64,000 nt of DNA, taken from the NCBI RefSeq assembly GCF_011074885.1, contig NC_054686.1, positions 372,001-436,000 of the forward strand, written 5' to 3'. The notes under the pieces were generated by a model, which ran no database searches, was not told where the DNA came from, and was given only the letters and a program-made list of their open reading frames with translations. Positions 1 through 64,000 of the stretch are shown piece after piece (within the stretch, counting starts at the first letter, position 1; the number at the start of each line of letters is the position of its first letter). The DNA comes from Brettanomyces bruxellensis. Its lineage: Eukaryota; Ascomycota; Pichiomycetes; Pichiales; Pichiaceae. The translations under genes and the position numbers were made by a program.

Positions 1-2
1 GC

Positions 3-38
3 GATTATCAGAGTCTACTGGAGAAATGGAACAAGTAA
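3..38 (+). CDS. possible C-terminal end of a gene cut by the window edge
   Basis: One forward frame from base 3 reads DYQSLLEKWNK and stops at TAA (36-38). The residues look like the end of a coiled-coil protein, but 11 codons cannot identify one. The other two forward frames are also open here for 19-27 codons, so this is only a suggestion. The gap between this stop and the complex I gene at 163 would hold that gene's promoter. Confidence 0.2.
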   Translation, partial: DYQSLLEKWNK

Positions 39-162
39 AAATGTTATCGTTTCTCTTTAACTACACCATTGAAGTTTGAAGATAATTCAAAAACCAAGTC
101 GTTTTCGTAAATAGATTTAGAACAGAACTGAATATATTTTACTATCTTTTGGTATACGCAAG

Positions 163-885
163 ATGATGTCGACAAACTTGATAAAAAGCATGTTCACAAA
201 AAGAGTATCATTGAAACCGCTAACACAATATAGGTATGGTCATATTATAGCCGTTCATAGGGATACTAAGTATAACAATTCTAAAATTCCGTTTAAGTTT
301 ACTAAAAGCAACTTGGAACGTGCAAAGGCAATTGTCGCTAAATATCCTTCGCAATATAAAAAAGCTGCTGTGATGCCCCTTCTAGATTTGGGACAAAGGC
401 AGCTGGGCTTTACATCGATTTCAGTAATGAATTATGTGGCAGAACTCTTGGATATGCCTCCAATGAGGGTTTATGAAGTGGCTTCATTTTATACGATGTA
501 TCACAGAAAACCTGTTGGAAAGTATCATGTTCAGGTTTGTATGACTACGCCATGTCAGCTTTGTGGTGCTAATAATCTCATGGATACCGTTGTTAGTTAT
601 CTAGGCATTAAACCAGGTCAGGTGACTTCAGATGGGTTTTTCAGTTTGGAAGAAGTTGAATGTTTAGGTGCTTGTGTGAATGCACCAATGATGCAGATTA
701 ATGATGATTACTTTGAAGATTTGGACTCCAAAGAAAAGGTTGTTAAAATTTTGGATGACCTAAAGTTGAATAAGCACCCTACAATTGGAACTACCAAGAG
801 AGCTACCTGTGAGCCATTTTCCGGACCAAAGGTTCTTAAAGGTGAGCCATTAGATGTCAGAAATGTCACCAGAAAGGACATATGA
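163..885 (+). CDS. NADH:ubiquinone oxidoreductase (complex I) 24 kDa subunit, NDUFV2/NUHM type
   Basis: 240-residue thioredoxin-like [2Fe-2S] subunit of the peripheral arm of mitochondrial complex I, which works beside the FMN-binding 51 kDa subunit in NADH oxidation. The four expected cluster ligands are visible: CMTTPC in the middle (about residues 126-131) and ECLGAC (about 167-172). The basic, Ser/Thr-rich N-terminus (MMSTNLIKSMFTKRVSLK) looks like a mitochondrial presequence. Two ATGs lie back to back at 163 and 166; either could be used. The length is normal for the family. Its presence shows that the organism keeps complex I, unlike Saccharomyces. COX4 and COX13, also respiratory, lie within 11 kb but on the other strand. 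Confidence 0.95.
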   Translation: MMSTNLIKSMFTKRVSLKPLTQYRYGHIIAVHRDTKYNNSKIPFKFTKSNLERAKAIVAKYPSQYKKAAVMPLLDLGQRQLGFTSISVMNYVAELLDMPPMRVYEVASFYTMYHRKPVGKYHVQVCMTTPCQLCGANNLMDTVVSYLGIKPGQVTSDGFFSLEEVECLGACVNAPMMQINDDYFEDLDSKEKVVKILDDLKLNKHPTIGTTKRATCEPFSGPKVLKGEPLDVRNVTRKDI

Positions 886-1485
886 GCATTGCGTGGGCAT
901 AATATTGTTTTGAGGCCTACGCTAGTGGCTATAAGCCTCTTTTATTAATACATCTACCCCACTTATTTATTTATTTCATTAATATTTATTTCTTTTTTTC
1001 TTCTACAGAAGGCTAGAAATAAGAGAAATTCTAAAAATTCCGCATCATAATATACAGGAGTAGCATTTGTCTATGATAATATATTATGTAGTTTTGCTGT
1101 ATATAAACTGTTTGTATTCCCCGTCCCCTAAATGCTTTCCTTGTTACTGAATTGGTCTCAAGTAGCTTTTTTTTTCCTTCGTCAATGGAGATCTTCGACG
1201 GAAGAAAGTAATTGTGATCGCGGATGACATCAATAACACTTTTTTTCTTCTCCCTAGTTTTATTATATTCCACATATCAATAATGGGTTTATGATCAATA
1301 ACCAGACCTCGTTTACATACGTCAGTGAGCATCATCAATCCTAAATAGTTTTGAAAGCATTTTAATTTTTAGATTGTTGTGAATACCTGCATTAACAGTA
1401 TTAACCGGTCTTGTTTTATCTATATTGTCAAGCCTAAATTTCTCTGATTTACCGCTTTTGATCTGTCCCTAACTTCAATTTGTGT
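886..1485. other. intergenic, no gene recognised
   Basis: 600 bp between two forward genes. It is AT-rich with T-tracts near 980 and 1165. Two overlapping minus-strand frames of 64 and 80 codons occur around 1031-1338, but neither resembles a known protein and both are low in complexity. Probably the terminator of the upstream gene and the promoter of the GNT1-like gene. Confidence 0.6.
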
Positions 1486-3159
1486 ATGGGTTTAAAGAGG
1501 TTTGTTCATCGGCTTCTAAGCAGGCCACACCGGTCTCGAAGAATATTAGCCTTACTTTCAACAATAGTTGTTCTTTCATATATTGGGTACTTCACAAAAC
1601 AAGCACTGATTTATATCGCAGCTGCGGGGCCTGGTATTACACAGATATCCGGTAATGGAGCATCATCCGGATTATTCGGGAAGAACTCCAATGTTGATGA
1701 TTCAACGATTATGAAGTATTTAAACGAAGAAACTTTAAGTGACAAACAGGTAGATAGTTTGATTTCCTATTTTGGTTTTGATCCCTCTGATATAAAGGCC
1801 ATTCAGCACGAAACACTATTTCAAGTCCTTAGAAGCAAGCTGATCGATCTCGGGAAAGGCTATGATGACTGGACAAAGATCGCATATGTTCAGTATGCTA
1901 CTGATATTGAACATATATGTCCCGCTATTATCAATTTCCAGAGACTCAAGGAAAAGCAGGCCGAAGCTGATTTTGTTTTCCTTTACGCCGGTAATCAAAC
2001 TTCCATGGATAATATTGAAGACAACGAAAGACGTCTTTTAAGGAGAATAGAGGCCACTGGGGCAACAATTAAATATGTTAATCCTATTGCATTCAGTTCT
2101 AGTTCATCAGAATTCGATAAAAGTTACACTATGCTTTACGCTTTTGCTTTAACAGAGTACCGAAGAGTTGTTTTCTTGGACTCGGAGTCGTTAGTGCTGC
2201 AGAACATGGATGAACTCTTCAGTTTGCCTGATTCCATTCTAGCTGCAACGGTTGACTATAATGATTTCAGGAATTTCAAGAAGATCAAATTCGAGATGGA
2301 TGATGCTGTTTTGACACCATATGATCGGGCCACTGGCATTTCTGAATTTTACGATGCATACATTAAATCCGAACAGGGTTATAGTTATGAGTGGATGCTG
2401 AACAAAATTTATCCCGAACTTCCTTCGATGAAGGTGCCAATTGAGCTTCTCGATTCCTACAAGCTGAAGTATAAATTGGCAAATCATATACTGGTTATTC
2501 ATCCTAATAAGAAAGTTTTTGAGACGTTACTAAGCTCGCTCAGGAAGCGGGCTGATGATGAAAGGGATTTAGATGTATTAAACGATTACTTCGACCTTTC
2601 ACGCATTGTGAGAGAGCGTGGCAACTACTTCAAAATACAAGATGAAACTTCTTCATCCAATGCTAAGTATATTCCTCTCGTTCAAATAATCCCTCATAAT
2701 CCTTTTGCACTTCTTTCTAACGAGTTTAGACAGTTTCAACGGGCACATGACTGCTACTTAGCAGATCCTCCAAATCTTCTTGAACTCGGATACAATTATC
2801 CAGCACTAAAGTATACGGAATCTGTGAGAACACCAATAGGTACCTTAGATGACGAAGAGTCAGACAGCTTTGTTCATCCAGAAATACCTTACTGGTCATG
2901 GTATTGGAATAGGCAGATAACAACTTATGGATGGGGTGCAAAGTCGATTCTGGACGATGCCAAATTTGTTTATTTTTCGGATGTTCCAATGCCAAAACCT
3001 TGGGTTAGAAGGCCATCTGTTGAAGAGACATTATATCAAAAAGCGCACGCAGAATGCCTGAGGAAAACGCATGATAACTTTAAAGATTGTGAAAAAGAGA
3101 TTCTTGTGTGGACAAAGTTATATGATACGTACACCTCTAGTGTGGAGGACTATTGTTGA
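1486..3159 (+). CDS. Golgi glycosyltransferase of the glycogenin/GT8-like group, GNT1-like (alpha-N-acetylglucosaminyltransferase)
   Basis: 557-residue type II membrane protein. A short basic cytoplasmic end (KRFVHRLLSRPHRSRR) is followed by one hydrophobic anchor at about residues 20-45. The luminal part contains a GT8-type core: FVFLYAGNQ, then ALTEYRRVVFLDSESLVLQNMDELFSLP around residues 220-250, which is the nucleotide-sugar and metal site. The family DxD appears here as D-S-E. The first in-frame ATG is 1486. GNT1 proteins of yeasts add GlcNAc to mannan side chains of N-glycans in the Golgi. Length is a little above the usual 460-500. A mannosyl or glucosyl donor specificity cannot be excluded from sequence alone. 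Confidence 0.75.
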   Translation: MGLKRFVHRLLSRPHRSRRILALLSTIVVLSYIGYFTKQALIYIAAAGPGITQISGNGASSGLFGKNSNVDDSTIMKYLNEETLSDKQVDSLISYFGFDPSDIKAIQHETLFQVLRSKLIDLGKGYDDWTKIAYVQYATDIEHICPAIINFQRLKEKQAEADFVFLYAGNQTSMDNIEDNERRLLRRIEATGATIKYVNPIAFSSSSSEFDKSYTMLYAFALTEYRRVVFLDSESLVLQNMDELFSLPDSILAATVDYNDFRNFKKIKFEMDDAVLTPYDRATGISEFYDAYIKSEQGYSYEWMLNKIYPELPSMKVPIELLDSYKLKYKLANHILVIHPNKKVFETLLSSLRKRADDERDLDVLNDYFDLSRIVRERGNYFKIQDETSSSNAKYIPLVQIIPHNPFALLSNEFRQFQRAHDCYLADPPNLLELGYNYPALKYTESVRTPIGTLDDEESDSFVHPEIPYWSWYWNRQITTYGWGAKSILDDAKFVYFSDVPMPKPWVRRPSVEETLYQKAHAECLRKTHDNFKDCEKEILVWTKLYDTYTSSVEDYC

Positions 3160-3286
3160 CGAAGAAAAGTGTGTATTTTTTTTAATTTTTTTTTCGGCCA
3201 TCAAATGTGACCAACTACATGGTGTACATTAGAAAATAAAGTGGGAACTGTTCATATATGTGATAAAAGGAGGCGGTAATCAGTCC

Positions 3287-4417
3287 TCAGTTTTGAATGC
3301 TTCTTGAGACTCCCCCATCTAGTCTGCAAGACATATTCTGTAAGCAAAATCTCGCAGTATGATCGAAGACTTCCTCGGTGCACGATCCAATATGTGGAGT
3401 AATGCAGACATCTTGTCTCGATAAAAGTTCCGGTTTAACTTTAGGTTCATCTTCCAAGACGTCCAGACCCGCATAACGAACTTTACCACTTTTTAATCCC
3501 TCCAATAAATCGTCTTCGATTATCAACCCTCCCCTGCCAACATTGACTATACAACAATTGTCGTTTAGGGAATTGATAACCTCCTTATTAAGAATGCCAA
3601 CTGTTTGTGGAGTTTTAGGAAGACACAACACCATACAATCTGATCCAACCGCAGCATGCCGAATGTCCTCGTAAAATTCAAGTGGATAGCCCAACCGTTT
3701 TTCTTCATCTTCAAGTAGCCTGTGTTTGGCAACATACCTAACCTTCATACCTAAAGCATGGACCCGGGTACCAAGTTCTTTACCAATATGGCCAAAGCCT
3801 ACAATTGTGATCACTTTTCCCAAAGGAGAAGTCACTATTCTATTGCGACTGAGCTTCTCTCCAAAAGCAAACCAAGGATCGATCTCTGATAATTCCTGCT
3901 TATCAGTTATCTTTGAATATATACCTTTTTCCTTGTCAAATTTAGTATATTCTTGAAGCTGAAGACGGGATTCAATGGTATCTTTTTTCTCATGTAAAGC
4001 TTCTGTGAATACCGGAAATTGACGAAAGCCACAAATAATATGATAAAGTGCCACCTCTGCCACCTGTGGGGCTCCGTAATTTGGTGTATTGCAAAAATCG
4101 ATTCCCCTCTGTCGTAGTTTGGTGAGATTGTACCCATTGAATCCGGCAGAGCAAACAGCAATGATCTTCAGTGTGTATGGAAGAGCATCGATAATTTCAT
4201 CATCTTCAAGACCACCTATTGCGTGAAATCCAGAAAATCCACAATATATTCCTGCAATTTTTTTTAGTTTGGGATCTGTTTGTAAATCCGATAGGAATGC
4301 CTTTCGGGTTGTTAGTTTGTAGAAAATGCAATTGAACTGTCTCTCGAACTCTTCGAACTCCCTCAGATTTCGATTTAAAGGAGCAACGAAAAGAACTGTT
4401 TGCTTTTCAGCAGTCAT
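3287..4417 (-). CDS. D-isomer-specific 2-hydroxyacid dehydrogenase (glyoxylate/hydroxypyruvate reductase-like)
   Basis: 376 residues, first ATG at 4417. A catalytic domain surrounds a Rossmann NAD(P)-binding domain: VGFGHIGKELG is the GxGxxG nucleotide loop, VNVGRGGLI carries the substrate-binding Arg, EDEP the catalytic Glu and PHIGS the catalytic His. The family reduces 2-oxoacids such as glyoxylate or hydroxypyruvate to D-2-hydroxyacids. It resembles the uncharacterised yeast members of the family (YPL113C/YGL185C type) as much as GOR1, because an insert of about 45 residues precedes the Rossmann core. The exact substrate is unknown. It converges with the GNT1-like gene, with 127 bp between the stops. 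Confidence 0.88.
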   Translation of the reverse strand: MTAEKQTVLFVAPLNRNLREFEEFERQFNCIFYKLTTRKAFLSDLQTDPKLKKIAGIYCGFSGFHAIGGLEDDEIIDALPYTLKIIAVCSAGFNGYNLTKLRQRGIDFCNTPNYGAPQVAEVALYHIICGFRQFPVFTEALHEKKDTIESRLQLQEYTKFDKEKGIYSKITDKQELSEIDPWFAFGEKLSRNRIVTSPLGKVITIVGFGHIGKELGTRVHALGMKVRYVAKHRLLEDEEKRLGYPLEFYEDIRHAAVGSDCMVLCLPKTPQTVGILNKEVINSLNDNCCIVNVGRGGLIIEDDLLEGLKSGKVRYAGLDVLEDEPKVKPELLSRQDVCITPHIGSCTEEVFDHTARFCLQNMSCRLDGGVSRSIQN

Positions 4418-5153
4418 TTTGATGGAATAGCCTGCCAATGTTCAATAGTGGATCACGAGTCTCCAGTGCTGAATTTTAGTGTATTAATAAAAATTTTCAC
4501 TGACATTCTATATCCCTAATCACTGGTTTTGAAGTTGTCCAGTAAATTTTTTTGTCTTTTCTATTCTCCCTGCTTTTTTGCTCGAGACCCGGATGCCGGG
4601 CCTACAAGAAAATTAAAACTATAATTAATTGCGGGGAAACAAACCCCTTACTACTGCGAGCTTATTATCCCCCATTGAACGGCAATCCCAAACTATAAAT
4701 ACTTATGATTGATAACGTGTTGAATCACACGGTATTTAAGAAGGACCGGCTATCTTAAGGTTTTGCAATAGAAGTTACGAAATGATTATTGAGGACTTAG
4801 ATGAAACAAAGAAAAAAATTTGATGATTTTGTTTGAAGATAATAATAAGATGAAATATCGGAAAAGCCGGAAATAATAACGAAGTAACACTTATAAATCT
4901 TGGTGAGAAAAGTCTTACATGTGACGTAAACTTATCTCCAAATGCATCGATCAAAATAGTAAAATAAATATTGCCTGGTATGCGGTACCGAATTCAACCA
5001 GAGCATTTCGTGTAGTTGGTTTGTTATCGTGATTCCAAAAATCTATTCTTTCTCGGAATTCAGTTGTTGGAACATTCTTAAAAAGTGACGGAAGATTGAT
5101 GGTCGATTGTCCTTCCTTCTCATCCAGTCTTCTAATCAAGGGTCTAATTGGAA
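4418..5153. other. intergenic between dehydrogenase promoter and COX4 stop, with an orphan reading frame
   Basis: 736 bp. Contains a small GC-rich palindrome, CCGGATGCCGG, near 4590 in otherwise AT-rich DNA: a possible zinc-cluster activator site for the dehydrogenase gene. The COX4-proximal part (4951-5160, minus strand) carries an open frame with no ATG of its own, described in the findings. No RNA gene recognised. Confidence 0.5.
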
Positions 5154-5603
5154 TTAATCTTTTCCCAGGTAGTTTATCTTGTAAACAGAACCACACTCCC
5201 AACATCTGGCCGGCTTGCCAACTGTTGGCTTCAACCACATGACAATGTGGGATCCTGCTGGAGAGCCTGTGCATCCAATATATCTGTATTTTTCGTAAGA
5301 GTCAATCAAAATAGGATTTTGCATCGTTCCCTTTCTGGACGTGTCAAGTGGTTTCTGTTCAAAAATATCCACACCTTCCAATTTACCTAAAAGCTCCAAC
5401 CTTTCAAGACCTGTAGCCTGCTCCAAATCGGTTGGAACCTCTCCCTTCTGAGCACCTGTACCAATCAAATCATATTCCGAATGAACCTCCGATAAGTTCT
5501 TTGCGGTTTTAAACTTCTTAGGAGTCTTTACAGAGTTTCTTGCAATAACAGAAGTTGAGAAAAGTCTTGTTGGCTTAGCCAGTTTCAAAGTTTGTCTTAA
5601 CAT
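5154..5603 (-). CDS. COX4: cytochrome c oxidase subunit 4 (mammalian Vb homologue)
   Basis: 149 residues, about the length of S. cerevisiae Cox4. A basic presequence (MLRQTLKLAKPTRLFSTS) is followed by the conserved core: VPTDLEQATGLERLELLGKL, PLDTSRKGTM, RYIGCTGSPAGSH and a C-terminal zinc site with Cys in GCTG and CWEC. It is a nuclear-encoded matrix-side subunit needed for assembly of respiratory complex IV. The ATG at 5603 follows by one base a splice acceptor (CTTTAG), with a perfect TACTAAC branch point 22 bases further upstream, so the leader contains an intron. The tail is short: it lacks the acidic/histidine tail of the Saccharomyces protein. Confidence 0.96.
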   Translation of the reverse strand: MLRQTLKLAKPTRLFSTSVIARNSVKTPKKFKTAKNLSEVHSEYDLIGTGAQKGEVPTDLEQATGLERLELLGKLEGVDIFEQKPLDTSRKGTMQNPILIDSYEKYRYIGCTGSPAGSHIVMWLKPTVGKPARCWECGSVYKINYLGKD

Positions 5604-5604
5604 T

Positions 5605-5872
5605 CTAAAGGGAGATGGAAGTTGTTGTTAGTATAACTGCACTAATATATTAAACGGTGGCGTCAAATTTCATCTTAGATTATCTCTTTATTTTGAGTGG
5701 CAACAATAAAGTACCATCCTCTATTTCAAAGTTATCTCTACCCTGAAATATATTCTCACAATGCAAGATTAATCCCCATATTTGTGCACTCTATCATCGA
5801 AAGTCATACGTCAAATTCTTGTTTAAGATCAACGAAGCACCATCGTAACAGCAAATTTATGATAATACTCAC
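5605..5872 (-). other. COX4 5'-leader intron (donor uncertain)
   Basis: On the minus strand a consensus branch point TACTAAC (5627-5633) is followed by a pyrimidine-rich stretch and CTTTAG, ending one base before the COX4 ATG. Two upstream donors are possible: GTGAGT at 5872-5867 (268-nt intron) or GTATGA at 5809-5804 (205 nt). The acceptor and branch point are strong; the donor is a guess. The S. cerevisiae COX4 leader is known to contain an intron, which supports the call. Confidence 0.7.
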
Positions 5873-7102
5873 TTTTATTTGTATATCTTATAAACACAAT
5901 CGGTACAAAATTACTTTGGTGAATTGAAATTTATAACCAATCGAAAGGTATATTGGTACGTTAAATAAAATAAAAGCTTTGCTGATTAAATTTCCTGCAG
6001 TCAAAATTTAAAATAAATAAGGTTATTTCTAACGAGTTTTTTTTTTTTTTTTTTTCTACTTCATTTCTGGTGTCTTCTCATTCTACCACATTTCCCCATT
6101 CTTTTCATTGAACGATCTATGCTATCTATTTATCTCCTCCATACAGAAAAGCTTTAATTGAACTCAAAAAAGTATCGAGTATCGTAATTTGTGAGAGCGA
6201 TCGATTTTTTCTATTTTTCACGATTGTTCTTATAAATTAGAATGAATAAAAGTTGTCAGTGGTATGATTCCAGTAACTACGTATAAGATTTTACTTTAAT
6301 TATTAGTTCCATGACCTTATAAACCGTTTCACCACCTGTGTTGGTTTCTGATCCCCCATTTCTTTCAATGTATGCTTGCCACTTTTCTTATGTTTTTTTT
6401 TTTTTTAATTTGCTTCACTTTAAGCCCTAACGTTAGTCAATTTTTATTTATATTGAGGAGGGATGCATGGCAAAGATCGGCTAATCTTCTACCAATTTTT
6501 TATCTCATCTGTTCACTTCTGTGCTAGCTAAGAAAACAAGCAAGTAACACGAGATTCGGTGGGGGGACCACATCTTAGCTTTTAAGTCTGATTTTTTGTT
6601 GATTGTAGATGTATTACCTAACCAATCACAAAGACTGAGTATATATAGGCTACATTATTAATCTATTTAAGGTAAAACCGCTGATATTAACGAAAGTGAA
6701 AACTACTTAAACAAGTCCCTCGACGTTTTGTTTTCTTCAAGTTGTGATTGGTTGATTTCCCCTAGATAAGTTCGAAAATTATATATTTGTGGTGTAGGGA
6801 CTTAATATGCGAAATCCTTCGAATTTCACCTTTTTTTTCAAAAGTTTTAGCACGTGAATAAAAGCAGGGTTTTCTCAACCCTGAAGTAGAGAGCCCGGCC
6901 TAAAAAATTTTCCTGCCTTTTTCTTCGCGCCAAAAAAAAAAAGCTCTAGGAGTCCTAAGGGAAGAAAAAATATTGAAATTTCAACTGCGAATTATAATAC
7001 GAACTAAGATAACTGACTGCTGTTTAACTTTTGTTTTGAAGGTTTCTTTCTTTAAGCCCAGAAGGTATAGATAACTCAGTTTTTTATATCATAGTTGAAT
7101 AG
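5873..7102. other. divergent intergenic region COX4/RPS26
   Basis: About 1.2 kb of AT-rich promoter DNA shared by two divergent genes, both with leader introns. A T19 run lies at 6037-6055, a T12 run near 6400 and a C/G-rich patch at about 6880-6905 (CCCTGAAGTAGAGAGCCCGG), which could hold the RPS26 activator sites. No protein or RNA gene recognised. Confidence 0.5.
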
Positions 7103-7479
7103 TATGTTCTTGTTATAATCATCGTATTAGTTGCGTCATGTGTGTTCATTTCACAAAGTTCAATGGAGTTCATCGAGGATATTCTGCGATAAAAGACTTA
7201 ACCAAAGTTTAAGCATATTGATAACCATTAATGGTGGCCATGTACATTCAGGATAATGTTTGAATGAAAGTAATCTAGTGAGATGTTCATTTGTCACTTT
7301 TGGAGGAATATATTAAAGGGGTTGCTTCACCATTGCAATATCTTATTAAGCGGAAAGCATTGAATCATGTTAGCATTTGAAATGATTATGAACACTATGA
7401 TAAAATAGCTATGATGCGATAGTTGAGTTTTGGTCTCCAGTATTTCAATATACTAACATAATCGTCTTTTTTACATTAG
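7103..7479 (+). other. RPS26 5'-leader intron
   Basis: Donor GTATGT at 7103-7108, perfect branch point TACTAAC at 7451-7457, T-rich tract and acceptor TTAG ending at 7479, six bases before the ATG. The 377-nt length is typical of yeast ribosomal-protein introns. Branch point and acceptor are excellent; the donor is the best match upstream, but another cannot be excluded. Confidence 0.8.
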
Positions 7480-7485
7480 ATCAAA

Positions 7486-7845
7486 ATGCCTAAGAAGAGA
7501 GCATCCAACGGAAGAAACAAAAAGGGTAGAGGACACGTCAAGCCAGTTAGATGTGTCAACTGTTCCAGATGTGTTCCTAAGGACAAGGCCATCAAGAGAA
7601 TGTCCATCAGAAACATGGTTGAGGCCGCTGCTGTCAGAGATCTTTCTGAGGCTTCCGTCTACGACGAGTACCCAATCCCAAAGATGTACAACAAGTTGCA
7701 CTACTGTGTCTCCTGCGCCATTCACGCAAGAATTGTTAGAGTCAGATCGAGAGAGGGAAGAAAGGTCAGAAGACCACCTGTCAGAAGAAGATACAACGCA
7801 GAAAAGAGAGTTAACCCTGCTGCTGCTGCCACCAGAGCAAACTAA
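7486..7845 (+). CDS. RPS26: 40S ribosomal protein S26 (eS26)
   Basis: 119 residues, the exact family size. Starts [22 protein letters not shown]; zinc-finger cysteines are visible as C-x2-C (CVNCSRC) and C-x2-C (YCVSCA). eS26 sits at the mRNA exit channel of the small subunit and contacts mRNA upstream of the start codon. Codon use is strongly biased (AGA, AAG, GTC, TCC), as expected for a very highly expressed gene. Expression probably depends on splicing of the leader intron just upstream. Confidence 0.98.
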
Positions 7846-8933
7846 GCACATCGGTGTTGAAGTTGGTCTATAAAATTTAGTTTCAATATCATATCTCTTC
7901 TAATTTGTATTCTTTTCGTCGTCGCGGCAATTGTAGACAGTTTTTGGTGTAAAAAAGGTAGGTTCATTCATTGGTTTCCTTTTGCAAAAGCCGTTGGTCG
8001 TTGTTTCAGTTTGTATTACTTATTTGAGGCCCCCACAGAATTCTGCCACATACTATACGAATGCTTTTGCTGTGATTCAGTATGTAGATTAAATTGAACG
8101 AAAAGTGAAGATCAGGTTTTTAGCGTATTATTAATAATGCTTTTCTGACATCTGACTACCAGCGCTGAGGGGTTAGTTAATAGCTACAGACAAGTCGCCC
8201 AGATCAAAATGTTTTGTCTTCATCTACCAAGAATTCGACAAGTATTAATACCTAATATTTCTTGCTGTTCAATGTGATTGTATAGTTATCTTACTAAGAT
8301 AAATCATATAATGCATATGAACGGAGTTCGTAGAAGCCGTCAGACAAACTGAGAATATTGCAATAAATTTGACGATGCCGAATTAAGCCAGAACAGGGAT
8401 CGAGAAGCGTTGATGAAATTACTACGGAGAGGAAAAAAAAAGTAGAAGAAAAAAGCCAGTAGTAATTAATGAGCGATCGAAAGTAAAAATGTATGATACT
8501 GCAGATAGGAGAAAGAGATGCTGCTACGAATAAATACAAACATCAGTTTATCGAAGATCTTTACAGTCATTAACTATTTTTTTTTACTTGACCGTTTTCA
8601 CTTTTCTACAACAGGCAACTGCTTTATCAATTAGTAACGGTTACTTTGAAATCCCCAACTGCATACTTGTGTCTTCATTTTGCTTTGTTTGTGGTTTCCT
8701 TCTCGTCATATTGTGACATCTTTGGCCCTTCTCAGGAAAAGTCACTTTACTTACAGTTACAGAACGAATCGCTTATTTAGTCATACAACAACTATCGATC
8801 AAATTTTATACAACACCGTTTAAGTGGAATTGTTTTCTTTGTTAATATTCCCGTTTCTTTATACCTTGCATCTAACGAAAGTGTTCAGTTGAATAGTCGT
8901 CATTCGTACTGTATTCTTTGATACTTTGCTATA
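7846..8933. other. intergenic RPS26/CDC55, no gene recognised
   Basis: 1.09 kb between two forward genes. Contains the RPS26 3' end and the CDC55 promoter. A minus-strand frame of 81 codons at 8294-8539 is hydrophobic, low in complexity and unlike any known protein. No tRNA-like A/B boxes were seen. Confidence 0.5.
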
Positions 8934-10517
8934 ATGGATAATCCAACATGGAGGTTTAGCCAATGTTTTGGCGATAAAGGCGATATAGAAAATATCACAG
9001 AGGCTGACATAATTTCTACTGTGGAATTTGACGATACAGGGGAATATTTAGCTACAGGTGATAGAGGAGGTAGAGTTGTTCTGTTCGAACGAAATGAAAA
9101 TAAAAAAAATTGTGAATATCGTTTTTACACAGAGTTTCAGAGTCATGATGCCGAGTTTGACTACCTTAAATCGTTAGAAATTGAGGAGAAGATTAACAAG
9201 ATCAAGTGGCTAAAGAGATCTAATAGCTCCAAGTTTCTTCTCTCGACTAATGATAAAACAATCAAACTCTGGAAGGTTTTTGAGAAGCAAATAAAGGTTG
9301 TTCAAGAGAACAATATGATAGACTTCAAAAATACAGTTACCCACAGAGACGTGGATTCAAATGGAGTACATACAGATTCTTCTTATACATCATTGTCAAA
9401 CGAAATCTCAGAATCCACTAATGTTGGACCGGCCGCAAGCGTAGCATCACAGCTTTCGTCATTTCAGTCGAATTCTGATTTTGTATCATCCGAAAATGAT
9501 AGTGGCGGTAATGCAGATGCTTCGACATTTAATGATGATGGTATCATAAGAAATAAATTCGATGCAGAAAGTGAGAAGCAGATGGATAGTTATTTTAAAT
9601 CAGTTTCAAATCTAAAACTTCCGAGACTCACGGTTCATGACACAATAACAGCCGCACAGCCAAAAAAGATCTATGCTAACGCTCATGCGTACCACATTAA
9701 TTCAATTAGTGTGAATTCTGATGAAGAAACGTTCATATCCGCAGATGATCTTCGAATCAACTTGTGGAATTTGGCTGTTGCCGGCCAATCGTTCAACATT
9801 GTTGACATAAAACCGGTTAATATGGAAGAATTGACAGAGGTTATAACATCCGCGGAATTCCATCCAATAGATTGCAATCTGTTTATGTATGCATCGTCGA
9901 AGGGCCTCATAAAGCTGAATGATATGAGAGTTAATTCCCTTTGCGATAATCATGCAAGGGTCTTTGAAGAGTATGTTGATCCCTCGAATCATAACTTTTT
10001 TACAGAAATAACATCATCTATATCAGATGTCAAGTTCTCTCCTAACGGACGATATATAGCCAGTCGCGACTACATGACCGTCAAAATTTGGGATATTAAC
10101 ATGGAAACAGAGCCTGTCAAGACTATCAACATTCATGAACAATTGAGAGACAGGTTGTGTGATACATACGAAAATGACGCTATCTTCGATAAGTTTGAGG
10201 TGCAATTCAGTGGTGACTCCAAGTCTGTGATGACAGGCTCGTATAATAACAACTTCATGATATACGAAAACAGTGTGACACCAGAGTGTAACTCTGAGAC
10301 GGAGTCGGAAAACAGCGTCATTCTGCAAGCGGATAAGTCCGCATTCAAAACCAAGAGAATGGGTTCCACTAAACGTAAGAATCTCTCTATGGCACATAAG
10401 ATGGACTTTGACAATATCGACTTCAAGAAGGCCATTCTCCATTTGAGCTGGCATCCACAGGAGAATACTGTAGCAATTGCTGCTACCAACAATCTATATA
10501 TATTTTCGGCACATTGA
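8934..10517 (+). CDS. CDC55: protein phosphatase 2A regulatory B (PR55) subunit, WD40
   Basis: 527 residues, essentially the length of S. cerevisiae Cdc55 (526). The N-terminal signature is clear: [41 protein letters not shown]. Further WD40 blades follow to the C-terminus ([26 protein letters not shown]). As in yeast orthologues, the blade-1/2 region contains a Ser/Asn-rich insert (about residues 140-220). Cdc55 targets PP2A to mitotic and spindle-checkpoint substrates and restrains mitotic exit. The ATG at 8934 fits the conserved start. Confidence 0.97.
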
Positions 10518-11266
10518 AATTTATTTTGGATAAAGTGTGGAATTGTCTTTATTTCTTCTCTTTCTTTTCTTTTCCACCTTTCCTTCCCCTCTCTTTTTCT
10601 TTCTACTTTTTACTTTGTTGTGCACCTGCTTCTACTTTCCTGTCTGCCATGAATGTCTATTAATAATGTCACTACATGCATTATGGCCTTCAGCTAGACT
10701 TAGAACGAAGCAGAAGTCTCTAATCTGTCATGAAACGTCTCCATCTATTTTCTTGGTTTCTCTTTTCTTTCCTTTCTTTTCTTGCTTTACTCCTTTAATC
10801 CCTGTCCAATTTTTCACGTGTGTTTTACCATGCTGTCAATGTTAAACATTTCATATTTCTTGTGTCTATTGTATTCTACTCCAATCGTCCTTATCTTGTG
10901 TATGCCTCTTAATTTTCTTTCCAACACAAATGCATGAATGTCCCCAGAAATACAAATTAAATAGTAGCAATACTTTTATTAAATAAATAGAACCTAAATT
11001 TGTCACAACTTGGTGACATCGAATATATGAAAAAGAAGAAACGTAGCTGGTTGTTTGATTGTTTAGTTGAGCCGATTTCAAATGTGGACCTTGGAACAAA
11101 ATCTGTAATATGTTTCAAGCAGCAATGCATAAATATATCAGGTTAATTTCGATTCATGACAAAAATATCCATCTGCAACCCAATTTGTCGTGACTGCTTG
11201 ACTGCTACATAGTGAAATACGTGCTGAAGAAAAAATATAGAGTAATCATATCACAATCGAAGCATC
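10518..11266. other. convergent intergenic CDC55/COX13
   Basis: 749 bp between convergent stops. The first part (10537-10800) is a long CT-rich tract on the plus strand (TTTCTTTTCC-type repeats). A 102-codon frame there is just the translation of this pyrimidine tract. No RNA gene recognised. Confidence 0.5.
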
Positions 11267-11656
11267 TTAGTTCTTGACGTGTCTGTTAACGCCCTCATTC
11301 CAGAATAAAGTCTTATCTCCATCACCCCAAAAGAACTTCTTTCTTCTAATGTTTTGATACTCGTATTCAGCTGGCCATTTGTCGTCTGGGATGGCTTTTA
11401 AAGCTTTTCTATGTTTAGCGTGTTCCTGTTCAACTCTATACACTGGAACTGCACATATTAGAATTGCAGGAATCGCTAAGAAAAGTGAAATTTTCTTCCA
11501 TGTGGCAGAACTTGTTTGCGAGTGCTTGATGATGTCTTCGTTTTTCTCTGCAAACTTCTTACCCTTTGCTGGGTCAGCTTTCAAGATAGATGAAGAACTT
11601 AAGAATCTTCTTCCATTTGATTTAATTGTTTGTTTTGTAGCTAGTAATCTGAACAT
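11267..11656 (-). CDS. COX13: cytochrome c oxidase subunit 6A (VIa)
   Basis: 129 residues, standard for Cox13. A presequence (MFRLLATKQTIKSNGRRFLSSSS) precedes a matrix segment, a single membrane helix (ISLFLAIPAILICAVPVYRV, about residues 56-75) and an intermembrane-space tail with YEYQNIRRKKFFWGDGDKTLFWN. This is a nuclear-encoded peripheral subunit of complex IV involved in enzyme dimer and supercomplex contacts and in modulation by adenine nucleotides. Confidence 0.96.
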   Translation of the reverse strand: MFRLLATKQTIKSNGRRFLSSSSILKADPAKGKKFAEKNEDIIKHSQTSSATWKKISLFLAIPAILICAVPVYRVEQEHAKHRKALKAIPDDKWPAEYEYQNIRRKKFFWGDGDKTLFWNEGVNRHVKN

Positions 11657-11977
11657 TTTCCAATGATTTGCCTTGAAACTCTGAGGATTGCTGTGGTCTT
11701 CAGTAACTTACGGAGGCATTAAGAGGTACGCAAATTAAGCTTCAACAAGCTTTCCACGCACAATTTATCATACGAATTTTTTTTTTTTTTTTTATTTATT
11801 ATTTTTTTGTACATACTAATCCCAAAGTTTGATTTTGCCCAATAATGCAAGATGTATCGATAACAAAAATCATGACATTTTTCTCGCTCTCTGTGAATTG
11901 TCACGGCACATTCAGGCAGAGTAGCCCATCCTAAAATAATGAGAAGAAAATCAGTATCCCAAAGTTTTTCTTTTTTC
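11657..11977. other. COX13 promoter / IME4 3' region
   Basis: 321 bp. Contains a T17 run at 11777-11793 on the plus strand. On the minus strand, the segment 11931-11992 that spans the annotated IME4 stop has splice-like ends (see findings), so a small alternative last exon of IME4 may lie near 11898-11930. Confidence 0.45.
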
Positions 11978-13681
11978 CTATTGGCTACTCACGCGAACCG
12001 AATTTAAGGAGTCGCCAGGATGCTCTTCAGCCCACCTATTATATCTAACTAGAAGTTCTTTTTCTACTAAATGAGTTTCTTCCAATTGATTTCCTATAGT
12101 TAACCATCCAGGCCTGGTATTATGTTGACGACCGAATATCTCGAGTTTTTTAACTCCAGAGCCTGCTAGTCGTTCAATTATACCATAAATTTCATCTGGC
12201 TTTCTGGACGTTTCTCGTGTTGAAGACACCAAGATTTGAGGATCCATTCCTGGATTCAACCATTTAGGATTTCCCTTCAGGCCAACCAAAAGATGTTCCT
12301 TTGAGTGATTTAGCCAATGACCTGTTCTCCCTGTGCTTATTGTACGCACTAGCTGACTAGTTTTCACCCATGTTATTTGATTCACAACTCTATAGCCCCA
12401 CTTTTTTAGGAAGTCTTTACCCATTTCGATTGTTCTTCCTGTCACCCACAAGAGATACAAGCCTTCAACTTGTAGTTTATCCATTCTTAGTGATAACAAG
12501 TCATCGTCTTTCATACTGCTGTAGTTAAGGTTCATGTGGATCGTCCAACTTGGATCTGCAAGCACAATTCCCCAGTTGCTTCCTAAGACATTTAAATCCA
12601 GCTTTGTCACATCACATCGAATCCATTGCGGCGGTGTATTTTCCATTGCTGATGCATTAATGGCCTGTCCCCTCGTATAAAGGCCTGTTCTCAATGCTTT
12701 ACTTGATGCGTGGTCAGCAACTTTACGCCTTGTTTCGGAATCAGGTGGTGCCTCTGGCATGAGGAGGCCATAGTGCACATACCGGCAAGTGTTCATCTTA
12801 TGGCAAGTATCCAAATAAGAGCAGTCGCCCAATCGAATGTCTGTTTGTGGCTGTATAATTGGAATAAAGTGCATTTTCTCGTTGATACACTTCCCAATTG
12901 GGCTCCCGGAAGAAATGTTTGCGTTAGACTTAAGCTTGCAGTAATTTGTTGCACGATTAAAATCGATAAGCGGCGAAAGTTGTGTTGCATGATCTGCAAT
13001 CTCACAGCAATCATAAAATGGTTGGACTCTGGTTAGCAGACGTGATCTCTCCCTCATTAGCTGATGAGATGCGCATTCACTCTTTAGTAAAATTTCCATC
13101 TGCTGCAAGCGTCCAGATCTTGATGTAATGCTATATATACTGTCAGATTCGGATAAAGTTAGTTTTGACGTGTGCAATATTTTCTCTGGAAGAGTTTCAA
13201 TAACGTTCCACCGTCTTTTTGGAGTATAATCAGGACCCTCAACTAAATCCATGAGCATCTTTAACTGTTCACCTTTCTCGTTAGGAATTGCACCCTTCTC
13301 CTTTGGTTTCTTAACTTCCATATCCTTTTCGTCTAACAAGCGGGGCTCCTTTTTAGATAATGCACGTTCTTCTTTAGCAATGATTATGAGTGCCAGTCTA
13401 TTTATGTATGTGATTTTGTTGAAACATTTGAATGGATCTTCGTACATTAAATCAAGGGCATTTTCTGGACGGCATTCCAAAACATGACCATTTCCGATCT
13501 TGTTCAATAGCCTTAGATACTTTATAAATTGTTGCCACGAAACCCTGTCTTTTCCCTTGCTATAATTTGAAAAGATAAAGCAGAAATAAATCTCCGTTAT
13601 CGAGCCGTCAACCGGAACATTTGTCAATAGTGTGTTCCAGTCCAAAAGGAATTTCGTTATTTCACATGCCTTACGGTCCAT
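11978..13681 (-). CDS. IME4: mRNA N6-adenosine methyltransferase, MT-A70 (METTL3/Ime4) family
   Basis: 567 residues; S. cerevisiae Ime4 is 600. The Cys/His zinc-binding segment LGDCSYLDTCHKMNTCRYVHY (about residues 285-305) precedes the methyltransferase domain: CDVTKLDLNVLG, the SAM/adenine site written DPSW (residues 376-379) instead of DPPW, LLWVTGR, WVKTSQL, the positively charged loop RTGRTGHWLNHSKEH, KPDEIYG and LEIFGR. In yeasts the enzyme deposits m6A on meiotic mRNAs with Mum2 and Slz1. Every other conserved block is intact, so the motif change is not part of general decay. A divergent promoter of about 1.07 kb is shared with BRN1 copy A. Confidence 0.93.
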   Translation of the reverse strand: MDRKACEITKFLLDWNTLLTNVPVDGSITEIYFCFIFSNYSKGKDRVSWQQFIKYLRLLNKIGNGHVLECRPENALDLMYEDPFKCFNKITYINRLALIIIAKEERALSKKEPRLLDEKDMEVKKPKEKGAIPNEKGEQLKMLMDLVEGPDYTPKRRWNVIETLPEKILHTSKLTLSESDSIYSITSRSGRLQQMEILLKSECASHQLMRERSRLLTRVQPFYDCCEIADHATQLSPLIDFNRATNYCKLKSNANISSGSPIGKCINEKMHFIPIIQPQTDIRLGDCSYLDTCHKMNTCRYVHYGLLMPEAPPDSETRRKVADHASSKALRTGLYTRGQAINASAMENTPPQWIRCDVTKLDLNVLGSNWGIVLADPSWTIHMNLNYSSMKDDDLLSLRMDKLQVEGLYLLWVTGRTIEMGKDFLKKWGYRVVNQITWVKTSQLVRTISTGRTGHWLNHSKEHLLVGLKGNPKWLNPGMDPQILVSSTRETSRKPDEIYGIIERLAGSGVKKLEIFGRQHNTRPGWLTIGNQLEETHLVEKELLVRYNRWAEEHPGDSLNSVRVSSQ

Positions 13682-14750
13682 CTTGTGAAATACAAACTGC
13701 CCCTCTTACTATTCTTTGAAGAAAGGTTTATAGATTATTAAAGTATGTAAAGCATGATATACGTACGGATATCTGGCCCTATTAATAAAATTCAGAATTG
13801 AATTATAGGTATCAAACTGTTGATTGATTTTTTAACAAGCTCAATGAAATCCTTGATTTCCCCATTAGTGTTTTTTTAGAAGCACTATTGCGCTATACTT
13901 TAAAAGGGAGGATTTTAATTGATATTATGGGATACTTTCTTTCTCTCAGTAGTATTTTCTATGGGAACATCACGAAGAATTATATAAGAAAGCAACATTC
14001 CCCGAATTCATGATATAAATTCCTTTACTTTCAGTAATGATCTGTAGTCTGACACCTGCCAGCCGACGATTGGAAAAAAAACAGTTGAACCAATTTTCTT
14101 TGAGTTCCATATTAATGCATGAAATTTGATGAATCACAAGGTTATTATGTTTCTTTGTGGAACCCTCTTTAACAAAGCGCAATGCTTCTCAATAAAGGCA
14201 CCAGTAACTTGTTGCTGTGAAAGCTGTATATGATGTTTTGTGAATCACTTGATCCAATAATCCAAAGGCATATTTCTGAAATTATTACACCTCCAGTATT
14301 AATCCAATAGAATATTGCTTTTAGGGTTTTATTGGTAATGTATTTCTGACGCGTCTACGGCATAATTTTTTTCTCTTCTTCTTCTTTCCGTCTCGGTTCT
14401 TCCTATTGTTCCATTTTCGTTTCGCTTTGTTTTGTTTTAAGATTGCTTGTTTACCTTACTTACCTGCTGAGAAAAAATTGATTATCCATCAGATATCGAA
14501 ATTTATTTGCGACCTAGCACAGCTTCCTTCTTTCAAGGTTTTAATACACATCATTTGTGCTTCTGCATCACACTTCTGATTTCTTTACTCATAGATCGCT
14601 TTTTTGTTATTATTTATTGGCGTTAAGAGCTTGAAGGCGTTACGATAGCTAGAGGTATCTAAAAGGGTTTGTCATATAAGCTGTTTGGGTGTTGTGTTGT
14701 GTTGCGTTGTACATTTACTGCTAGGAAAGTATACAACGTGTTCCAATAGA
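13682..14750. other. divergent promoter region IME4/BRN1 copy A
   Basis: 1.07 kb, AT-rich. Contains a palindromic MluI box GACGCGTC (14348-14355), a repeated GTTGTGTTGCGTTGT stretch just before the BRN1 start, and no convincing coding frame (a 70-codon minus-strand frame at 13970-14182 looks random). Confidence 0.5.
14348..14355. promoter_or_regulatory. MluI cell-cycle box upstream of BRN1 copy A
   Basis: GACGCGTC contains the ACGCGT element bound by MBF (Mbp1/Swi6) in yeasts, about 400 bp upstream of the condensin gene. Condensin genes are cell-cycle regulated, so the site is plausible, but a single hexamer is weak evidence. Confidence 0.4.
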
Positions 14751-17054
14751 ATGTCTGGGCCGGCGGCTGGAATCAACACTAGTACGGAAACTGCAGTTTC
14801 TGTTACTAGTGAAAATTTTGAGCTATGGATACGAATGGCCACAGACAATAAGATAAATTCAACGAATAGCTGGGATTTCGCATTAATCGACTACTTTCAT
14901 GATCTTTCGATGTTCAAAGAAGGCGATGGTATCAATTTTCAAAAAGCATCAACTACATTGGATGGATGTGTGAAAATATATTCTTCGAGAATTGATTCGG
15001 CTGCTACAGAAACTGGACGTTTACTTTCAGGATTAAGTTCTAGTGAGTTGCCTGGTGGAAAAAATGATGGAAATAATGCTTCAGAAGAAGAATCAGATGA
15101 TGATGATGTTGTTGAGAAAAGGCGGGAGCAGCAGAGAAAATACCGAAAAAATAGAGCCAGGAATACTTTGGTTAGTAACTTTGATCAGATAAAAACCAAA
15201 AGCTTGGAAACTCAGTTTTTTGCAAACCCCATTTTCAAAAAGGCGTTGTCAGATTTTGATGAGGGCGGGTCCAAAAGTTTATTAATGAATATGCTCAAGA
15301 TGTCAAGTCAAGGTCAAGTTATGTTTGTCATTGTGGGAAAAACACCAGAATCAGTGTTAAACCCTGTAAACTGGAAAGACGATTCGGCGAAAGGTTCTGA
15401 ATATTGTTCTGACACACAGGCACCAATTTCTCCAAGTGTGCCGAATAACGACATGAAAGAACAAGCGGTTGTACATATTATTACAAATGATCAACAAGTT
15501 ACCAATATAGAGGAACCGAATGTTGAAACCGGAAATAATACGGATGAGGTGAAAAGCGTACCAACATCGGTTTCTAGTAAAGGTATTTCGATTTTAGGAG
15601 ATATGGCCTTACAAATGAAACATGATGCGCAGATATGTCCATCATTAAATTCTTTAAAGGGAATTGATGCTGGTGATACTAGTGTCACGCAAATATTGGA
15701 TCAAATTGGGGATATTTCTTCTGAACCGGAAGAAGGTGTGTTTAATGAAAATGAGAACGCCGAGGACGGTTTCGATTTTGATACCGACAAGGACAGTACA
15801 GGTAATTCAACTAAAATAAATAGATCCCAGTATTCGTTGTTTTTGGAAGAAGGTATGGGTAATGATGATCAGGATTCGACATTCAGAAGTTTGAATTTAA
15901 CAGGACTATTTGATGAAAATGCCACTGGTTTGGATGAAAATAATTATTCATCTGAGGCTGCTGATGATAGTGATAGGGCTGCAATTGCCAAATATTTTGA
16001 TAAGTTATCGGGTGATAATTGGAGAGGACCTGAATATTGGAAAATATCCAAGGTAAAGACATTTTTGAAAGATGAATATCATCAATCAGCACTTGATTTA
16101 GATGATAAAACCAAATTATCAGATGGTAAAAGAATAATACCAAAAAAGACTTTGCCTACCAAGAAGTCGCCATTTCTCGATTTTTTAAACGACAAGAACG
16201 ATGTTCAGGAGGAAGATATCTTCAAACCAGGTCAGATATCGAAAATAATGCTTCCTGAAAAGGAAATGGAAGTTAATCCCGAATTCAATTGTCTGCCGGA
16301 AGATTTTAAATTTACTACAAAGCGTCTAATATGTCTCAACTTAAAGCCGGACAGTAGAATCAACACAATCCTAACTAAAAGAAGAAAAGTCTTTGGTGAT
16401 ATATCGCGCGAAGACTCGACAAAAGTTGCAGATGAGTCTTTCTTTGCAGATGTCTACAAGGATACTGTGGAAACTGGTGTCTCGGATGATGATTTCTTTG
16501 GGGGAGACAATGATAATGATATGGAGTTTGGTAATGAGGATATGAATGATGATATGGATCCTAATGCTTCCTCTGCTAGTCATAAAAGTGGCTATGATGA
16601 TCTACCCGCAAATAATGTAGATGAATTTGAAGCACCGGTTGCTGCACTTCCAGAAACAAGAAAGCACACGAATGGATTAACATATGCACGGAAATCAAAG
16701 AGAGTCGATATACGAATGTTGAAGGAACGTTTATGGACTGCCATCGGACAAAATGATAAATGGACTATAAAGAAACGAAATAGTTCGGAACTCAAAGATG
16801 ATGAAAATTCTGCAATTACAGAGACGGACAAGAAAAGTGGTAATGATACGGCGGAGCGAAATGGCGCTGATGCGGTCGAATCCAAATTGAAATTAAGTGA
16901 GATTGTACGGACCACGGCTGATATGTACGATCCTCGTTCTCGGAAAGATTTATCGACAAGTTTTTATTTTATTTGTCTGTTACATCTGGCTAATGAGAAC
17001 AACTTAAGCTTGGAAGGTACCATGGACCGGAATGATATCATAATTAGTAGATGA
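14751..17054 (+). CDS. BRN1: condensin kleisin subunit Brn1/CAP-H (Barren), copy A
   Basis: 767 residues from the first in-frame ATG (14751); S. cerevisiae Brn1 is 754. The N-terminal kleisin domain is at about residues 22-95 (ELWIRMATDNKINSTNSWDF, ALIDYFHDLS, INFQKASTTLDG, TETGRLLSGL), which in Brn1 binds the Smc2 neck. A second block, NPIFKKALSDFDEGGSKSLL, follows. After a long acidic, Asp/Asn-rich middle come YWKISKVK (HEAT-subunit binding region), GLTYARKSKRVDIRMLKERLW and the C-terminal winged helix DLSTSFYFICLLHLANENNL, which binds the Smc4 head. Complete and uninterrupted. A second, diverged copy lies 7.3 kb downstream. Confidence 0.95.
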   Translation: MSGPAAGINTSTETAVSVTSENFELWIRMATDNKINSTNSWDFALIDYFHDLSMFKEGDGINFQKASTTLDGCVKIYSSRIDSAATETGRLLSGLSSSELPGGKNDGNNASEEESDDDDVVEKRREQQRKYRKNRARNTLVSNFDQIKTKSLETQFFANPIFKKALSDFDEGGSKSLLMNMLKMSSQGQVMFVIVGKTPESVLNPVNWKDDSAKGSEYCSDTQAPISPSVPNNDMKEQAVVHIITNDQQVTNIEEPNVETGNNTDEVKSVPTSVSSKGISILGDMALQMKHDAQICPSLNSLKGIDAGDTSVTQILDQIGDISSEPEEGVFNENENAEDGFDFDTDKDSTGNSTKINRSQYSLFLEEGMGNDDQDSTFRSLNLTGLFDENATGLDENNYSSEAADDSDRAAIAKYFDKLSGDNWRGPEYWKISKVKTFLKDEYHQSALDLDDKTKLSDGKRIIPKKTLPTKKSPFLDFLNDKNDVQEEDIFKPGQISKIMLPEKEMEVNPEFNCLPEDFKFTTKRLICLNLKPDSRINTILTKRRKVFGDISREDSTKVADESFFADVYKDTVETGVSDDDFFGGDNDNDMEFGNEDMNDDMDPNASSASHKSGYDDLPANNVDEFEAPVAALPETRKHTNGLTYARKSKRVDIRMLKERLWTAIGQNDKWTIKKRNSSELKDDENSAITETDKKSGNDTAERNGADAVESKLKLSEIVRTTADMYDPRSRKDLSTSFYFICLLHLANENNLSLEGTMDRNDIIISR

Positions 17055-17315
17055 TGCGCCAATTTTTATTTGTTTTGTCGTCTTTTTTATTTTATAGAAT
17101 ATGTATATTATAGGGGAAGGCTGCGTTCAATGTATTTTAATGATTGCACACATATGTTTTTGGTAGAGCATGCACGACTGTCCAAAGCATCTTATTTTTA
17201 GTTACGTTAAGTATTATTTTTTTCACATTAAAAATGGCACATAAGTTACATATAGCCACTTGTCAGTTTCATTAAAAGACAACAAACAGATCGACTACAA
17301 AATTTTCAAAAATAC

Positions 17316-19649
17316 TCACCATTCAGATTCTTTAGCCCCATGTATCGACTTGTTGACCTCCCCAACCGGAGAAATTAATCTCTTAGAGCCACCCTCCAAG
17401 AATGAGAACTTACTCTTTCTAATCTTCTCATAATCGTCGATGAACTTGACCTTCTGTAATGTAATTCCAATATCATCGAGACCATTCAACAAGCAATGCT
17501 TTCTGAAGTCTTCGACGTCAAAGTTGTCAACCAAAACAGATCCATCTGGGCCTTTGATTTGTTGATTTGGAAGATCCACAGTAAGCTCCTTCTTGGCAAC
17601 AGCCAATGGATAAAGCTTTTTCTCGATGACCTCCTGAGGAAGTCTGATTGGCAACAAACCATTCTTGAAGGAGTTGTTGTAGAAGATATCACCAAATGAA
17701 GGAGCAATGATGGATCTGATACCAAAGTCTTTCAATGCCCAAGGAGCGTGCTCTCTGGATGATCCACATCCAAAGTTTTTACCTGTTACCACCAAAATCT
17801 TAGCATGAGTGTATGGATCCACATTAAGAACAAAGTCCGTAGGAACCATTTTTCCGTTTGCATCTTTGGCAAATCTCGATTCGTAGAAGAGACCTTTCCG
17901 TAGACCGGTTCTCTTAATAGTCTTCAAGAACTGCTTTGGAATGATAGCATCAGTATCGATGTTCTCCTTTGTCAATGGAGCAGCCACAGACGTTAATGTA
18001 ACAAACTTCTCCATTCCAGATGACTTTCCATCCTTTGACTGTTCTGAAGAAATTTCTTCCGTAACCTTTGCGCTATCATCCACTCCATCGTGAGGAGCAG
18101 CTGGCTCTGCCAAGTCCTCATCAAGCTCACGCTTTTCAATTTGAAGCCTCTCCAATTCCTCAGCGCTACTAAGAGGAAGTTTTGGCTTATCGACGCTGTC
18201 AATATAGTCAAAGTCTCTAATGTCAGAGAAATGACCCAAGATTGCAGTTGCAGCAGCCATAGCCGGTGACATCAAGTGCGTTCTTGAAAGAGCACCTTGT
18301 CTTCCACGGAAGTTCCTGTTTGAGGTGGATGCGCATCTCTCGTATGGGTCCAAGATATCCGGATTCATACCTAAGCACATAGAACATCCGGCCTCTCTCC
18401 ATTCAAATCCAGCATCCTTGAAAATTTTGTCGAGTCCTTCTTCCTCAGCCTCCTTCTTAATTGCACCGGAACCTGGAACAACCAATGCTCTTTTAATGTT
18501 CTTAGCAATATGGTGTCCACGAGCCACCCTTGCTGCTTCACGAAGATCCTCAATACGGGAGTTTGTGCACGAACCAATGAAAATCTTATCCACGTAGATG
18601 TCCTTCAAAGGAGTGTTTGGCTTCAAGCCCATGTATTCCAAAGCGGCAATGCAACTACTCTTTGCGGAAGGATCTTCGATCGTAGCTGGATCTGGAACCT
18701 TTCCTGTGATAGGCAATGCATCCTGTGGAGAGTTACCCCAGGTGACAGTTGGAATGATATCCTTGGCCTGAATCACAACCTCACGATCAAACTTGGCTCC
18801 CTCGTCGGAATAAAGCGTTTTCCAGTATGCAAGAGCCTTCTCCCATTCAGCACCTCTTGGAGCCAATGGTCTTCCCTTAACGTATTCGAAGGTTCTTTCA
18901 TCAGGCTGAATCATACCAGCTCTTGCACCGGCCTCTATAGACATGTTACAAATAGACATTCTAGCCTCCATCGAAAGGTTTCTGATGGCCTTACCAGCAA
19001 ATTCAATAACGCAACCCGTACCACCGGCGGTACCAATCACGTGGATGACGTGCAAAACAAGATCCTTAGAGGTGATACCTGGCTCGAGATCACCTTCAAT
19101 CCGAATTCTCATGTTCTTTGATCTAGCCTGAATAATGGTTTGTGTGGCCAAAACATGCTCGACCTCTGAGGTACCAATACCAAATGCCAATGCACCAAAG
19201 GCACCATGTGTGGAAGTGTGAGAGTCACCACAAACAACAGTGGTACCTGGAAGAGTGAATCCTTGCTCAGGACCAACAATATGAACAATACCCTGTCTGG
19301 TATCGGTCATTCCAAAGAATGGAATGTTGTACCTTTTGACATTCTGCTCCAAAGTTTCCACCTGCAATCTAGAGTCTCCCTGCTTGATGAACGTGGAGAT
19401 GCTCTTGAAATTCTTTCTTGAGTCAGTAGGAATATTGTGGTCAACAGTTGCCAAGGTGCAGTCTGGTCTTCTCACAGTACGGCCTGCATTTCTTAAACCT
19501 TCAAATGCCTGAGGTGAAGTAACCTCATGAACCAAGTGACGGTCAATGTATAGAAGATATGATCCTGATGGGTCCTTGTGCACAACGTGCGCATCGAAAA
19601 CCTTATCGTATAATGTTCTAGGTTGTTTTTTAGCAGCTTCGGAAGACAT
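17316..19649 (-). CDS. LEU1: 3-isopropylmalate dehydratase (isopropylmalate isomerase)
   Basis: 777 residues (S. cerevisiae Leu1 is 779); start at ATG 19649, just before [14 protein letters not shown]. Aconitase-superfamily enzyme with the large and small subunits fused: the Fe-S half carries [12 protein letters not shown] and [10 protein letters not shown], whose cysteines hold the [4Fe-4S] cluster; an acidic linker follows; the swivel domain has [15 protein letters not shown]. It interconverts 2- and 3-isopropylmalate in the cytosol, the second step committed to leucine synthesis. Leu3-type sites about 240 bp upstream indicate control by leucine/isopropylmalate. Strong codon bias suggests high expression. 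Confidence 0.98.
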
Positions 19650-19886
19650 CTTAACAAAAGTACTTTTAAGTATACTCCTTTTGGACAAAGGGCTTTGATA
19701 TGTTTAGAGAAGAGACGCTTTCCCAAATCCCAATGAATAGGTAAAGAACATAGACTATTTATAAGAATGCGTGTATTGAAAATTTGGAACCGCCCTAAAT
19801 CTCTGGCAAATGACTATAATTACCGGGTGCTGGAGAAAATTTTCAGTCTCTTGCGGTATAAAGCACAATGACGAAATTTCCTGTCG

Positions 19887-19896
19887 CCGGTACCGG
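19887..19896. promoter_or_regulatory. Leu3 binding site upstream of LEU1
   Basis: CCGGTACCGG is an exact match to the Leu3 everted repeat CCGGNNCCGG and lies 238 bp upstream of the LEU1 ATG. Leu3 senses alpha-isopropylmalate and activates the leucine genes. Confidence 0.85.
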
Positions 19897-19903
19897 TCCT
19901 GCT

Positions 19904-19914
19904 CCGGTTTCCGG
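19904..19914. promoter_or_regulatory. second, wider-spaced CCGG pair beside the Leu3 site
   Basis: CCGGTTTCCGG differs from the Leu3 consensus by one extra spacer base. It lies 7 bp from the canonical site, so it may be a weak second Leu3 site or a site for another zinc-cluster factor. Confidence 0.45.
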
Positions 19915-20252
19915 AGAATTTACAGCCAATGAATATCTTGCTGGATGTCATTCGCGAGAGCGGAAGAAACTTACAGTTTAAATTTAAGGCCTACAAGCAC
20001 GCAGCTTATTAGATTCAAAAATACACATGGCCTTTTCTTGGTCAAAAAAGGATAAATATTCAATGTAATCAACGATCAAAAAAAAAAAGGTCAAAAATCT
20101 AAGAGAAAAAGAAAAAAAAGTGTAAATAAATAAGGAACGTATGAATCATCTTGGCTGTAGTTATTTTCAAACGCATGAAAATGCATCTTCCGTTAACCGG
20201 CTCATTTTTCACCTCTCGTTTTGGGATGAGTGAAAAAAAAAAAAAAAGGATT

Positions 20253-21617
20253 TTATTTGCCCGCACGTTGAATAAAATGTTTCAACAGGGCAACAGTGAT
20301 GCCAAGCAAAATTGAATACGAACCATATTTGACAATCTTAGCTTGTCTATTTTCGGTCCCTATACACACAGAATATGGGAGGTCAGATCTAAAAGAGACC
20401 ATCGTGTATAAAGGAATCCAGCGAGAAGGAAATAATCTTCCCAATACGTTGTCGACGTCTTTTCTGAGCAAAAATAAAGGTGACTGAACTTTTGTGGACA
20501 TCTCATAAAAATTATCTAACGCAAGCTTAAGAATGGCAACAAGATTTTGATGTCTTGTTGTGCTGTATTCTTCAAACGTGACCGCCCTGTTTCCGTCATT
20601 TTTCTCTAGCATCTGAAGAAGAACTCTGATATCCTCAAATCCACAATTCATTCCCTGACCGTAAAATGGTACCATTGAGTGTGCCGAATCCCCAATTAAA
20701 ATGCATTTATCTGTATTATGATAAGTACTACATGTAACATGCATTAGGGCATTTCTGGGATTGTGCAAAAATGCCTCCACAATATGATCTTCCCCAATTA
20801 GGGGAACTGCATCGGGAAAGTTGGTTGAGAAAAAGCTTTTGATTTTTTCTTTTGTATTCAACGATTCCATTAATTTCCATGGTCCAAAAACTGTACAAGT
20901 AAAAGATCCACCCATGTTAGGTAGTGCAATAAGCATAAAATATTTTCTCGGCCAAATATGGAGATGATTTGCATCGATAAGAAAAGATGAGTTAGGCCCT
21001 GCCGGAATTGAAAGTTCCAAATAGCACATGTCTATGTAAACTTGTTGATAGTCCATACGAGTATACTTCATAAGTGCACTCCTGACTTTTGAGTAACAAC
21101 CATCTGCTCCAATTATAAAATCAAAGTTTGCATATGACCTTTTGGAATTTTTGTCCAAGTATTCCACCTGAACACAATCCTCATCCTTCAAAATATGCAT
21201 ATTTAGAAACTTGCATTTAAAATTGAAGGTTATTTCGTTGGAGTTATTTTTATTGAACAACTCAATTTCATTGACAAGGCTTTTATTTAGCTTTGCTCTG
21301 TCGATTGAATTAATGTGCTCGCCATGTAGCCCATATTTCTGTGATTGCTGGTGACCGCTCAGATCATGAATCATTCTACCATACATGGGAATTATTTCGC
21401 TCAAAGAACGTTTGGCCATTTTTCCATCTACATATTTCATGGCTGAAATTCCTCTATCACTTACAGCCAAGTTAATTGATCTCAGCTTTGTGTCTTCGGT
21501 AGTTCTTGGGTCTGGTCTTAAGTCAAAAAGCGTAACTTTATATCCCTTATGGGCAAATCCTAGAGCGGCAAGAGACCCGACCGGGCCAGTGCCAATAATT
21601 GCAACCGTTTCAGTCAT
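20253..21617 (-). CDS. BNA4: kynurenine 3-monooxygenase
   Basis: 454 residues (S. cerevisiae Bna4 is 460). Class A flavoprotein: the N-terminal FAD motif VAIIGTGPVGSLAALGFA, GADGCYSKVRSAL in the middle and the FAD-ribityl motif LIGDSAHSMVPFYGQGMN near residue 310. A C-terminal hydrophobic segment (SYSILLGITVALLKHFI) anchors it in the mitochondrial outer membrane. It hydroxylates kynurenine with O2 and NADPH in de novo NAD synthesis from tryptophan, so this yeast probably keeps the oxygen-dependent pathway. It lies downstream of LEU1 on the same strand order, with no sign of co-regulation. Confidence 0.96.
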   Translation of the reverse strand: MTETVAIIGTGPVGSLAALGFAHKGYKVTLFDLRPDPRTTEDTKLRSINLAVSDRGISAMKYVDGKMAKRSLSEIIPMYGRMIHDLSGHQQSQKYGLHGEHINSIDRAKLNKSLVNEIELFNKNNSNEITFNFKCKFLNMHILKDEDCVQVEYLDKNSKRSYANFDFIIGADGCYSKVRSALMKYTRMDYQQVYIDMCYLELSIPAGPNSSFLIDANHLHIWPRKYFMLIALPNMGGSFTCTVFGPWKLMESLNTKEKIKSFFSTNFPDAVPLIGEDHIVEAFLHNPRNALMHVTCSTYHNTDKCILIGDSAHSMVPFYGQGMNCGFEDIRVLLQMLEKNDGNRAVTFEEYSTTRHQNLVAILKLALDNFYEMSTKVQSPLFLLRKDVDNVLGRLFPSRWIPLYTMVSFRSDLPYSVCIGTENRQAKIVKYGSYSILLGITVALLKHFIQRAGK

Positions 21618-22424
21618 ATCCTTAGTTGATAATACTGTTCAAAAATTTTCGATGGTTTGCTTATAAAATATCGTGGAGTTGATGCGTGTTTTGGAAATAA
21701 AAAGAGGATTGAAATGGGGAATGATCTTTATTTTTCTTCTCCAGTGGTGCTCTAAAGAATTTTTTTTTTTTTTACCTCTCGCTTTTCCCATATTTTTCTA
21801 CTTCGAAGCAGGATTTTCTATATCAGGCAACAAGTGGCGTAGTACTTTTGGCCGCCTTCTTGAATATAATTTTTCCCCTTTATTTCTTTTGATAGTATTG
21901 AGGATTGATCTTCCATTTGATGTTAGGTAAATAATCAACAAATTCAGAAATTTTTTAGATGAAACTTCAATTATGTCAGTACTGTAAGCAATCAAAATGT
22001 TTTAGTCATGACGGGTTATTTTTGACTCACTGCATTTTCGGAGCTCATTCTTCACCAATTAAAAAAATTTCAACTGAGCCTTTTAACTCGACCAATTTCA
22101 GTGGCATGCAAGTTTTTTGTAGGAAACCAAGCTTCGTAAGTGGACCAATCGCTCGGTATAACAAATAGATTATATCCTTTGTGATCGTGGTCCTACTACT
22201 TAATTTTTCGTCTGCGTCGATTGCGTCTGTAAGACGTCAAGACTACACCTATTCCAATTCCGCCATATCTCTTTTATCCAGGATGTATCCAAGTAACTAC
22301 GTTATTTATAGTAAGGGATTCCGATTCCATCTATTTATAGCGTTACTTCAAAATATTTCTTATTCACTCCTTCAAAGAAAAATGTAATTTATCTTAAAAC
22401 AAAGTAAGCATTTACATGAAGCCA
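21618..22424. other. intergenic BNA4 promoter / GLO3 3' region
   Basis: 807 bp, AT-rich with a T13 run near 21760. Four short frames of 65-85 codons occur; they overlap each other on both strands and resemble nothing. No RNA gene recognised. Confidence 0.5.
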
Positions 22425-23861
22425 TCACCTCAGAGCGTCCCTTAGGTAATCCCCAAGCTTCTTTCCTATTTTCTCTCCCTGCTCCTGTAAAGCCGCCTTC
22501 AAAACATTAATGTCCTGTCCAACATATTTTTGGGCAATTTCTGCCACTCTTTGCTCGATCTCTCCACCTTCAGCATTTGTACCCTCTAATTCATCCTCAT
22601 TGTTTCCATAATATTGAGATGATGAAATAGATTGGGCACCCGTGAAGGATTTAAGTCTTTCTCTTGCCTCACGATCTTTTTCCTTATCAAATGCGTTTAT
22701 ACCATAAAATTGATCCGACGATATACTCTTTTGACCGCCGAATCTCTTGGCAACATTTCCCGTATATTTAACATCCTTTGCTCTTCTGCCACGATTTGTA
22801 TCCTTTGCATTATCAGACGGGGAGGCAGCTGTCATACCGAATCCAAGCTTGGCAAACGATTGCCTTGTTTCGGTGATAGCTGGTTCCTCGGCCTGCTCAT
22901 TGTCTACAGAAGCAGTTGCAGAAGAATTCTTGCGAATACCTTTTCCAGCTGAGCCAACTTTAGATAATGTTAACGGGGAAACTCTTGTTGCAGTTTCAGA
23001 TTTCTTCGTTGTTTCAACACCAAACTCCTTCTCATTTATCTGTGGCTTAACGCCGAGCACCTTGGCCTCCTTTTCCTCATTCTTTGCTTCCTGCTCAAAT
23101 GCATCGAAGTCAATGTCGTCGTTGACCTTCTTAACGTGTAATCTTGATTTGTTTCTATTGGTAGCACCGCCTCCTAAGATATTTCTAGTCTTACGTCCAT
23201 TTCTCAACAATGATCCTCTCTTTGGCTTGCTGGTTAGACTACTAGTACTGGAAAGTTTGCGAGAGCTTGCAGACTTCGATGCGTCATCTGCGTGACCCTG
23301 CTTTTTGGATAAGTTTGTACTTGAAGACAGAGGTGAAGGTGTTGCAGAAGCCGAACCTGATGAGCTCTCCCATTTGGTAAAGAAGTCATCTGTGCTAGAA
23401 CTTGATGCCTTAATCTCGTCATCAGAAGAACTACCGTCATCCCATTCAAGAATTTTTGGATGTCTGATGGCATCATTAGCAGCCCGCTCCTCCAATTTCT
23501 CCTTGTAATTCTTGGCAATCTGATTTGTGTATTTCTCTTTTAATGGACGTGTTAAATATATTGATCCACCATTTTTGTTCAAAAACTCCTTGAATTTGTC
23601 GTTGCCGCCACATTTCATCATTCTCAATTGCTTGTAAGTCCACTTCTGATCTAAGGTAGAAGATTTGACAAAACTGATGTGCACACCCATATTTCTATGA
23701 CTTGCACTGCAATTCAGACACACAAATATACCGAATGGAATTGACGTCCAGGTCGCATTCCTGGAATCGCAATCAAAACATTTCTTGTTTGCTGATCTCC
23801 TTTGCAACTTAGTAAAGATCTTTTTGATCTCCTCCTTACTGGCAAAATCCTCTTCCCCCAT
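22425..23861 (-). CDS. GLO3: ADP-ribosylation factor GTPase-activating protein, COPI vesicle type
   Basis: 478 residues (S. cerevisiae Glo3 is 493). The N-terminal ArfGAP domain (about residues 9-125) has the zinc finger C-x2-C-x16-C-x2-C and the arginine finger in SASHRNMGVH. A Ser-rich and basic middle, which in Glo3 binds coatomer and cargo, is followed by the ArfGAP2/3-specific repeats SISSDQFYG and SISSSQYYG (about residues 385-435) and an amphipathic C-terminal helix. The protein stimulates GTP hydrolysis by Arf1 in Golgi-to-ER transport. The repeated S-S-x-Q-[FY]-Y-G motif distinguishes it from Gcs1 and Age proteins. Confidence 0.95.
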   Translation of the reverse strand: MGEEDFASKEEIKKIFTKLQRRSANKKCFDCDSRNATWTSIPFGIFVCLNCSASHRNMGVHISFVKSSTLDQKWTYKQLRMMKCGGNDKFKEFLNKNGGSIYLTRPLKEKYTNQIAKNYKEKLEERAANDAIRHPKILEWDDGSSSDDEIKASSSSTDDFFTKWESSSGSASATPSPLSSSTNLSKKQGHADDASKSASSRKLSSTSSLTSKPKRGSLLRNGRKTRNILGGGATNRNKSRLHVKKVNDDIDFDAFEQEAKNEEKEAKVLGVKPQINEKEFGVETTKKSETATRVSPLTLSKVGSAGKGIRKNSSATASVDNEQAEEPAITETRQSFAKLGFGMTAASPSDNAKDTNRGRRAKDVKYTGNVAKRFGGQKSISSDQFYGINAFDKEKDREARERLKSFTGAQSISSSQYYGNNEDELEGTNAEGGEIEQRVAEIAQKYVGQDINVLKAALQEQGEKIGKKLGDYLRDALR

Positions 23862-24315
23862 TATGTAGGTATCTCTTCTATTCTTTGTTTTTGATAAAAA
23901 GACGGAGCAGAAATGTACAATCTAAGAATTTGTATATACTGTAACTGCTTGTTTCGTGTGTTGACCAACATATTTGGTGTTCTTTTTTATTTTTTTCTGA
24001 CTTTTCGCTATTTTTTTTTCCCTCCCCTTGTCAGAGAATTTACGATTACTATTCTTTTTTTTCTGTGCTTTGTGGGCAGGCGAAAAAAAGCTAAAGATAA
24101 ATCCTGGATATTGGGTTCTAGACTATCGACGTAAACAGACGGCACTCTAAGTTTTCATGAAATGATGAATTAATTACCTGACGGCTTGTTCTCGGGTCGG
24201 ATGCTTAAGCTATTATTATTATTTTCCAATTATTCATCCTTTTTCATTTTCATGGTGGATTACGCTATCATAAGTTTGATAAGGTCCAATATATTTGAGG
24301 ATACATATATTTTTG
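23862..24315. other. divergent promoter GLO3/BRN1 copy B
   Basis: 454 bp, T-rich. No ACGCGT box, unlike the copy A promoter. A TTTCGTG heptamer at 23952-23958 (the reverse of the SBF element CACGAAA) is the only cell-cycle-like motif. No coding frame. Confidence 0.45.
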
Positions 24316-26297
24316 ATGTCATCATCAGAACAGGTCTTATACGAAAGTGCAACAAAGAGAAGGCGATTGCTGAACGATATTAAAGATGAGGATCGAAGTC
24401 TGGGAACGTTGCCGGATGATAGGTTAGAAAATATGAATCAAGCTGCCCGTAAGTTAGATTTTGAAGAAGCAATCAGAATGGCTACAAGCAATAAGATCAA
24501 TTCTAAAAATACATGGGATTTTGCGTTAATTGACTATTTTCATGATATGAATTTATTGCGTGGTCGGGATGGAACATCTATAAATTTCCAGAAGGCCGGT
24601 GCTACATTAGATAGCTGCATGAAGATCTTTTCTCATAGAATTGATTCTATTGTAGCAGATACGGGAAGATTATTATCTGGCCTTAATCAACGAAATGCTA
24701 CATCTGGCGGCTCTAAATCGGGTAACGATGTTTCTCAAGAGGAAAATACAATAGAAAATATAAGAAAGCGTGCAGCAAGAAATAAGAAACCTAAATTAAC
24801 CCTTCAAGATAGTTTCCATGATATCAAAATTAGGCATTATGATCAAGCATTAAACGTTGATCCTCTATTTAAGAAGGCGATTGCTGAGTTTGATGAGGGA
24901 GGTGCGAAGTCCTTATTGATGAATGTTCTTAAAATTAACTCGAAAGGTTTAATTGTTTTCGATGAGACATTATCGAAGTCATTACTTTCGACTCCATTTT
25001 CGGCTGATAATAATGAAACTCGTTGTGAACCCGATAAAGCTTCTCCTGATACATTGAAGAATGTGCAAGAATACTTATCAATGCATAAATTCAATGCTTC
25101 AGCAGAGTTTAAAAGCGCCACTATTTGTCGGTCAATGGGATCTCTTGTAAGTGCATTGGATGATACCGATACGGCAAGTACATTTATTGATTCCATTCTT
25201 CAGCCACAGGAAACCGGTAAGAACGTAAATGCTGAATTAGATTTAAATGATCCTGCCAATGTGGAAGAGCCTAGAGAATTGCTATCAGATGAGAATGATG
25301 ATGGACACCAAACTGCAGACAAGCATATTTCAGCAGGTCCTGATGATTTTGTCGGAAATGAATATGAAATTGAGAAAATTGATAAGGAGGCTTTATGTGC
25401 TCTCGATTCCAGCAATCCGAATTGGAGTGGCAGTAATACCAATTCATGGAAAGTTGAACTCTTCAAACGTAAAATGGGCAATACTCTTCGTAAAGAATTG
25501 ATGAAATCGGACCCGAATAAGGGCACTGATGAAATAGAAGTTTTGAGGAGTACAGGAGGTAATACGTTAAAAGGGGGTAAGCATCATGCCGTTATAGATT
25601 TTACGAAAGACTTCACGAAGAAAGAGGAGAGGACTTTATTTCGTAAAGGGAAAAAGAAGGTGTTACGTCAACCAAAGCTGGACAATAAGGTGTGTATCAC
25701 ATTGCCTGATGATCTACGATGGAATTCGGAAAGATTGTTATCCCTATTCGACAAGCCGGACAGTAAAATCAATGTGTTCAGAAAAAGAAGTCTTCAAAGT
25801 ACAAACGAAAACACACTTACGAATGCTGCTGGAAATGTTGATGATGTTGAATATGATGATATACCTGATGCCCCTGACTTGGAAATATCTTCCCATAATG
25901 AAAATGAAGAAGATATAGTAGTCGATAACGATATGCAAGGAATTTCTGGCGATTTCGACTTCAACATGCTGTTCAGTTCACAGGATGATTCAAATGGTAT
26001 TGGTCTTAACTACGCTAGAGCTTCAAAAAAGGTTGATATCAAGCTTTTAAAAGACAACATGTGTGGCAGTCTACTCTTTTGTTGAAGAAGAAGGACTCTT
26101 CTCTGTTAAGGTTAAGTGATATCATTAAAGACACTCTTGAGAAGTATAAATCAAAGCAAAAGGATGACATATCAACATCGTTCCTTTTTATCTGTATGCT
26201 ACACCTGGCCAATGAGCATGGGTTGCAAATGGAAGGTAATGAAGCGCATACAGATCTAACGATCAAGTCCCAGGAGGAAGCTATTACAGGTTCTTAG
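24316..26297 (+). pseudogene. second condensin kleisin (Brn1/CAP-H-like), copy B, frame interrupted near the 3' end
   Basis: Starts at ATG 24316 and is open for 589 residues to TGA at 26083-26085. The remaining homology continues in another frame to 26297. The N-terminal kleisin domain is strongly conserved (IRMATSNKINSKNTWDFALI, DYFHDMNLL, INFQKAGATLDSC, ADTGRLLSGL), as are DPLFKKAIAEFDEGGAKSLL, LNYARASKKVDIKLLKDN and, after the shift, ISTSFLFICMLHLANEHGL. Total span is 1982 bp, one short of a multiple of three. As written, the product lacks the Smc4-binding winged helix. Everything else looks constrained, so this may be a sequencing error, a recent null allele or recoding. It has a longer N-terminal extension than copy A and lacks copy A's linker before the winged helix. 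Confidence 0.85.
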
Positions 26298-26408
26298 CTT
26301 TATATTTAATCTATGATACATCTGCTGTCACAAGTACAAAGTCATTAACCAGTATGTTAGTTTACTATATAAAATTTGTTTTGCCGACAGAATAACCGAT
26401 CACTCTAA

Positions 26409-29400
26409 TCACTCTTCCCGATTGATTTCGGTTGTTTCTAAAGTATTTGTAGTATCCTGACTATCATCGGATGCATTGGCAAGAACTTTACCACGACTGT
26501 AGTATTCATCCTTTAATTGACTATTGACTTCATTGAAAAACGCGCGTGCTTTCTTTATAAACACAATCAATAAGAAAATTATCCAGATAGAGAAGCAAAG
26601 GATATTGCATAGTCTAATGGTCATACTTTGAGTTGCTAGGGAGACCCAATATTTTATCATTGGACTAAATTTAGTTCCTTCATTCTCCAATGGAGGAGAA
26701 AGTAGCCAATGGAAATTATCATCTGGATGTTTCCAAGCATAAATTGCTGCGTTCGTTAGCCATATAGCTGCAATCAAAAAGCTGACAATGAAGATTTGAT
26801 GCCTAATTTTAAATGAAATTGATAATCTCGGGTTAAAGGATATCACAAGGCCACTAACATAATTCATCGATATGGAAGTCAAACCTGCAAGAAGCACCCT
26901 ATATAACTGCAACACCCAGCCTCCATGTTGATTTGGCATACCCGCTAAATACTCATCAAAGTAGTTTCCTGGCAAAAGTAAACCAAAGATCAAAATGATT
27001 ACCTCCGTAAGCAAATGCATCACAAAAGTGAATCCCATTTTTACATATGGAGCCGCTTGTACCAAAATTGTTCTGCATCGAGAAAAGATATGTTTTGTCA
27101 CTTTCATTATAATGGAAGTATACTCATTAATTTTAGGCACCTTGTTATTTTCATCCTCATTTTGTAACTCCTCATTATCTGCTGGCTTGCTCTGCTGCTC
27201 TGTCATTATGTGTGTCGCAATATCAAAAACTTTTCCGAGTGTCACTATCATACAGACAACAATTGTACTTTTCCAGACATCTAGGGTAAAGATATCTGAA
27301 TCTAAACCCCAATTCGTTGATTTATCACCAAAGGACATACAAAGTTCAAAAAGAATGCCAACAAAGATACAGAAAGCATATATGAATAGCGTAATTAGCA
27401 TTGAAAAGGTCCACATCAATCCAAAAAGTGAGAATACCCGCTTTCTGAAATTTGGAGGGCGGTAAACAACAGTGTAAGTAGTTGCATTCAATGGCTCCTC
27501 ATCACCGTACGGATTGTACTTTTCTTCATCATCCACTAGAGGAGGAATTGGAGCTAGCAATTTGTCATCCTTGGTGACTGGTACAAATAATGTCCTAACA
27601 AATTTACGTCCAACCTGATCATTATCAGGTGCTCTCACGTAATTTCCGTCTGGAACAAAGCAGCAATTGACCTCTTTGTGTTCTTTAAAGAAATTTCCCG
27701 CCTCATGCTCGGTAACTGGATTTGAAAAGTCTGGCTTTTCATGGAAGTGTAGGGCGTGATTCAGCTTGTTCCTGTAAAGAACGTGACCTCTTTCAGACGG
27801 TATTTTTTCCCCTAATAGGAAGGATGATAACCTTAGTATTGAGCAAGAATACTTGAACACAAACTTCCAATAGTCAATAATTTTGTCCTTTGAAAAGGAT
27901 CCAACAAAGAAAAGAGCAAGATATCCGAGTCTTTCAAAGTTTGAAGCCCTTGTAACGGATGGTAATATCTTTACAGGGGAAAATAGCCTGATACCCCAAG
28001 TAACAATCGTAAATTCGATGTGTATGTATAAACTGTAGATTATTGCAGATAAGCCAATGTGACTAAGTTTGAGTAAGAATGGCCTCATTAGGGCATCGTG
28101 TATAAGCCTGATATTTGGGTCATCTGATGGACGAATGAAGAAAAGAACACCTTCCCGCAATATATTTGATCTAATCATACTGACGAAGGCAGCAAAGAAG
28201 TACATGAAGAATGTACCGATGAACCATAATGGCACATAGCTAAAATCAAGTGTTCCAAAAAGTGGCGGCTCTATTTTGTAGGTGTACAAGTTTTCATTGA
28301 AAAATGGCACTAAAGCGAACTCAACCTGATATCCACAAAATAATGGAAACACTAGCCATTCGATCATGACAAGAGCGAAAATCTTTAGCACACACACCAA
28401 TTCCAAAAGAACCGTGTATATTGAACGATAGCCGCCCGATAAAGGATTGCTTTGACTGCAAACGCTTTCCATTTTACGCATTATTAAAAGTATCAAGGAT
28501 AGAACAACACTAAAGCCAATTATAACAGTAGCCCTTCGCTCGAACAAATTGGTAGTTGGCGTCCAGTTAATCGTATTCAAGTACGCATTTTCACATGGAT
28601 AAACAAAATTCGAAAGAAAGAACCCAGTAATCTTTTGAACCACGACTTTCTCTGAAATCCAATTGTACAACTGCATCACGGTATTCGGAGCCTTTAACTC
28701 GTAAAATGACTTTGAAATGGGAATGTAGGCGTGTAAGAAAGTTGATGCCTTTGTTAGTAATGAAAGCAGAAGTCTTATAGCCATGTCAGCTATTCCGACG
28801 GTTATCATACCCAATAAAGTAGGAATTGTTTTCAAGCAAATTAAAACACCTGGTACAGCAACATCAATAAATGCAGTTGTCTGAAGAACAAATATAGGAC
28901 CTTTTCTACCATTGAAGAAGCCATTGTTTTCCTCACGACCCACATTGTCATTTTGAACGGCAGCATCTTCATCATTAATATCTTCATTCATCGCAGGTTC
29001 AGCAAGTAAATTATCGTCGTTGGCACGAAATTGAGCGGGTAAATCATGATTCCTATCAGGATTATTACGGTGCTCTTCTTCAAGCATTCTGTTCGCAATA
29101 TGAACGAGTTCTTGAATATCTTCCGGATCCATTTCATTGTTTTCATTGTTATGGCCATCAATATCACCCTCATCTACCACACCATTTTCATTTTGTTGAT
29201 TTAATCTTCGAAGTTGTCGTTGATGCAATATATCAAATATCTGATGCATCCGAGGCTCTGGCCCTATTTTCTTTTTGATAATTTTGTTGAAACCTTCATC
29301 ACTGAGTACCGATCCCTGGATGAGCATCATAGATCCCAATGCAAGTGTGTATTTACTAATCGTCATAAGACCCTTTAACCACGTATTATCGAAAATCAAT

Positions 29401-29867
29401 TGTAGTTTTTGAAAATTATCTGTCAAATCACTAGGTGTTCTTCCTGGTATCTCCTCGCCGTATAAAAAGCCATAGACGTAATCTGAATATGGAACAGTGC
29501 AGCCAATAAGCCAATCAAGATACCTGTCCACACAGGAGACAAATACTGGTACCTGTATCACTATGCACACAAGAGTAAGTATGCTAAGATAGGCGTGGTA
29601 CAAAATTACTTTGAAATGGGAAAACGCTCTACCGATAATAAGAGGAAAAGGTAGAACTTCTGGTGTATCTGGCTGATACACTGTTTTGAATGTGTATGGA
29701 GCGTTACAAATGTCGCAACGTTCTTTGTGTGAATGTTTCAGCCATGATTCCAAGCACTCTTGATGAATATATTTAATTGATCCACGGCATTTACAGGGAT
29801 GAAATAAAGGTGCATCATCTGTACCTTCACACCGGCAAATCCGGCAAACAGGAATATCTGTGGGCAT
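26409..29867 (-). CDS. SSM4: ER/inner nuclear membrane E3 ubiquitin ligase Doa10, RING-CH type
   Basis: 1152 residues (S. cerevisiae Ssm4/Doa10 is 1319). A RING-CH finger occupies residues 8-58: CRICRCEG, CKCRGSIKYIHQECLESWL, CDIC, in C4HC3 order. An acidic Asn/Glu-rich cytosolic loop (about residues 220-315) and many membrane segments follow, as in the 14-span Doa10 family. The enzyme ubiquitinates misfolded cytosolic, membrane and nuclear degrons with Ubc6/Ubc7 for ERAD-C. Its upstream neighbour is an SSA-type HSP70, a chaperone class that delivers Doa10 substrates; the adjacency may be chance. Confidence 0.93.
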   Translation of the reverse strand: MPTDIPVCRICRCEGTDDAPLFHPCKCRGSIKYIHQECLESWLKHSHKERCDICNAPYTFKTVYQPDTPEVLPFPLIIGRAFSHFKVILYHAYLSILTLVCIVIQVPVFVSCVDRYLDWLIGCTVPYSDYVYGFLYGEEIPGRTPSDLTDNFQKLQLIFDNTWLKGLMTISKYTLALGSMMLIQGSVLSDEGFNKIIKKKIGPEPRMHQIFDILHQRQLRRLNQQNENGVVDEGDIDGHNNENNEMDPEDIQELVHIANRMLEEEHRNNPDRNHDLPAQFRANDDNLLAEPAMNEDINDEDAAVQNDNVGREENNGFFNGRKGPIFVLQTTAFIDVAVPGVLICLKTIPTLLGMITVGIADMAIRLLLSLLTKASTFLHAYIPISKSFYELKAPNTVMQLYNWISEKVVVQKITGFFLSNFVYPCENAYLNTINWTPTTNLFERRATVIIGFSVVLSLILLIMRKMESVCSQSNPLSGGYRSIYTVLLELVCVLKIFALVMIEWLVFPLFCGYQVEFALVPFFNENLYTYKIEPPLFGTLDFSYVPLWFIGTFFMYFFAAFVSMIRSNILREGVLFFIRPSDDPNIRLIHDALMRPFLLKLSHIGLSAIIYSLYIHIEFTIVTWGIRLFSPVKILPSVTRASNFERLGYLALFFVGSFSKDKIIDYWKFVFKYSCSILRLSSFLLGEKIPSERGHVLYRNKLNHALHFHEKPDFSNPVTEHEAGNFFKEHKEVNCCFVPDGNYVRAPDNDQVGRKFVRTLFVPVTKDDKLLAPIPPLVDDEEKYNPYGDEEPLNATTYTVVYRPPNFRKRVFSLFGLMWTFSMLITLFIYAFCIFVGILFELCMSFGDKSTNWGLDSDIFTLDVWKSTIVVCMIVTLGKVFDIATHIMTEQQSKPADNEELQNEDENNKVPKINEYTSIIMKVTKHIFSRCRTILVQAAPYVKMGFTFVMHLLTEVIILIFGLLLPGNYFDEYLAGMPNQHGGWVLQLYRVLLAGLTSISMNYVSGLVISFNPRLSISFKIRHQIFIVSFLIAAIWLTNAAIYAWKHPDDNFHWLLSPPLENEGTKFSPMIKYWVSLATQSMTIRLCNILCFSIWIIFLLIVFIKKARAFFNEVNSQLKDEYYSRGKVLANASDDSQDTTNTLETTEINREE

Positions 29868-30423
29868 ATCCTTGATGTAAGTTATTGGATGTGTTCAAAA
29901 TTGCCAGCACTATAGTTTATAATAAGGTGAATTAGGGAAAGTGTGAGAGGTATAGTAGTAGTAGTACATTGAAAGATTGGGAATCTTCGGCTCAAAAAAA
30001 AAAAAAAAAAAAAAATTGGAGGAAAAAAAAATTTGGAGCACAAAGTTGGCCTACCTCGTTTGCCAATATGGTAAATTTAATTCCGAAATTGCTACGGTTC
30101 AAGTCTGTTTATTATAAAGGCTATGCTAATCATAAACACAAAGCTATTCTATACTTTCATGGTATATATAATATTATTTACTTTGATGTTCAGAATATAG
30201 CACTGAGAACTGTTAGATAAATAACCTGGAATATCGATCCCAAAGTGGAAATTAATGTAAATACTACAACATTACAATCCCTGAGAGATAAAGCAACTCC
30301 CCCACAGGCAAAATTTTTAAACATTAAAATCAATTAATTTATTCCCAATATACAAATAAAACGAAAAAATGCAATACCAACAGACCAAATTAAACGAATG
30401 CATCTCAACTAATGATCAATCGC
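29868..30423. other. SSM4 promoter / HSP70 3' region, with poly(dA) tract
   Basis: 556 bp. An uninterrupted A22 run lies at 29994-30015, followed by another A8 run: a probable nucleosome-free promoter element for SSM4. A 50-codon ATG frame from 30069 resembles nothing known. Confidence 0.5.
29994..30015 (+). repeat. poly(dA) tract, 22 bases
   Basis: Longest homopolymer seen in the window, about 130 bp upstream of the SSM4 start. Such tracts exclude nucleosomes in yeast promoters and are prone to length error in sequencing. Confidence 0.9.
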
Positions 30424-32412
30424 TTAATCCACTTCCTCAACGGAAGGACCATTGTTGGCACCAGTGCTTGGACCACTTCCAGCACCTGGCATACCGCCTG
30501 GCATTCCACCCGGCATACCACCTGGAGCCGCACCTGCTCCTGGAGCTCCACCTGGAGCTGCACCCGGTGCACCACCTGCAGCATACAACTTTTGCATGAT
30601 TGGATTGGCCTCTTGTTCCAATTCCTTCTTCTTGTCCTCGAACTCATCTTTGGCAGCAGTCTGGTTAGAGTCCAACCAGCTGATAACCTCCTCGCACTTC
30701 TTGAGTAACTTATCCTTGTTATCAGCGCCAACCTTGTCAGCAAACTTAGCGTCAGATGCAGTGCTCTTCAAGGAGAAGGCATAAGACTCCAAAGTGTTCT
30801 TGGCCTGGATTCTGTCAGCCTCCTTCTGATCCTCAGCCTTGAACTTCTCGGCCTCAGAGACCATCTTATCAATCTCCTCCTTTGACAATCTGCCCTTGTC
30901 GTTCGTAATGGTGATCTTCTGGGACTTACCGGTACCCTTCTCAACTGCAGAAACATTTAAGATACCGTTTGCGTCGATATCAAAGGTAACCTCAATCTGA
31001 GGAACACCTCTTGGTGCAGGTGGAATTCCAGTCAACTCGAACTTACCTAACAAGTTGTTGTCCTTGGTTCTGGTTCTCTCACCCTCGTACACCTGAATCA
31101 AAACACCTGGCTGGTTATCAGCATATGTGGAGAAGATCTCCGACTTCTTGCAAGGAATTGTAGAGTTTCTTGGAATCAACTTTGTCATCACACCACCGGC
31201 GGTCTCAATACCCAACGATAATGGTGTAACATCCAAAAGCAACAAGTCCTGAGTCTTTGATGATTCATCACCAGTCAAAATGGCAGCCTGAACTGCAGCA
31301 CCGTATGCAACAGCCTCATCAGGGTTGATGGACTTGTTTGGCTCCTTGCCGTTGAAGTAATCGGAAACCAACTTCTGGATCTTTGGAATTCTTGTGGAAC
31401 CACCAACAAGCACAATCTCATCTATTTGAGCCTTGTCAAGCTTTGAATCTCTCAAAACTTTTTCGACGGGGTCCAGAGTGGATCTGAACAGATCTGAGCA
31501 AAGTTCCTCAAATCTTGCTCTCGTAATTGATGTGTAGAAGTCAATACCCTCGTACAAAGAGTCAATCTCAACGGATGTTTGTGCTGAGGAAGATAATGTT
31601 CTCTTGGCTCTCTCGCATGCGGTTCTTAATCTTCTCAATGCTCTCTGGTTGCCAGTCATGTCCTTGTGGTACTTTCTCTTAAATTCATTAGCAAAGTGAG
31701 TAACCAATCTGTTATCAAAGTCCTCACCACCTAAATGGGTATCACCTGCAGTGGCCTTGACCTCAAATATACCCTCATCTATGGACAAAAGAGAAACATC
31801 GAAAGTACCACCACCCAAATCGAAGATCAACACATTCTTCTCACCGCTTCCCTTCTCCTTATTCAAACCATAAGCAATAGCTGCAGCGGTAGGCTCGTTA
31901 ATAATTCTCATCACGTTCAAACCGGCAATGGTACCGGCATCTTTAGTTGCCTGTCTCTGCGAATCGTTGAAATAAGCAGGAACGGTAACCACGGCATCCT
32001 TCACCTTCTCTCCCAAATAAGCCTCGGCTGTAGTTCTCATCTTAGTCAAAACCATGGAAGAAATTTCTTCTGGTGTGAACACCTTCGTCTCACCCTTGTA
32101 CTCCACCTGAATCTTTGGCTTTCCCTCAGAATCAATAACCTTGAACGGCCAGTGCTTCATATCATTCTGCACCTCCTGGTCAGTAAACTTCCTACCTATA
32201 AGTCTCTTTGCATCAAAGACAGTGTTGGTAGGATTCATGGCGGCCTGGTTCTTGGCAGCCTCACCAATTAATCTCTCGGTGTCTGTGAAAGCCACGTAAG
32301 AAGGAGTGGTACGGTTACCCTGGTCATTAGCAATGATGTCAACTCTGTCATTTGCAAAATGACCAACACATGAGTACGTAGTACCCAAATCAATTCCAAT
32401 AGCCTTAGTCAT
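30424..32412 (-). CDS. SSA: cytosolic HSP70 chaperone, Ssa type
   Basis: 662 residues. The nucleotide-binding domain begins [16 protein letters not shown] and contains [14 protein letters not shown] and [13 protein letters not shown]; the substrate-binding domain has [20 protein letters not shown]; the lid is followed by a Gly/Pro/Met-rich tail ([15 protein letters not shown]) and the terminal EEVD that binds TPR co-chaperones. No signal or mitochondrial sequence, so it is cytosolic and nuclear. The tail is about 20 residues longer than in S. cerevisiae Ssa1. Codon bias is extreme, as expected. A perfect three-unit heat-shock element and a TATA run lie upstream. Which of the Saccharomyces SSA1-4 paralogues it matches cannot be said. 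Confidence 0.98.
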
Positions 32413-32589
32413 TCTTTTGTACTATGATTATATGTGTATGTATATATGTTATGCTTTATTTCTAAGCTCTGTTTGTTGCTCTAACGAATTAAGCTCGATA
32501 GTAGACAATTAAATATTCACACTGAAGCGAAATGAAAATAAACTACTATAAATTGCTACAGAATCGTGGGTTATTGACAAAACTACCCC

Positions 32590-32600
32590 TATATATATAT
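32590..32600 (-). promoter_or_regulatory. TATA element of the HSP70 gene
   Basis: An alternating TATATATATAT run about 180 bp upstream of the ATG, between the heat-shock element and the gene, as expected for a stress-inducible promoter. Confidence 0.6.
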
Positions 32601-32768
32601 GCCCTTCGGCTTGCTGCCACATTTAATTGATCCTGGGTGCCCTCTTGTACTTTGTTCCGGTAGCTTCCAGGATCCTCTTTTTCCTTCTATGTGAATTTTC
32701 TCCACTTAATTGCAAAAAACTGCTAAGAGCATGTATGCGGCTGTAAGACAATGGAGTGCAATAGATTA

Positions 32769-32781
32769 TTCGAGAATTTTC
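32769..32781. promoter_or_regulatory. heat-shock element of the HSP70 gene
   Basis: TTCGAGAATTTTC is an exact nTTCnnGAAnnTTC triple unit, the Hsf1 binding consensus, 357 bp upstream of the HSP70 start codon. Confidence 0.75.
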
Positions 32782-33155
32782 CTTTTTCCTCAATGGCAAC
32801 GAAAGCTGAGCAGCAATCCAGAACTGAATTTCACTCTGAAGAAAAATTCTTTCCCCTTCTTTTTCTTCAGCCAACTCCCAGTATGCATCAATTCTGGTCT
32901 ACGCGATTCTTACCCGGGTAGTCATCAGTTGACGTCTAACTCATTTTTAGAATGCTTTTTCTCTTTCAAACATTTACAGACGCGTCATAAGACCATCGAA
33001 TTTTCTGGTTAATTATTTTGTAAGCTTTATAGTCGGCGATAATGAAAAATATAATGCATACATAGAAAAAGCCTGATTATCTACCCGATACTTCAAATCC
33101 TCATTCTAATCGTAAAATAAAAGTCTTTTGACAAGTCCATACTTTTAAATATATT

Positions 33156-33968
33156 TCACTCATTCTTCTTAACACCACTGGTAATTGCTCTCTTTGCGAG
33201 TTTTGCCATTTTGCTAAACCAGAAAAAGTTCAAACAGTTGAAGCCAACATTCAAGCCAAACACAAGAGGGATAAAAATGGCTGGGAGTTGGTCTTTAACG
33301 GTCAAGCACATTTTGAAAGCTTTGCATGATGCATAGACTCCCCAAACGCATCTTGTTAAAAAGAAAGTAATAATTAAAAATGCTCCGTTAATCATGAAAG
33401 CCTTCTCGTTGATAAGGTCTTTGGGTCCACGTGTGAAAAACCAAAATAAATTGACAAATGGTGTGCTTAACTCAAAGATAAGGAATGCGGGGATTAATGG
33501 CTGGCAGTATCCCCTAAAAGTGGTGGTGAAAACGATAAGAGAACCAGTAGCATGAAATAGATATTGGTAACCATAAAGATCAAAGTGGTAGATGCAACAG
33601 TATACCAAATCCCAAATAAAATAACCACATGTTAAAGCGCATGCAAGACCTGCAAAATCATATGTTCCAAATATCGGATTTTCACGAAACAGTGGGTGTG
33701 CAAACATGGGAATGCATAGCAAAATAGCGACAATTGCCTGGGTAAATGATGTAATATGAACATCAAAGTCTGATTTAAGCTTTTTATTCTCAAGGGTCCT
33801 GTAATATGATCCGAATATTCTGTTATTTAGTATTGGGGCAAGCCATGTTATAGAAAAATAGAATATAGTAGCCACTGCTAATTCGTGCCAATGTTGAAGA
33901 AATAGATCATCTGTAGTTTCCGGAAATGGCCGGTACTTCAAGAAAGGATCACTGTTGAAATATATCAT
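33156..33968 (-). CDS. multi-spanning TLC-domain membrane protein (Tda4/TMEM56-like)
   Basis: 270 residues from ATG 33968. Six or more hydrophobic segments: VATIFYFSITWLAPILN, the region around IVAILLCIPMF, FAGLACALTCGYFIWDLVYC, IVFTTTFRGYCQPLIPAFLI, FLIITFFLTRCVWGVY and FIPLVFGLNVGFNCLNFFW. The central FIWDL...YHFD...FHATGS pattern, with conserved Asp and two His, is the TLC (TRAM-LAG1-CLN8) signature. A basic end (KLAKRAITSGVKKNE) is compatible with ER retrieval. It is not a ceramide synthase: it lacks the Lag1 double-His motif context and is too short. Family members are linked to lipid homeostasis; the substrate is unknown. Confidence 0.8.
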   Translation of the reverse strand: MIYFNSDPFLKYRPFPETTDDLFLQHWHELAVATIFYFSITWLAPILNNRIFGSYYRTLENKKLKSDFDVHITSFTQAIVAILLCIPMFAHPLFRENPIFGTYDFAGLACALTCGYFIWDLVYCCIYHFDLYGYQYLFHATGSLIVFTTTFRGYCQPLIPAFLIFELSTPFVNLFWFFTRGPKDLINEKAFMINGAFLIITFFLTRCVWGVYASCKAFKMCLTVKDQLPAIFIPLVFGLNVGFNCLNFFWFSKMAKLAKRAITSGVKKNE

Positions 33969-34804
33969 ATTCTTTACCAATCCAACCTGTCTTTACTAAC
34001 TTGGTTGAGTATACCAGAAAGTTTCTTGTTGCTCTTCAAATAAACTATCTTTAAACTTTAATCGTATAAAATTCACCCGCCCTTTTATTCTTCTTTATGC
34101 CGGTTTCGGGAGGCCATCGTTAATCCACCGAGGGTGCTCAAAATTTACCCGAAGAATTTCGTTGGGTGAAAAACATTAAATAAAAAATAACAGGAAGGAT
34201 TGATTGGTCGTCCATAATTACAGGACTGTATCTATAGATCTGATTGCACCACTTAAACAGAATACCAACTTTGCACTTTGACGACTATTAAAATGGGAAT
34301 GTTCAAAAATGATATTCCTTTACTATATATTGTGTTCCGATCGCTTTTAAAGATTGCACATGCACGAAGCACGTTTTATCACCAAAAAGTACCTGTACGG
34401 TATATCTTTTTAACCCCTAAAATAAGCCTTTCACATGTTTATTACTGTTACTTTCTTGTACATTTTTGAAATAATTCATTTACTATTCTCTAATTTATGT
34501 TGTACAGAGTCCTTGCAACTTGGATAATTTGTCCTATCAGTTGCAGATGATAGCCAAACACACAAAAAAAAAAAAAATAATAATAACGAAAAACGTTTTT
34601 CAAGATCACAGTAAGATTTTTGAAATAATAATGGTGGTTAGAAAATTTCTTGCCTAAGCATGTTTCCGCACTTCCCTGTGATAATAAAGTTTTTGACTAA
34701 TTAGTGTCCCCTTTCCGTATCTCGTTCACCTTTTGAGCAACATCCGGACCACAACAACGTTATAGTGAAATTTCACTGGAAACACACGACATATCGCAAA
34801 TAAC
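33969..34804. other. divergent promoter region TLC protein/ADO1
   Basis: 836 bp, AT-rich. A perfect TACTAAC at about 33996 on the plus strand is so close to the TLC gene start that no upstream donor seems possible, so no intron is called. A12 run near 34564. No gene recognised. Confidence 0.45.
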
Positions 34805-35830
34805 ATGTCATCATTTAAATTGGTTTGTTTGGGAAACCCCCTATTAGACATCCAGGTGGATGTTGATAAGGACTACTTAGAAAAGTATGAACTTAAAGAC
34901 AACGATGCCATTTTGGCTGCAGAGAAGCATCTTCCTATCTACAAGGAGATTTTGGAAATGAAAGGTGTGAAACTTGTTGCCGGTGGTGCTGCTCAGAACA
35001 CTGCTAGAGGTGCCCAATATTTATTACCCGAAAACTCTGTTGCTTACTTTGGATCGGTTGGAAAAGATTTGTACGCAGAGAAATTGACCGAGGCAAACAA
35101 GTCTGTTGGCTTAACAACACGTTATATGTATCAGGATGATTTTGCCACTGGTAAATGTGCTGCTTTGATTTACAAGAATAATAGATCTTTGGTTACCGAT
35201 TTGGCCGCTGCTAACCATTTCAAGCCATCACATTTGCAAAAGCCTGAGAACTGGGCTGTGGTTGAAGATGCAAACGTTTTCTATATTGGAGGTTTCCACT
35301 TGACAGTTTCTCCCGAGGCCATTGAGCTTTTAGGAAAGCATGCTGCTGACAAAAACAAGATCTTTATCCTTAACTTCTCTGCACCATTCATTCCTATCGC
35401 ATTTAAGGATGCCCTTGACAAGGTCCTCAAGTATGTTGACATTGTTGTTTGTAATGAAACTGAGATTGCTTCTTACGGTGAATCCCACGGAATTGAGAGC
35501 AAGGACTTGGACGAAATTGCAAAAAGCATACTGTCTCTTCCAAAGGCTAACACCAAGCGTGACAGAGTAGTTGTTTTCACTCAGGGCACTGGTCCAACAC
35601 ATTACCTCACAGCACAGTCTATCAAAACTTACCCTGTGAAGAAATTGGAAAGCGACAAAATTGCAGATACCAACGGTGCTGGTGATGCTTTCGCAGCTGG
35701 TTTCACTGCTGGTTTGGTTGAAGGAAAAAGCATTGAGGAGTCTATTAAGATAGGGCAATGGCTTGCTTCTCTTTCCATCCAGGAGGTTGGTCCATCGTAT
35801 CCTTTCCCTAAGCAAACATATTCTGCCTAA
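34805..35830 (+). CDS. ADO1: adenosine kinase
   Basis: 341 residues (S. cerevisiae Ado1 is 340). PfkB/ribokinase fold: LVCLGNPLLDIQVDV at the N-terminus, signature 1 GGAAQNTARGAQ (about residues 61-72) with the nucleoside-binding loop, and signature 2 DTNGAGDAFAAGF (about 288-300) containing the anion hole and catalytic Asp. It phosphorylates adenosine to AMP with ATP. In yeasts this salvages adenosine released by S-adenosylhomocysteine hydrolase and so keeps methylation going. No interruption. Confidence 0.97.
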   Translation: MSSFKLVCLGNPLLDIQVDVDKDYLEKYELKDNDAILAAEKHLPIYKEILEMKGVKLVAGGAAQNTARGAQYLLPENSVAYFGSVGKDLYAEKLTEANKSVGLTTRYMYQDDFATGKCAALIYKNNRSLVTDLAAANHFKPSHLQKPENWAVVEDANVFYIGGFHLTVSPEAIELLGKHAADKNKIFILNFSAPFIPIAFKDALDKVLKYVDIVVCNETEIASYGESHGIESKDLDEIAKSILSLPKANTKRDRVVVFTQGTGPTHYLTAQSIKTYPVKKLESDKIADTNGAGDAFAAGFTAGLVEGKSIEESIKIGQWLASLSIQEVGPSYPFPKQTYSA

Positions 35831-35992
35831 ATGTGTCATTCTACAGTCCTTGTGAAATTTTGCTTGACTTACATATATGAATATATATAATAACCAGGTT
35901 AGGATTTATATCAAATTTATTAAGCTGTAGTCCGGGCTTTATAGTTTAAGTATAAGAAAGAAGAAGAAAAATGTCAAGCCCGACGCAAGAGT

Positions 35993-36946
35993 TTAATTCT
36001 CATCATCTGCTATTTCTTCGAGGATTGGTGTGCGCTTCCTGGCCTCTGTAGTTTTTGCCTTGGAGGAAGTTGTTGTTGTTGCTGCTGTTGTTGTTGCGAT
36101 GGGTTCTGCTGTCTTTTCGGTACTCGCATCACCTGTATCCTTTGTAGTCTTACGGTGTTTGTGCTTGTGACCCTGCTTCTTGCTACTTGGATCTTCCCAT
36201 CCGTACAATGGCTTGAAACTGTCAATAACACCACAATCGGCAAACAAGTTTGGGAAAAGCCAGAAACGTCTCGACATAGTAAAGTATGACACTATGAATA
36301 TGATTAATCTTATGAATGCAATACCAAAGAATGCAGCAATGAGTAATAACAAGCCTGTACTCAAGTACCAAACTCCTGTTCTCATCCAAACAGGCCAAAG
36401 AGGGAACAACACTACAGCAAAGACTGCTGCGACACCAAGAATTGAATATAGCCAGAGGAATGGATTTGGGGGCTCGAAGTTCCACATGAAGTATGTATCC
36501 GGCTGTAAAACTGCCTTGTGTATGATTTCTAATCCAGGAGTAGTTTTATTAACAGGCAAACCTCTCTCTTTGGACTCCTTTGTCTTCAACTTGCGAACAG
36601 GAAGAACAAGCTGATTCTGAATTAGCATGACAAATATTTTTTGTGCGCTGGCTTCATCCTTAACAGGTGGATATAATTCGGGTGCCTTGGAGCTTTTCTT
36701 TTCATACTCTGGGCTTTGCAATGCCCTCACAAATCTCTTAAACCTGAAAAAGTCTTGTTTTGAGTTGCCGGCCGAAGCATTGATTCCTTGTCTTTGTTTT
36801 AAGACTTTGCTATATCTTACCGAAGATGCAATTGCAATGGCAGTTGGGTTTTTCCGTGCAGTTGTAGCCACCTTATGAGCCCGCATTTTTCCTTGCCCAA
36901 TATTCAGGTTAGCATTACCTTGTTGAAGAGGATTTTGATAATTCAT
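35993..36946 (-). CDS. SEC62: Sec62, ER post-translational translocation subunit
   Basis: 317 residues (S. cerevisiae Sec62 is 274-283). The conserved cytosolic N-domain (RFKRFVRALQSPEYEKK, VKDEASAQKIFVMLIQNQL) that binds Sec63 precedes two membrane helices, FLWLYSILGVAAVFAVVLFP and VWYLSTGLLLLIAAFFGIAF, then the conserved FWLFPNLFADCGVIDSFKPL segment. The C-terminal tail is basic and Thr/Ala-rich (ATTTAATTTTSS), encoded by a GTTGTT-type repeat on the plus strand near 36070-36100. It works with Sec61 and Sec63 to import proteins after translation. Shares a 658-bp divergent region with SSY1. Confidence 0.95.
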   Translation of the reverse strand: MNYQNPLQQGNANLNIGQGKMRAHKVATTARKNPTAIAIASSVRYSKVLKQRQGINASAGNSKQDFFRFKRFVRALQSPEYEKKSSKAPELYPPVKDEASAQKIFVMLIQNQLVLPVRKLKTKESKERGLPVNKTTPGLEIIHKAVLQPDTYFMWNFEPPNPFLWLYSILGVAAVFAVVLFPLWPVWMRTGVWYLSTGLLLLIAAFFGIAFIRLIIFIVSYFTMSRRFWLFPNLFADCGVIDSFKPLYGWEDPSSKKQGHKHKHRKTTKDTGDASTEKTAEPIATTTAATTTTSSKAKTTEARKRTPILEEIADDEN

Positions 36947-37604
36947 GTCTGATCTTTATGCAAATGGTATTAGAACGCAACTTTGTCTTGTTTTCTTTTA
37001 ATTTCTTATAGAATATGGTACTTAGCAGCTTACTTATATGACAGTTCAACAATCCTACTTATTCTAGCAAGCTCGAGTTTAGAATTATTTATTCCATATA
37101 GCCTTCGTCATATGTATCGTATAGGTCGGGTACTTTTGGAGATCTCTCAGTCGGTTCCATCACTCCTATTTTTTTTTTTTTTCACTACCTGTCTTTTTTC
37201 AATTTACGTTCCAAAATTGAAGAGCGTAAGAGAAAAAAGTACAAGCACAAATATTTCGCTCCTCCAGCGCTTTCTTGTTTCACTTCTATGATTTATGGTC
37301 GATCGCACTAAATTCGCGCTCTGCTTGCCAAGCATTGTTCCGCTTGATCAATGGAGTACATCCCAGTTTTCTTATCTACATTTTACAGACAGAAGTGTAA
37401 AACTTCTTCCTTCCTTTTATATATATCCGTCTGTTCTGCCATTACCGTACCTTCATCCTCAAACATATTTATTTATTACTGTATATATCATTAGAACATA
37501 TCTATTAACATCGTGCTCGAACTGAAGTGACTAGTTAATTTGAAAACGCCGACATATTTTTTTTCTGATGGAACGCCGTCTTGAAACAATCTTTTGGAAT
37601 TAAT
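36947..37604. other. divergent promoter/leader region SEC62/SSY1
   Basis: 658 bp. AT-rich, with T14 near 37170 and a pyrimidine-rich SSY1 leader. Frames of 76-102 codons at 36983-37525 have no homology. The last 37 bases contain the SSY1 upstream ORF. Confidence 0.5.
37568..37603 (+). promoter_or_regulatory. upstream ORF of SSY1
   Basis: ATG at 37568 opens an 11-codon frame (MERRLETIFWN) ending in TAA at 37601-37603, one base before the SSY1 ATG at 37605. If the uORF lies within the transcript, most scanning ribosomes would meet it first and would have to reinitiate or leaky-scan. Confidence 0.55.
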
Positions 37605-40600
37605 ATGCTTCCCAAAAAGGCTCGTCCCCCAAGCTCTCAAAGTATAAATTCAAATAAGTCAAATTGTGAATCAAAAGCTGAAGGGTTTTCACTGTTTGAT
37701 AACGAAACAGAACGTGCCAGAAGAGCATTTATCAATGATGGTTCCTCACAATCAGGATGTGATCTATTCCCAAAAATGGGTGACAGATTACAAGGCAACC
37801 CAGAAGATGAAAATACAAATATACTTGAAGAAAATAGCAAATATGAATCTAATCAATTTATTAAAACCAATGCAGCGTCAAATTGTTCTGGAAGCAATAT
37901 AAAGGATCTTGCTGATGGTAATATCAATGCTGATCATAGTGCCTCGTCATTTGTTCAGTCTACAATTATTGATGGAAGCGATGATAATGATGATAATCTG
38001 GATACATCTATTCTTAATCGGATTTTGGATACCGTCTCTGCAGAGAAGATAGATGATTCTGGGAGGTCTCGCTTTTTCTTTAGAAATTTGTACGAAAAAT
38101 ACAAGGGTGAAAGCATTCGTTATAGAGATCATGATGACAAAAACCTTGGTAATCAGCCAAGTGACTTTGAGATCTATAATAATGAAGTTGCCCAGGAAGA
38201 AAAAATCAGAAAAAGACTTTGTACAATGAAGGCTGAACGATATAGTACGCCCAATCATGCGCATTATCTTCCGATTCTTAATATTGGCGATTTGGATAGT
38301 GGATTCATCAAAGCTGTTGATACATCTATTGATAAGCCTTTGAGGGCTAAGATGAATCAGCGATCATCGCACTGGTATAATAGGCTGTTTAGTAAAGCAA
38401 ATTCTGTATCCGGAAAGCCAAGCAATGTTGGTAGCTGCAGTCCAGATAATTTTACCAAATACTCTGGAGAACAAAGCTCACTCAAGAACATGCTAGTTGA
38501 TAGTGGAACTCTAAAGAGTTCAATGAGAAATAATAACTTGTCCCCTCTTGAGATGCATTCATATGATCTTGTGAATGATTTCTCCGAGAAAAGATTAGCT
38601 GATGATCGTACCACTTTTGCTCTTGAAAGCAATGAAGAGAGTGAGAATATTTCTAGTATCGGCTTTATTGTTAGTAATGAGGAAGAAGTAGACTATAACT
38701 TTAATGTTATTGGTGAAAGAGGTGGTTCAAATAAGTACTCCGATTTACCTGAAGGAAGGAAATCTGCTGGTTCATGGTTCAATTTTCGACAGTATTTCCC
38801 TCATCACAGAACGAAACTTTGTACCATTTTCAAAAGTCTTAATCCATTTAATAAGGTTCGTGAGCAGATGAACCATCATTACCAGATTCAAAGAAAACTT
38901 AAGTTACGTCATTTGCATCAGATTGCATTGGGTGGAACATTGGGTGTTGGATTATTACTTTCCTCAGGAAAGGCCTTTTCTATTGCAGGTCCGTTGGGTT
39001 GTCTTCTTGGTTTTATCATTGCTGGAATAATTGTTTTATCCACCATGTTATCATTTTGTGAAATGGTTACTCTCATACCACTTTGCGGTGGTGTCTCTGG
39101 TGTGTCCGCAAGGTTTGTTGATGATGCCTTTGGATTTGCCCTTGGTGTTAGTTATTGGTTCAGCTATATGATTGGAATGCCCACAGAAATAACTGCTGCA
39201 TCCATCATGTTAAGTTTTTACTCAAATTTAAACATTCCAGGGCCGCAAACGGCAGCCTGGATATCGCTTTTTCTAATTTTCGCTACATTTGTGAATTTAT
39301 GCGACATCAAAGTCTATGGGGAATTTGAGTATTACTCAACCGTGATAAAGTTGTTGTTTATTTTAGCATTAATGATATATATGGTTGTTCTTAACTGTGG
39401 TGGTTCTTCTCCATTTCACAAAAAGATCGGCTTTCATTACTGGAACAGTGCAGATTCGGATTTAAGCCACTTCATAACTTTTGGTCCTTTCCGGCCCACG
39501 TTTGATGTTAATGACAACGGGTTAGGTTCATTGGATGGAATTGGTGGTGCTAAAGGAAGATTGTGTCAAGTCATAATTGCGACGGCTGTGGCGGCATATG
39601 CCTATGTTGGTACTGAAATTGTTATCATTGCTGGAAGTGAGGCAAGAAATCCTAGAAGAGCAATTCCAAGTGCTACTCGAAATATCTACTGGCGTATTCT
39701 CTTCTTCTATATTCTGTCCATATTTGTTGTGGGATTGAACATTTACAGTGGCGATCCACGTCTTCTTCGATACTTTAGTGGAGGTAGTTATAAAGCCAAT
39801 GAGAGTCTACAAAATTATGTGATAGATAATGTTGGAGGCAATGTTTGCACAACGCATTTGCTAACGTGGGCTGGCTTTTCCAACGGTAACCAGTCGCCAT
39901 TCATAATTGCGATACAAAGTGCAGGTATGTGTACTTTTGCGGCGGTTGCTAACGCGTTTCTTCTCTACTTTGCAGTTACTGCTGCAACTTCGCAGCTTTA
40001 TGCTTCATCAAGAACGTTATACTTCATGTCAATTCAAGGTAAGGCTCCTAAAATATTTTCGGTCTGTACAAAGAATGGGGTTCCTTATGCAAGTGTTCTT
40101 TTCACAGCATTATTTGGTTCACTTGCATATCTATCTGTCAACCATAATACCGCTTTAGTTTTTGAGAGATTATTGAGCATCTGTTCATCTACTGGATTGT
40201 TGGTTTGGTCTGGGATGTGCCTATCGTTTATTAGATTCTTTTATGGGCTCAGTCTACGCCCAGATATAATCAACAGGGATGATGAGAATTATCCGTATAA
40301 ATCACCATTACAACCATATTTGGCATACTTTGGAATGATAGCTGGATTTTCGATCGTTATTTTGTCTGGATTTTTGGTGTTTCTAAGGGGAAGTTGGTCC
40401 TCTGCAAATTTTATTTCCAGTTACGGCTCTTTGTTCCTTTTCATACTTTGCTATGTTGTATACAAGGTGTTCAGAAGGACAAAAATTCATAGGTTAGACC
40501 AACTAGATCTTGACTCTGGTAGAAGAGAGATAGACCGTATTATCTGGGAGGACGAACAAAATTACGTCAGCAACTTCAAGGAAATTATTCATAAAGGTAT

Positions 40601-40616
40601 CGATTTGTTGCTTTAG
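37605..40616 (+). CDS. SSY1: plasma-membrane amino-acid sensor Ssy1 (permease-like)
   Basis: 1003 residues from ATG 37605. A long hydrophilic N-terminal domain (about 440 residues, longer than the roughly 285 of S. cerevisiae Ssy1) precedes a 12-span amino-acid/polyamine permease fold: SSGKAFSIAGPLGCLLGF, RFVDDAFGFALGVSYWFSYM, GRLCQVIIATAVAAYAYVG, GLNIYSGDPRLL, SRTLYFMSIQGKAPKIF, NYPYKSPLQPYLAYFG. The family-specific long extracellular loop and the C-terminal RLDQLDLDSGRREIDR match Ssy1 rather than transporting permeases. With Ptr3 and Ssy5 it senses external amino acids and triggers Stp1/Stp2 processing. Preceded by a uORF. Confidence 0.93.
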   Translation: MLPKKARPPSSQSINSNKSNCESKAEGFSLFDNETERARRAFINDGSSQSGCDLFPKMGDRLQGNPEDENTNILEENSKYESNQFIKTNAASNCSGSNIKDLADGNINADHSASSFVQSTIIDGSDDNDDNLDTSILNRILDTVSAEKIDDSGRSRFFFRNLYEKYKGESIRYRDHDDKNLGNQPSDFEIYNNEVAQEEKIRKRLCTMKAERYSTPNHAHYLPILNIGDLDSGFIKAVDTSIDKPLRAKMNQRSSHWYNRLFSKANSVSGKPSNVGSCSPDNFTKYSGEQSSLKNMLVDSGTLKSSMRNNNLSPLEMHSYDLVNDFSEKRLADDRTTFALESNEESENISSIGFIVSNEEEVDYNFNVIGERGGSNKYSDLPEGRKSAGSWFNFRQYFPHHRTKLCTIFKSLNPFNKVREQMNHHYQIQRKLKLRHLHQIALGGTLGVGLLLSSGKAFSIAGPLGCLLGFIIAGIIVLSTMLSFCEMVTLIPLCGGVSGVSARFVDDAFGFALGVSYWFSYMIGMPTEITAASIMLSFYSNLNIPGPQTAAWISLFLIFATFVNLCDIKVYGEFEYYSTVIKLLFILALMIYMVVLNCGGSSPFHKKIGFHYWNSADSDLSHFITFGPFRPTFDVNDNGLGSLDGIGGAKGRLCQVIIATAVAAYAYVGTEIVIIAGSEARNPRRAIPSATRNIYWRILFFYILSIFVVGLNIYSGDPRLLRYFSGGSYKANESLQNYVIDNVGGNVCTTHLLTWAGFSNGNQSPFIIAIQSAGMCTFAAVANAFLLYFAVTAATSQLYASSRTLYFMSIQGKAPKIFSVCTKNGVPYASVLFTALFGSLAYLSVNHNTALVFERLLSICSSTGLLVWSGMCLSFIRFFYGLSLRPDIINRDDENYPYKSPLQPYLAYFGMIAGFSIVILSGFLVFLRGSWSSANFISSYGSLFLFILCYVVYKVFRRTKIHRLDQLDLDSGRREIDRIIWEDEQNYVSNFKEIIHKGIDLLL

Positions 40617-40645
40617 TATAAGCTTTTTAATATACAGTGTACCTA

Positions 40646-41521
40646 TTATATATCGCCAAGTTTTTCAAGAAGCTCTTTCTTCTTGTGCGCCACGATCATC
40701 TCCTCGACTTTCTTATCTACAGCTGATTTGTCGGCTATGAAGTCCTCTGTCGGAATTGTAATTGTGGGTTTAGCCTCAGTCTCACATCTTCTTGAGGCAG
40801 CCCTTGTAACTGCTCTCTCGTATTTTATAATGTCATCATCCTTAGTATTTCCGGGGGTAGCCGGATTTAGTGAATGTTTGAGTTCTTGACGTGTTATAAT
40901 TGGAGTAGGTAGAGATTTGTCCCCCAAAGTTGATTTCACTTCATCTAAAAGTTCTTCTTCAGAGGGAATTCCTAATACACCATTTCCTATTCTTTGCTGT
41001 GATGATCGGTCCTCGTCGAGTAATCCATAATATCTAGCATCTAGTTGCAAGAGATTCAGCTGCTTCCTTGATTCATCCCTATACTTTTTCCTCCGAAAGT
41101 TTTGTGTATTCTCTGTTTTTTCTTCTCTGGATAATTTCAGAAGTTCTTGTACATCTGGGAGCTCTTTGGCCCTTCCAAAATATCGGCATCCTTTTATTAT
41201 GGTTTCGTTACTGTTTGTTATAAATTGTAAATAGTCCGGACCACCAAGATCTTTAATTCTGTGTTCCCAAGCCCGTTTCTCGCGGAATAATTTGTTGAGC
41301 TTTGAATTCAAGTCTCTTATCTCATACTCATTGATTAATGGATTGTTTATCTTCATCAAACTCTTGTCGATATCTTGAATGCACATCTTCCTGAATAACT
41401 CTGCGTCTGTTACACTTTTGACATCTTCCGTAGATCTCGGCCTCTGCGTAGGAATTTGTGGTCCTTTTTGTGCATAATACAGGTTCAATAGCGATTGTGC
41501 TTTTTCTTTGTTTCTAGACAT
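40646..41521 (-). CDS. ISY1: splicing factor Isy1 (NineTeen complex)
   Basis: 291 residues. The Isy1 N-terminus is clear: MSRNKEKAQSLLNLYYAQKG, then DAELFRKMCIQDIDKSLMKI, INEYEIRDLNSKLNKLFREK and WEHRIKDLGGPDY. The remainder is charged and helical. Isy1 binds the Prp19-associated complex in the catalytic spliceosome and affects first-step fidelity. CWC22, another spliceosome factor, is also in the window but 16 kb away. Its stop is only 29 bp from the SSY1 stop on the other strand. Confidence 0.94.
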   Translation of the reverse strand: MSRNKEKAQSLLNLYYAQKGPQIPTQRPRSTEDVKSVTDAELFRKMCIQDIDKSLMKINNPLINEYEIRDLNSKLNKLFREKRAWEHRIKDLGGPDYLQFITNSNETIIKGCRYFGRAKELPDVQELLKLSREEKTENTQNFRRKKYRDESRKQLNLLQLDARYYGLLDEDRSSQQRIGNGVLGIPSEEELLDEVKSTLGDKSLPTPIITRQELKHSLNPATPGNTKDDDIIKYERAVTRAASRRCETEAKPTITIPTEDFIADKSAVDKKVEEMIVAHKKKELLEKLGDI

Positions 41522-42350
41522 TAGCTTTCAAATATTTGTAGTGCTATTGAAAGTATTTATCTGAAACAGATGGTAAGATAGCAGGGACTAAGCGAATAAA
41601 AATTTAGCAGATGAAATTTTAATGGGTGAGCTAGTAATTTCTTCGCTCGAAAGTGTATCTATCATCTATCGAGCATTACTAAGGATGAGAACACTCAAAT
41701 GACTTGGCCTTTCAACATTCTAATGGTGATTCTTAAAGTGTGAAAAGGGTGATTTTAATATATTTGCCAGCGTGCGCTAAATTTTTAAATAAATTTCTTG
41801 GAAGTGTTGCTGCCAATTCCATGGCTTTCGATCTAGATTATAACTTAATAGGGTACATCCAAAAAGACTTTATCCTCTTTCATGAAATATTATACTGCAT
41901 ATAGTACTATGTTCTCTTTAGAATTTCCATAAATGTCCCACAGTCAATTATTATTACAGGATTTTTATTTGCCAACTCTTTATTATCATAGAGCACATAA
42001 TTAATATCTTCCTCCCCTAATCGCTTAGTTGAACAGGATAGGCGAAAGTCTATGGCTGTAAACCAAGAGACGTGTAAAAAATAGAAGGGAAGAATTTTCA
42101 ACCGCGTTTCCTCTATTGTTGTCGATCACATTTGTACTTGCAAAGTAATTTTAGCACAGTTTTTTCCGCGTTTTAGTGTTCCCTGCTTCTGATATACGGC
42201 AGGCTGCATGGCTGGCTATCTCACAGAAACAGGTTATTGAAAATAAATATTCATATTCTCCGAAAGCTTAACATTTTTATCCCACCAATCTCCTTCGTTT
42301 TTATTCTCTCACCTGCTATTTCTTGGCAAAATACCAAGTAGGAATTGACA
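41522..42350. other. divergent promoter region ISY1/GDA1
   Basis: 829 bp, AT-rich; only short spurious frames (64 and 73 codons) on the minus strand. No RNA gene or repeat recognised. Confidence 0.5.
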
Positions 42351-44096
42351 ATGATGGTCTCGTCCAAAAGAAAAAACCGGCTGCTCATGATAGGAGCGTC
42401 CCTGTTCCTTGGACTATTGTTTTTCTTGGCTATCCCATCAAAGAAATCAAATGTCCCTTTAATACTAGACAATGGTTCTGATTACCTGGAGGATGAATCT
42501 TCAAAATATAAAGAAGGTGGTACGCTTTCCCAAAATTCTGATGCTACTTTAAAAGATGCTGACTCTGGCATAGCGGAAATTGGAAATACTGTTACCCAGT
42601 CAGAATTAGCTGTTGAAGAAGAAAACAAAGCTCCATACCCATTAGAAGACAAAAAGCAGGCAGAATCACAAGGCATAGTTCCATCTAAGGCTGCCGATGT
42701 CGGTGAAGCAAAGAAAACAGATGCTCCATCAAGTGGATGTTCATCTAAGGATAAAAAGTATGTTGTCATGATTGATGCTGGTTCAACTGGTTCCAGAGTC
42801 CATGTTTACACGTTCGATACCTGTGTGAGTCCTCCAAAATTGTTAGATGAGCAATTCAAGATGTTGAATCCGGGTCTCTCGTCATTTGATACTGATACTT
42901 TAGGTGCGGCAAAGTCACTAGACCCATTATTAGAAGTTGCATTGAACACTATTCCAACCGACAAGCAAGGATGTTCACCTGTTGCCGTTAAAGCCACGGC
43001 TGGTTTGAGATTATTGGGTGAGAAAAAAGCGAGTGCAATCCTAAAGGAGGTCAGAAAATATCTCGAGACAAAATATCCATTTCCAGTGGTTTCCGGTGAT
43101 GGCATTTCTATTATGGACGGAAGTGACGAAGGTGTTTATGCCTGGATCACGGCAAATTTCCTACTTGGAAATATAGGAGGCAAAGAGAGGACTCCTACAG
43201 CAGCTGTTTTTGATCTTGGTGGAGGATCTACGCAAATCGTCTTTGAGCCAGAAGATGGTGAAGAAATGATTGATGGTGAGCATAAGTATGAGATTGACTT
43301 CGGTGGTCGACATTTCATCTTATACCAATATTCTCATCTTGGATATGGTCTAATGGAGGGAAGAAAGAGAATCAATTCTTTGGTCCTAGAATTACTATTG
43401 CAAAAGCATGGTTCTATATCTGGCTTGGTTCCGCTCACCGAATTAGAAGCGAAGAATCCTAAAGGACTCAAGGCTGAAGTTACATTGAAAAATCCATGCG
43501 TTCCTCCGGGTGTTGCCGCAAATAACATTCCCGTCAAATTAGAAGATGGTACTACATACTTGGTGAACTTTGTTTCTCCGGCAAAAGATGAGTCCGATAC
43601 CTTAGCAGCTACCGCATCTACACAGTGTCGATTCCTTGCGGAGACTATTCTGAACAAGGATGCAAAATGTAAATCTAAGTCTTGCTCTTTCAATGGTATA
43701 TATCAACCTTCACTCAGACATCATTTCCCTAAGAGCTCTGATATGTTTGTGTTCTCATATTTCTACGATCGTTTGCAGCCTATTGGAATACCTCAGTCCT
43801 TTACACTTCAAGAAGTGATGGATATTACACAGTTGGTGTGCTCTGGTTCATCTCTCTGGAATGAGTTTTTCTTGCAGAAGAGTTCAATCGAAGAGTTGGA
43901 GAACGAGCCATTGTGGTGTATGGATCTCTCTTTTATGACTGCCTTGTTACATACCGGTTATGATATTCGTCTCAACAGAGAACTTAGAACTGCCAAGACC
44001 ATCGCTGGAAATGAGCTTGGTTGGTGTCTTGGAGCATCACTTCCATTGCTTGACCAGGGCTCTGGTTGGACCTGTAAAGTTGATAAGCAGTATTAA
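42351..44096 (+). CDS. GDA1: Golgi guanosine diphosphatase (GDA1/CD39 family)
   Basis: 581 residues from ATG 42351 (ATG ATG pair). Type II membrane protein: a short basic end, an anchor at about residues 11-26 ([18 protein letters not shown]) and an acidic stem rich in Ser/Glu to about residue 135. All apyrase conserved regions are present: [15 protein letters not shown] (ACR1), [10 protein letters not shown] (ACR2), [16 protein letters not shown] (ACR3) and [15 protein letters not shown] (ACR4). It converts GDP to GMP in the Golgi lumen, so that GMP can exchange for GDP-mannose. The longer stem explains the extra length over S. cerevisiae Gda1 (518). Functionally linked to the GNT1-like glycosyltransferase in this window. 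Confidence 0.96.
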
Positions 44097-44445
44097 GCGC
44101 TTTTTTCTATTTAAATACTGAACGTTGATTATCAGGTGGCCGACCTGTTCGTATTTTATTTGTCAAGCAGGATCATGCTTGAGGACTATAGTCGCGACTG
44201 TAATTTTTCTCCCAACTTTTTTTTTTTTTTTGGTCGTATTTTCCAATGGTTGAGTAATTGTCATCGGCTGTTTCCGTCTCTAAAGGTCGATAATCAATAT
44301 AACTATTTTCGGGACTCTGAAAGTTGGATTGTAATAAACGTTTTGGTGCCAACAAATTGTTTATTTAACCAAATATTTACCATAGCCAAGGGAATGCAAT
44401 TTGCATAGCAGTTTTAATTGGTGTAAGGATAAATTGGTAACACTG
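44097..44445. other. intergenic GDA1/NAD kinase
   Basis: 349 bp between two forward genes, AT-rich with a T13 run at about 44219-44231. The NAD kinase frame is open upstream of its first ATG (44446) for 15 codons, without an ATG. Confidence 0.5.
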
Positions 44446-46140
44446 ATGTCTTCTTCAACAGACTCTCTTAATACAACTTCTTCATCTCCTGATACGCCCT
44501 CCTCTGAAACACCATCAGCTCAGCCCTTACAGAGGTCCGAATCGATGACATCCAAAGAGCCTATTTTGCACACCTGTTTCTTTGATGATAGACCTCCACA
44601 ATCTATAACAGTTGGTTTTGATTCTAGGAACGACAGACTGTTTGAGGATAAAGATGATTATGCCATTTCTGGTGGGAAAGGTCTTGCTGACCAAGCAGGT
44701 TATTCGAGGCAGCGAAATCCGTTTCCCCAGGGTTTCCAGCAACGACATGATAATAATTTCCCACTCCCATCTTTGCTAAATAAAAGGAGGCTTGAGACGG
44801 ACCAGGAATGTGAGACAACGAGTGAACTTTTGAACTCTCTCAAAGATAAAGGTCTTACGAGTATGCGATCACATACAGAATTGGCAAAAACAGCTCATGG
44901 CGTGCGAATTTTGGCAAGAAGGTTGGACAAGGCCACTATACATCTACAACTCAATTCGGTGATGATTATTACCAAGGCAAGAGATAATTCTTTGATTTTT
45001 CTCACCAGGGAGCTTGCATCCTGGCTGTTAAAGGAATCCAAGCACACAACCGTTTACGTGGATTTCCACCTAAAGAGGTCCAAACGGTTTTGTGCTGACA
45101 CTGTCGCTGCATCTGCGGTCAACGGTGAGCAAAGATTAAAGTTTTGGGATAAGGCCGTGGTCACCCATAATCCTAATTTGTTTGATTTTGTCATTACTCT
45201 TGGAGGTGACGGAACTGTATTGTATGCTTCGACTATGTTTCAGCGTGCAGTTCCACCAATCATGTCATTTTCGCTTGGATCACTGGGCTTCTTGACGAAC
45301 TTTAAATTTGAGGACTTTCGTCAGACTCTAACGCGTGCAATCAAGCATGGTGTCAAAACGAATCTCCGGATGAGGTTTACGTGTAGAGTTCATGATAGTC
45401 ATGGCAAGCTCTTATGTGAACAGCAGGTTCTAAATGAGCTGACCGTGGATAGAGGTCCGTCTCCATGGGTCACAATGCTCGAATTATACGGTGATGGATC
45501 TCTCATAACGGTCGCACAGGCTGATGGGTTAATTATCGCCACTCCAACAGGATCAACTGCATATTCACTTAGTGCCGGTGGCTCTTTGGTGCATCCAAAT
45601 GTCAGCACAATTTGTGTTACGCCTATTTGTCCGCACACTCTTTCGTTTAGACCAATTTTGCTACCAGACTCAATGACATTAAGAGTCCAAGTGCCTCTCA
45701 GAGCGAGGGCGCATGCATGGGCTTCATTCGACGGCCGTGAAAGGATAGAGTTATCTAAAGGTTATTATGTGTCTGTGTCGGCATCTCAGTATCCATTTCC
45801 AACTGTGCGATCATCGAAGACAGAGTATTTCGATAGCGTGAGCAGCGTATTAAATTGGAATAAGCGTGAAGAGCAGAAATCGTTTGTGAATCTTTTAACT
45901 GACAATAACAAGGAGTCTTACGGTAACTACAAATCTGATTCTGATGATTCGAAATTCGAAATTGATTATAACGATGAATCGGAGCTGGAAAGTGATATGT
46001 CAGAAAAAGTTAAGAGAGACCTTTGTATTGACCCACCAGCACAGTCAGATCTCCCTAAGCTGCAAAATTCCATAAAGGCAAATTTCTTCACCGGAACAAA
46101 CGAAAGTACCAGCACATCGTCGCCGGACGACCATCTATGA
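44446..46140 (+). CDS. UTR1: ATP-NAD kinase, Utr1 type
   Basis: 564 residues (S. cerevisiae Utr1 is 530). The catalytic core shows FVITLGGDGTVLYAS (GGDG motif), VPPIMSFSLGSLGFLTNF, the NE/D motif VLNELTVDRG, TPTGSTAYSLSAGGSLVHP, and SFDGRERIELSKG near the C-terminal end of the core. The first 150 and last 110 residues are Ser/Asp-rich and unlike the core. No mitochondrial presequence is seen, favouring the cytosolic Utr1 over Pos5. It makes NADP+ for biosynthesis and oxidative-stress defence. Confidence 0.94.
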   Translation: MSSSTDSLNTTSSSPDTPSSETPSAQPLQRSESMTSKEPILHTCFFDDRPPQSITVGFDSRNDRLFEDKDDYAISGGKGLADQAGYSRQRNPFPQGFQQRHDNNFPLPSLLNKRRLETDQECETTSELLNSLKDKGLTSMRSHTELAKTAHGVRILARRLDKATIHLQLNSVMIITKARDNSLIFLTRELASWLLKESKHTTVYVDFHLKRSKRFCADTVAASAVNGEQRLKFWDKAVVTHNPNLFDFVITLGGDGTVLYASTMFQRAVPPIMSFSLGSLGFLTNFKFEDFRQTLTRAIKHGVKTNLRMRFTCRVHDSHGKLLCEQQVLNELTVDRGPSPWVTMLELYGDGSLITVAQADGLIIATPTGSTAYSLSAGGSLVHPNVSTICVTPICPHTLSFRPILLPDSMTLRVQVPLRARAHAWASFDGRERIELSKGYYVSVSASQYPFPTVRSSKTEYFDSVSSVLNWNKREEQKSFVNLLTDNNKESYGNYKSDSDDSKFEIDYNDESELESDMSEKVKRDLCIDPPAQSDLPKLQNSIKANFFTGTNESTSTSSPDDHL

Positions 46141-47882
46141 TGTGTATTTTTGTTTTGCCATGTACGTATTGATTGTTGGAACCTGATCTAGTCTAATCCA
46201 GCTCACAAGCTTTGAAGATAAATTAGAAGTCAAGAGATGAGAGTGATCACCTAGATATTATTCAGCACGATGTTTGCTGATATTTCTAGTTTATGCTCTG
46301 TGGTATCCTTCCTTGATCTGCTGCACAATAAATTTGCAGAAGATACCTACTTCGCTATGCCGAAACTATGGCATACAACTGGAGCAAAGAGTTGGACAAC
46401 TAGCATAAAAAAAGGTATTAAGTTAGCTGAAATACAAATTGACATTAGAATATATATTATGAATATATAATGCCCTAAAATACAAATATTATGTTTGAAG
46501 GAATGGTTCATATTCCTAGTACGCGTGTTGCACATACATATGTCATAATACGACGTTATTATGAAAATGGGTTAGAAGAAGATTTCCATCAAATTAAGAC
46601 AAATATACCTCAATAGACGTAGCTTTTTCAACAGTTATGCAACCTTGTCTGGGCTTTCGGTGGAAAACAAAATATAATATATATTGATTCATTTTAATTT
46701 CATTAATTGCTTTATTTATGTTTGAAATCAAAAGGTGATCACTGGCCAATACACTTAGAATTGAATATTCACTACGTGAACTATTAACTCAGAAGTAAGC
46801 ACTAAACGGTTAGGAATCCAATGCGTTTGCCTTGGGTAAAAGTATATATCTCTAGAATAGACTCAGATTTGAATCATGCTCAACATTGAGCTTCCATCTA
46901 CTCTACTATTTCCGAAAGAAATTGTCTACCGAAAAAAATCCCGGAAGAAAAATTTACCTTTCTACATTAGACAGTAGTTCCCCAAAAATTTAACAATACA
47001 GTCATCACCACATACTGAATTTCTATCCGGATAATTGTTTATCATCGATGCCCTGATTGTCAGAAATCATTGCTTGATTCGTACAAATCACGTAAGTTCG
47101 CAAGCATACCTGATATCCGAAATGCACCAAAAAACATGAGGAAAGCCCGGAATACTACTTCCGTAATATTTATATTCTTATTGTATAGAACATTTGAATC
47201 CTAGAATAGACATAAGAAAGGAACATAGCAGACGTTAAACCAGCGGAATAACTCTTATTAACAATATATCTTTATTTATACGATTGTTAGACTTGTTCAG
47301 GCTTGTTTTAATTGTCGATGTTTAAATTGACATTTGGTATTATTTTCACACATCTGTGGAAGCTAGGAAGGGATCAAAAAACCAACATCAGAGAAAAGAA
47401 CAATAGGCAGGGGGAAAAAATCCGACTGGAAAGCATTAAAATAAGTTGAGGCATGGAGCTTCATTTCTAAAATCTTTCTGTCAAGCTGGCTTTCTAGCCT
47501 AAAAGTGCTTTAATGGTAACCAAATTAGTCAACGAAATATTGGTCGACCGGCCGTGCTGAGAGAAATAGACGCGTCTCAGTATCTGGCCATATATAAATG
47601 GTTGAAATTTTTTTTTTTAACGCTGAGAGATAATGCTTCACAGCCTATTATTATCCGCGGGGCTATCTGAAAGGAAGTAGTTTTCCGAAATCCTGCTGTA
47701 GTCATTGAAACTCGGACTAATAGAAAAAAATATATATATCTGCGATAACAGAGATAGCAAAAAGTGGCAAAGTTCATATACAAAGAACATTAATTCCAGT
47801 CACTTTCTTTCACGTTCGAGATTGGATCTGCTTTCACAGAATTACATCTATCCAATTAGTTGAGCAATCCAAGCAGAACAGT
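46141..47882. other. large intergenic region before OXP1, no gene recognised
   Basis: 1.74 kb, the longest stretch in the window with neither a gene nor an intron. AT-rich; the only frames are 60-70 codons and random-looking. It contains an 8-bp perfect inverted repeat (46543-46564), another (CTGAGA 47557-47562 / TCTCAG 47575-47580) overlapping ACGCGT, a CCGCGG at 47655-47660 and a TATATAA near 47592 that may serve OXP1. No tRNA-like boxes were found. Confidence 0.5.
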
Positions 47883-50800
47883 ATGGGTAACATTAGAATC
47901 GCTATAGACGTAAGTTTAATTATGACATTGTGGTGCACGGAGTTTTAACTTGAGACATAATTATTAACAACTATCCTAGAGAGGTGGAACATTCACCGAT
48001 TGTATTGGAAATCCAGGGACAGGAAAACAAGAAGATGATTTCGTGATTAAGCTATTGTCGGTTGATCCACAAAACTATCCGGATGCCAACCTAGAAGGAA
48101 TAAGAAGGCTTTTGGAGATATTTCAGCACAAGAAGATCCCAAGAGGACAACCGATAGATACATCAGAAATTGAATCATTGCGTATGGGTACTACAGTTGC
48201 CACAAATGCATTGCTTGAACGTAAGGGTGAAAGATGTGCATTGGTTACCACCAAGGGTTTTAAGGATGTTCTCGTGATAGGTACACAGGCACGTCCAGAC
48301 ATTTTTGATTTATCAGTTGCCAAACCTGGCCTTCTATATAATACGGTTGTTGAAATCGATGAGAGAGTTACTCTTGAAGATTTTGTTGAAGATCCAAAGC
48401 AACAGGTGACAAAACCAAACGGAAAAGATCTGGTCCAGGGTCTTTCTAAAGAAACAATTCGGATTCTAAAAGCCCCAAATAAGGATGAGGTTAGGTCTAT
48501 ACTACAGGCAGTTTATGATTCCGGAACCAGATCGATTGCGATCTGTCTCATGCATTCATACACGTTCCCAGATCATGAGAAAATTGTGGGCCAGATTGCC
48601 AAAGAGATTGGCTTCACACATATTTCACTTTCTAGCGAGTTGACGCCCATGATAAAGTATGTTGCCAGGGCTAATTCCTCTGTTGCGGATGCTTACCTAA
48701 CTCCTGAAATCAAGAAATATCTACGTGGATTCGAATCTGGCCTCAAGGATGGCATTCAGAAGATTGCCTCTGGAAAAACTTCCGGATTGCGTTGTCAGTT
48801 TATGCAGTCTGATGGTGGTCTGGTTGATGCTTCCTCTTTTTCTGGTCTTCGTGCAATCCTTTCGGGACCTGCTGGAGGTGTTGTTGGCTATGCTAGAACG
48901 TGTTACGATCCCGAAAATGGTATACCATTGATTGGTTTCGATATGGGTGGTACATCGACTGATGTTTCTCGTTTTGGTGATGGCAAGTTCGATCACGTTT
49001 TTGAAACCACCACCGCTGGTGTCACAATTCAGTCGCCACAACTTGACATAAATACTGTGGCTGCTGGTGGTGGATCCATTCTTTCGTACAAAAACGGTTT
49101 GATGCAAGTCGGTCCTGAATCTGCATCTTCTCACCCTGGTCCTGCTTGCTACCGTAAAGGAGGCCCTCTAACTGTTACTGATGCAAATCTCTTTTTGGGT
49201 AGGCTTGTTCCTGAGTTCTTTCCGAAGATTTTTGGCCCAAACGAGGACCAGGGCTTGGATTATGCGATCACAAAACAAAGGTTTGCGGAGATCACTTCTG
49301 AGATTAATTCGTGCAACCCAGATATCAAGCCTATGACTGCGGAGGAAGTTGCCAACGGATTTCTATCTGTCGCCTATGAAAACATGGCACGTCCCGTGAG
49401 ACAACTTACTGAGGCAAAAGGTCATGTTTTATCCAAGCACAGACTTGTTTCCTTTGGTGGTGCTGGAGGTCAGTGTGCTTTTGCAGTTGCGAATCTTTTG
49501 GGAATCAACACCATTCTCATACATAAATACTCCTCTGTTTTGTCTGCGTATGGTATGGAGTTAGCTGATGTGGTGAAAGAAGTTCAGGAACCTGCTTCAT
49601 TTACATTGAACAACGAGTCAAGACCGGACATCGAGTCTGTTTTCACGCGCTTGAAAGGTGAGGCCAAGTTGTCATTACAAGCTCAGGGATTTACAGGTGA
49701 TGACGATATTGTGTACGAGGAATATTTGAACTTGAGATATCAGGGAACGGAGTCCGGCATTATGGTTCCAAGAGAAGCAGATAAGGGTTCCTGGGGCTTT
49801 AAGGAGACATTTTGCGACATGCATAAGCGTGAGTTTGGATTTTTGTTTGATAAGCAGATTATTGTCGATGATGTTAGGGTTCGTGGTATAGGAAAGGCAA
49901 CAAAGAGAGACGAGGATACTGTTGATCACCAAATCAAGGAATTAAAGGCTAAACACAGTATAAAGCCAGTTTCTGCCGATGAAGCAACTATGGTGAAGGA
50001 TGTTTACTGGGATAAGGGTGGCAGCAAACCAACAAGTATATACTACCTTGATCATCTTCCAGTGGGAACGGAAGTTCAAGGTCCTGCTATCATTGCAGAT
50101 GGCACTCAGACTAACCTTATTCCACCTAATGGGAAAGCGCTAGTGCTCAAGACCCATTTGTTCGTTACACTTACTAAATCATTGGAAATGAAGCACGAGA
50201 AGAAGCAGACCGAAAAAGAGGCTTCAAAGGAGATCACAATTGAGCCAGTTCTACTTTCTATTTTTTCCCATAGGTTTATGGATATAGCTGAGCAGATGGG
50301 TAACTCGCTTCAGAAAACTTCCGTCTCTGTTAATGTGAAGGAAAGGCTTGACTTCTCGTGTGCTCTCTTTGATTCTGAGGGCAACTTGGTGGCAAATGCT
50401 CCTCATGTCCCGGTTCATTTGGGATCGATGTCCACGTGTATTTCGTGTCAGGCCAAACTTTGGAAAGGCCGCTTACATGAGGGTGATGTGATTATAACTA
50501 ATCATCCTGCTGCAGGAGGAACGCACTTGCCAGATATTACTTTGATTACTCCAGCATTTGACCACGAAAAAATCATATTTTATGTCGCTGCTCGTGCACA
50601 TCATGCTGATATTGGTGGATTGCTACCAGGAAGTATGCCTCCAAATTCAAAGGAGTTATGGCAGGAAGGAGCCTGCTTCTACTCCGAGTTGTTGGTTAAA
50701 GGAGGTGTATTCCAAGAAGAAATGGTTGTGCAGAAGCTTCTTAAGGATCCAGCTCAACATGCTGGCTGCTCTGGCTCCAGAAGACTCTCGGACAATCTTT

Positions 50801-51900
50801 CTGACCTTAAGGCACAATTGGCAGCAAACCAGATGGGTATTTCTTTGATTGACAGACTTGTTACCGAGTTTGACCTTCCTACTATTATGGGATACATGCA
50901 TGCCATTCAAGACAATGCCGCAGATACCGTCTCGAGAATGCTAGACCGTATAATTGCCAAGCATGGAATTGAAAATATCCATTGCGTCGATCATATGGAT
51001 GATGGTTCTGCGATCTGCTTGCACTTGAGGAAGAACCAAGAGAACGGAAAGATAATCTTTGATTTCACCGGAACCTCGCCTCAGGCATACAACAATTTGA
51101 ATGCCCCACATGCCATCACATACTCGGCAATCATTTATTGTTTAAGGTGCATGGTCGATGAGGATATTCCGTTGAACCAAGGATGTATTCGTCCAATTGA
51201 AGTTGTTATTCCTAAATCCTCTCTCTTGGATCCCGACAGTGGTTGTGCCGTTGTTGGAGGAAATGTCTGCACCTCTCAAAGAGTGACCGATACAATTCTT
51301 AAGGCATTTCACGTTATGGCTGATTCTCAGGGTTGCTGTAACAACTTTACCTTTGGTAACGATGGATTTGGCTATTACGAAACTATAGCAGGTGGTCACG
51401 GTGCTTCTGCTCATTGGAGTGGTGTGTCTGGCATTCAAACAAACATGACGAATACTAGAATTACAGATGCTGAAGTGTTTGAAAAGAGATACCCGATCAT
51501 TCTCAGAGACTTCTCGATTAGAGAGAATTCTGGTGGGAATGGACTTTTCAAAGGTGGAAATGGAGTTCGCCGTGAAATTGAATTTCGTATTCCTGTAAAT
51601 GCATCGATATTGTCAGAGAGGCGGGCAATTGCACCTCATGGAATGGAAGGTGGTGAGGATGGCTCCAGAGGACTGAACTTATGGATTAGGAATGTTGGTG
51701 ATAAGAAGCAAGTCATTAACATTGGAGGAAAGGCTAGTGTAGACGTTTCATCTGGTGATAGAATTATCATACTTACACCTGGAGGAGGTGGCTGGGGAGA
51801 ACCATCAGCTCGCACGCCTGAGTCACAACGGAAAAAGGTGGTATATCCTGTTGGTGCAGGTTCGCTCTCGATCAGGAAGAAGCAACAGTATGAGAATTAA
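47883..51900 (+). CDS. OXP1: ATP-dependent 5-oxoprolinase (one intron)
   Basis: Joins 47883-47909 and 47980-51900, giving 1315 residues (S. cerevisiae Oxp1 is 1286). Splicing produces MGNIRIAID-RGGTFTDCIG, restoring the family's N-terminal phosphate-binding motif; without it no ATG precedes this motif. The HydA-like half has DMGGTSTDVSRFG and GGSILSYKNG; the HydB-like half begins ISIFSHRFMDIAEQMG-type sequence (SIFSHRFMDIAEQMGNSLQK) and contains VKERLDFSCALFD and HAHHAD-like ARAHHADIGG. It cleaves 5-oxoproline to glutamate in cytosolic glutathione turnover. A bacterial-style hydantoinase cannot be excluded by motifs alone, but the fused layout and length match eukaryotic 5-oxoprolinase. Confidence 0.96.
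47910..47979 (+). other. OXP1 intron
   Basis: 70 nt with donor GTAAGT (47910-47915), branch-like TATTAAC (47962-47968) and acceptor CCTAG ending at 47979. It lies after codon 9 in phase 0. Its removal joins two parts of a conserved motif. Confidence 0.93.
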
Positions 51901-52413
51901 GTTGAAAGAATATTATAATTCTAGAATATAAAATGTATATGTCTTACTAGAACAATACTGGTACAGATTATAACATCAAATAGAATTACGTAGCTGTGCT
52001 TGTTAAGTTTGAATCTCTGTATCATCATGTAAGAGACACTCTACTTTCGCCAAGGCTAAGTTTACTAAAGTATTCAAGGTCGAAGCGTCTTGTCGACGCG
52101 ACTTTAGTAATTAGTCGAGCTTGAGGATGGGCGAGGGCCTCTCTCCTTTTTTTTTTTTGGCATCTGTGTCCTCCGTAAAGCCAAGCATAAGCACCCTGAG
52201 AAGCCGAAAAGAAGGGGCGGGGCGGGGGAAGAAAAAAAAAATGATTATAATAAAATGAATTAGACGATAAGCAACTTCAATCAATTCACTATCAATTAAT
52301 ATATATTTATTTCAGTGATATTCAAGGTACATCCCACTGAGTTTAGAGCCTAGAATTTATCGTGAATTAAGTCTACAAATACTTTTATTACCTAGAAGAG
52401 CTCTTTCAACAGC
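51901..52413. other. OXP1 3' / UBP15 promoter region
   Basis: 513 bp. Contains a strikingly G-rich box, GGGGCGGGGCGGGGG (52213-52227), about 190 bp upstream of UBP15, plus T-runs near 52150. No gene. Confidence 0.55.
52213..52227 (+). promoter_or_regulatory. G-rich box upstream of UBP15
   Basis: Three G-tracts separated by single C residues, in AT-rich surroundings. It contains AGGGG (stress-response element core, with the preceding A) and GCGGGG (Mig1-like core). It has three runs rather than four, so a classic G-quadruplex is not formed. Confidence 0.45.
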
Positions 52414-55400
52414 ATGTCCGATACAATTGACGACGCTGATCTCATTAGTTTGGATGAAGAAAGATCACTCAACAAGGATGCAATTGATTTAAGTAGTGAT
52501 GATGCCATAAGTTCTAATTCAAGTACGGATATTGATTCATCGGAGCCTAGTAAAAATGTCGACAAGATTCTTGAAGAAGTGCCATCATATTATAAAGCGA
52601 AAGTTGAATCATATCACACATGGGAAATCGAAGATATTACTCAACTTGTTGGGGATGAGAAGGTTTTCGGTCCGAAATTCAAGGTTGGAGACGATTTTGT
52701 TTTCAATCCTTTAATAACCACCGGAAGAAGGGATAATTATCTAACATTTTCTGTTTATCTAGCAGGTGCTCCCGTCGATTCAAAAGTGTCAGCTTCTGGT
52801 GATTGGCATTGTTGTGCTCAATTTGCCTTAGATATATGGAACCCGGATGATCCATCCGAAAACAAGAGAAACTCAACACATTTTCGTTATAATCCGAGAG
52901 TTGGCGATTGGGGCTTTATAAATCTACTTGACGGAAGATTGAGGCTGGACTCCGAGCTCATAAATCACAAACGGCTCAATATAACATCTTACGTGAGGAT
53001 AATTGACGATTTCACAGGCGTTTTATGGCATGACTTTATTGATTATGATTCAAAGAAGTCTACTGGCTATGTCGGAATCAATAATCAAGGTGCAACATGC
53101 TATTTGAATTCCCTACTTCAATCATACTACTTTACAAAAAAATTTAGAAAGAAGGTTTATCAAATCCCTACACAGGACGAAATAAAGTTTAATTTAGATT
53201 CTTTTAGGGAATACCTTGAACAGCCAAAAAGTGTTTCGCTAGCCCTTCAGCGTATATTCTACAATCTACAAACATCTGACAAGCCTATAGATACGATGGA
53301 GCTAACCGATTCATTTGGATGGACCAGTGCAGATGCGTTTACGCAACATGATGTCCAGGAGATGAATCGTATATTAATGGACAAATTGGAATCTCGAATG
53401 AAGCACACGGACATTGAAGGTTGTCTTAATGATATATTTGTTGGAAAGATGAAGAGTTTTATTCGGTGTGTCAACGTAGATTACGAAAGTAGTCGGACCG
53501 AAGATTTCTGGGATATCCAATTAAATGTTAAGGGTTTGAAAAATATAAAGCAATCCTTTGAGAATTACATTGAAATGGAGCTGTTGGACGGTGAAAACAA
53601 ATATGATGCTGCTGGCTACGGATTACAAGCTGCTCAGAAAGGTGTTGTGTTTGAAAACTTCCCTCCGGTTCTGCATTTGCAATTGAAGAGATTCGAGTAC
53701 AATTTTGAATATGATCAGTTGATGAAAGTCAATGATAGATATGAATTTTTTAATTCGATCGACTTGAAACCCTATATGGACAAAAATGCCGAGCATTACA
53801 ACGAGGATTGGGAATATGAACTCCATTGCGTTTTAGTTCATCAAGGTGATGTTTCCATGGGCCATTACTATGCAATGATCAAACCAAACGAAGAGGATAA
53901 GTGGTTTAGGTTTGACGACGATAAAGTCTGGAGGGTTACTCCAGATGAAGTTTTCGAGGGTAGTTTTGGAGCTGATGAAGATCCTGATACGCTGAAAGGT
54001 ATGACCAGAGATGAACAGCAGGATTTTCAATTGAGAAAGCACACTTCAGCATACATGCTTGTTTATATAAGGAAGAGTAAGGTGGCTGAGATTCTTTCTG
54101 AAGTCGAACACAAAGATATTCCTGAGCATATTCCAAAGCAGATCAAATATGAAAGGGAACAGCTGGCCAAAATTGAAAAGGAGCAAGAAGAGATGCATCT
54201 GTACGCAAACTTCAAGGTTTTCTACCATAAAGCTTTTACGAAATACCAAGGTTTTGACCTTGGACCAGATGACGAGGACCAACAAAATTATTGTGAGGAC
54301 TTGTATGATGAAGAGTCGTACCCCCTTTCATTTAGACTTCTTAAGACTGATAGCTTCTCAAAAGTTTTTGATACAGTTATTGCAAAACTTAACTTAACAG
54401 TTGATCCAAAGTTCTTACGGTTCTGGATCAATTTTCGTCGGAAGAACTATGCACTCCGTCCTGGCAAATCGATATACTTTAATTATAACGATGCAGTATC
54501 ACAGAGGGTTACCATTGAGTCTATAATTGAGGATTATCAGATTCCTAAAAACAGCCACCACAACTCAGGCTTGGAGGAAAGCGTGCACATATCATTATAC
54601 TTGGAGGACGCTTCGGTAGACCTTGGATTTGTTTCTAACTCCATATATGATATGAAAAAAAATGGAAAGCTTTCAAGTAAAGAATTCAACGAGAATATTA
54701 CTGAAAACTATGAAAAGATGTCGCAAATGGCTCTTCAACATTATAATCCGAAGTTGGAACTAACGTCTGAAAATGAATATGAAATTATTGATGATAACTC
54801 TGAACATTTGGAACATGAACATGATCAGGAGAACTGCTCGAAGTATTTAATTTTCCTTAAATTCTTTGACTTGCCAAAACAAAAAATTTATGGGTTATGC
54901 CATGTTATGGCCAAAATGGACAAACCAGTTCAGTCCCTAACGCCATTTATAAATAATATTATGAATTTCCCAATGAACACGCAACTAGAATATTATGAGG
55001 AGTTGGGATCCGATCAGATAGTGCATATTCAGTCAGGCAGTACGTTTTACAAGTCTGAACTTGATAATGGAGATATAATCTGCTTTACGAAAGCTTCATG
55101 GGGTGACATTAAATCGGAAGCGGAATACCTTACTGTTCCGGACATGTACAGCTATTTGGCAAACAGAGTACACTTTAAAGTTTCTTCTCTACAAAAAGTG
55201 GATGAAGATGAGGAAGATTATATTGTTCACAGAAGCGAGGAGAACAAGGAAGTTGAGCATGCATCAAAATCATTTGAGATGTGGTTCTCGACGGCATTAG
55301 GCTATAAGGCGTTTGCAAAGAAGATTGGTGAACGCTTAGAATTGGATCCAGAATACCTAAGATTATTCATAGTGGGTCGGCCAAACCAAACATTCCCATT

Positions 55401-56121
55401 AAAGAGCACCACACCTTTAAAGCGTCTACTTGCAAGAATTCCTAAATCACAGACATTAGATATATGCTATGAGGTTTTGAGTGTTACACTTTCTGATTTC
55501 GAACATATGATACTGTGCACAGTGTTCTGGGTTGGACAAGGAATTTGTAGAGAGCAGAAGCATGAATTTTTCCTTCCGAAATTTAGTACGGTGATCGACT
55601 TGATTGATAGACTTCAAAGTAAGGTTCATTTCAAGCCGGAGGAGGAGGATTCTTTGGTTGTCTGGACAATGGACCGGAAGCATCGTCTCAAATCAATTTG
55701 CGAATCGGATATGAAGATTGAAGAATCACCTGAATTCATTGTTGGATATTATCCTACGTATCGTGAAGTTCTTCGTACAAAGCCAAAAAACATCAAGCTA
55801 ATTCCAGGATTTCAATTCTTTGGTCAGATTCAAAATTCTCACAGTTTACCTTTCATATTCGATTTAGTTCAAGGAGAGAAACTGGAAGATACGAAGGTTC
55901 GGATTCATAAACTTTTGGGAATATCGGAGAAGGAGTTTGAAAATGTCCGTATTGCGGTGACTGATCTAAATGCTGTCGATTATATGGATTCTTCGGAAAG
56001 AGATTCGGTTGAGCTTTTCAAGTTGGCTGAAAATACACCGTTCTATCTTGCTATAGAACACCCTGACAGAAACCTTAGAAGAGCTTCTGCTTACGAACCT
56101 TCACTTTATATTAAGGGTTAA
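52414..56121 (+). CDS. UBP15: ubiquitin-specific protease Ubp15 (USP7/HAUSP orthologue)
   Basis: 1235 residues (S. cerevisiae Ubp15 is 1230). An N-terminal MATH/TRAF-like domain (about residues 65-205) precedes the USP catalytic domain: Cys box NNQGATCYLNSLLQSYYFT with the nucleophile near residue 229, FGWTSADAFTQHDVQEMNR, PPVLHLQLKRFEY and the His box HQGDVSMGHYYAMIKP near residue 480. Long ubiquitin-like repeats of the USP7 type fill the C-terminal half. Ubp15 deubiquitinates Cdc6, Clb5 and peroxisomal Pex5. The CTG codon at 53671-53673 encodes a leucine conserved in USP7, evidence for standard decoding. Confidence 0.97.
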   Translation: MSDTIDDADLISLDEERSLNKDAIDLSSDDAISSNSSTDIDSSEPSKNVDKILEEVPSYYKAKVESYHTWEIEDITQLVGDEKVFGPKFKVGDDFVFNPLITTGRRDNYLTFSVYLAGAPVDSKVSASGDWHCCAQFALDIWNPDDPSENKRNSTHFRYNPRVGDWGFINLLDGRLRLDSELINHKRLNITSYVRIIDDFTGVLWHDFIDYDSKKSTGYVGINNQGATCYLNSLLQSYYFTKKFRKKVYQIPTQDEIKFNLDSFREYLEQPKSVSLALQRIFYNLQTSDKPIDTMELTDSFGWTSADAFTQHDVQEMNRILMDKLESRMKHTDIEGCLNDIFVGKMKSFIRCVNVDYESSRTEDFWDIQLNVKGLKNIKQSFENYIEMELLDGENKYDAAGYGLQAAQKGVVFENFPPVLHLQLKRFEYNFEYDQLMKVNDRYEFFNSIDLKPYMDKNAEHYNEDWEYELHCVLVHQGDVSMGHYYAMIKPNEEDKWFRFDDDKVWRVTPDEVFEGSFGADEDPDTLKGMTRDEQQDFQLRKHTSAYMLVYIRKSKVAEILSEVEHKDIPEHIPKQIKYEREQLAKIEKEQEEMHLYANFKVFYHKAFTKYQGFDLGPDDEDQQNYCEDLYDEESYPLSFRLLKTDSFSKVFDTVIAKLNLTVDPKFLRFWINFRRKNYALRPGKSIYFNYNDAVSQRVTIESIIEDYQIPKNSHHNSGLEESVHISLYLEDASVDLGFVSNSIYDMKKNGKLSSKEFNENITENYEKMSQMALQHYNPKLELTSENEYEIIDDNSEHLEHEHDQENCSKYLIFLKFFDLPKQKIYGLCHVMAKMDKPVQSLTPFINNIMNFPMNTQLEYYEELGSDQIVHIQSGSTFYKSELDNGDIICFTKASWGDIKSEAEYLTVPDMYSYLANRVHFKVSSLQKVDEDEEDYIVHRSEENKEVEHASKSFEMWFSTALGYKAFAKKIGERLELDPEYLRLFIVGRPNQTFPLKSTTPLKRLLARIPKSQTLDICYEVLSVTLSDFEHMILCTVFWVGQGICREQKHEFFLPKFSTVIDLIDRLQSKVHFKPEEEDSLVVWTMDRKHRLKSICESDMKIEESPEFIVGYYPTYREVLRTKPKNIKLIPGFQFFGQIQNSHSLPFIFDLVQGEKLEDTKVRIHKLLGISEKEFENVRIAVTDLNAVDYMDSSERDSVELFKLAENTPFYLAIEHPDRNLRRASAYEPSLYIKG

Positions 56122-56357
56122 TTGTTACTTTTTATCACTACGTTATCTTTTATTTTTTCATTTTATTTTTATTTTTGTTCTGCGATTTTATTTGATTATA
56201 CCATCGTATATGAAGGCACCATCCACTGTGCTTTTTGCTTCACCCTTATTCCTATGTGTTTCGAGTATTTTGTGTAAAATCCTTACTGCATGTATCATTG
56301 ATGCATAAAAAAAGAAATAATTCATAGAATTCACTGTCTACCAAATTACTAGACTAT

Positions 56358-57280
56358 TTACGGTAGTTCCTTCATTTGTGATTCACGCCGTCTTAGCTCA
56401 GTGCTGCTAAGCTTCTGTTTGAAATTGTTTTGTGCTGTTCCACCACCAATTACTTGAACCTCGACAATTTCGAGTTCTTTGAATCCCTTTTGTTTTCTCA
56501 CATTATTGACATATTTTCCACCAGATATCGTTTCTTGACTAACAACTAGAGCATCAATGTCAGGTTCGGAAGCTGTTGGCCCCACACATCGTTAATTTCA
56601 TATATATCGACACGCTGCTCATAGTTTATAAGTTTCAGGAACTTTCTTACCTGTTCAACCCTATAATTATATGATTGTAGAAACTCAGCATATTTCTTAT
56701 GCACTAATAGTTTCTCACCCGTCACACCTACTATTAGGATATCTCTTGCTATAAATGAGGAAGCGCTTAAAAGAATCTTATGTCCATCATGCAAATGATC
56801 AAACGTACCACCTACAGCAACTGTACCATATTCCTGTTTGAATGCGGAGGAATATCCACCATTATTTTCCGAGACCGAATGCTTTTCTGTAAGAATATCG
56901 TCATCAAGACTAATCTTTAGCGTTTTATATTTTTCTTTCTTGTCAAAATCAGTCAAGGCAGATTGAATGCTATAAAGTAGTATCGACCAATTACAAGTCT
57001 CATGAAGCTTTTTGTAATTGTCGCCGAACAGCACATATATTGTCTTAGAATTGTCGTCAAATCCGTAGCATCTTGCAAGATCATATATAGTCACCAAATC
57101 TTTCATCAATGGCTTTAATTGTTCATATTTGTGTCTAATGAGAACATAAAGACAGGAATCACAGGCAACATTTTCATATGACGCCTTCAAAATACTTCCC
57201 AGAATACTTTTATTGCGCACTTCATCCAACGTTACAGTTAAGAGCGGATTTTCATAGCTCATTTTTGTGTTCATACCCAT
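56358..57280 (-). pseudogene. CAB4: pantetheine-phosphate adenylyltransferase (Cab4), reading frame interrupted by one base
   Basis: Two overlapping frames make one protein of about 307 residues. The first (57280 to 56546) holds the nucleotidyltransferase motif VAVGGTFDHLHDGHKILL and ends IYEINDVW. The homology then continues as GPTASEPDIDALVVSQETISGG to KLSSTELRRR and a stop at 56358. The 923-bp span is one short of a multiple of three. The switch is at the plus-strand C4 run 56580-56583, where a fifth C would restore the frame. The enzyme makes dephospho-CoA and is essential in S. cerevisiae, so an assembly or sequencing error is more likely than a true null. Apart from this point the gene looks fully functional. 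Confidence 0.9.
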
Positions 57281-57500
57281 ATATTAACTAACAGAAAATG
57301 AAGATAAAGTATATTCAAGGAACTGGACAGGAAAAATCTTGAAATTGATAGTGATCAAACCAATCTGTGCTTCTGCAAGCTGCCCGGAGATTAAAAAAAA
57401 AAATTCAACTCCAGACTCGAACAAATTAATAAACATCTAGATACAATTAATAAGTTAGACAAAATAAAGTGGTCAAACAACTTAACACGATATAAACAGT

Positions 57501-59402
57501 ATGTCTGACAAAGAAGCAGTTGATGCTTCACGTGAACTAAAAAGGTTGAGGAAAAACGGAACATATATTCCTCCTGCTAAGCTTAAACAACTTCTATCAC
57601 AAATTCAAGTGAAAGAGGGAACAAAAGAGTACCAATTACTACGCTGGCAAAGCTTATCCAAGAAAGTAACCGGGATAATTAATAAAGTTAGTCGGGAAAA
57701 TGTTAAAACAACAGTGCTATCACTTTTTAGACTTAACTTAATAAGAGGAAGAGGTATACTTGTTGAAGACATTATAAGTTCTTCGGAAGGTTCAGATGGA
57801 TACTCCAAAGTGTATGCGTCTGTGATCTGTGTGATAAACTCCAAGATTCCTATGATTGGAAAGTTATTGGGAGAGAGAATAATAAAGAACTTCAAACTAC
57901 AGATGGGGAGGAAAGATAAGCTTCTTGCCGGACGAGATTTATCACTACTCTCTCAGTTGATAAATTTCAAGGTTATCCATGAAATTGTGGTGCTACAAAT
58001 ATTATACAAGCTTCTAGAGAATCCGGATAACACTTCAATTGAACTAGCCTGTTTGCTGATGAATAATTGCGGTAAATTCTTGTTAATAAGCTCAGAAAAA
58101 GCTACTAATGCGATCTTCCAAAGGTTAAGAGTTGTAATGAGTGAAGGAATTGTAAGAGGGAAAGCTCAGCAGTCAATTTCAGAATTACTTGTATTGAAGC
58201 AAGAAAATTTTAAGAATAAACCAATAATTGATGAAGATTTGGATATTGTTGAAGAGGAGGATAAGATAACACATACTCTTGATTTCAAAGATGAGCCAAA
58301 TGTTCATCCAGAATTAAATCATTTTCAATATGATTCAGACTATGAAGAAAACGAGAAAAAGTATAAAACTTTAAAGGCAGAAATTCTTGGTGACTCAGAG
58401 GATGAATCTGCATCGGAATTTGATGAAACTGAAGAAGAAATAACATCACAGGAAGAAGAGGAATTTTCTGAATCTGAGGAAGATGAGAGTGAAACCAAGA
58501 ATAAGGTCAAAGAAGATATCAAAGATTTCACTGAGCAAGAATTGACCCATTTTCAGAAGACCATATATCTCACCATAATGGGTAGTCTGAATCCAGAAGA
58601 AGCTGTGCATAAACTCTTGCAAGTTGATCCGATTGATAAGGCGAACAATGAGTTTATGATTACAGATATGCTTGTTAAATGTTGTGCACAGGAAAGAACC
58701 TACTCAAAATTTTATGGGCTTTTGGGGGAAGGACTTATAGTTGTAAGTAACCTTTGGTCCCAGGCATTTGACAAAGCTTTTGAGGAAAATTACGAAAATT
58801 GCCACAAATATGATACATCTTTACTAAGAAATATTGGAAGCTTTTGGGGTCATATGTTTGCATCAGATAAAATGGGATGGGAGGTCATGAAGCTTATAAA
58901 GTTGACTGCTGATGGAACAACATCTGCGCAGAGAATACTTCTAAAATTTGTTTTTATGAGGATAATGAATGAAATAGGAGAAAATGAATTCAATCTTCGC
59001 ATCAGTGAGGAGTATATTCAGCCCTACATAGAGGGAATATTTCCACATAATAATGCAGAAAATGTGAAATTCTCAATCAATTACTTTACGGCAATAGGTC
59101 TGGGAAAGATCACAGAACAAATGAGAACAATTTTAAAGGATTTACCTGTTGAAGAGAACGACGACGGTTCAAGAAGTGCAAGATCAAGATCTAGTTCTGT
59201 TTCAAGTGTATCGTCGTATTCCTCATCATCTGGCTCCAGTTCATCATATTCCAATGAAGAGGACACAACATATGTCAACCGTAGAATACCAAATTCCAGA
59301 GAATACTCCAACAATCGTACGAAACGATCTCACGAGGATTTTGATAATTATCCCGGTACTAAGAGCAACAGAGTACCACTTGGCAAAAAAAGACGGATTT
59401 AA
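57501..59402 (+). CDS. CWC22: spliceosome factor Cwc22
   Basis: 633 residues (S. cerevisiae Cwc22 is 577). The MIF4G domain is at about residues 15-215 (RWQSLSKKVTGIINKVSREN, LFRLNLIRGRGILVEDI, MIGKLLGERIIKNFKLQM), an acidic linker at 245-345, and the MA3 domain at about 350-460 (DFTEQELTHFQKTIYLTIM, LLQVDPIDKANNEFMITDML). The tail (about 555-580) is Ser/Arg-rich, then basic with KKRRI at the end. Cwc22 recruits Prp2 for the catalytic step; in animals the same protein loads eIF4AIII. The promoter region shared with CAB4 is 220 bp. Confidence 0.94.
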   Translation: MSDKEAVDASRELKRLRKNGTYIPPAKLKQLLSQIQVKEGTKEYQLLRWQSLSKKVTGIINKVSRENVKTTVLSLFRLNLIRGRGILVEDIISSSEGSDGYSKVYASVICVINSKIPMIGKLLGERIIKNFKLQMGRKDKLLAGRDLSLLSQLINFKVIHEIVVLQILYKLLENPDNTSIELACLLMNNCGKFLLISSEKATNAIFQRLRVVMSEGIVRGKAQQSISELLVLKQENFKNKPIIDEDLDIVEEEDKITHTLDFKDEPNVHPELNHFQYDSDYEENEKKYKTLKAEILGDSEDESASEFDETEEEITSQEEEEFSESEEDESETKNKVKEDIKDFTEQELTHFQKTIYLTIMGSLNPEEAVHKLLQVDPIDKANNEFMITDMLVKCCAQERTYSKFYGLLGEGLIVVSNLWSQAFDKAFEENYENCHKYDTSLLRNIGSFWGHMFASDKMGWEVMKLIKLTADGTTSAQRILLKFVFMRIMNEIGENEFNLRISEEYIQPYIEGIFPHNNAENVKFSINYFTAIGLGKITEQMRTILKDLPVEENDDGSRSARSRSSSVSSVSSYSSSSGSSSSYSNEEDTTYVNRRIPNSREYSNNRTKRSHEDFDNYPGTKSNRVPLGKKRRI

Positions 59403-59656
59403 CAAGGAGTAAATTTAACTGCATCTTTCTTGATACAGATGGACATTTTGGCGATGATGTTAAAACTAGACTAATACATTTGAGTAATTAAAATTCACAA
59501 TAATGGAATAACATGTTGAATAACACAAAGGTATGTAAGAATGTTTGTAAGAAGATCCTGTAATTGGAAAAAAAAAATAAAAAAATAAAAAAAAGCGAGA
59601 TGACAAACTCGGAACACTCAGCGCTAACGATAAAAAAGCGGAATATCGTAAACCAG

Positions 59657-60847
59657 TTACTGAACCATAACAACGTGCTCGGAATCAGATGTTATATTCT
59701 GTATAATTTGATCTTTAGGACTGCTGGTAATTCTACTTTGAGTGCTTGTAATTTGCGACAGTGAAATGTTAGCTCCTTTTTTTTCCCAAGGATGCGATCC
59801 GACCGGAACTTGGAGGTCATCGGAATTACCACGTAAATCTATTTCGCTAAGTCCGACAACGCTACCAAATTTTTTAAATCTCTCCATGTACCTCTCGCGA
59901 TTTTTCCGGCATGTTTTAATCAAAGCAGGGTAATAGACTTTATGGTTATATTCAAAATCAACTGAACCATTGAATTCTTTATCCAATTGCTCTCTAGGGC
60001 AGAAAGTCGAGAAGTCTGCATCAAACTCGAGCTTTTGACGTGTTAGAGGATCAATGAATGGGTATATTAGCCTAAGAAATGTTCTTCCTAGAAATGGTAT
60101 ATTGGTAAGAAGTGCCTTTCCCAACCTTTCTGGGTAGTGCGTCTGCAATATATGAAGCACCTGACGGCTAATTGATAAAGTAGGAATTTTCGATGTTTCC
60201 ACCTCGGCAGCAATTTCTGGGTGTTGTTTGAAATCAATCAGTAATGCAAGGGAATCTTGACCGGAAGGCATGAAGTCAATGACTCTTTCCAAGAAGAAAA
60301 CTAGATGCTGCACCTGCCTAAACGAGTTCTTAGTATTTTGTCTTCCTGGCTTTAAATATAAACATGGCCTGCTGTCATTGTCAAATCCTAAAACAACTTG
60401 CTTCCCCGTTAAGCATTCGGGTTCCACTAACTCCGGGGTCACCTTATTTTTCGAAGAATCTTTAATGTGATCGATTCCAAACTCCCTTCTCCATGCTATA
60501 GTTCCTTCAATTCTGTCAATGGCATCTTTTTCAATCCACTTCGTGGCCCTTAAATAACGCAATATGCATTCCCTTGTAATCCAGGCCTTTTCATCTAAAG
60601 ATAGCGGGGTCTTTTCTGTGCTGCTGTTTCCTTTCTCTTTAACTCGGATAACCAATTCTGGGTTTTGAAAGTATCGTAACACATTTTGATACATTATATT
60701 TTGTTTACTGGTTAAGGGCTTTTCTGCTGGGGCATGAATTCTTTCCGGAGGATGCTCAAATGGGACCTCCTGATGTATTAGCTTTTCATCAGATTCCACG
60801 CTGGCCTTTTCACTATCTTTAGAATTTTTCTTAGTTAATCCAAACAT
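59657..60847 (-). CDS. PDR16: Sec14-like phosphatidylinositol transfer protein (Pdr16/Pdr17 type)
   Basis: 396 residues from ATG 60847. The N-terminal CRAL-TRIO helical segment contains KAWITRECILRYLRATKWIEKDAIDRIEGTIAWRREFGI-type sequence (positions 110-150). The lipid-binding domain follows: YLKPGRQNTKNSFRQVQHLV, FMPSGQDSLALLIDFK, ISRQVLHILQTHYPERLGKAL, NIPFLGRTFLRLIYPFIDPL. The tail has GSVVGLSEIDLRG, as in Pdr16. Members move phosphatidylinositol and affect azole tolerance and sterol/lipid balance. Pdr16 versus Pdr17 cannot be separated with confidence. The C-terminal 40 residues are Ser/Thr/Gln-rich and family-specific. Confidence 0.9.
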   Translation of the reverse strand: MFGLTKKNSKDSEKASVESDEKLIHQEVPFEHPPERIHAPAEKPLTSKQNIMYQNVLRYFQNPELVIRVKEKGNSSTEKTPLSLDEKAWITRECILRYLRATKWIEKDAIDRIEGTIAWRREFGIDHIKDSSKNKVTPELVEPECLTGKQVVLGFDNDSRPCLYLKPGRQNTKNSFRQVQHLVFFLERVIDFMPSGQDSLALLIDFKQHPEIAAEVETSKIPTLSISRQVLHILQTHYPERLGKALLTNIPFLGRTFLRLIYPFIDPLTRQKLEFDADFSTFCPREQLDKEFNGSVDFEYNHKVYYPALIKTCRKNRERYMERFKKFGSVVGLSEIDLRGNSDDLQVPVGSHPWEKKGANISLSQITSTQSRITSSPKDQIIQNITSDSEHVVMVQ

Positions 60848-61529
60848 TTTATCTCTAATATATGATAATTTATTCCGTTTTATTAAGAAGCATATATTCA
60901 AGAGAAGAATAGTACTACAAAGAAAGGTAAGATGGTAGTTAAGATGAATTTAATAAAAAGAAACAAAAAAAATTTATAATAAAAGAAAATGGGCAACTAA
61001 ATCCTGGCCGGAACTATGACTATGTATCATATTACAACCGAAGTATTATTGCTCAATTACACCTATGAAAGAAGGGGAAAAAATACATGTACCGAAATTG
61101 ACGGAAGCTTAATTTTGCGAAAGGATCGGTTAAACAATAGAACTCGGATTTCAAGGGTATCCCGGATCCTGTAGAAATCGAGAAGGTGCGTTATTCCGCA
61201 AATTCACGGAAGCGCGGCATGCGATGCCAAAACCGTTTTTTTTCAGCTTTAAAATTTTCCTTTTCCCTCCCTCAGCTAAAATAATCTTAAAAAATCTTAT
61301 TAATAATAATTCGCGCGTCTAGATTACTAATAGTACTGCAATTGTTGAGATTCCAATTTTTAATGAAGCGATTTTTAATGCGGTACCACCAGTGCGGTAC
61401 GGTTCCTGGATTAGGGTTGTTGTTCTTACATCACTTCATCCAAATTTTTTTTTTTTTCTACAGAAGTCTATTGTCCATATTTTAATTAACTTTATTCTTT
61501 GTATATTACTCTCACTCTCCCACAGCTAT
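60848..61529. other. PDR16 promoter / SEC1 3' region
   Basis: 682 bp. Between 61190 and 61410 lie several GC-containing symmetrical elements: TTCCG-N8-CGGAA (61194-61211), GGCAT-GCG-ATGCC (61216-61228) and TGCGGTAC twice within 25 bp (about 61379-61400). No canonical pleiotropic-drug-resistance element (TCCGYGGA) was found. No gene. Confidence 0.5.
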
Positions 61530-63719
61530 TTATTGAAACCTTTTTAATTTGCCAAAAAGCTTATCCCTTTTTCTATTATGTGCGGCTTTATCATTTGATC
61601 CGCTCTTGACCCTGGATCTTGTGTCATCGTTGACATCAGAGTGATGATGTAAATGGTGTAAATGATGGTGATGATCATGTGGTTGTTGATGCACGCCTTG
61701 TCCATTAGATTTACTACCATTATCCGATATCGAACTTTTTGAGCTTCCTCCAGTAACCTCTGATAGAAAATCGGGAACTTTCCTTGGGCTAAATTTAGCA
61801 TCCAAAGCAAATCTAAAGTTTTTCCGGTCATCATCAATTAATCGGATATCCCCCAGCATATCCCATGTAGAGTATATCTCATCCGAGCCGATAAATATAT
61901 TCTTATTAATTTTTGGCTCGAGTGAAATCATTGTGCCCAATTCAGATTCAGTCAAACCTCCAGCACAAAATATCATAAGCTTCTGCCTGGTCAACGTCTT
62001 GTCCGAAGGCTTCATGCTTTTCCATTTGGGCTGACTTCGCACTGTATTCACAGAAACGCGACTTTTGCTTCCACCTGTTCCTCCAAGATGAACATTTCGG
62101 AAGGAATCATTTAGATTCGCCATTGGTGCTCCCTTAACATAAGGAAACGTCTTTTCATCCTCTAAAATATTGTCTTCCTCTTCATCAATGTAACCGTTAT
62201 CGATAACGCATGTGTGATAAAGCTCCGGAAGATCATTCTGTGCCAGTCTAAGAACAAGATTGCTAAATGTAGGCACAAAACGGTCTGTCAACTCTGTTGT
62301 GTTTTTAACATCGAAATACGTTTGAATATGTTCCGTCTTGCCACCCAAACTTGGCTTTATGATCTTAAGTCCCAGCTTTTGTAGATTATGGATAAGCTTT
62401 AATATAGAATCGACTTTATCGGGCATTCCAAACTTCAGAAGCTTTATGAAATCCGATTCTATCAATCCTCCCCTATAAATTGCATACACGATAAGGAGGC
62501 GGATCTTATTTCCCATAAAAATATTCTGGTTGGATAACAAACCCACTAGTTCGTCCGTAACAGGCTCATGCAAATGACGATCTGGTCCTAGATTAGCGGC
62601 GCACTTGTTTTCAAAAACAATGGCATCTAGGATGCATTCTGCTTGGAATGCACTACTTATCCTGTTGATCAATTCGAAATGCCCTGTCACAAGCTGCTTT
62701 TTAAACATGTGGTCACTTTGACTAATTGCAGCATGCGATAGATCCGAAGTATACTTTAAGTTACTGTATTTATCATCTTCATGCTTTAGGTCTTTGAGCA
62801 TCTGGATGATTTTTTGAGTATAATCTTCGATCTTGACATCTTTTAACTGAGTAAAGACTGGATCATCACTGTCAAATACGATGTGTTTTTTCTCCATGCC
62901 TTGACCTGTTTTGGCCTCATAATCATATACGAAAGTATAGTCACCTCTGATCTTTCTTATGTGGTCATCCATCAGATCAAATATTTGTGACCGATAGTAT
63001 TTATAATGACAAAATGGCCCAAATAGATCCATTGCCCTCTCCGTTACAAGAAAAATTGTACGGTTGTTCACCGGCGTTAGCTCCGAATGCTTTCGATAGT
63101 ACTCGTCTATCTTATTTTGAAAAGTGGTTGCGAGCTGTTTGGATAACGGAGAATTATAGAATCTGACCACGGGATATTCATTAGTCAAGATGCACATGCT
63201 CATCATCGCATCAACCGCCCTATCCATCTGGTATTGCACCAAGTCCCTGCCTAGATGCGCAAAATTATAATATCCAGGAATAGAACAGGAGTTCCCCGTT
63301 ACAAAAACACGATTTTCCAATGGCCTCAAGCTGAGATACTCTATAGTTTCAAAAGAACCATTTACAGATTCCATCAAGTATTTGTTTGCTCGAAGATGTG
63401 CAAAACATTGAGCATTCATTCCTGGAAGAAAACAAACTATTGCATCCTTATACCGTAAACCATGTGAGTAATCCGCCAGCAAACAGTCAATTGAGTAAGG
63501 AGCAATTGGATCCAAAATATATATTGCCTTTTCCTGGTTTTTGGATCTTTCTTTATCGTCTATTTTATAAAATGTGTAAACATAATTGAGGATGTCCTCT
63601 TTAAACAGTGACTTAACCACAGGGTACGTAGTATCGTCACATATGAGATGCCTGAAGTTGCATTGATACCTTTCAAAAGTCTTCTTGAGAGATTCCCGCT
63701 GCAGCTCATATAAAGACAT
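61530..63719 (-). CDS. SEC1: Sec1, SM-family regulator of exocytic SNARE fusion
   Basis: 729 residues from ATG 63719 (S. cerevisiae Sec1 is 724). SM-protein features throughout: the N-terminal ELQRESLKKTF start, YILDPIAPYSIDCLLADY, FLVTERAMDLFGPFCHYKYY in domain 3a, RLLIVYAIYRGGLIESDFIK, and FCAGGLTESELGTM near residue 605. Sec1 binds assembled Sso/Sec9/Snc complexes at the plasma membrane and promotes secretory-vesicle fusion. The tail carries a histidine cluster (10 His in 13 residues, about 681-693) followed by a basic end. Sly1 and Vps45 were considered, but the overall sequence fits Sec1 best. Confidence 0.92.
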   Translation of the reverse strand: MSLYELQRESLKKTFERYQCNFRHLICDDTTYPVVKSLFKEDILNYVYTFYKIDDKERSKNQEKAIYILDPIAPYSIDCLLADYSHGLRYKDAIVCFLPGMNAQCFAHLRANKYLMESVNGSFETIEYLSLRPLENRVFVTGNSCSIPGYYNFAHLGRDLVQYQMDRAVDAMMSMCILTNEYPVVRFYNSPLSKQLATTFQNKIDEYYRKHSELTPVNNRTIFLVTERAMDLFGPFCHYKYYRSQIFDLMDDHIRKIRGDYTFVYDYEAKTGQGMEKKHIVFDSDDPVFTQLKDVKIEDYTQKIIQMLKDLKHEDDKYSNLKYTSDLSHAAISQSDHMFKKQLVTGHFELINRISSAFQAECILDAIVFENKCAANLGPDRHLHEPVTDELVGLLSNQNIFMGNKIRLLIVYAIYRGGLIESDFIKLLKFGMPDKVDSILKLIHNLQKLGLKIIKPSLGGKTEHIQTYFDVKNTTELTDRFVPTFSNLVLRLAQNDLPELYHTCVIDNGYIDEEEDNILEDEKTFPYVKGAPMANLNDSFRNVHLGGTGGSKSRVSVNTVRSQPKWKSMKPSDKTLTRQKLMIFCAGGLTESELGTMISLEPKINKNIFIGSDEIYSTWDMLGDIRLIDDDRKNFRFALDAKFSPRKVPDFLSEVTGGSSKSSISDNGSKSNGQGVHQQPHDHHHHLHHLHHHSDVNDDTRSRVKSGSNDKAAHNRKRDKLFGKLKRFQ

Positions 63720-64000
63720 GTTGAAGAATCCCAATCGATGGAGCCCCTAATATAGAAGAGATACTTGATATTGGGTGATTTAAAGTTAAATCCGGCTTTA
63801 TTTACATCTTTTTGCTTTAAAATCGTACCCCTCGTTTTATTTTCAGATTCTCCCTTATTTCCTCATTCCCATTTTTTTCTCTAAGGACAACCGAAAAAAT
63901 CCGCTCCTCCTTGATGGAAAATTCCCCGTCTCCGTTATTTTGTCCGGAGCCCTGATGCAGGTCTATACATATTTGTTAAAATCTCTCTTTTCCCTACAGT
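63720..64000. other. SEC1 promoter, window edge
   Basis: 281 bp upstream of SEC1, T/C-rich. It runs off the window, so whether it is shared with a divergent gene cannot be seen. Confidence 0.4.

What the first reader, a model, noticed from the sequence alone, without database searches (positions are those of the whole stretch)
14751..26297. Two diverged condensin kleisin (BRN1/CAP-H) genes 7.3 kb apart
Copies A (14751-17054) and B (24316-26297) both carry the N-terminal kleisin domain, the FKKA-DFDEGG(S/A)KSLL block, the YAR-S-K-VDI block and the C-terminal winged helix. The N-terminal 75 residues look roughly 60-65% identical by eye, while the middle regions barely align, so the duplication is old. 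Yeasts normally have one essential Brn1 and one condensin. A proximal duplicate with separate divergence could give condensin variants with different loading, timing (for example meiotic) or partners. They flank LEU1-BNA4-GLO3 in the same orientation, suggesting tandem or segmental duplication.
Basis: partly seen in the sequence, partly recalled or inferred. Interest (0 to 1): 0.8.

Follow-up and report, generated by a model that had tools for sequence, protein, structure and literature searches.

The report
Ancient second condensin kleisin in Brettanomyces
This yeast carries two very old versions of the protein that closes the chromosome-folding condensin ring, and trees suggest that baker's yeast and the methanol yeasts each kept a different one of the two, so their 'same' BRN1 genes are probably not true counterparts.

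Summary
The window is from Brettanomyces bruxellensis and holds two condensin kleisin (BRN1/CAP-H) genes 7.3 kb apart, the only two found in the genome. Copy A is intact (767 aa). An unnamed public protein 95% identical to B (P0121) is full length. Five further A/B pairs of the Brettanomyces clade (two in named species) also have full-length B, so B is not just a decayed private copy. AU tests reject a Brettanomyces-only duplication (p 7e-61) and a Pichiaceae-only one (p 0.027; 0.003 with ten long or fast rows removed). A/B pairs in Wickerhamomyces ciferrii and Babjeviella also split between the same two clades. Best reading: one duplication in an ancestor of most budding yeasts, then differential loss. 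S. cerevisiae BRN1 is B-type; sampled Komagataella, Ogataea and Pichia BRN1 are A-type. Brettanomyces B groups with the B-type (99/98), but an A-side attachment is not excluded (AU p 0.19). SMC2, SMC4, YCG1 and YCS4 are each found once, so two kleisins would share one partner set. Functional specialisation is inferred, not shown.

The parts
14751..17054 (+). Copy A: intact condensin kleisin, 767 aa, 'A-type' (groups with the sampled Ogataea/Komagataella/Pichia kleisins)
   Evidence: 98.6% (756/767) identical to P0001
14814..15038 (+). Copy A N-terminal helical domain (SMC2-neck side, role recalled), with almost no tail before it (32 residues before NKIN)
15828..15917 (+). A-type linear motif (QYSLFLEEG...LNLTGLFDE), matched in 10 of 29 A-type rows, 0 of 31 B-type rows, 0 of 9 outgroup rows
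15987..16367 (+). Copy A YCG1-binding (safety-belt) segment, residues 413-539, with NWRGPEYWKI (latch) and LPEDFKF (buckle)
   Evidence: match to PDB 5oqo Brn1 segment; the names safety belt, latch and buckle are recalled
16677..17039 (+). Copy A C-terminal winged-helix region (SMC4 side)
   Evidence: match to PDB 6qj2/6qj4 over residues 643-763; pLDDT 84-93 in residues 651-670 and 711-767, lower between
17316..19649 (-). LEU1 (isopropylmalate dehydratase), between the copies
20253..21617 (-). BNA4 (kynurenine 3-monooxygenase), between the copies; recalled as the neighbour of BRN1 in S. cerevisiae
   Evidence: adjacency (YBL098W/YBL097W) recalled, one search returned nothing
22425..23861 (-). 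GLO3 (ArfGAP), divergent neighbour of copy B
24316..26085 (+). Copy B: open frame of 589 aa as assembled; 'B-type' kleisin with a KRRRLL tail, N-domain and safety-belt region, ending before the winged helix
26088..26297 (+). Copy B winged-helix coding stretch (profile match 26088-26267), in a different frame from the copy B open frame; the B frame agrees with intact relatives up to about 26061

Best explanation
A and B are two condensin I kleisins from one duplication in an ancestor of most non-Dipodascales budding yeasts, followed by differential loss. Sampled Saccharomycetaceae (S. cerevisiae BRN1 included) and most sampled CTG-clade rows are B-type. Sampled Komagataella, Ogataea, Pichia and C. 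boidinii rows are A-type, as are Debaryomyces fabryi and Scheffersomyces xylosifermentans. Brettanomyces, [Candida] arabinofermentans, Babjeviella and Wickerhamomyces ciferrii have both. Mechanism (inferred): both proteins bridge the same SMC2-SMC4 heads and bind the same YCG1 and YCS4, so the cell could build two condensin rings that differ only in the kleisin. A is the slow-evolving, probably general and essential copy; it lacks the N-terminal tail and has a conserved linker motif. B keeps a basic N-terminal tail and evolves faster with a looser latch, as expected of a specialised (perhaps meiotic or dosage) kleisin. Shown here: two loci, the age of the duplication, partner genes found once each, and the domain differences. 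Not shown: expression, binding, or a division of labour. In this assembly copy B is also broken before its winged helix, so in this strain (or haplotype, or by assembly error) B would not close the ring.
For: Only two Cnd2 loci in G000. Six A/B pairs in the Brettanomyces clade: P0001/P0121, P0003/P0122, P0004/P0125, P0005/P0123 (B. nanus FOA43_003349/003353), P0006/P0124 (B. naardenensis), P0007/P0126. Careful IQ-TREE, 69 rows: A-type 95/89, B-type 99/98, ingroup 100/100. Without Brettanomyces/arabinofermentans B: 96/89 and 100/99. With three slow B rows: B 100/98. AU rejections: Brettanomyces A+B p 7e-61, Pichiaceae p 0.027; Phaffomycetales p 6e-6, W. ciferrii pair p 3e-74; Babjeviella pair p 1e-4; slow rows, Pichiaceae p 0.003, plus Komagataella/Pachysolen p 0.010. 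S. cerevisiae Brn1 fragments fall in the B side. Residues before NKIN: 36 or fewer in 24 of 26 scorable A rows (29 rows in all), 74-126 in 9 of 9 outgroup rows, 49 or more in 25 of 31 B rows. SMC1-4 one each, YCG1 one, YCS4 one. B evolves faster: 59.0% (340/576) against 77.7% (595/766) identity to the nearest relative. Intact B (P0121) has a confident winged helix matching Brn1.
Against: Forcing Brettanomyces/arabinofermentans B onto the A side costs only 12.4 lnL (AU p 0.19), so orthology with S. cerevisiae BRN1 is likely, not proved; inside the B side its exact place is weak (40/17 and 70/84). The Pichiaceae AU test on all rows is modest (p 0.027). The N-terminal loop insertion is not a clean marker: CTG-clade rows and Saccharomycopsis keep the short loop. 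Several B rows are long. Six of 31 B rows have short tails, and tail lengths rest on annotated or predicted starts. No genomes of other yeasts could be searched; 'loss' in single-copy yeasts rests on lists capped at 120 of 1771, 331 and 1423 hits. No expression data.
Confidence: 0.7

Rival explanations
1. Duplication inside Pichiaceae or on the Brettanomyces stem; B evolved fast and is drawn to the other clade by long-branch attraction.
For: B rows are long. AU with all rows for a Pichiaceae clade is only p 0.027, and attachment to the A side as a whole is not rejected, p 0.19. A and B are neighbours here, as a local copy would be.
Against: Brettanomyces-only origin rejected at p 7e-61. Rejection of a Pichiaceae or wider Pichiales clade is stronger with fast rows removed (p 0.003 and 0.010). 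B is shared with [Candida] arabinofermentans. The other yeasts split into the same two clades without any Brettanomyces B row.
Confidence: 0.15
2. Copy B is decaying in B. bruxellensis: a gene on its way out, with no present function in this strain.
For: Frame break before the winged helix, fast evolution, loosened latch. The P0121 cluster lists only the Logan source, no NCBI-annotated protein.
Against: Full-length representatives with conserved buckle and winged helix in P0121 (cluster of 26 member sequences, 6 contigs; only the representative was seen) and in five further pairs. The rest of the window copy is an uninterrupted 589-aa frame.
Confidence: 0.3
3. The frame break is an assembly error or one allele of a heterozygous site, and an intact copy B exists in the living strain.
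For: It lies at a short dinucleotide repeat (sequence), a usual place for indel errors. A 95% identical full-length protein is in public data.
Against: No reads were available. The window B differs from P0121 at 30 of 589 residues (four of them next to the break), so it may be a distinct allele with its own history.
Confidence: 0.5
4. The second copy came by introgression or horizontal transfer from a yeast with B-type BRN1 rather than by ancestral duplication.
For: Brettanomyces B groups with the B side.
Against: It is not nested in any sampled donor family. B is shared with [Candida] arabinofermentans, and A/B pairs exist in Wickerhamomyces ciferrii and Babjeviella.
Confidence: 0.05

Closest known systems
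S. cerevisiae Brn1 (condensin I kleisin; PDB 6yvd, 6yvu, 7q2x)
   Same: Same Pfam family and domain order; copy B most likely its ortholog; both copies match it over N-domain and safety belt
   Different: S. cerevisiae is recalled to have one Brn1; here two. Copy A lacks the N-tail and has an extra linker motif. Window copy B is cut before the winged helix.
Vertebrate condensin I / II (CAP-H and CAP-H2)
   Same: Two condensin kleisins with shared SMC2/SMC4; the CAP-H N-tail regulates loading and CAP-H2 lacks it (PMC9797191, passages)
   Different: There each kleisin has its own HEAT subunits (PMC10246852, passages). Here YCG1 and YCS4 are each found once, and both kleisins are of the CAP-H family (PF05786), not CAP-H2.
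Cohesin Scc1 / Rec8 pair (and Arabidopsis NSE4 proteins)
   Same: Two kleisins for one SMC set, one general and one specialised (recalled; abstracts of PMC7138332 and PMC6596448 seen in the listing)
   Different: Different SMC complexes; no expression evidence here that B is meiotic

Membership tests
Condensin I kleisin (Brn1/CAP-H, PF05786) | Cnd2 profile over the whole protein | tested here: met
   A 422.8 bits over 77-764; B 254.1 bits over 79-601 of 764
Condensin I kleisin (Brn1/CAP-H, PF05786) | N-terminal helical domain that binds the SMC2 neck | tested here: met
   Both align to the PDB Brn1 N-domain, incl. 6q6e; binding itself not testable
Condensin I kleisin (Brn1/CAP-H, PF05786) | YCG1-binding safety-belt segment | tested here: met
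   A matches 5oqo at 1.1e-8, B at 2.4e-5; latch spacing altered or missing in Brettanomyces B
Condensin I kleisin (Brn1/CAP-H, PF05786) | C-terminal winged helix that binds the SMC4 cap, in copy A | tested here: met
   matches 6qj2/6qj4; confident C-terminus in the model
Condensin I kleisin (Brn1/CAP-H, PF05786) | C-terminal winged helix, in the window's copy B | tested here: not met
   frame stops at 26085; winged helix in another frame. Met in the intact relative P0121
Condensin II kleisin (CAP-H2) | CAP-H2 profile in place of Cnd2 | tested here: not met
   only PF05786 reported for A, B and the downstream piece at E 0.001
Second, B-type condensin kleisin orthologous to S. cerevisiae BRN1 | B groups with Saccharomycetaceae/CTG kleisins to the exclusion of A-type | tested here: inconclusive
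   99/98 and 100/98 support but AU p 0.19 for the A-side alternative
Meiosis-specific kleisin (Rec8-like role) | expression or requirement in meiosis | not testable with these tools
   genome keeps two Rad21/Rec8_N matches, one TP6A_N (SPO11-family) and one NDT80-family match; no expression data

The most novel reading that the evidence does not exclude
Budding yeasts ancestrally had two condensin kleisins, and the essential role has been kept by different paralogs in different orders. BRN1 of S. cerevisiae and BRN1 of Komagataella/Ogataea/Pichia are then paralogs, not orthologs. Brettanomyces still runs both, making two condensins that share SMC2, SMC4, YCG1 and YCS4 and differ only in the kleisin, one with and one without an N-terminal tail.
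Probability: 0.55. Interest if true: 0.85.

Novelty: new variant of a known kind. Interest (0 to 1): 0.7.

Why it matters
Fungi are usually treated as having a single condensin with one kleisin (my knowledge; a 2023 review reports that fungal genomes lack condensin II accessory subunits except in Monoblepharidomycetes, PMC10246852, passages). An old second kleisin, with the essential copy differing between lineages, would mean that BRN1 results cannot be carried freely between S. cerevisiae and the Pichia-type yeasts. It also offers a natural experiment on what the kleisin alone contributes, since the SMC and HEAT subunits are held constant, including whether the N-tail controls loading in yeasts as it does in vertebrates.

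Tried and rejected
Condensin II: no CAP-H2 profile match. Co-duplicated partners: not found. The SMC hinge search gave four matches, identified as SMC3, SMC1, SMC4 and SMC2; it did not show SMC5 or SMC6, so its reach is limited. YCG1: one match over the cut-off. Cnd1: 11 matches. Two fall in YCS4 (identified), one in YCG1; five are adaptins and one is PDS5; the last two are below the cut-off and were not examined. Recent tandem or segmental copy: the only direct repeat of 25 nt or more found in 14300-26500 is 68 nt at 71%. Clean indel marker for A versus B: looked for in the N-terminal loop and not clean. Promoters: one ACGCGT at -402 of A, none at B; among 25 promoters the divergent neighbour of A (same site) and two others also have one, so not used. 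Full-length structure: mean pLDDT 55.7 (P0121) and 52.0 (A), only end domains usable. Literature: eight searches aimed at kleisin duplication, Brettanomyces condensin or BRN1 paralogy showed no report among the titles listed (listings were capped, for example 20 of 397, 20 of 38 and 20 of 10,204). Three papers were read as passages. One search, for the S. cerevisiae BRN1-BNA4 adjacency, returned nothing, so that adjacency is recalled.

Sampling limits: the first tree used 291 rows (289 proteins from three capped searches plus two window frames); the careful tree used 69 hand-chosen rows, leaving out most unnamed proteins. One search left out 8 B rows on purpose; one search left out 10 rows (five Brettanomyces B, one Brettanomyces A, P. 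inconspicua, W. pijperi and both Babjeviella). Labels BspX, BspY and Bano are mine for unnamed proteins, and that the two proteins of such a pair come from one species is inferred from tree place or equal contig length. The A/B row lists were drawn after seeing the first tree, so the AU tests on groups named by genus or family are cleaner than the one on 'A-type + B'. Order names such as Pichiales are recalled.
Full report
What is there. The window lies in a 13.1-Mb, 9-contig yeast genome. Copy A is 98.6% identical (756/767) to the unnamed public protein P0001, and the nearest named protein is Brettanomyces bruxellensis HII13_004367, so the organism is B. bruxellensis or very close. Copy A (14751-17054, +) is a complete 767-aa condensin kleisin; copy B opens at 24316 (+). 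A genome-wide six-frame search with Pfam Cnd2 gives three matches, all at these two loci. LEU1, BNA4 and GLO3 lie between them on the other strand.

Copy B is broken in this assembly. Its frame ends at 26085 after 589 aa, and the winged helix that should follow is coded in another frame (profile match 26088-26267). The unnamed public protein P0121 (667 aa; representative of a cluster of 26 member sequences on 6 contigs, Logan source; only the representative was seen) is 94.9% identical (559/589) to the window frame and carries the winged helix. Whether the break is an allele, a real loss in this strain, or an assembly error cannot be decided without reads.

Copy B is not a recent or private copy. 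The N-terminal domains are 68% identical (51/75); a global alignment of A residues 1-640 with B gives 35% (187/536), and the only direct DNA repeat found is 68 nt at 71%. Six A/B pairs of the Brettanomyces clade were found: P0001/P0121, the near relative P0003/P0122, B. nanus, B. naardenensis, and two unnamed pairs (P0004/P0125, P0007/P0126). All six B proteins are 608-669 aa long. For four of the six pairs the two proteins list the same longest-contig length (15,720; 64,946; 262,925; 3,303,233), and so do the two [Candida] arabinofermentans proteins (1,544,913), which suggests linkage. This is inferred from lengths, since the protein database gives no gene order.

The duplication is old. A FastTree of 291 kleisins split budding-yeast kleisins into two clades, apart from Trichomonascus/Geotrichum-type yeasts and other fungi. 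A careful mixture-model tree of 69 chosen rows gives A-type 95/89 (98/93 without one basal unnamed row), B-type 99/98, and their union 100/100. A-type holds Brettanomyces A, Ogataea, C. boidinii, Ambrosiozyma, Pichia, Pachysolen, Komagataella, Debaryomyces fabryi, Scheffersomyces xylosifermentans, one Babjeviella protein, and one W. ciferrii protein with W. mucosus and Cyberlindnera. B-type holds Brettanomyces B, the second proteins of [Candida] arabinofermentans, Babjeviella and W. ciferrii, W. pijperi, Saccharomycopsis, Zygosaccharomyces, Lachancea, Eremothecium, and Candida, Metschnikowia, Yamadazyma and other CTG-clade rows. Fragments of S. cerevisiae Brn1 join the Saccharomycetaceae in the B side (quick tree).

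Tests. Holding Brettanomyces A and B together is rejected (delta lnL 125, p 7e-61); all Pichiaceae together is rejected more weakly (39, p 0.027). Phaffomycetales together (88, p 6e-6) and the two W. ciferrii proteins (312, p 3e-74) are rejected, as are the two Babjeviella proteins (56.5, p 1.2e-4). With ten long or fast rows removed the Pichiaceae result is stronger (42.5, p 0.003; with Komagataella, Pachysolen and one more row, 29.9, p 0.010). Without any Brettanomyces/arabinofermentans B row the two clades remain (96/89 and 100/99). Against: placing those B rows with the A side as a whole costs only 12.4 lnL (p 0.19), and their place inside the B side is weak. So the age of the duplication is well supported, and orthology of Brettanomyces B with S. 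cerevisiae BRN1 is likely rather than proved.

Anatomy. Both copies have the N-terminal helical domain, a YCG1-binding segment and the region before the winged helix. A-type proteins have almost no N-terminal tail: of 29 rows, 26 could be scored and 24 have 21-36 residues before the NKIN block (exceptions 58 and 213), against 74-126 in 9 of 9 outgroup rows and 49 or more in 25 of 31 B rows. These lengths rest on annotated or predicted starts. Brettanomyces-clade B tails carry a KRRRLL or KRRLL block in five of six distinct proteins. A linker motif around QYSL...LTRLFDE is matched in 10 of 29 A rows (all from Brettanomyces, Ogataea, [Candida] arabinofermentans and Ambrosiozyma), 0 of 31 B rows and 0 of 9 outgroup rows. 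In vertebrates, deleting the CAP-H N-tail speeds loading and permits it in interphase extracts, and the same paper says the tail is much shorter or missing in fungi (PMC9797191, passages); that statement fits A-type better than the outgroup fungi here, and carrying the role over to yeasts is my inference. Brettanomyces B evolves faster than A: 59.0% against 77.7% identity to the P0122/P0003 pair, tree paths 0.83 against 0.21.

Partners. SMC1, SMC2, SMC3 and SMC4 are each found once by hinge search, YCG1 once and YCS4 once. The other Cnd1-profile matches examined are adaptins or PDS5; two matches below the cut-off were not examined. So any second ring would share partners with the first. The meiotic toolkit is at least partly kept: two Rad21/Rec8_N matches, one TP6A_N (SPO11-family) and one NDT80-family match. 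That makes a meiotic role for B possible but does not argue for it directly.

Structure. AlphaFold models have low-confidence linkers, but intact B (P0121) has a confident C-terminal winged helix (pLDDT 84-93 over residues 581-660), and its best solved matches are S. cerevisiae condensin Brn1 chains and the C. thermophilum Brn1 C-terminal domain. Copy A also has a confident C-terminus.

Mechanism, marked by status. Shown: two kleisin genes, an old duplication, partner genes found once each, domain and tail differences, and a frame break in this copy of B. Inferred: both kleisins once made, and in most of the Brettanomyces clade still make, alternative condensin rings; A is the general copy; B is specialised or dispensable. 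Unknown: expression, binding, timing. Literature: eight searches of open full text showed no report of this paralogy among the listed titles, which does not exclude one in journals not held or below the listing caps.

Noticed in passing
window 11978-13681 (-): METTL3/IME4-type m6A methyltransferase (300.8 bits to human METTL3, 6ttp) whose catalytic motif reads DPSW where METTL3 reads DPPW in the same alignment; it is the divergent upstream neighbour of copy A.
   Followed up: partly
P0023 (Pachysolen tannophilus A-type kleisin, 956 aa): Precomputed domains list PF06127 besides the kleisin domain, with 213 residues before NKIN: a fusion or a gene-model error.
   Followed up: no
P0139, P0238 (unnamed B-type kleisins): Precomputed domains list PF06278 besides PF05786; recalled as a CAP-H2 N-terminal family, so perhaps only cross-matching of kleisin N-domains.
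   Followed up: no
L010 (G000:C7:820004) and L012 (G000:C6:1026631): Two adaptins (PF01602) also score against the Cnd1 profile, one of them (209 bits) above YCS4 itself (151 bits).
   Followed up: yes
window 14349-14354: An ACGCGT (MCB-like) site 402 bases before copy A, none before copy B; also present in two other promoters of the window, so weak.
   Followed up: partly
window 26409-29867 (-) and 7480-7845 (+): A RING-variant protein of 1152 aa (PF12906; recalled as the DOA10/SSM4 kind) beside copy B and, by eye from the translation, ribosomal protein S26.
   Followed up: no
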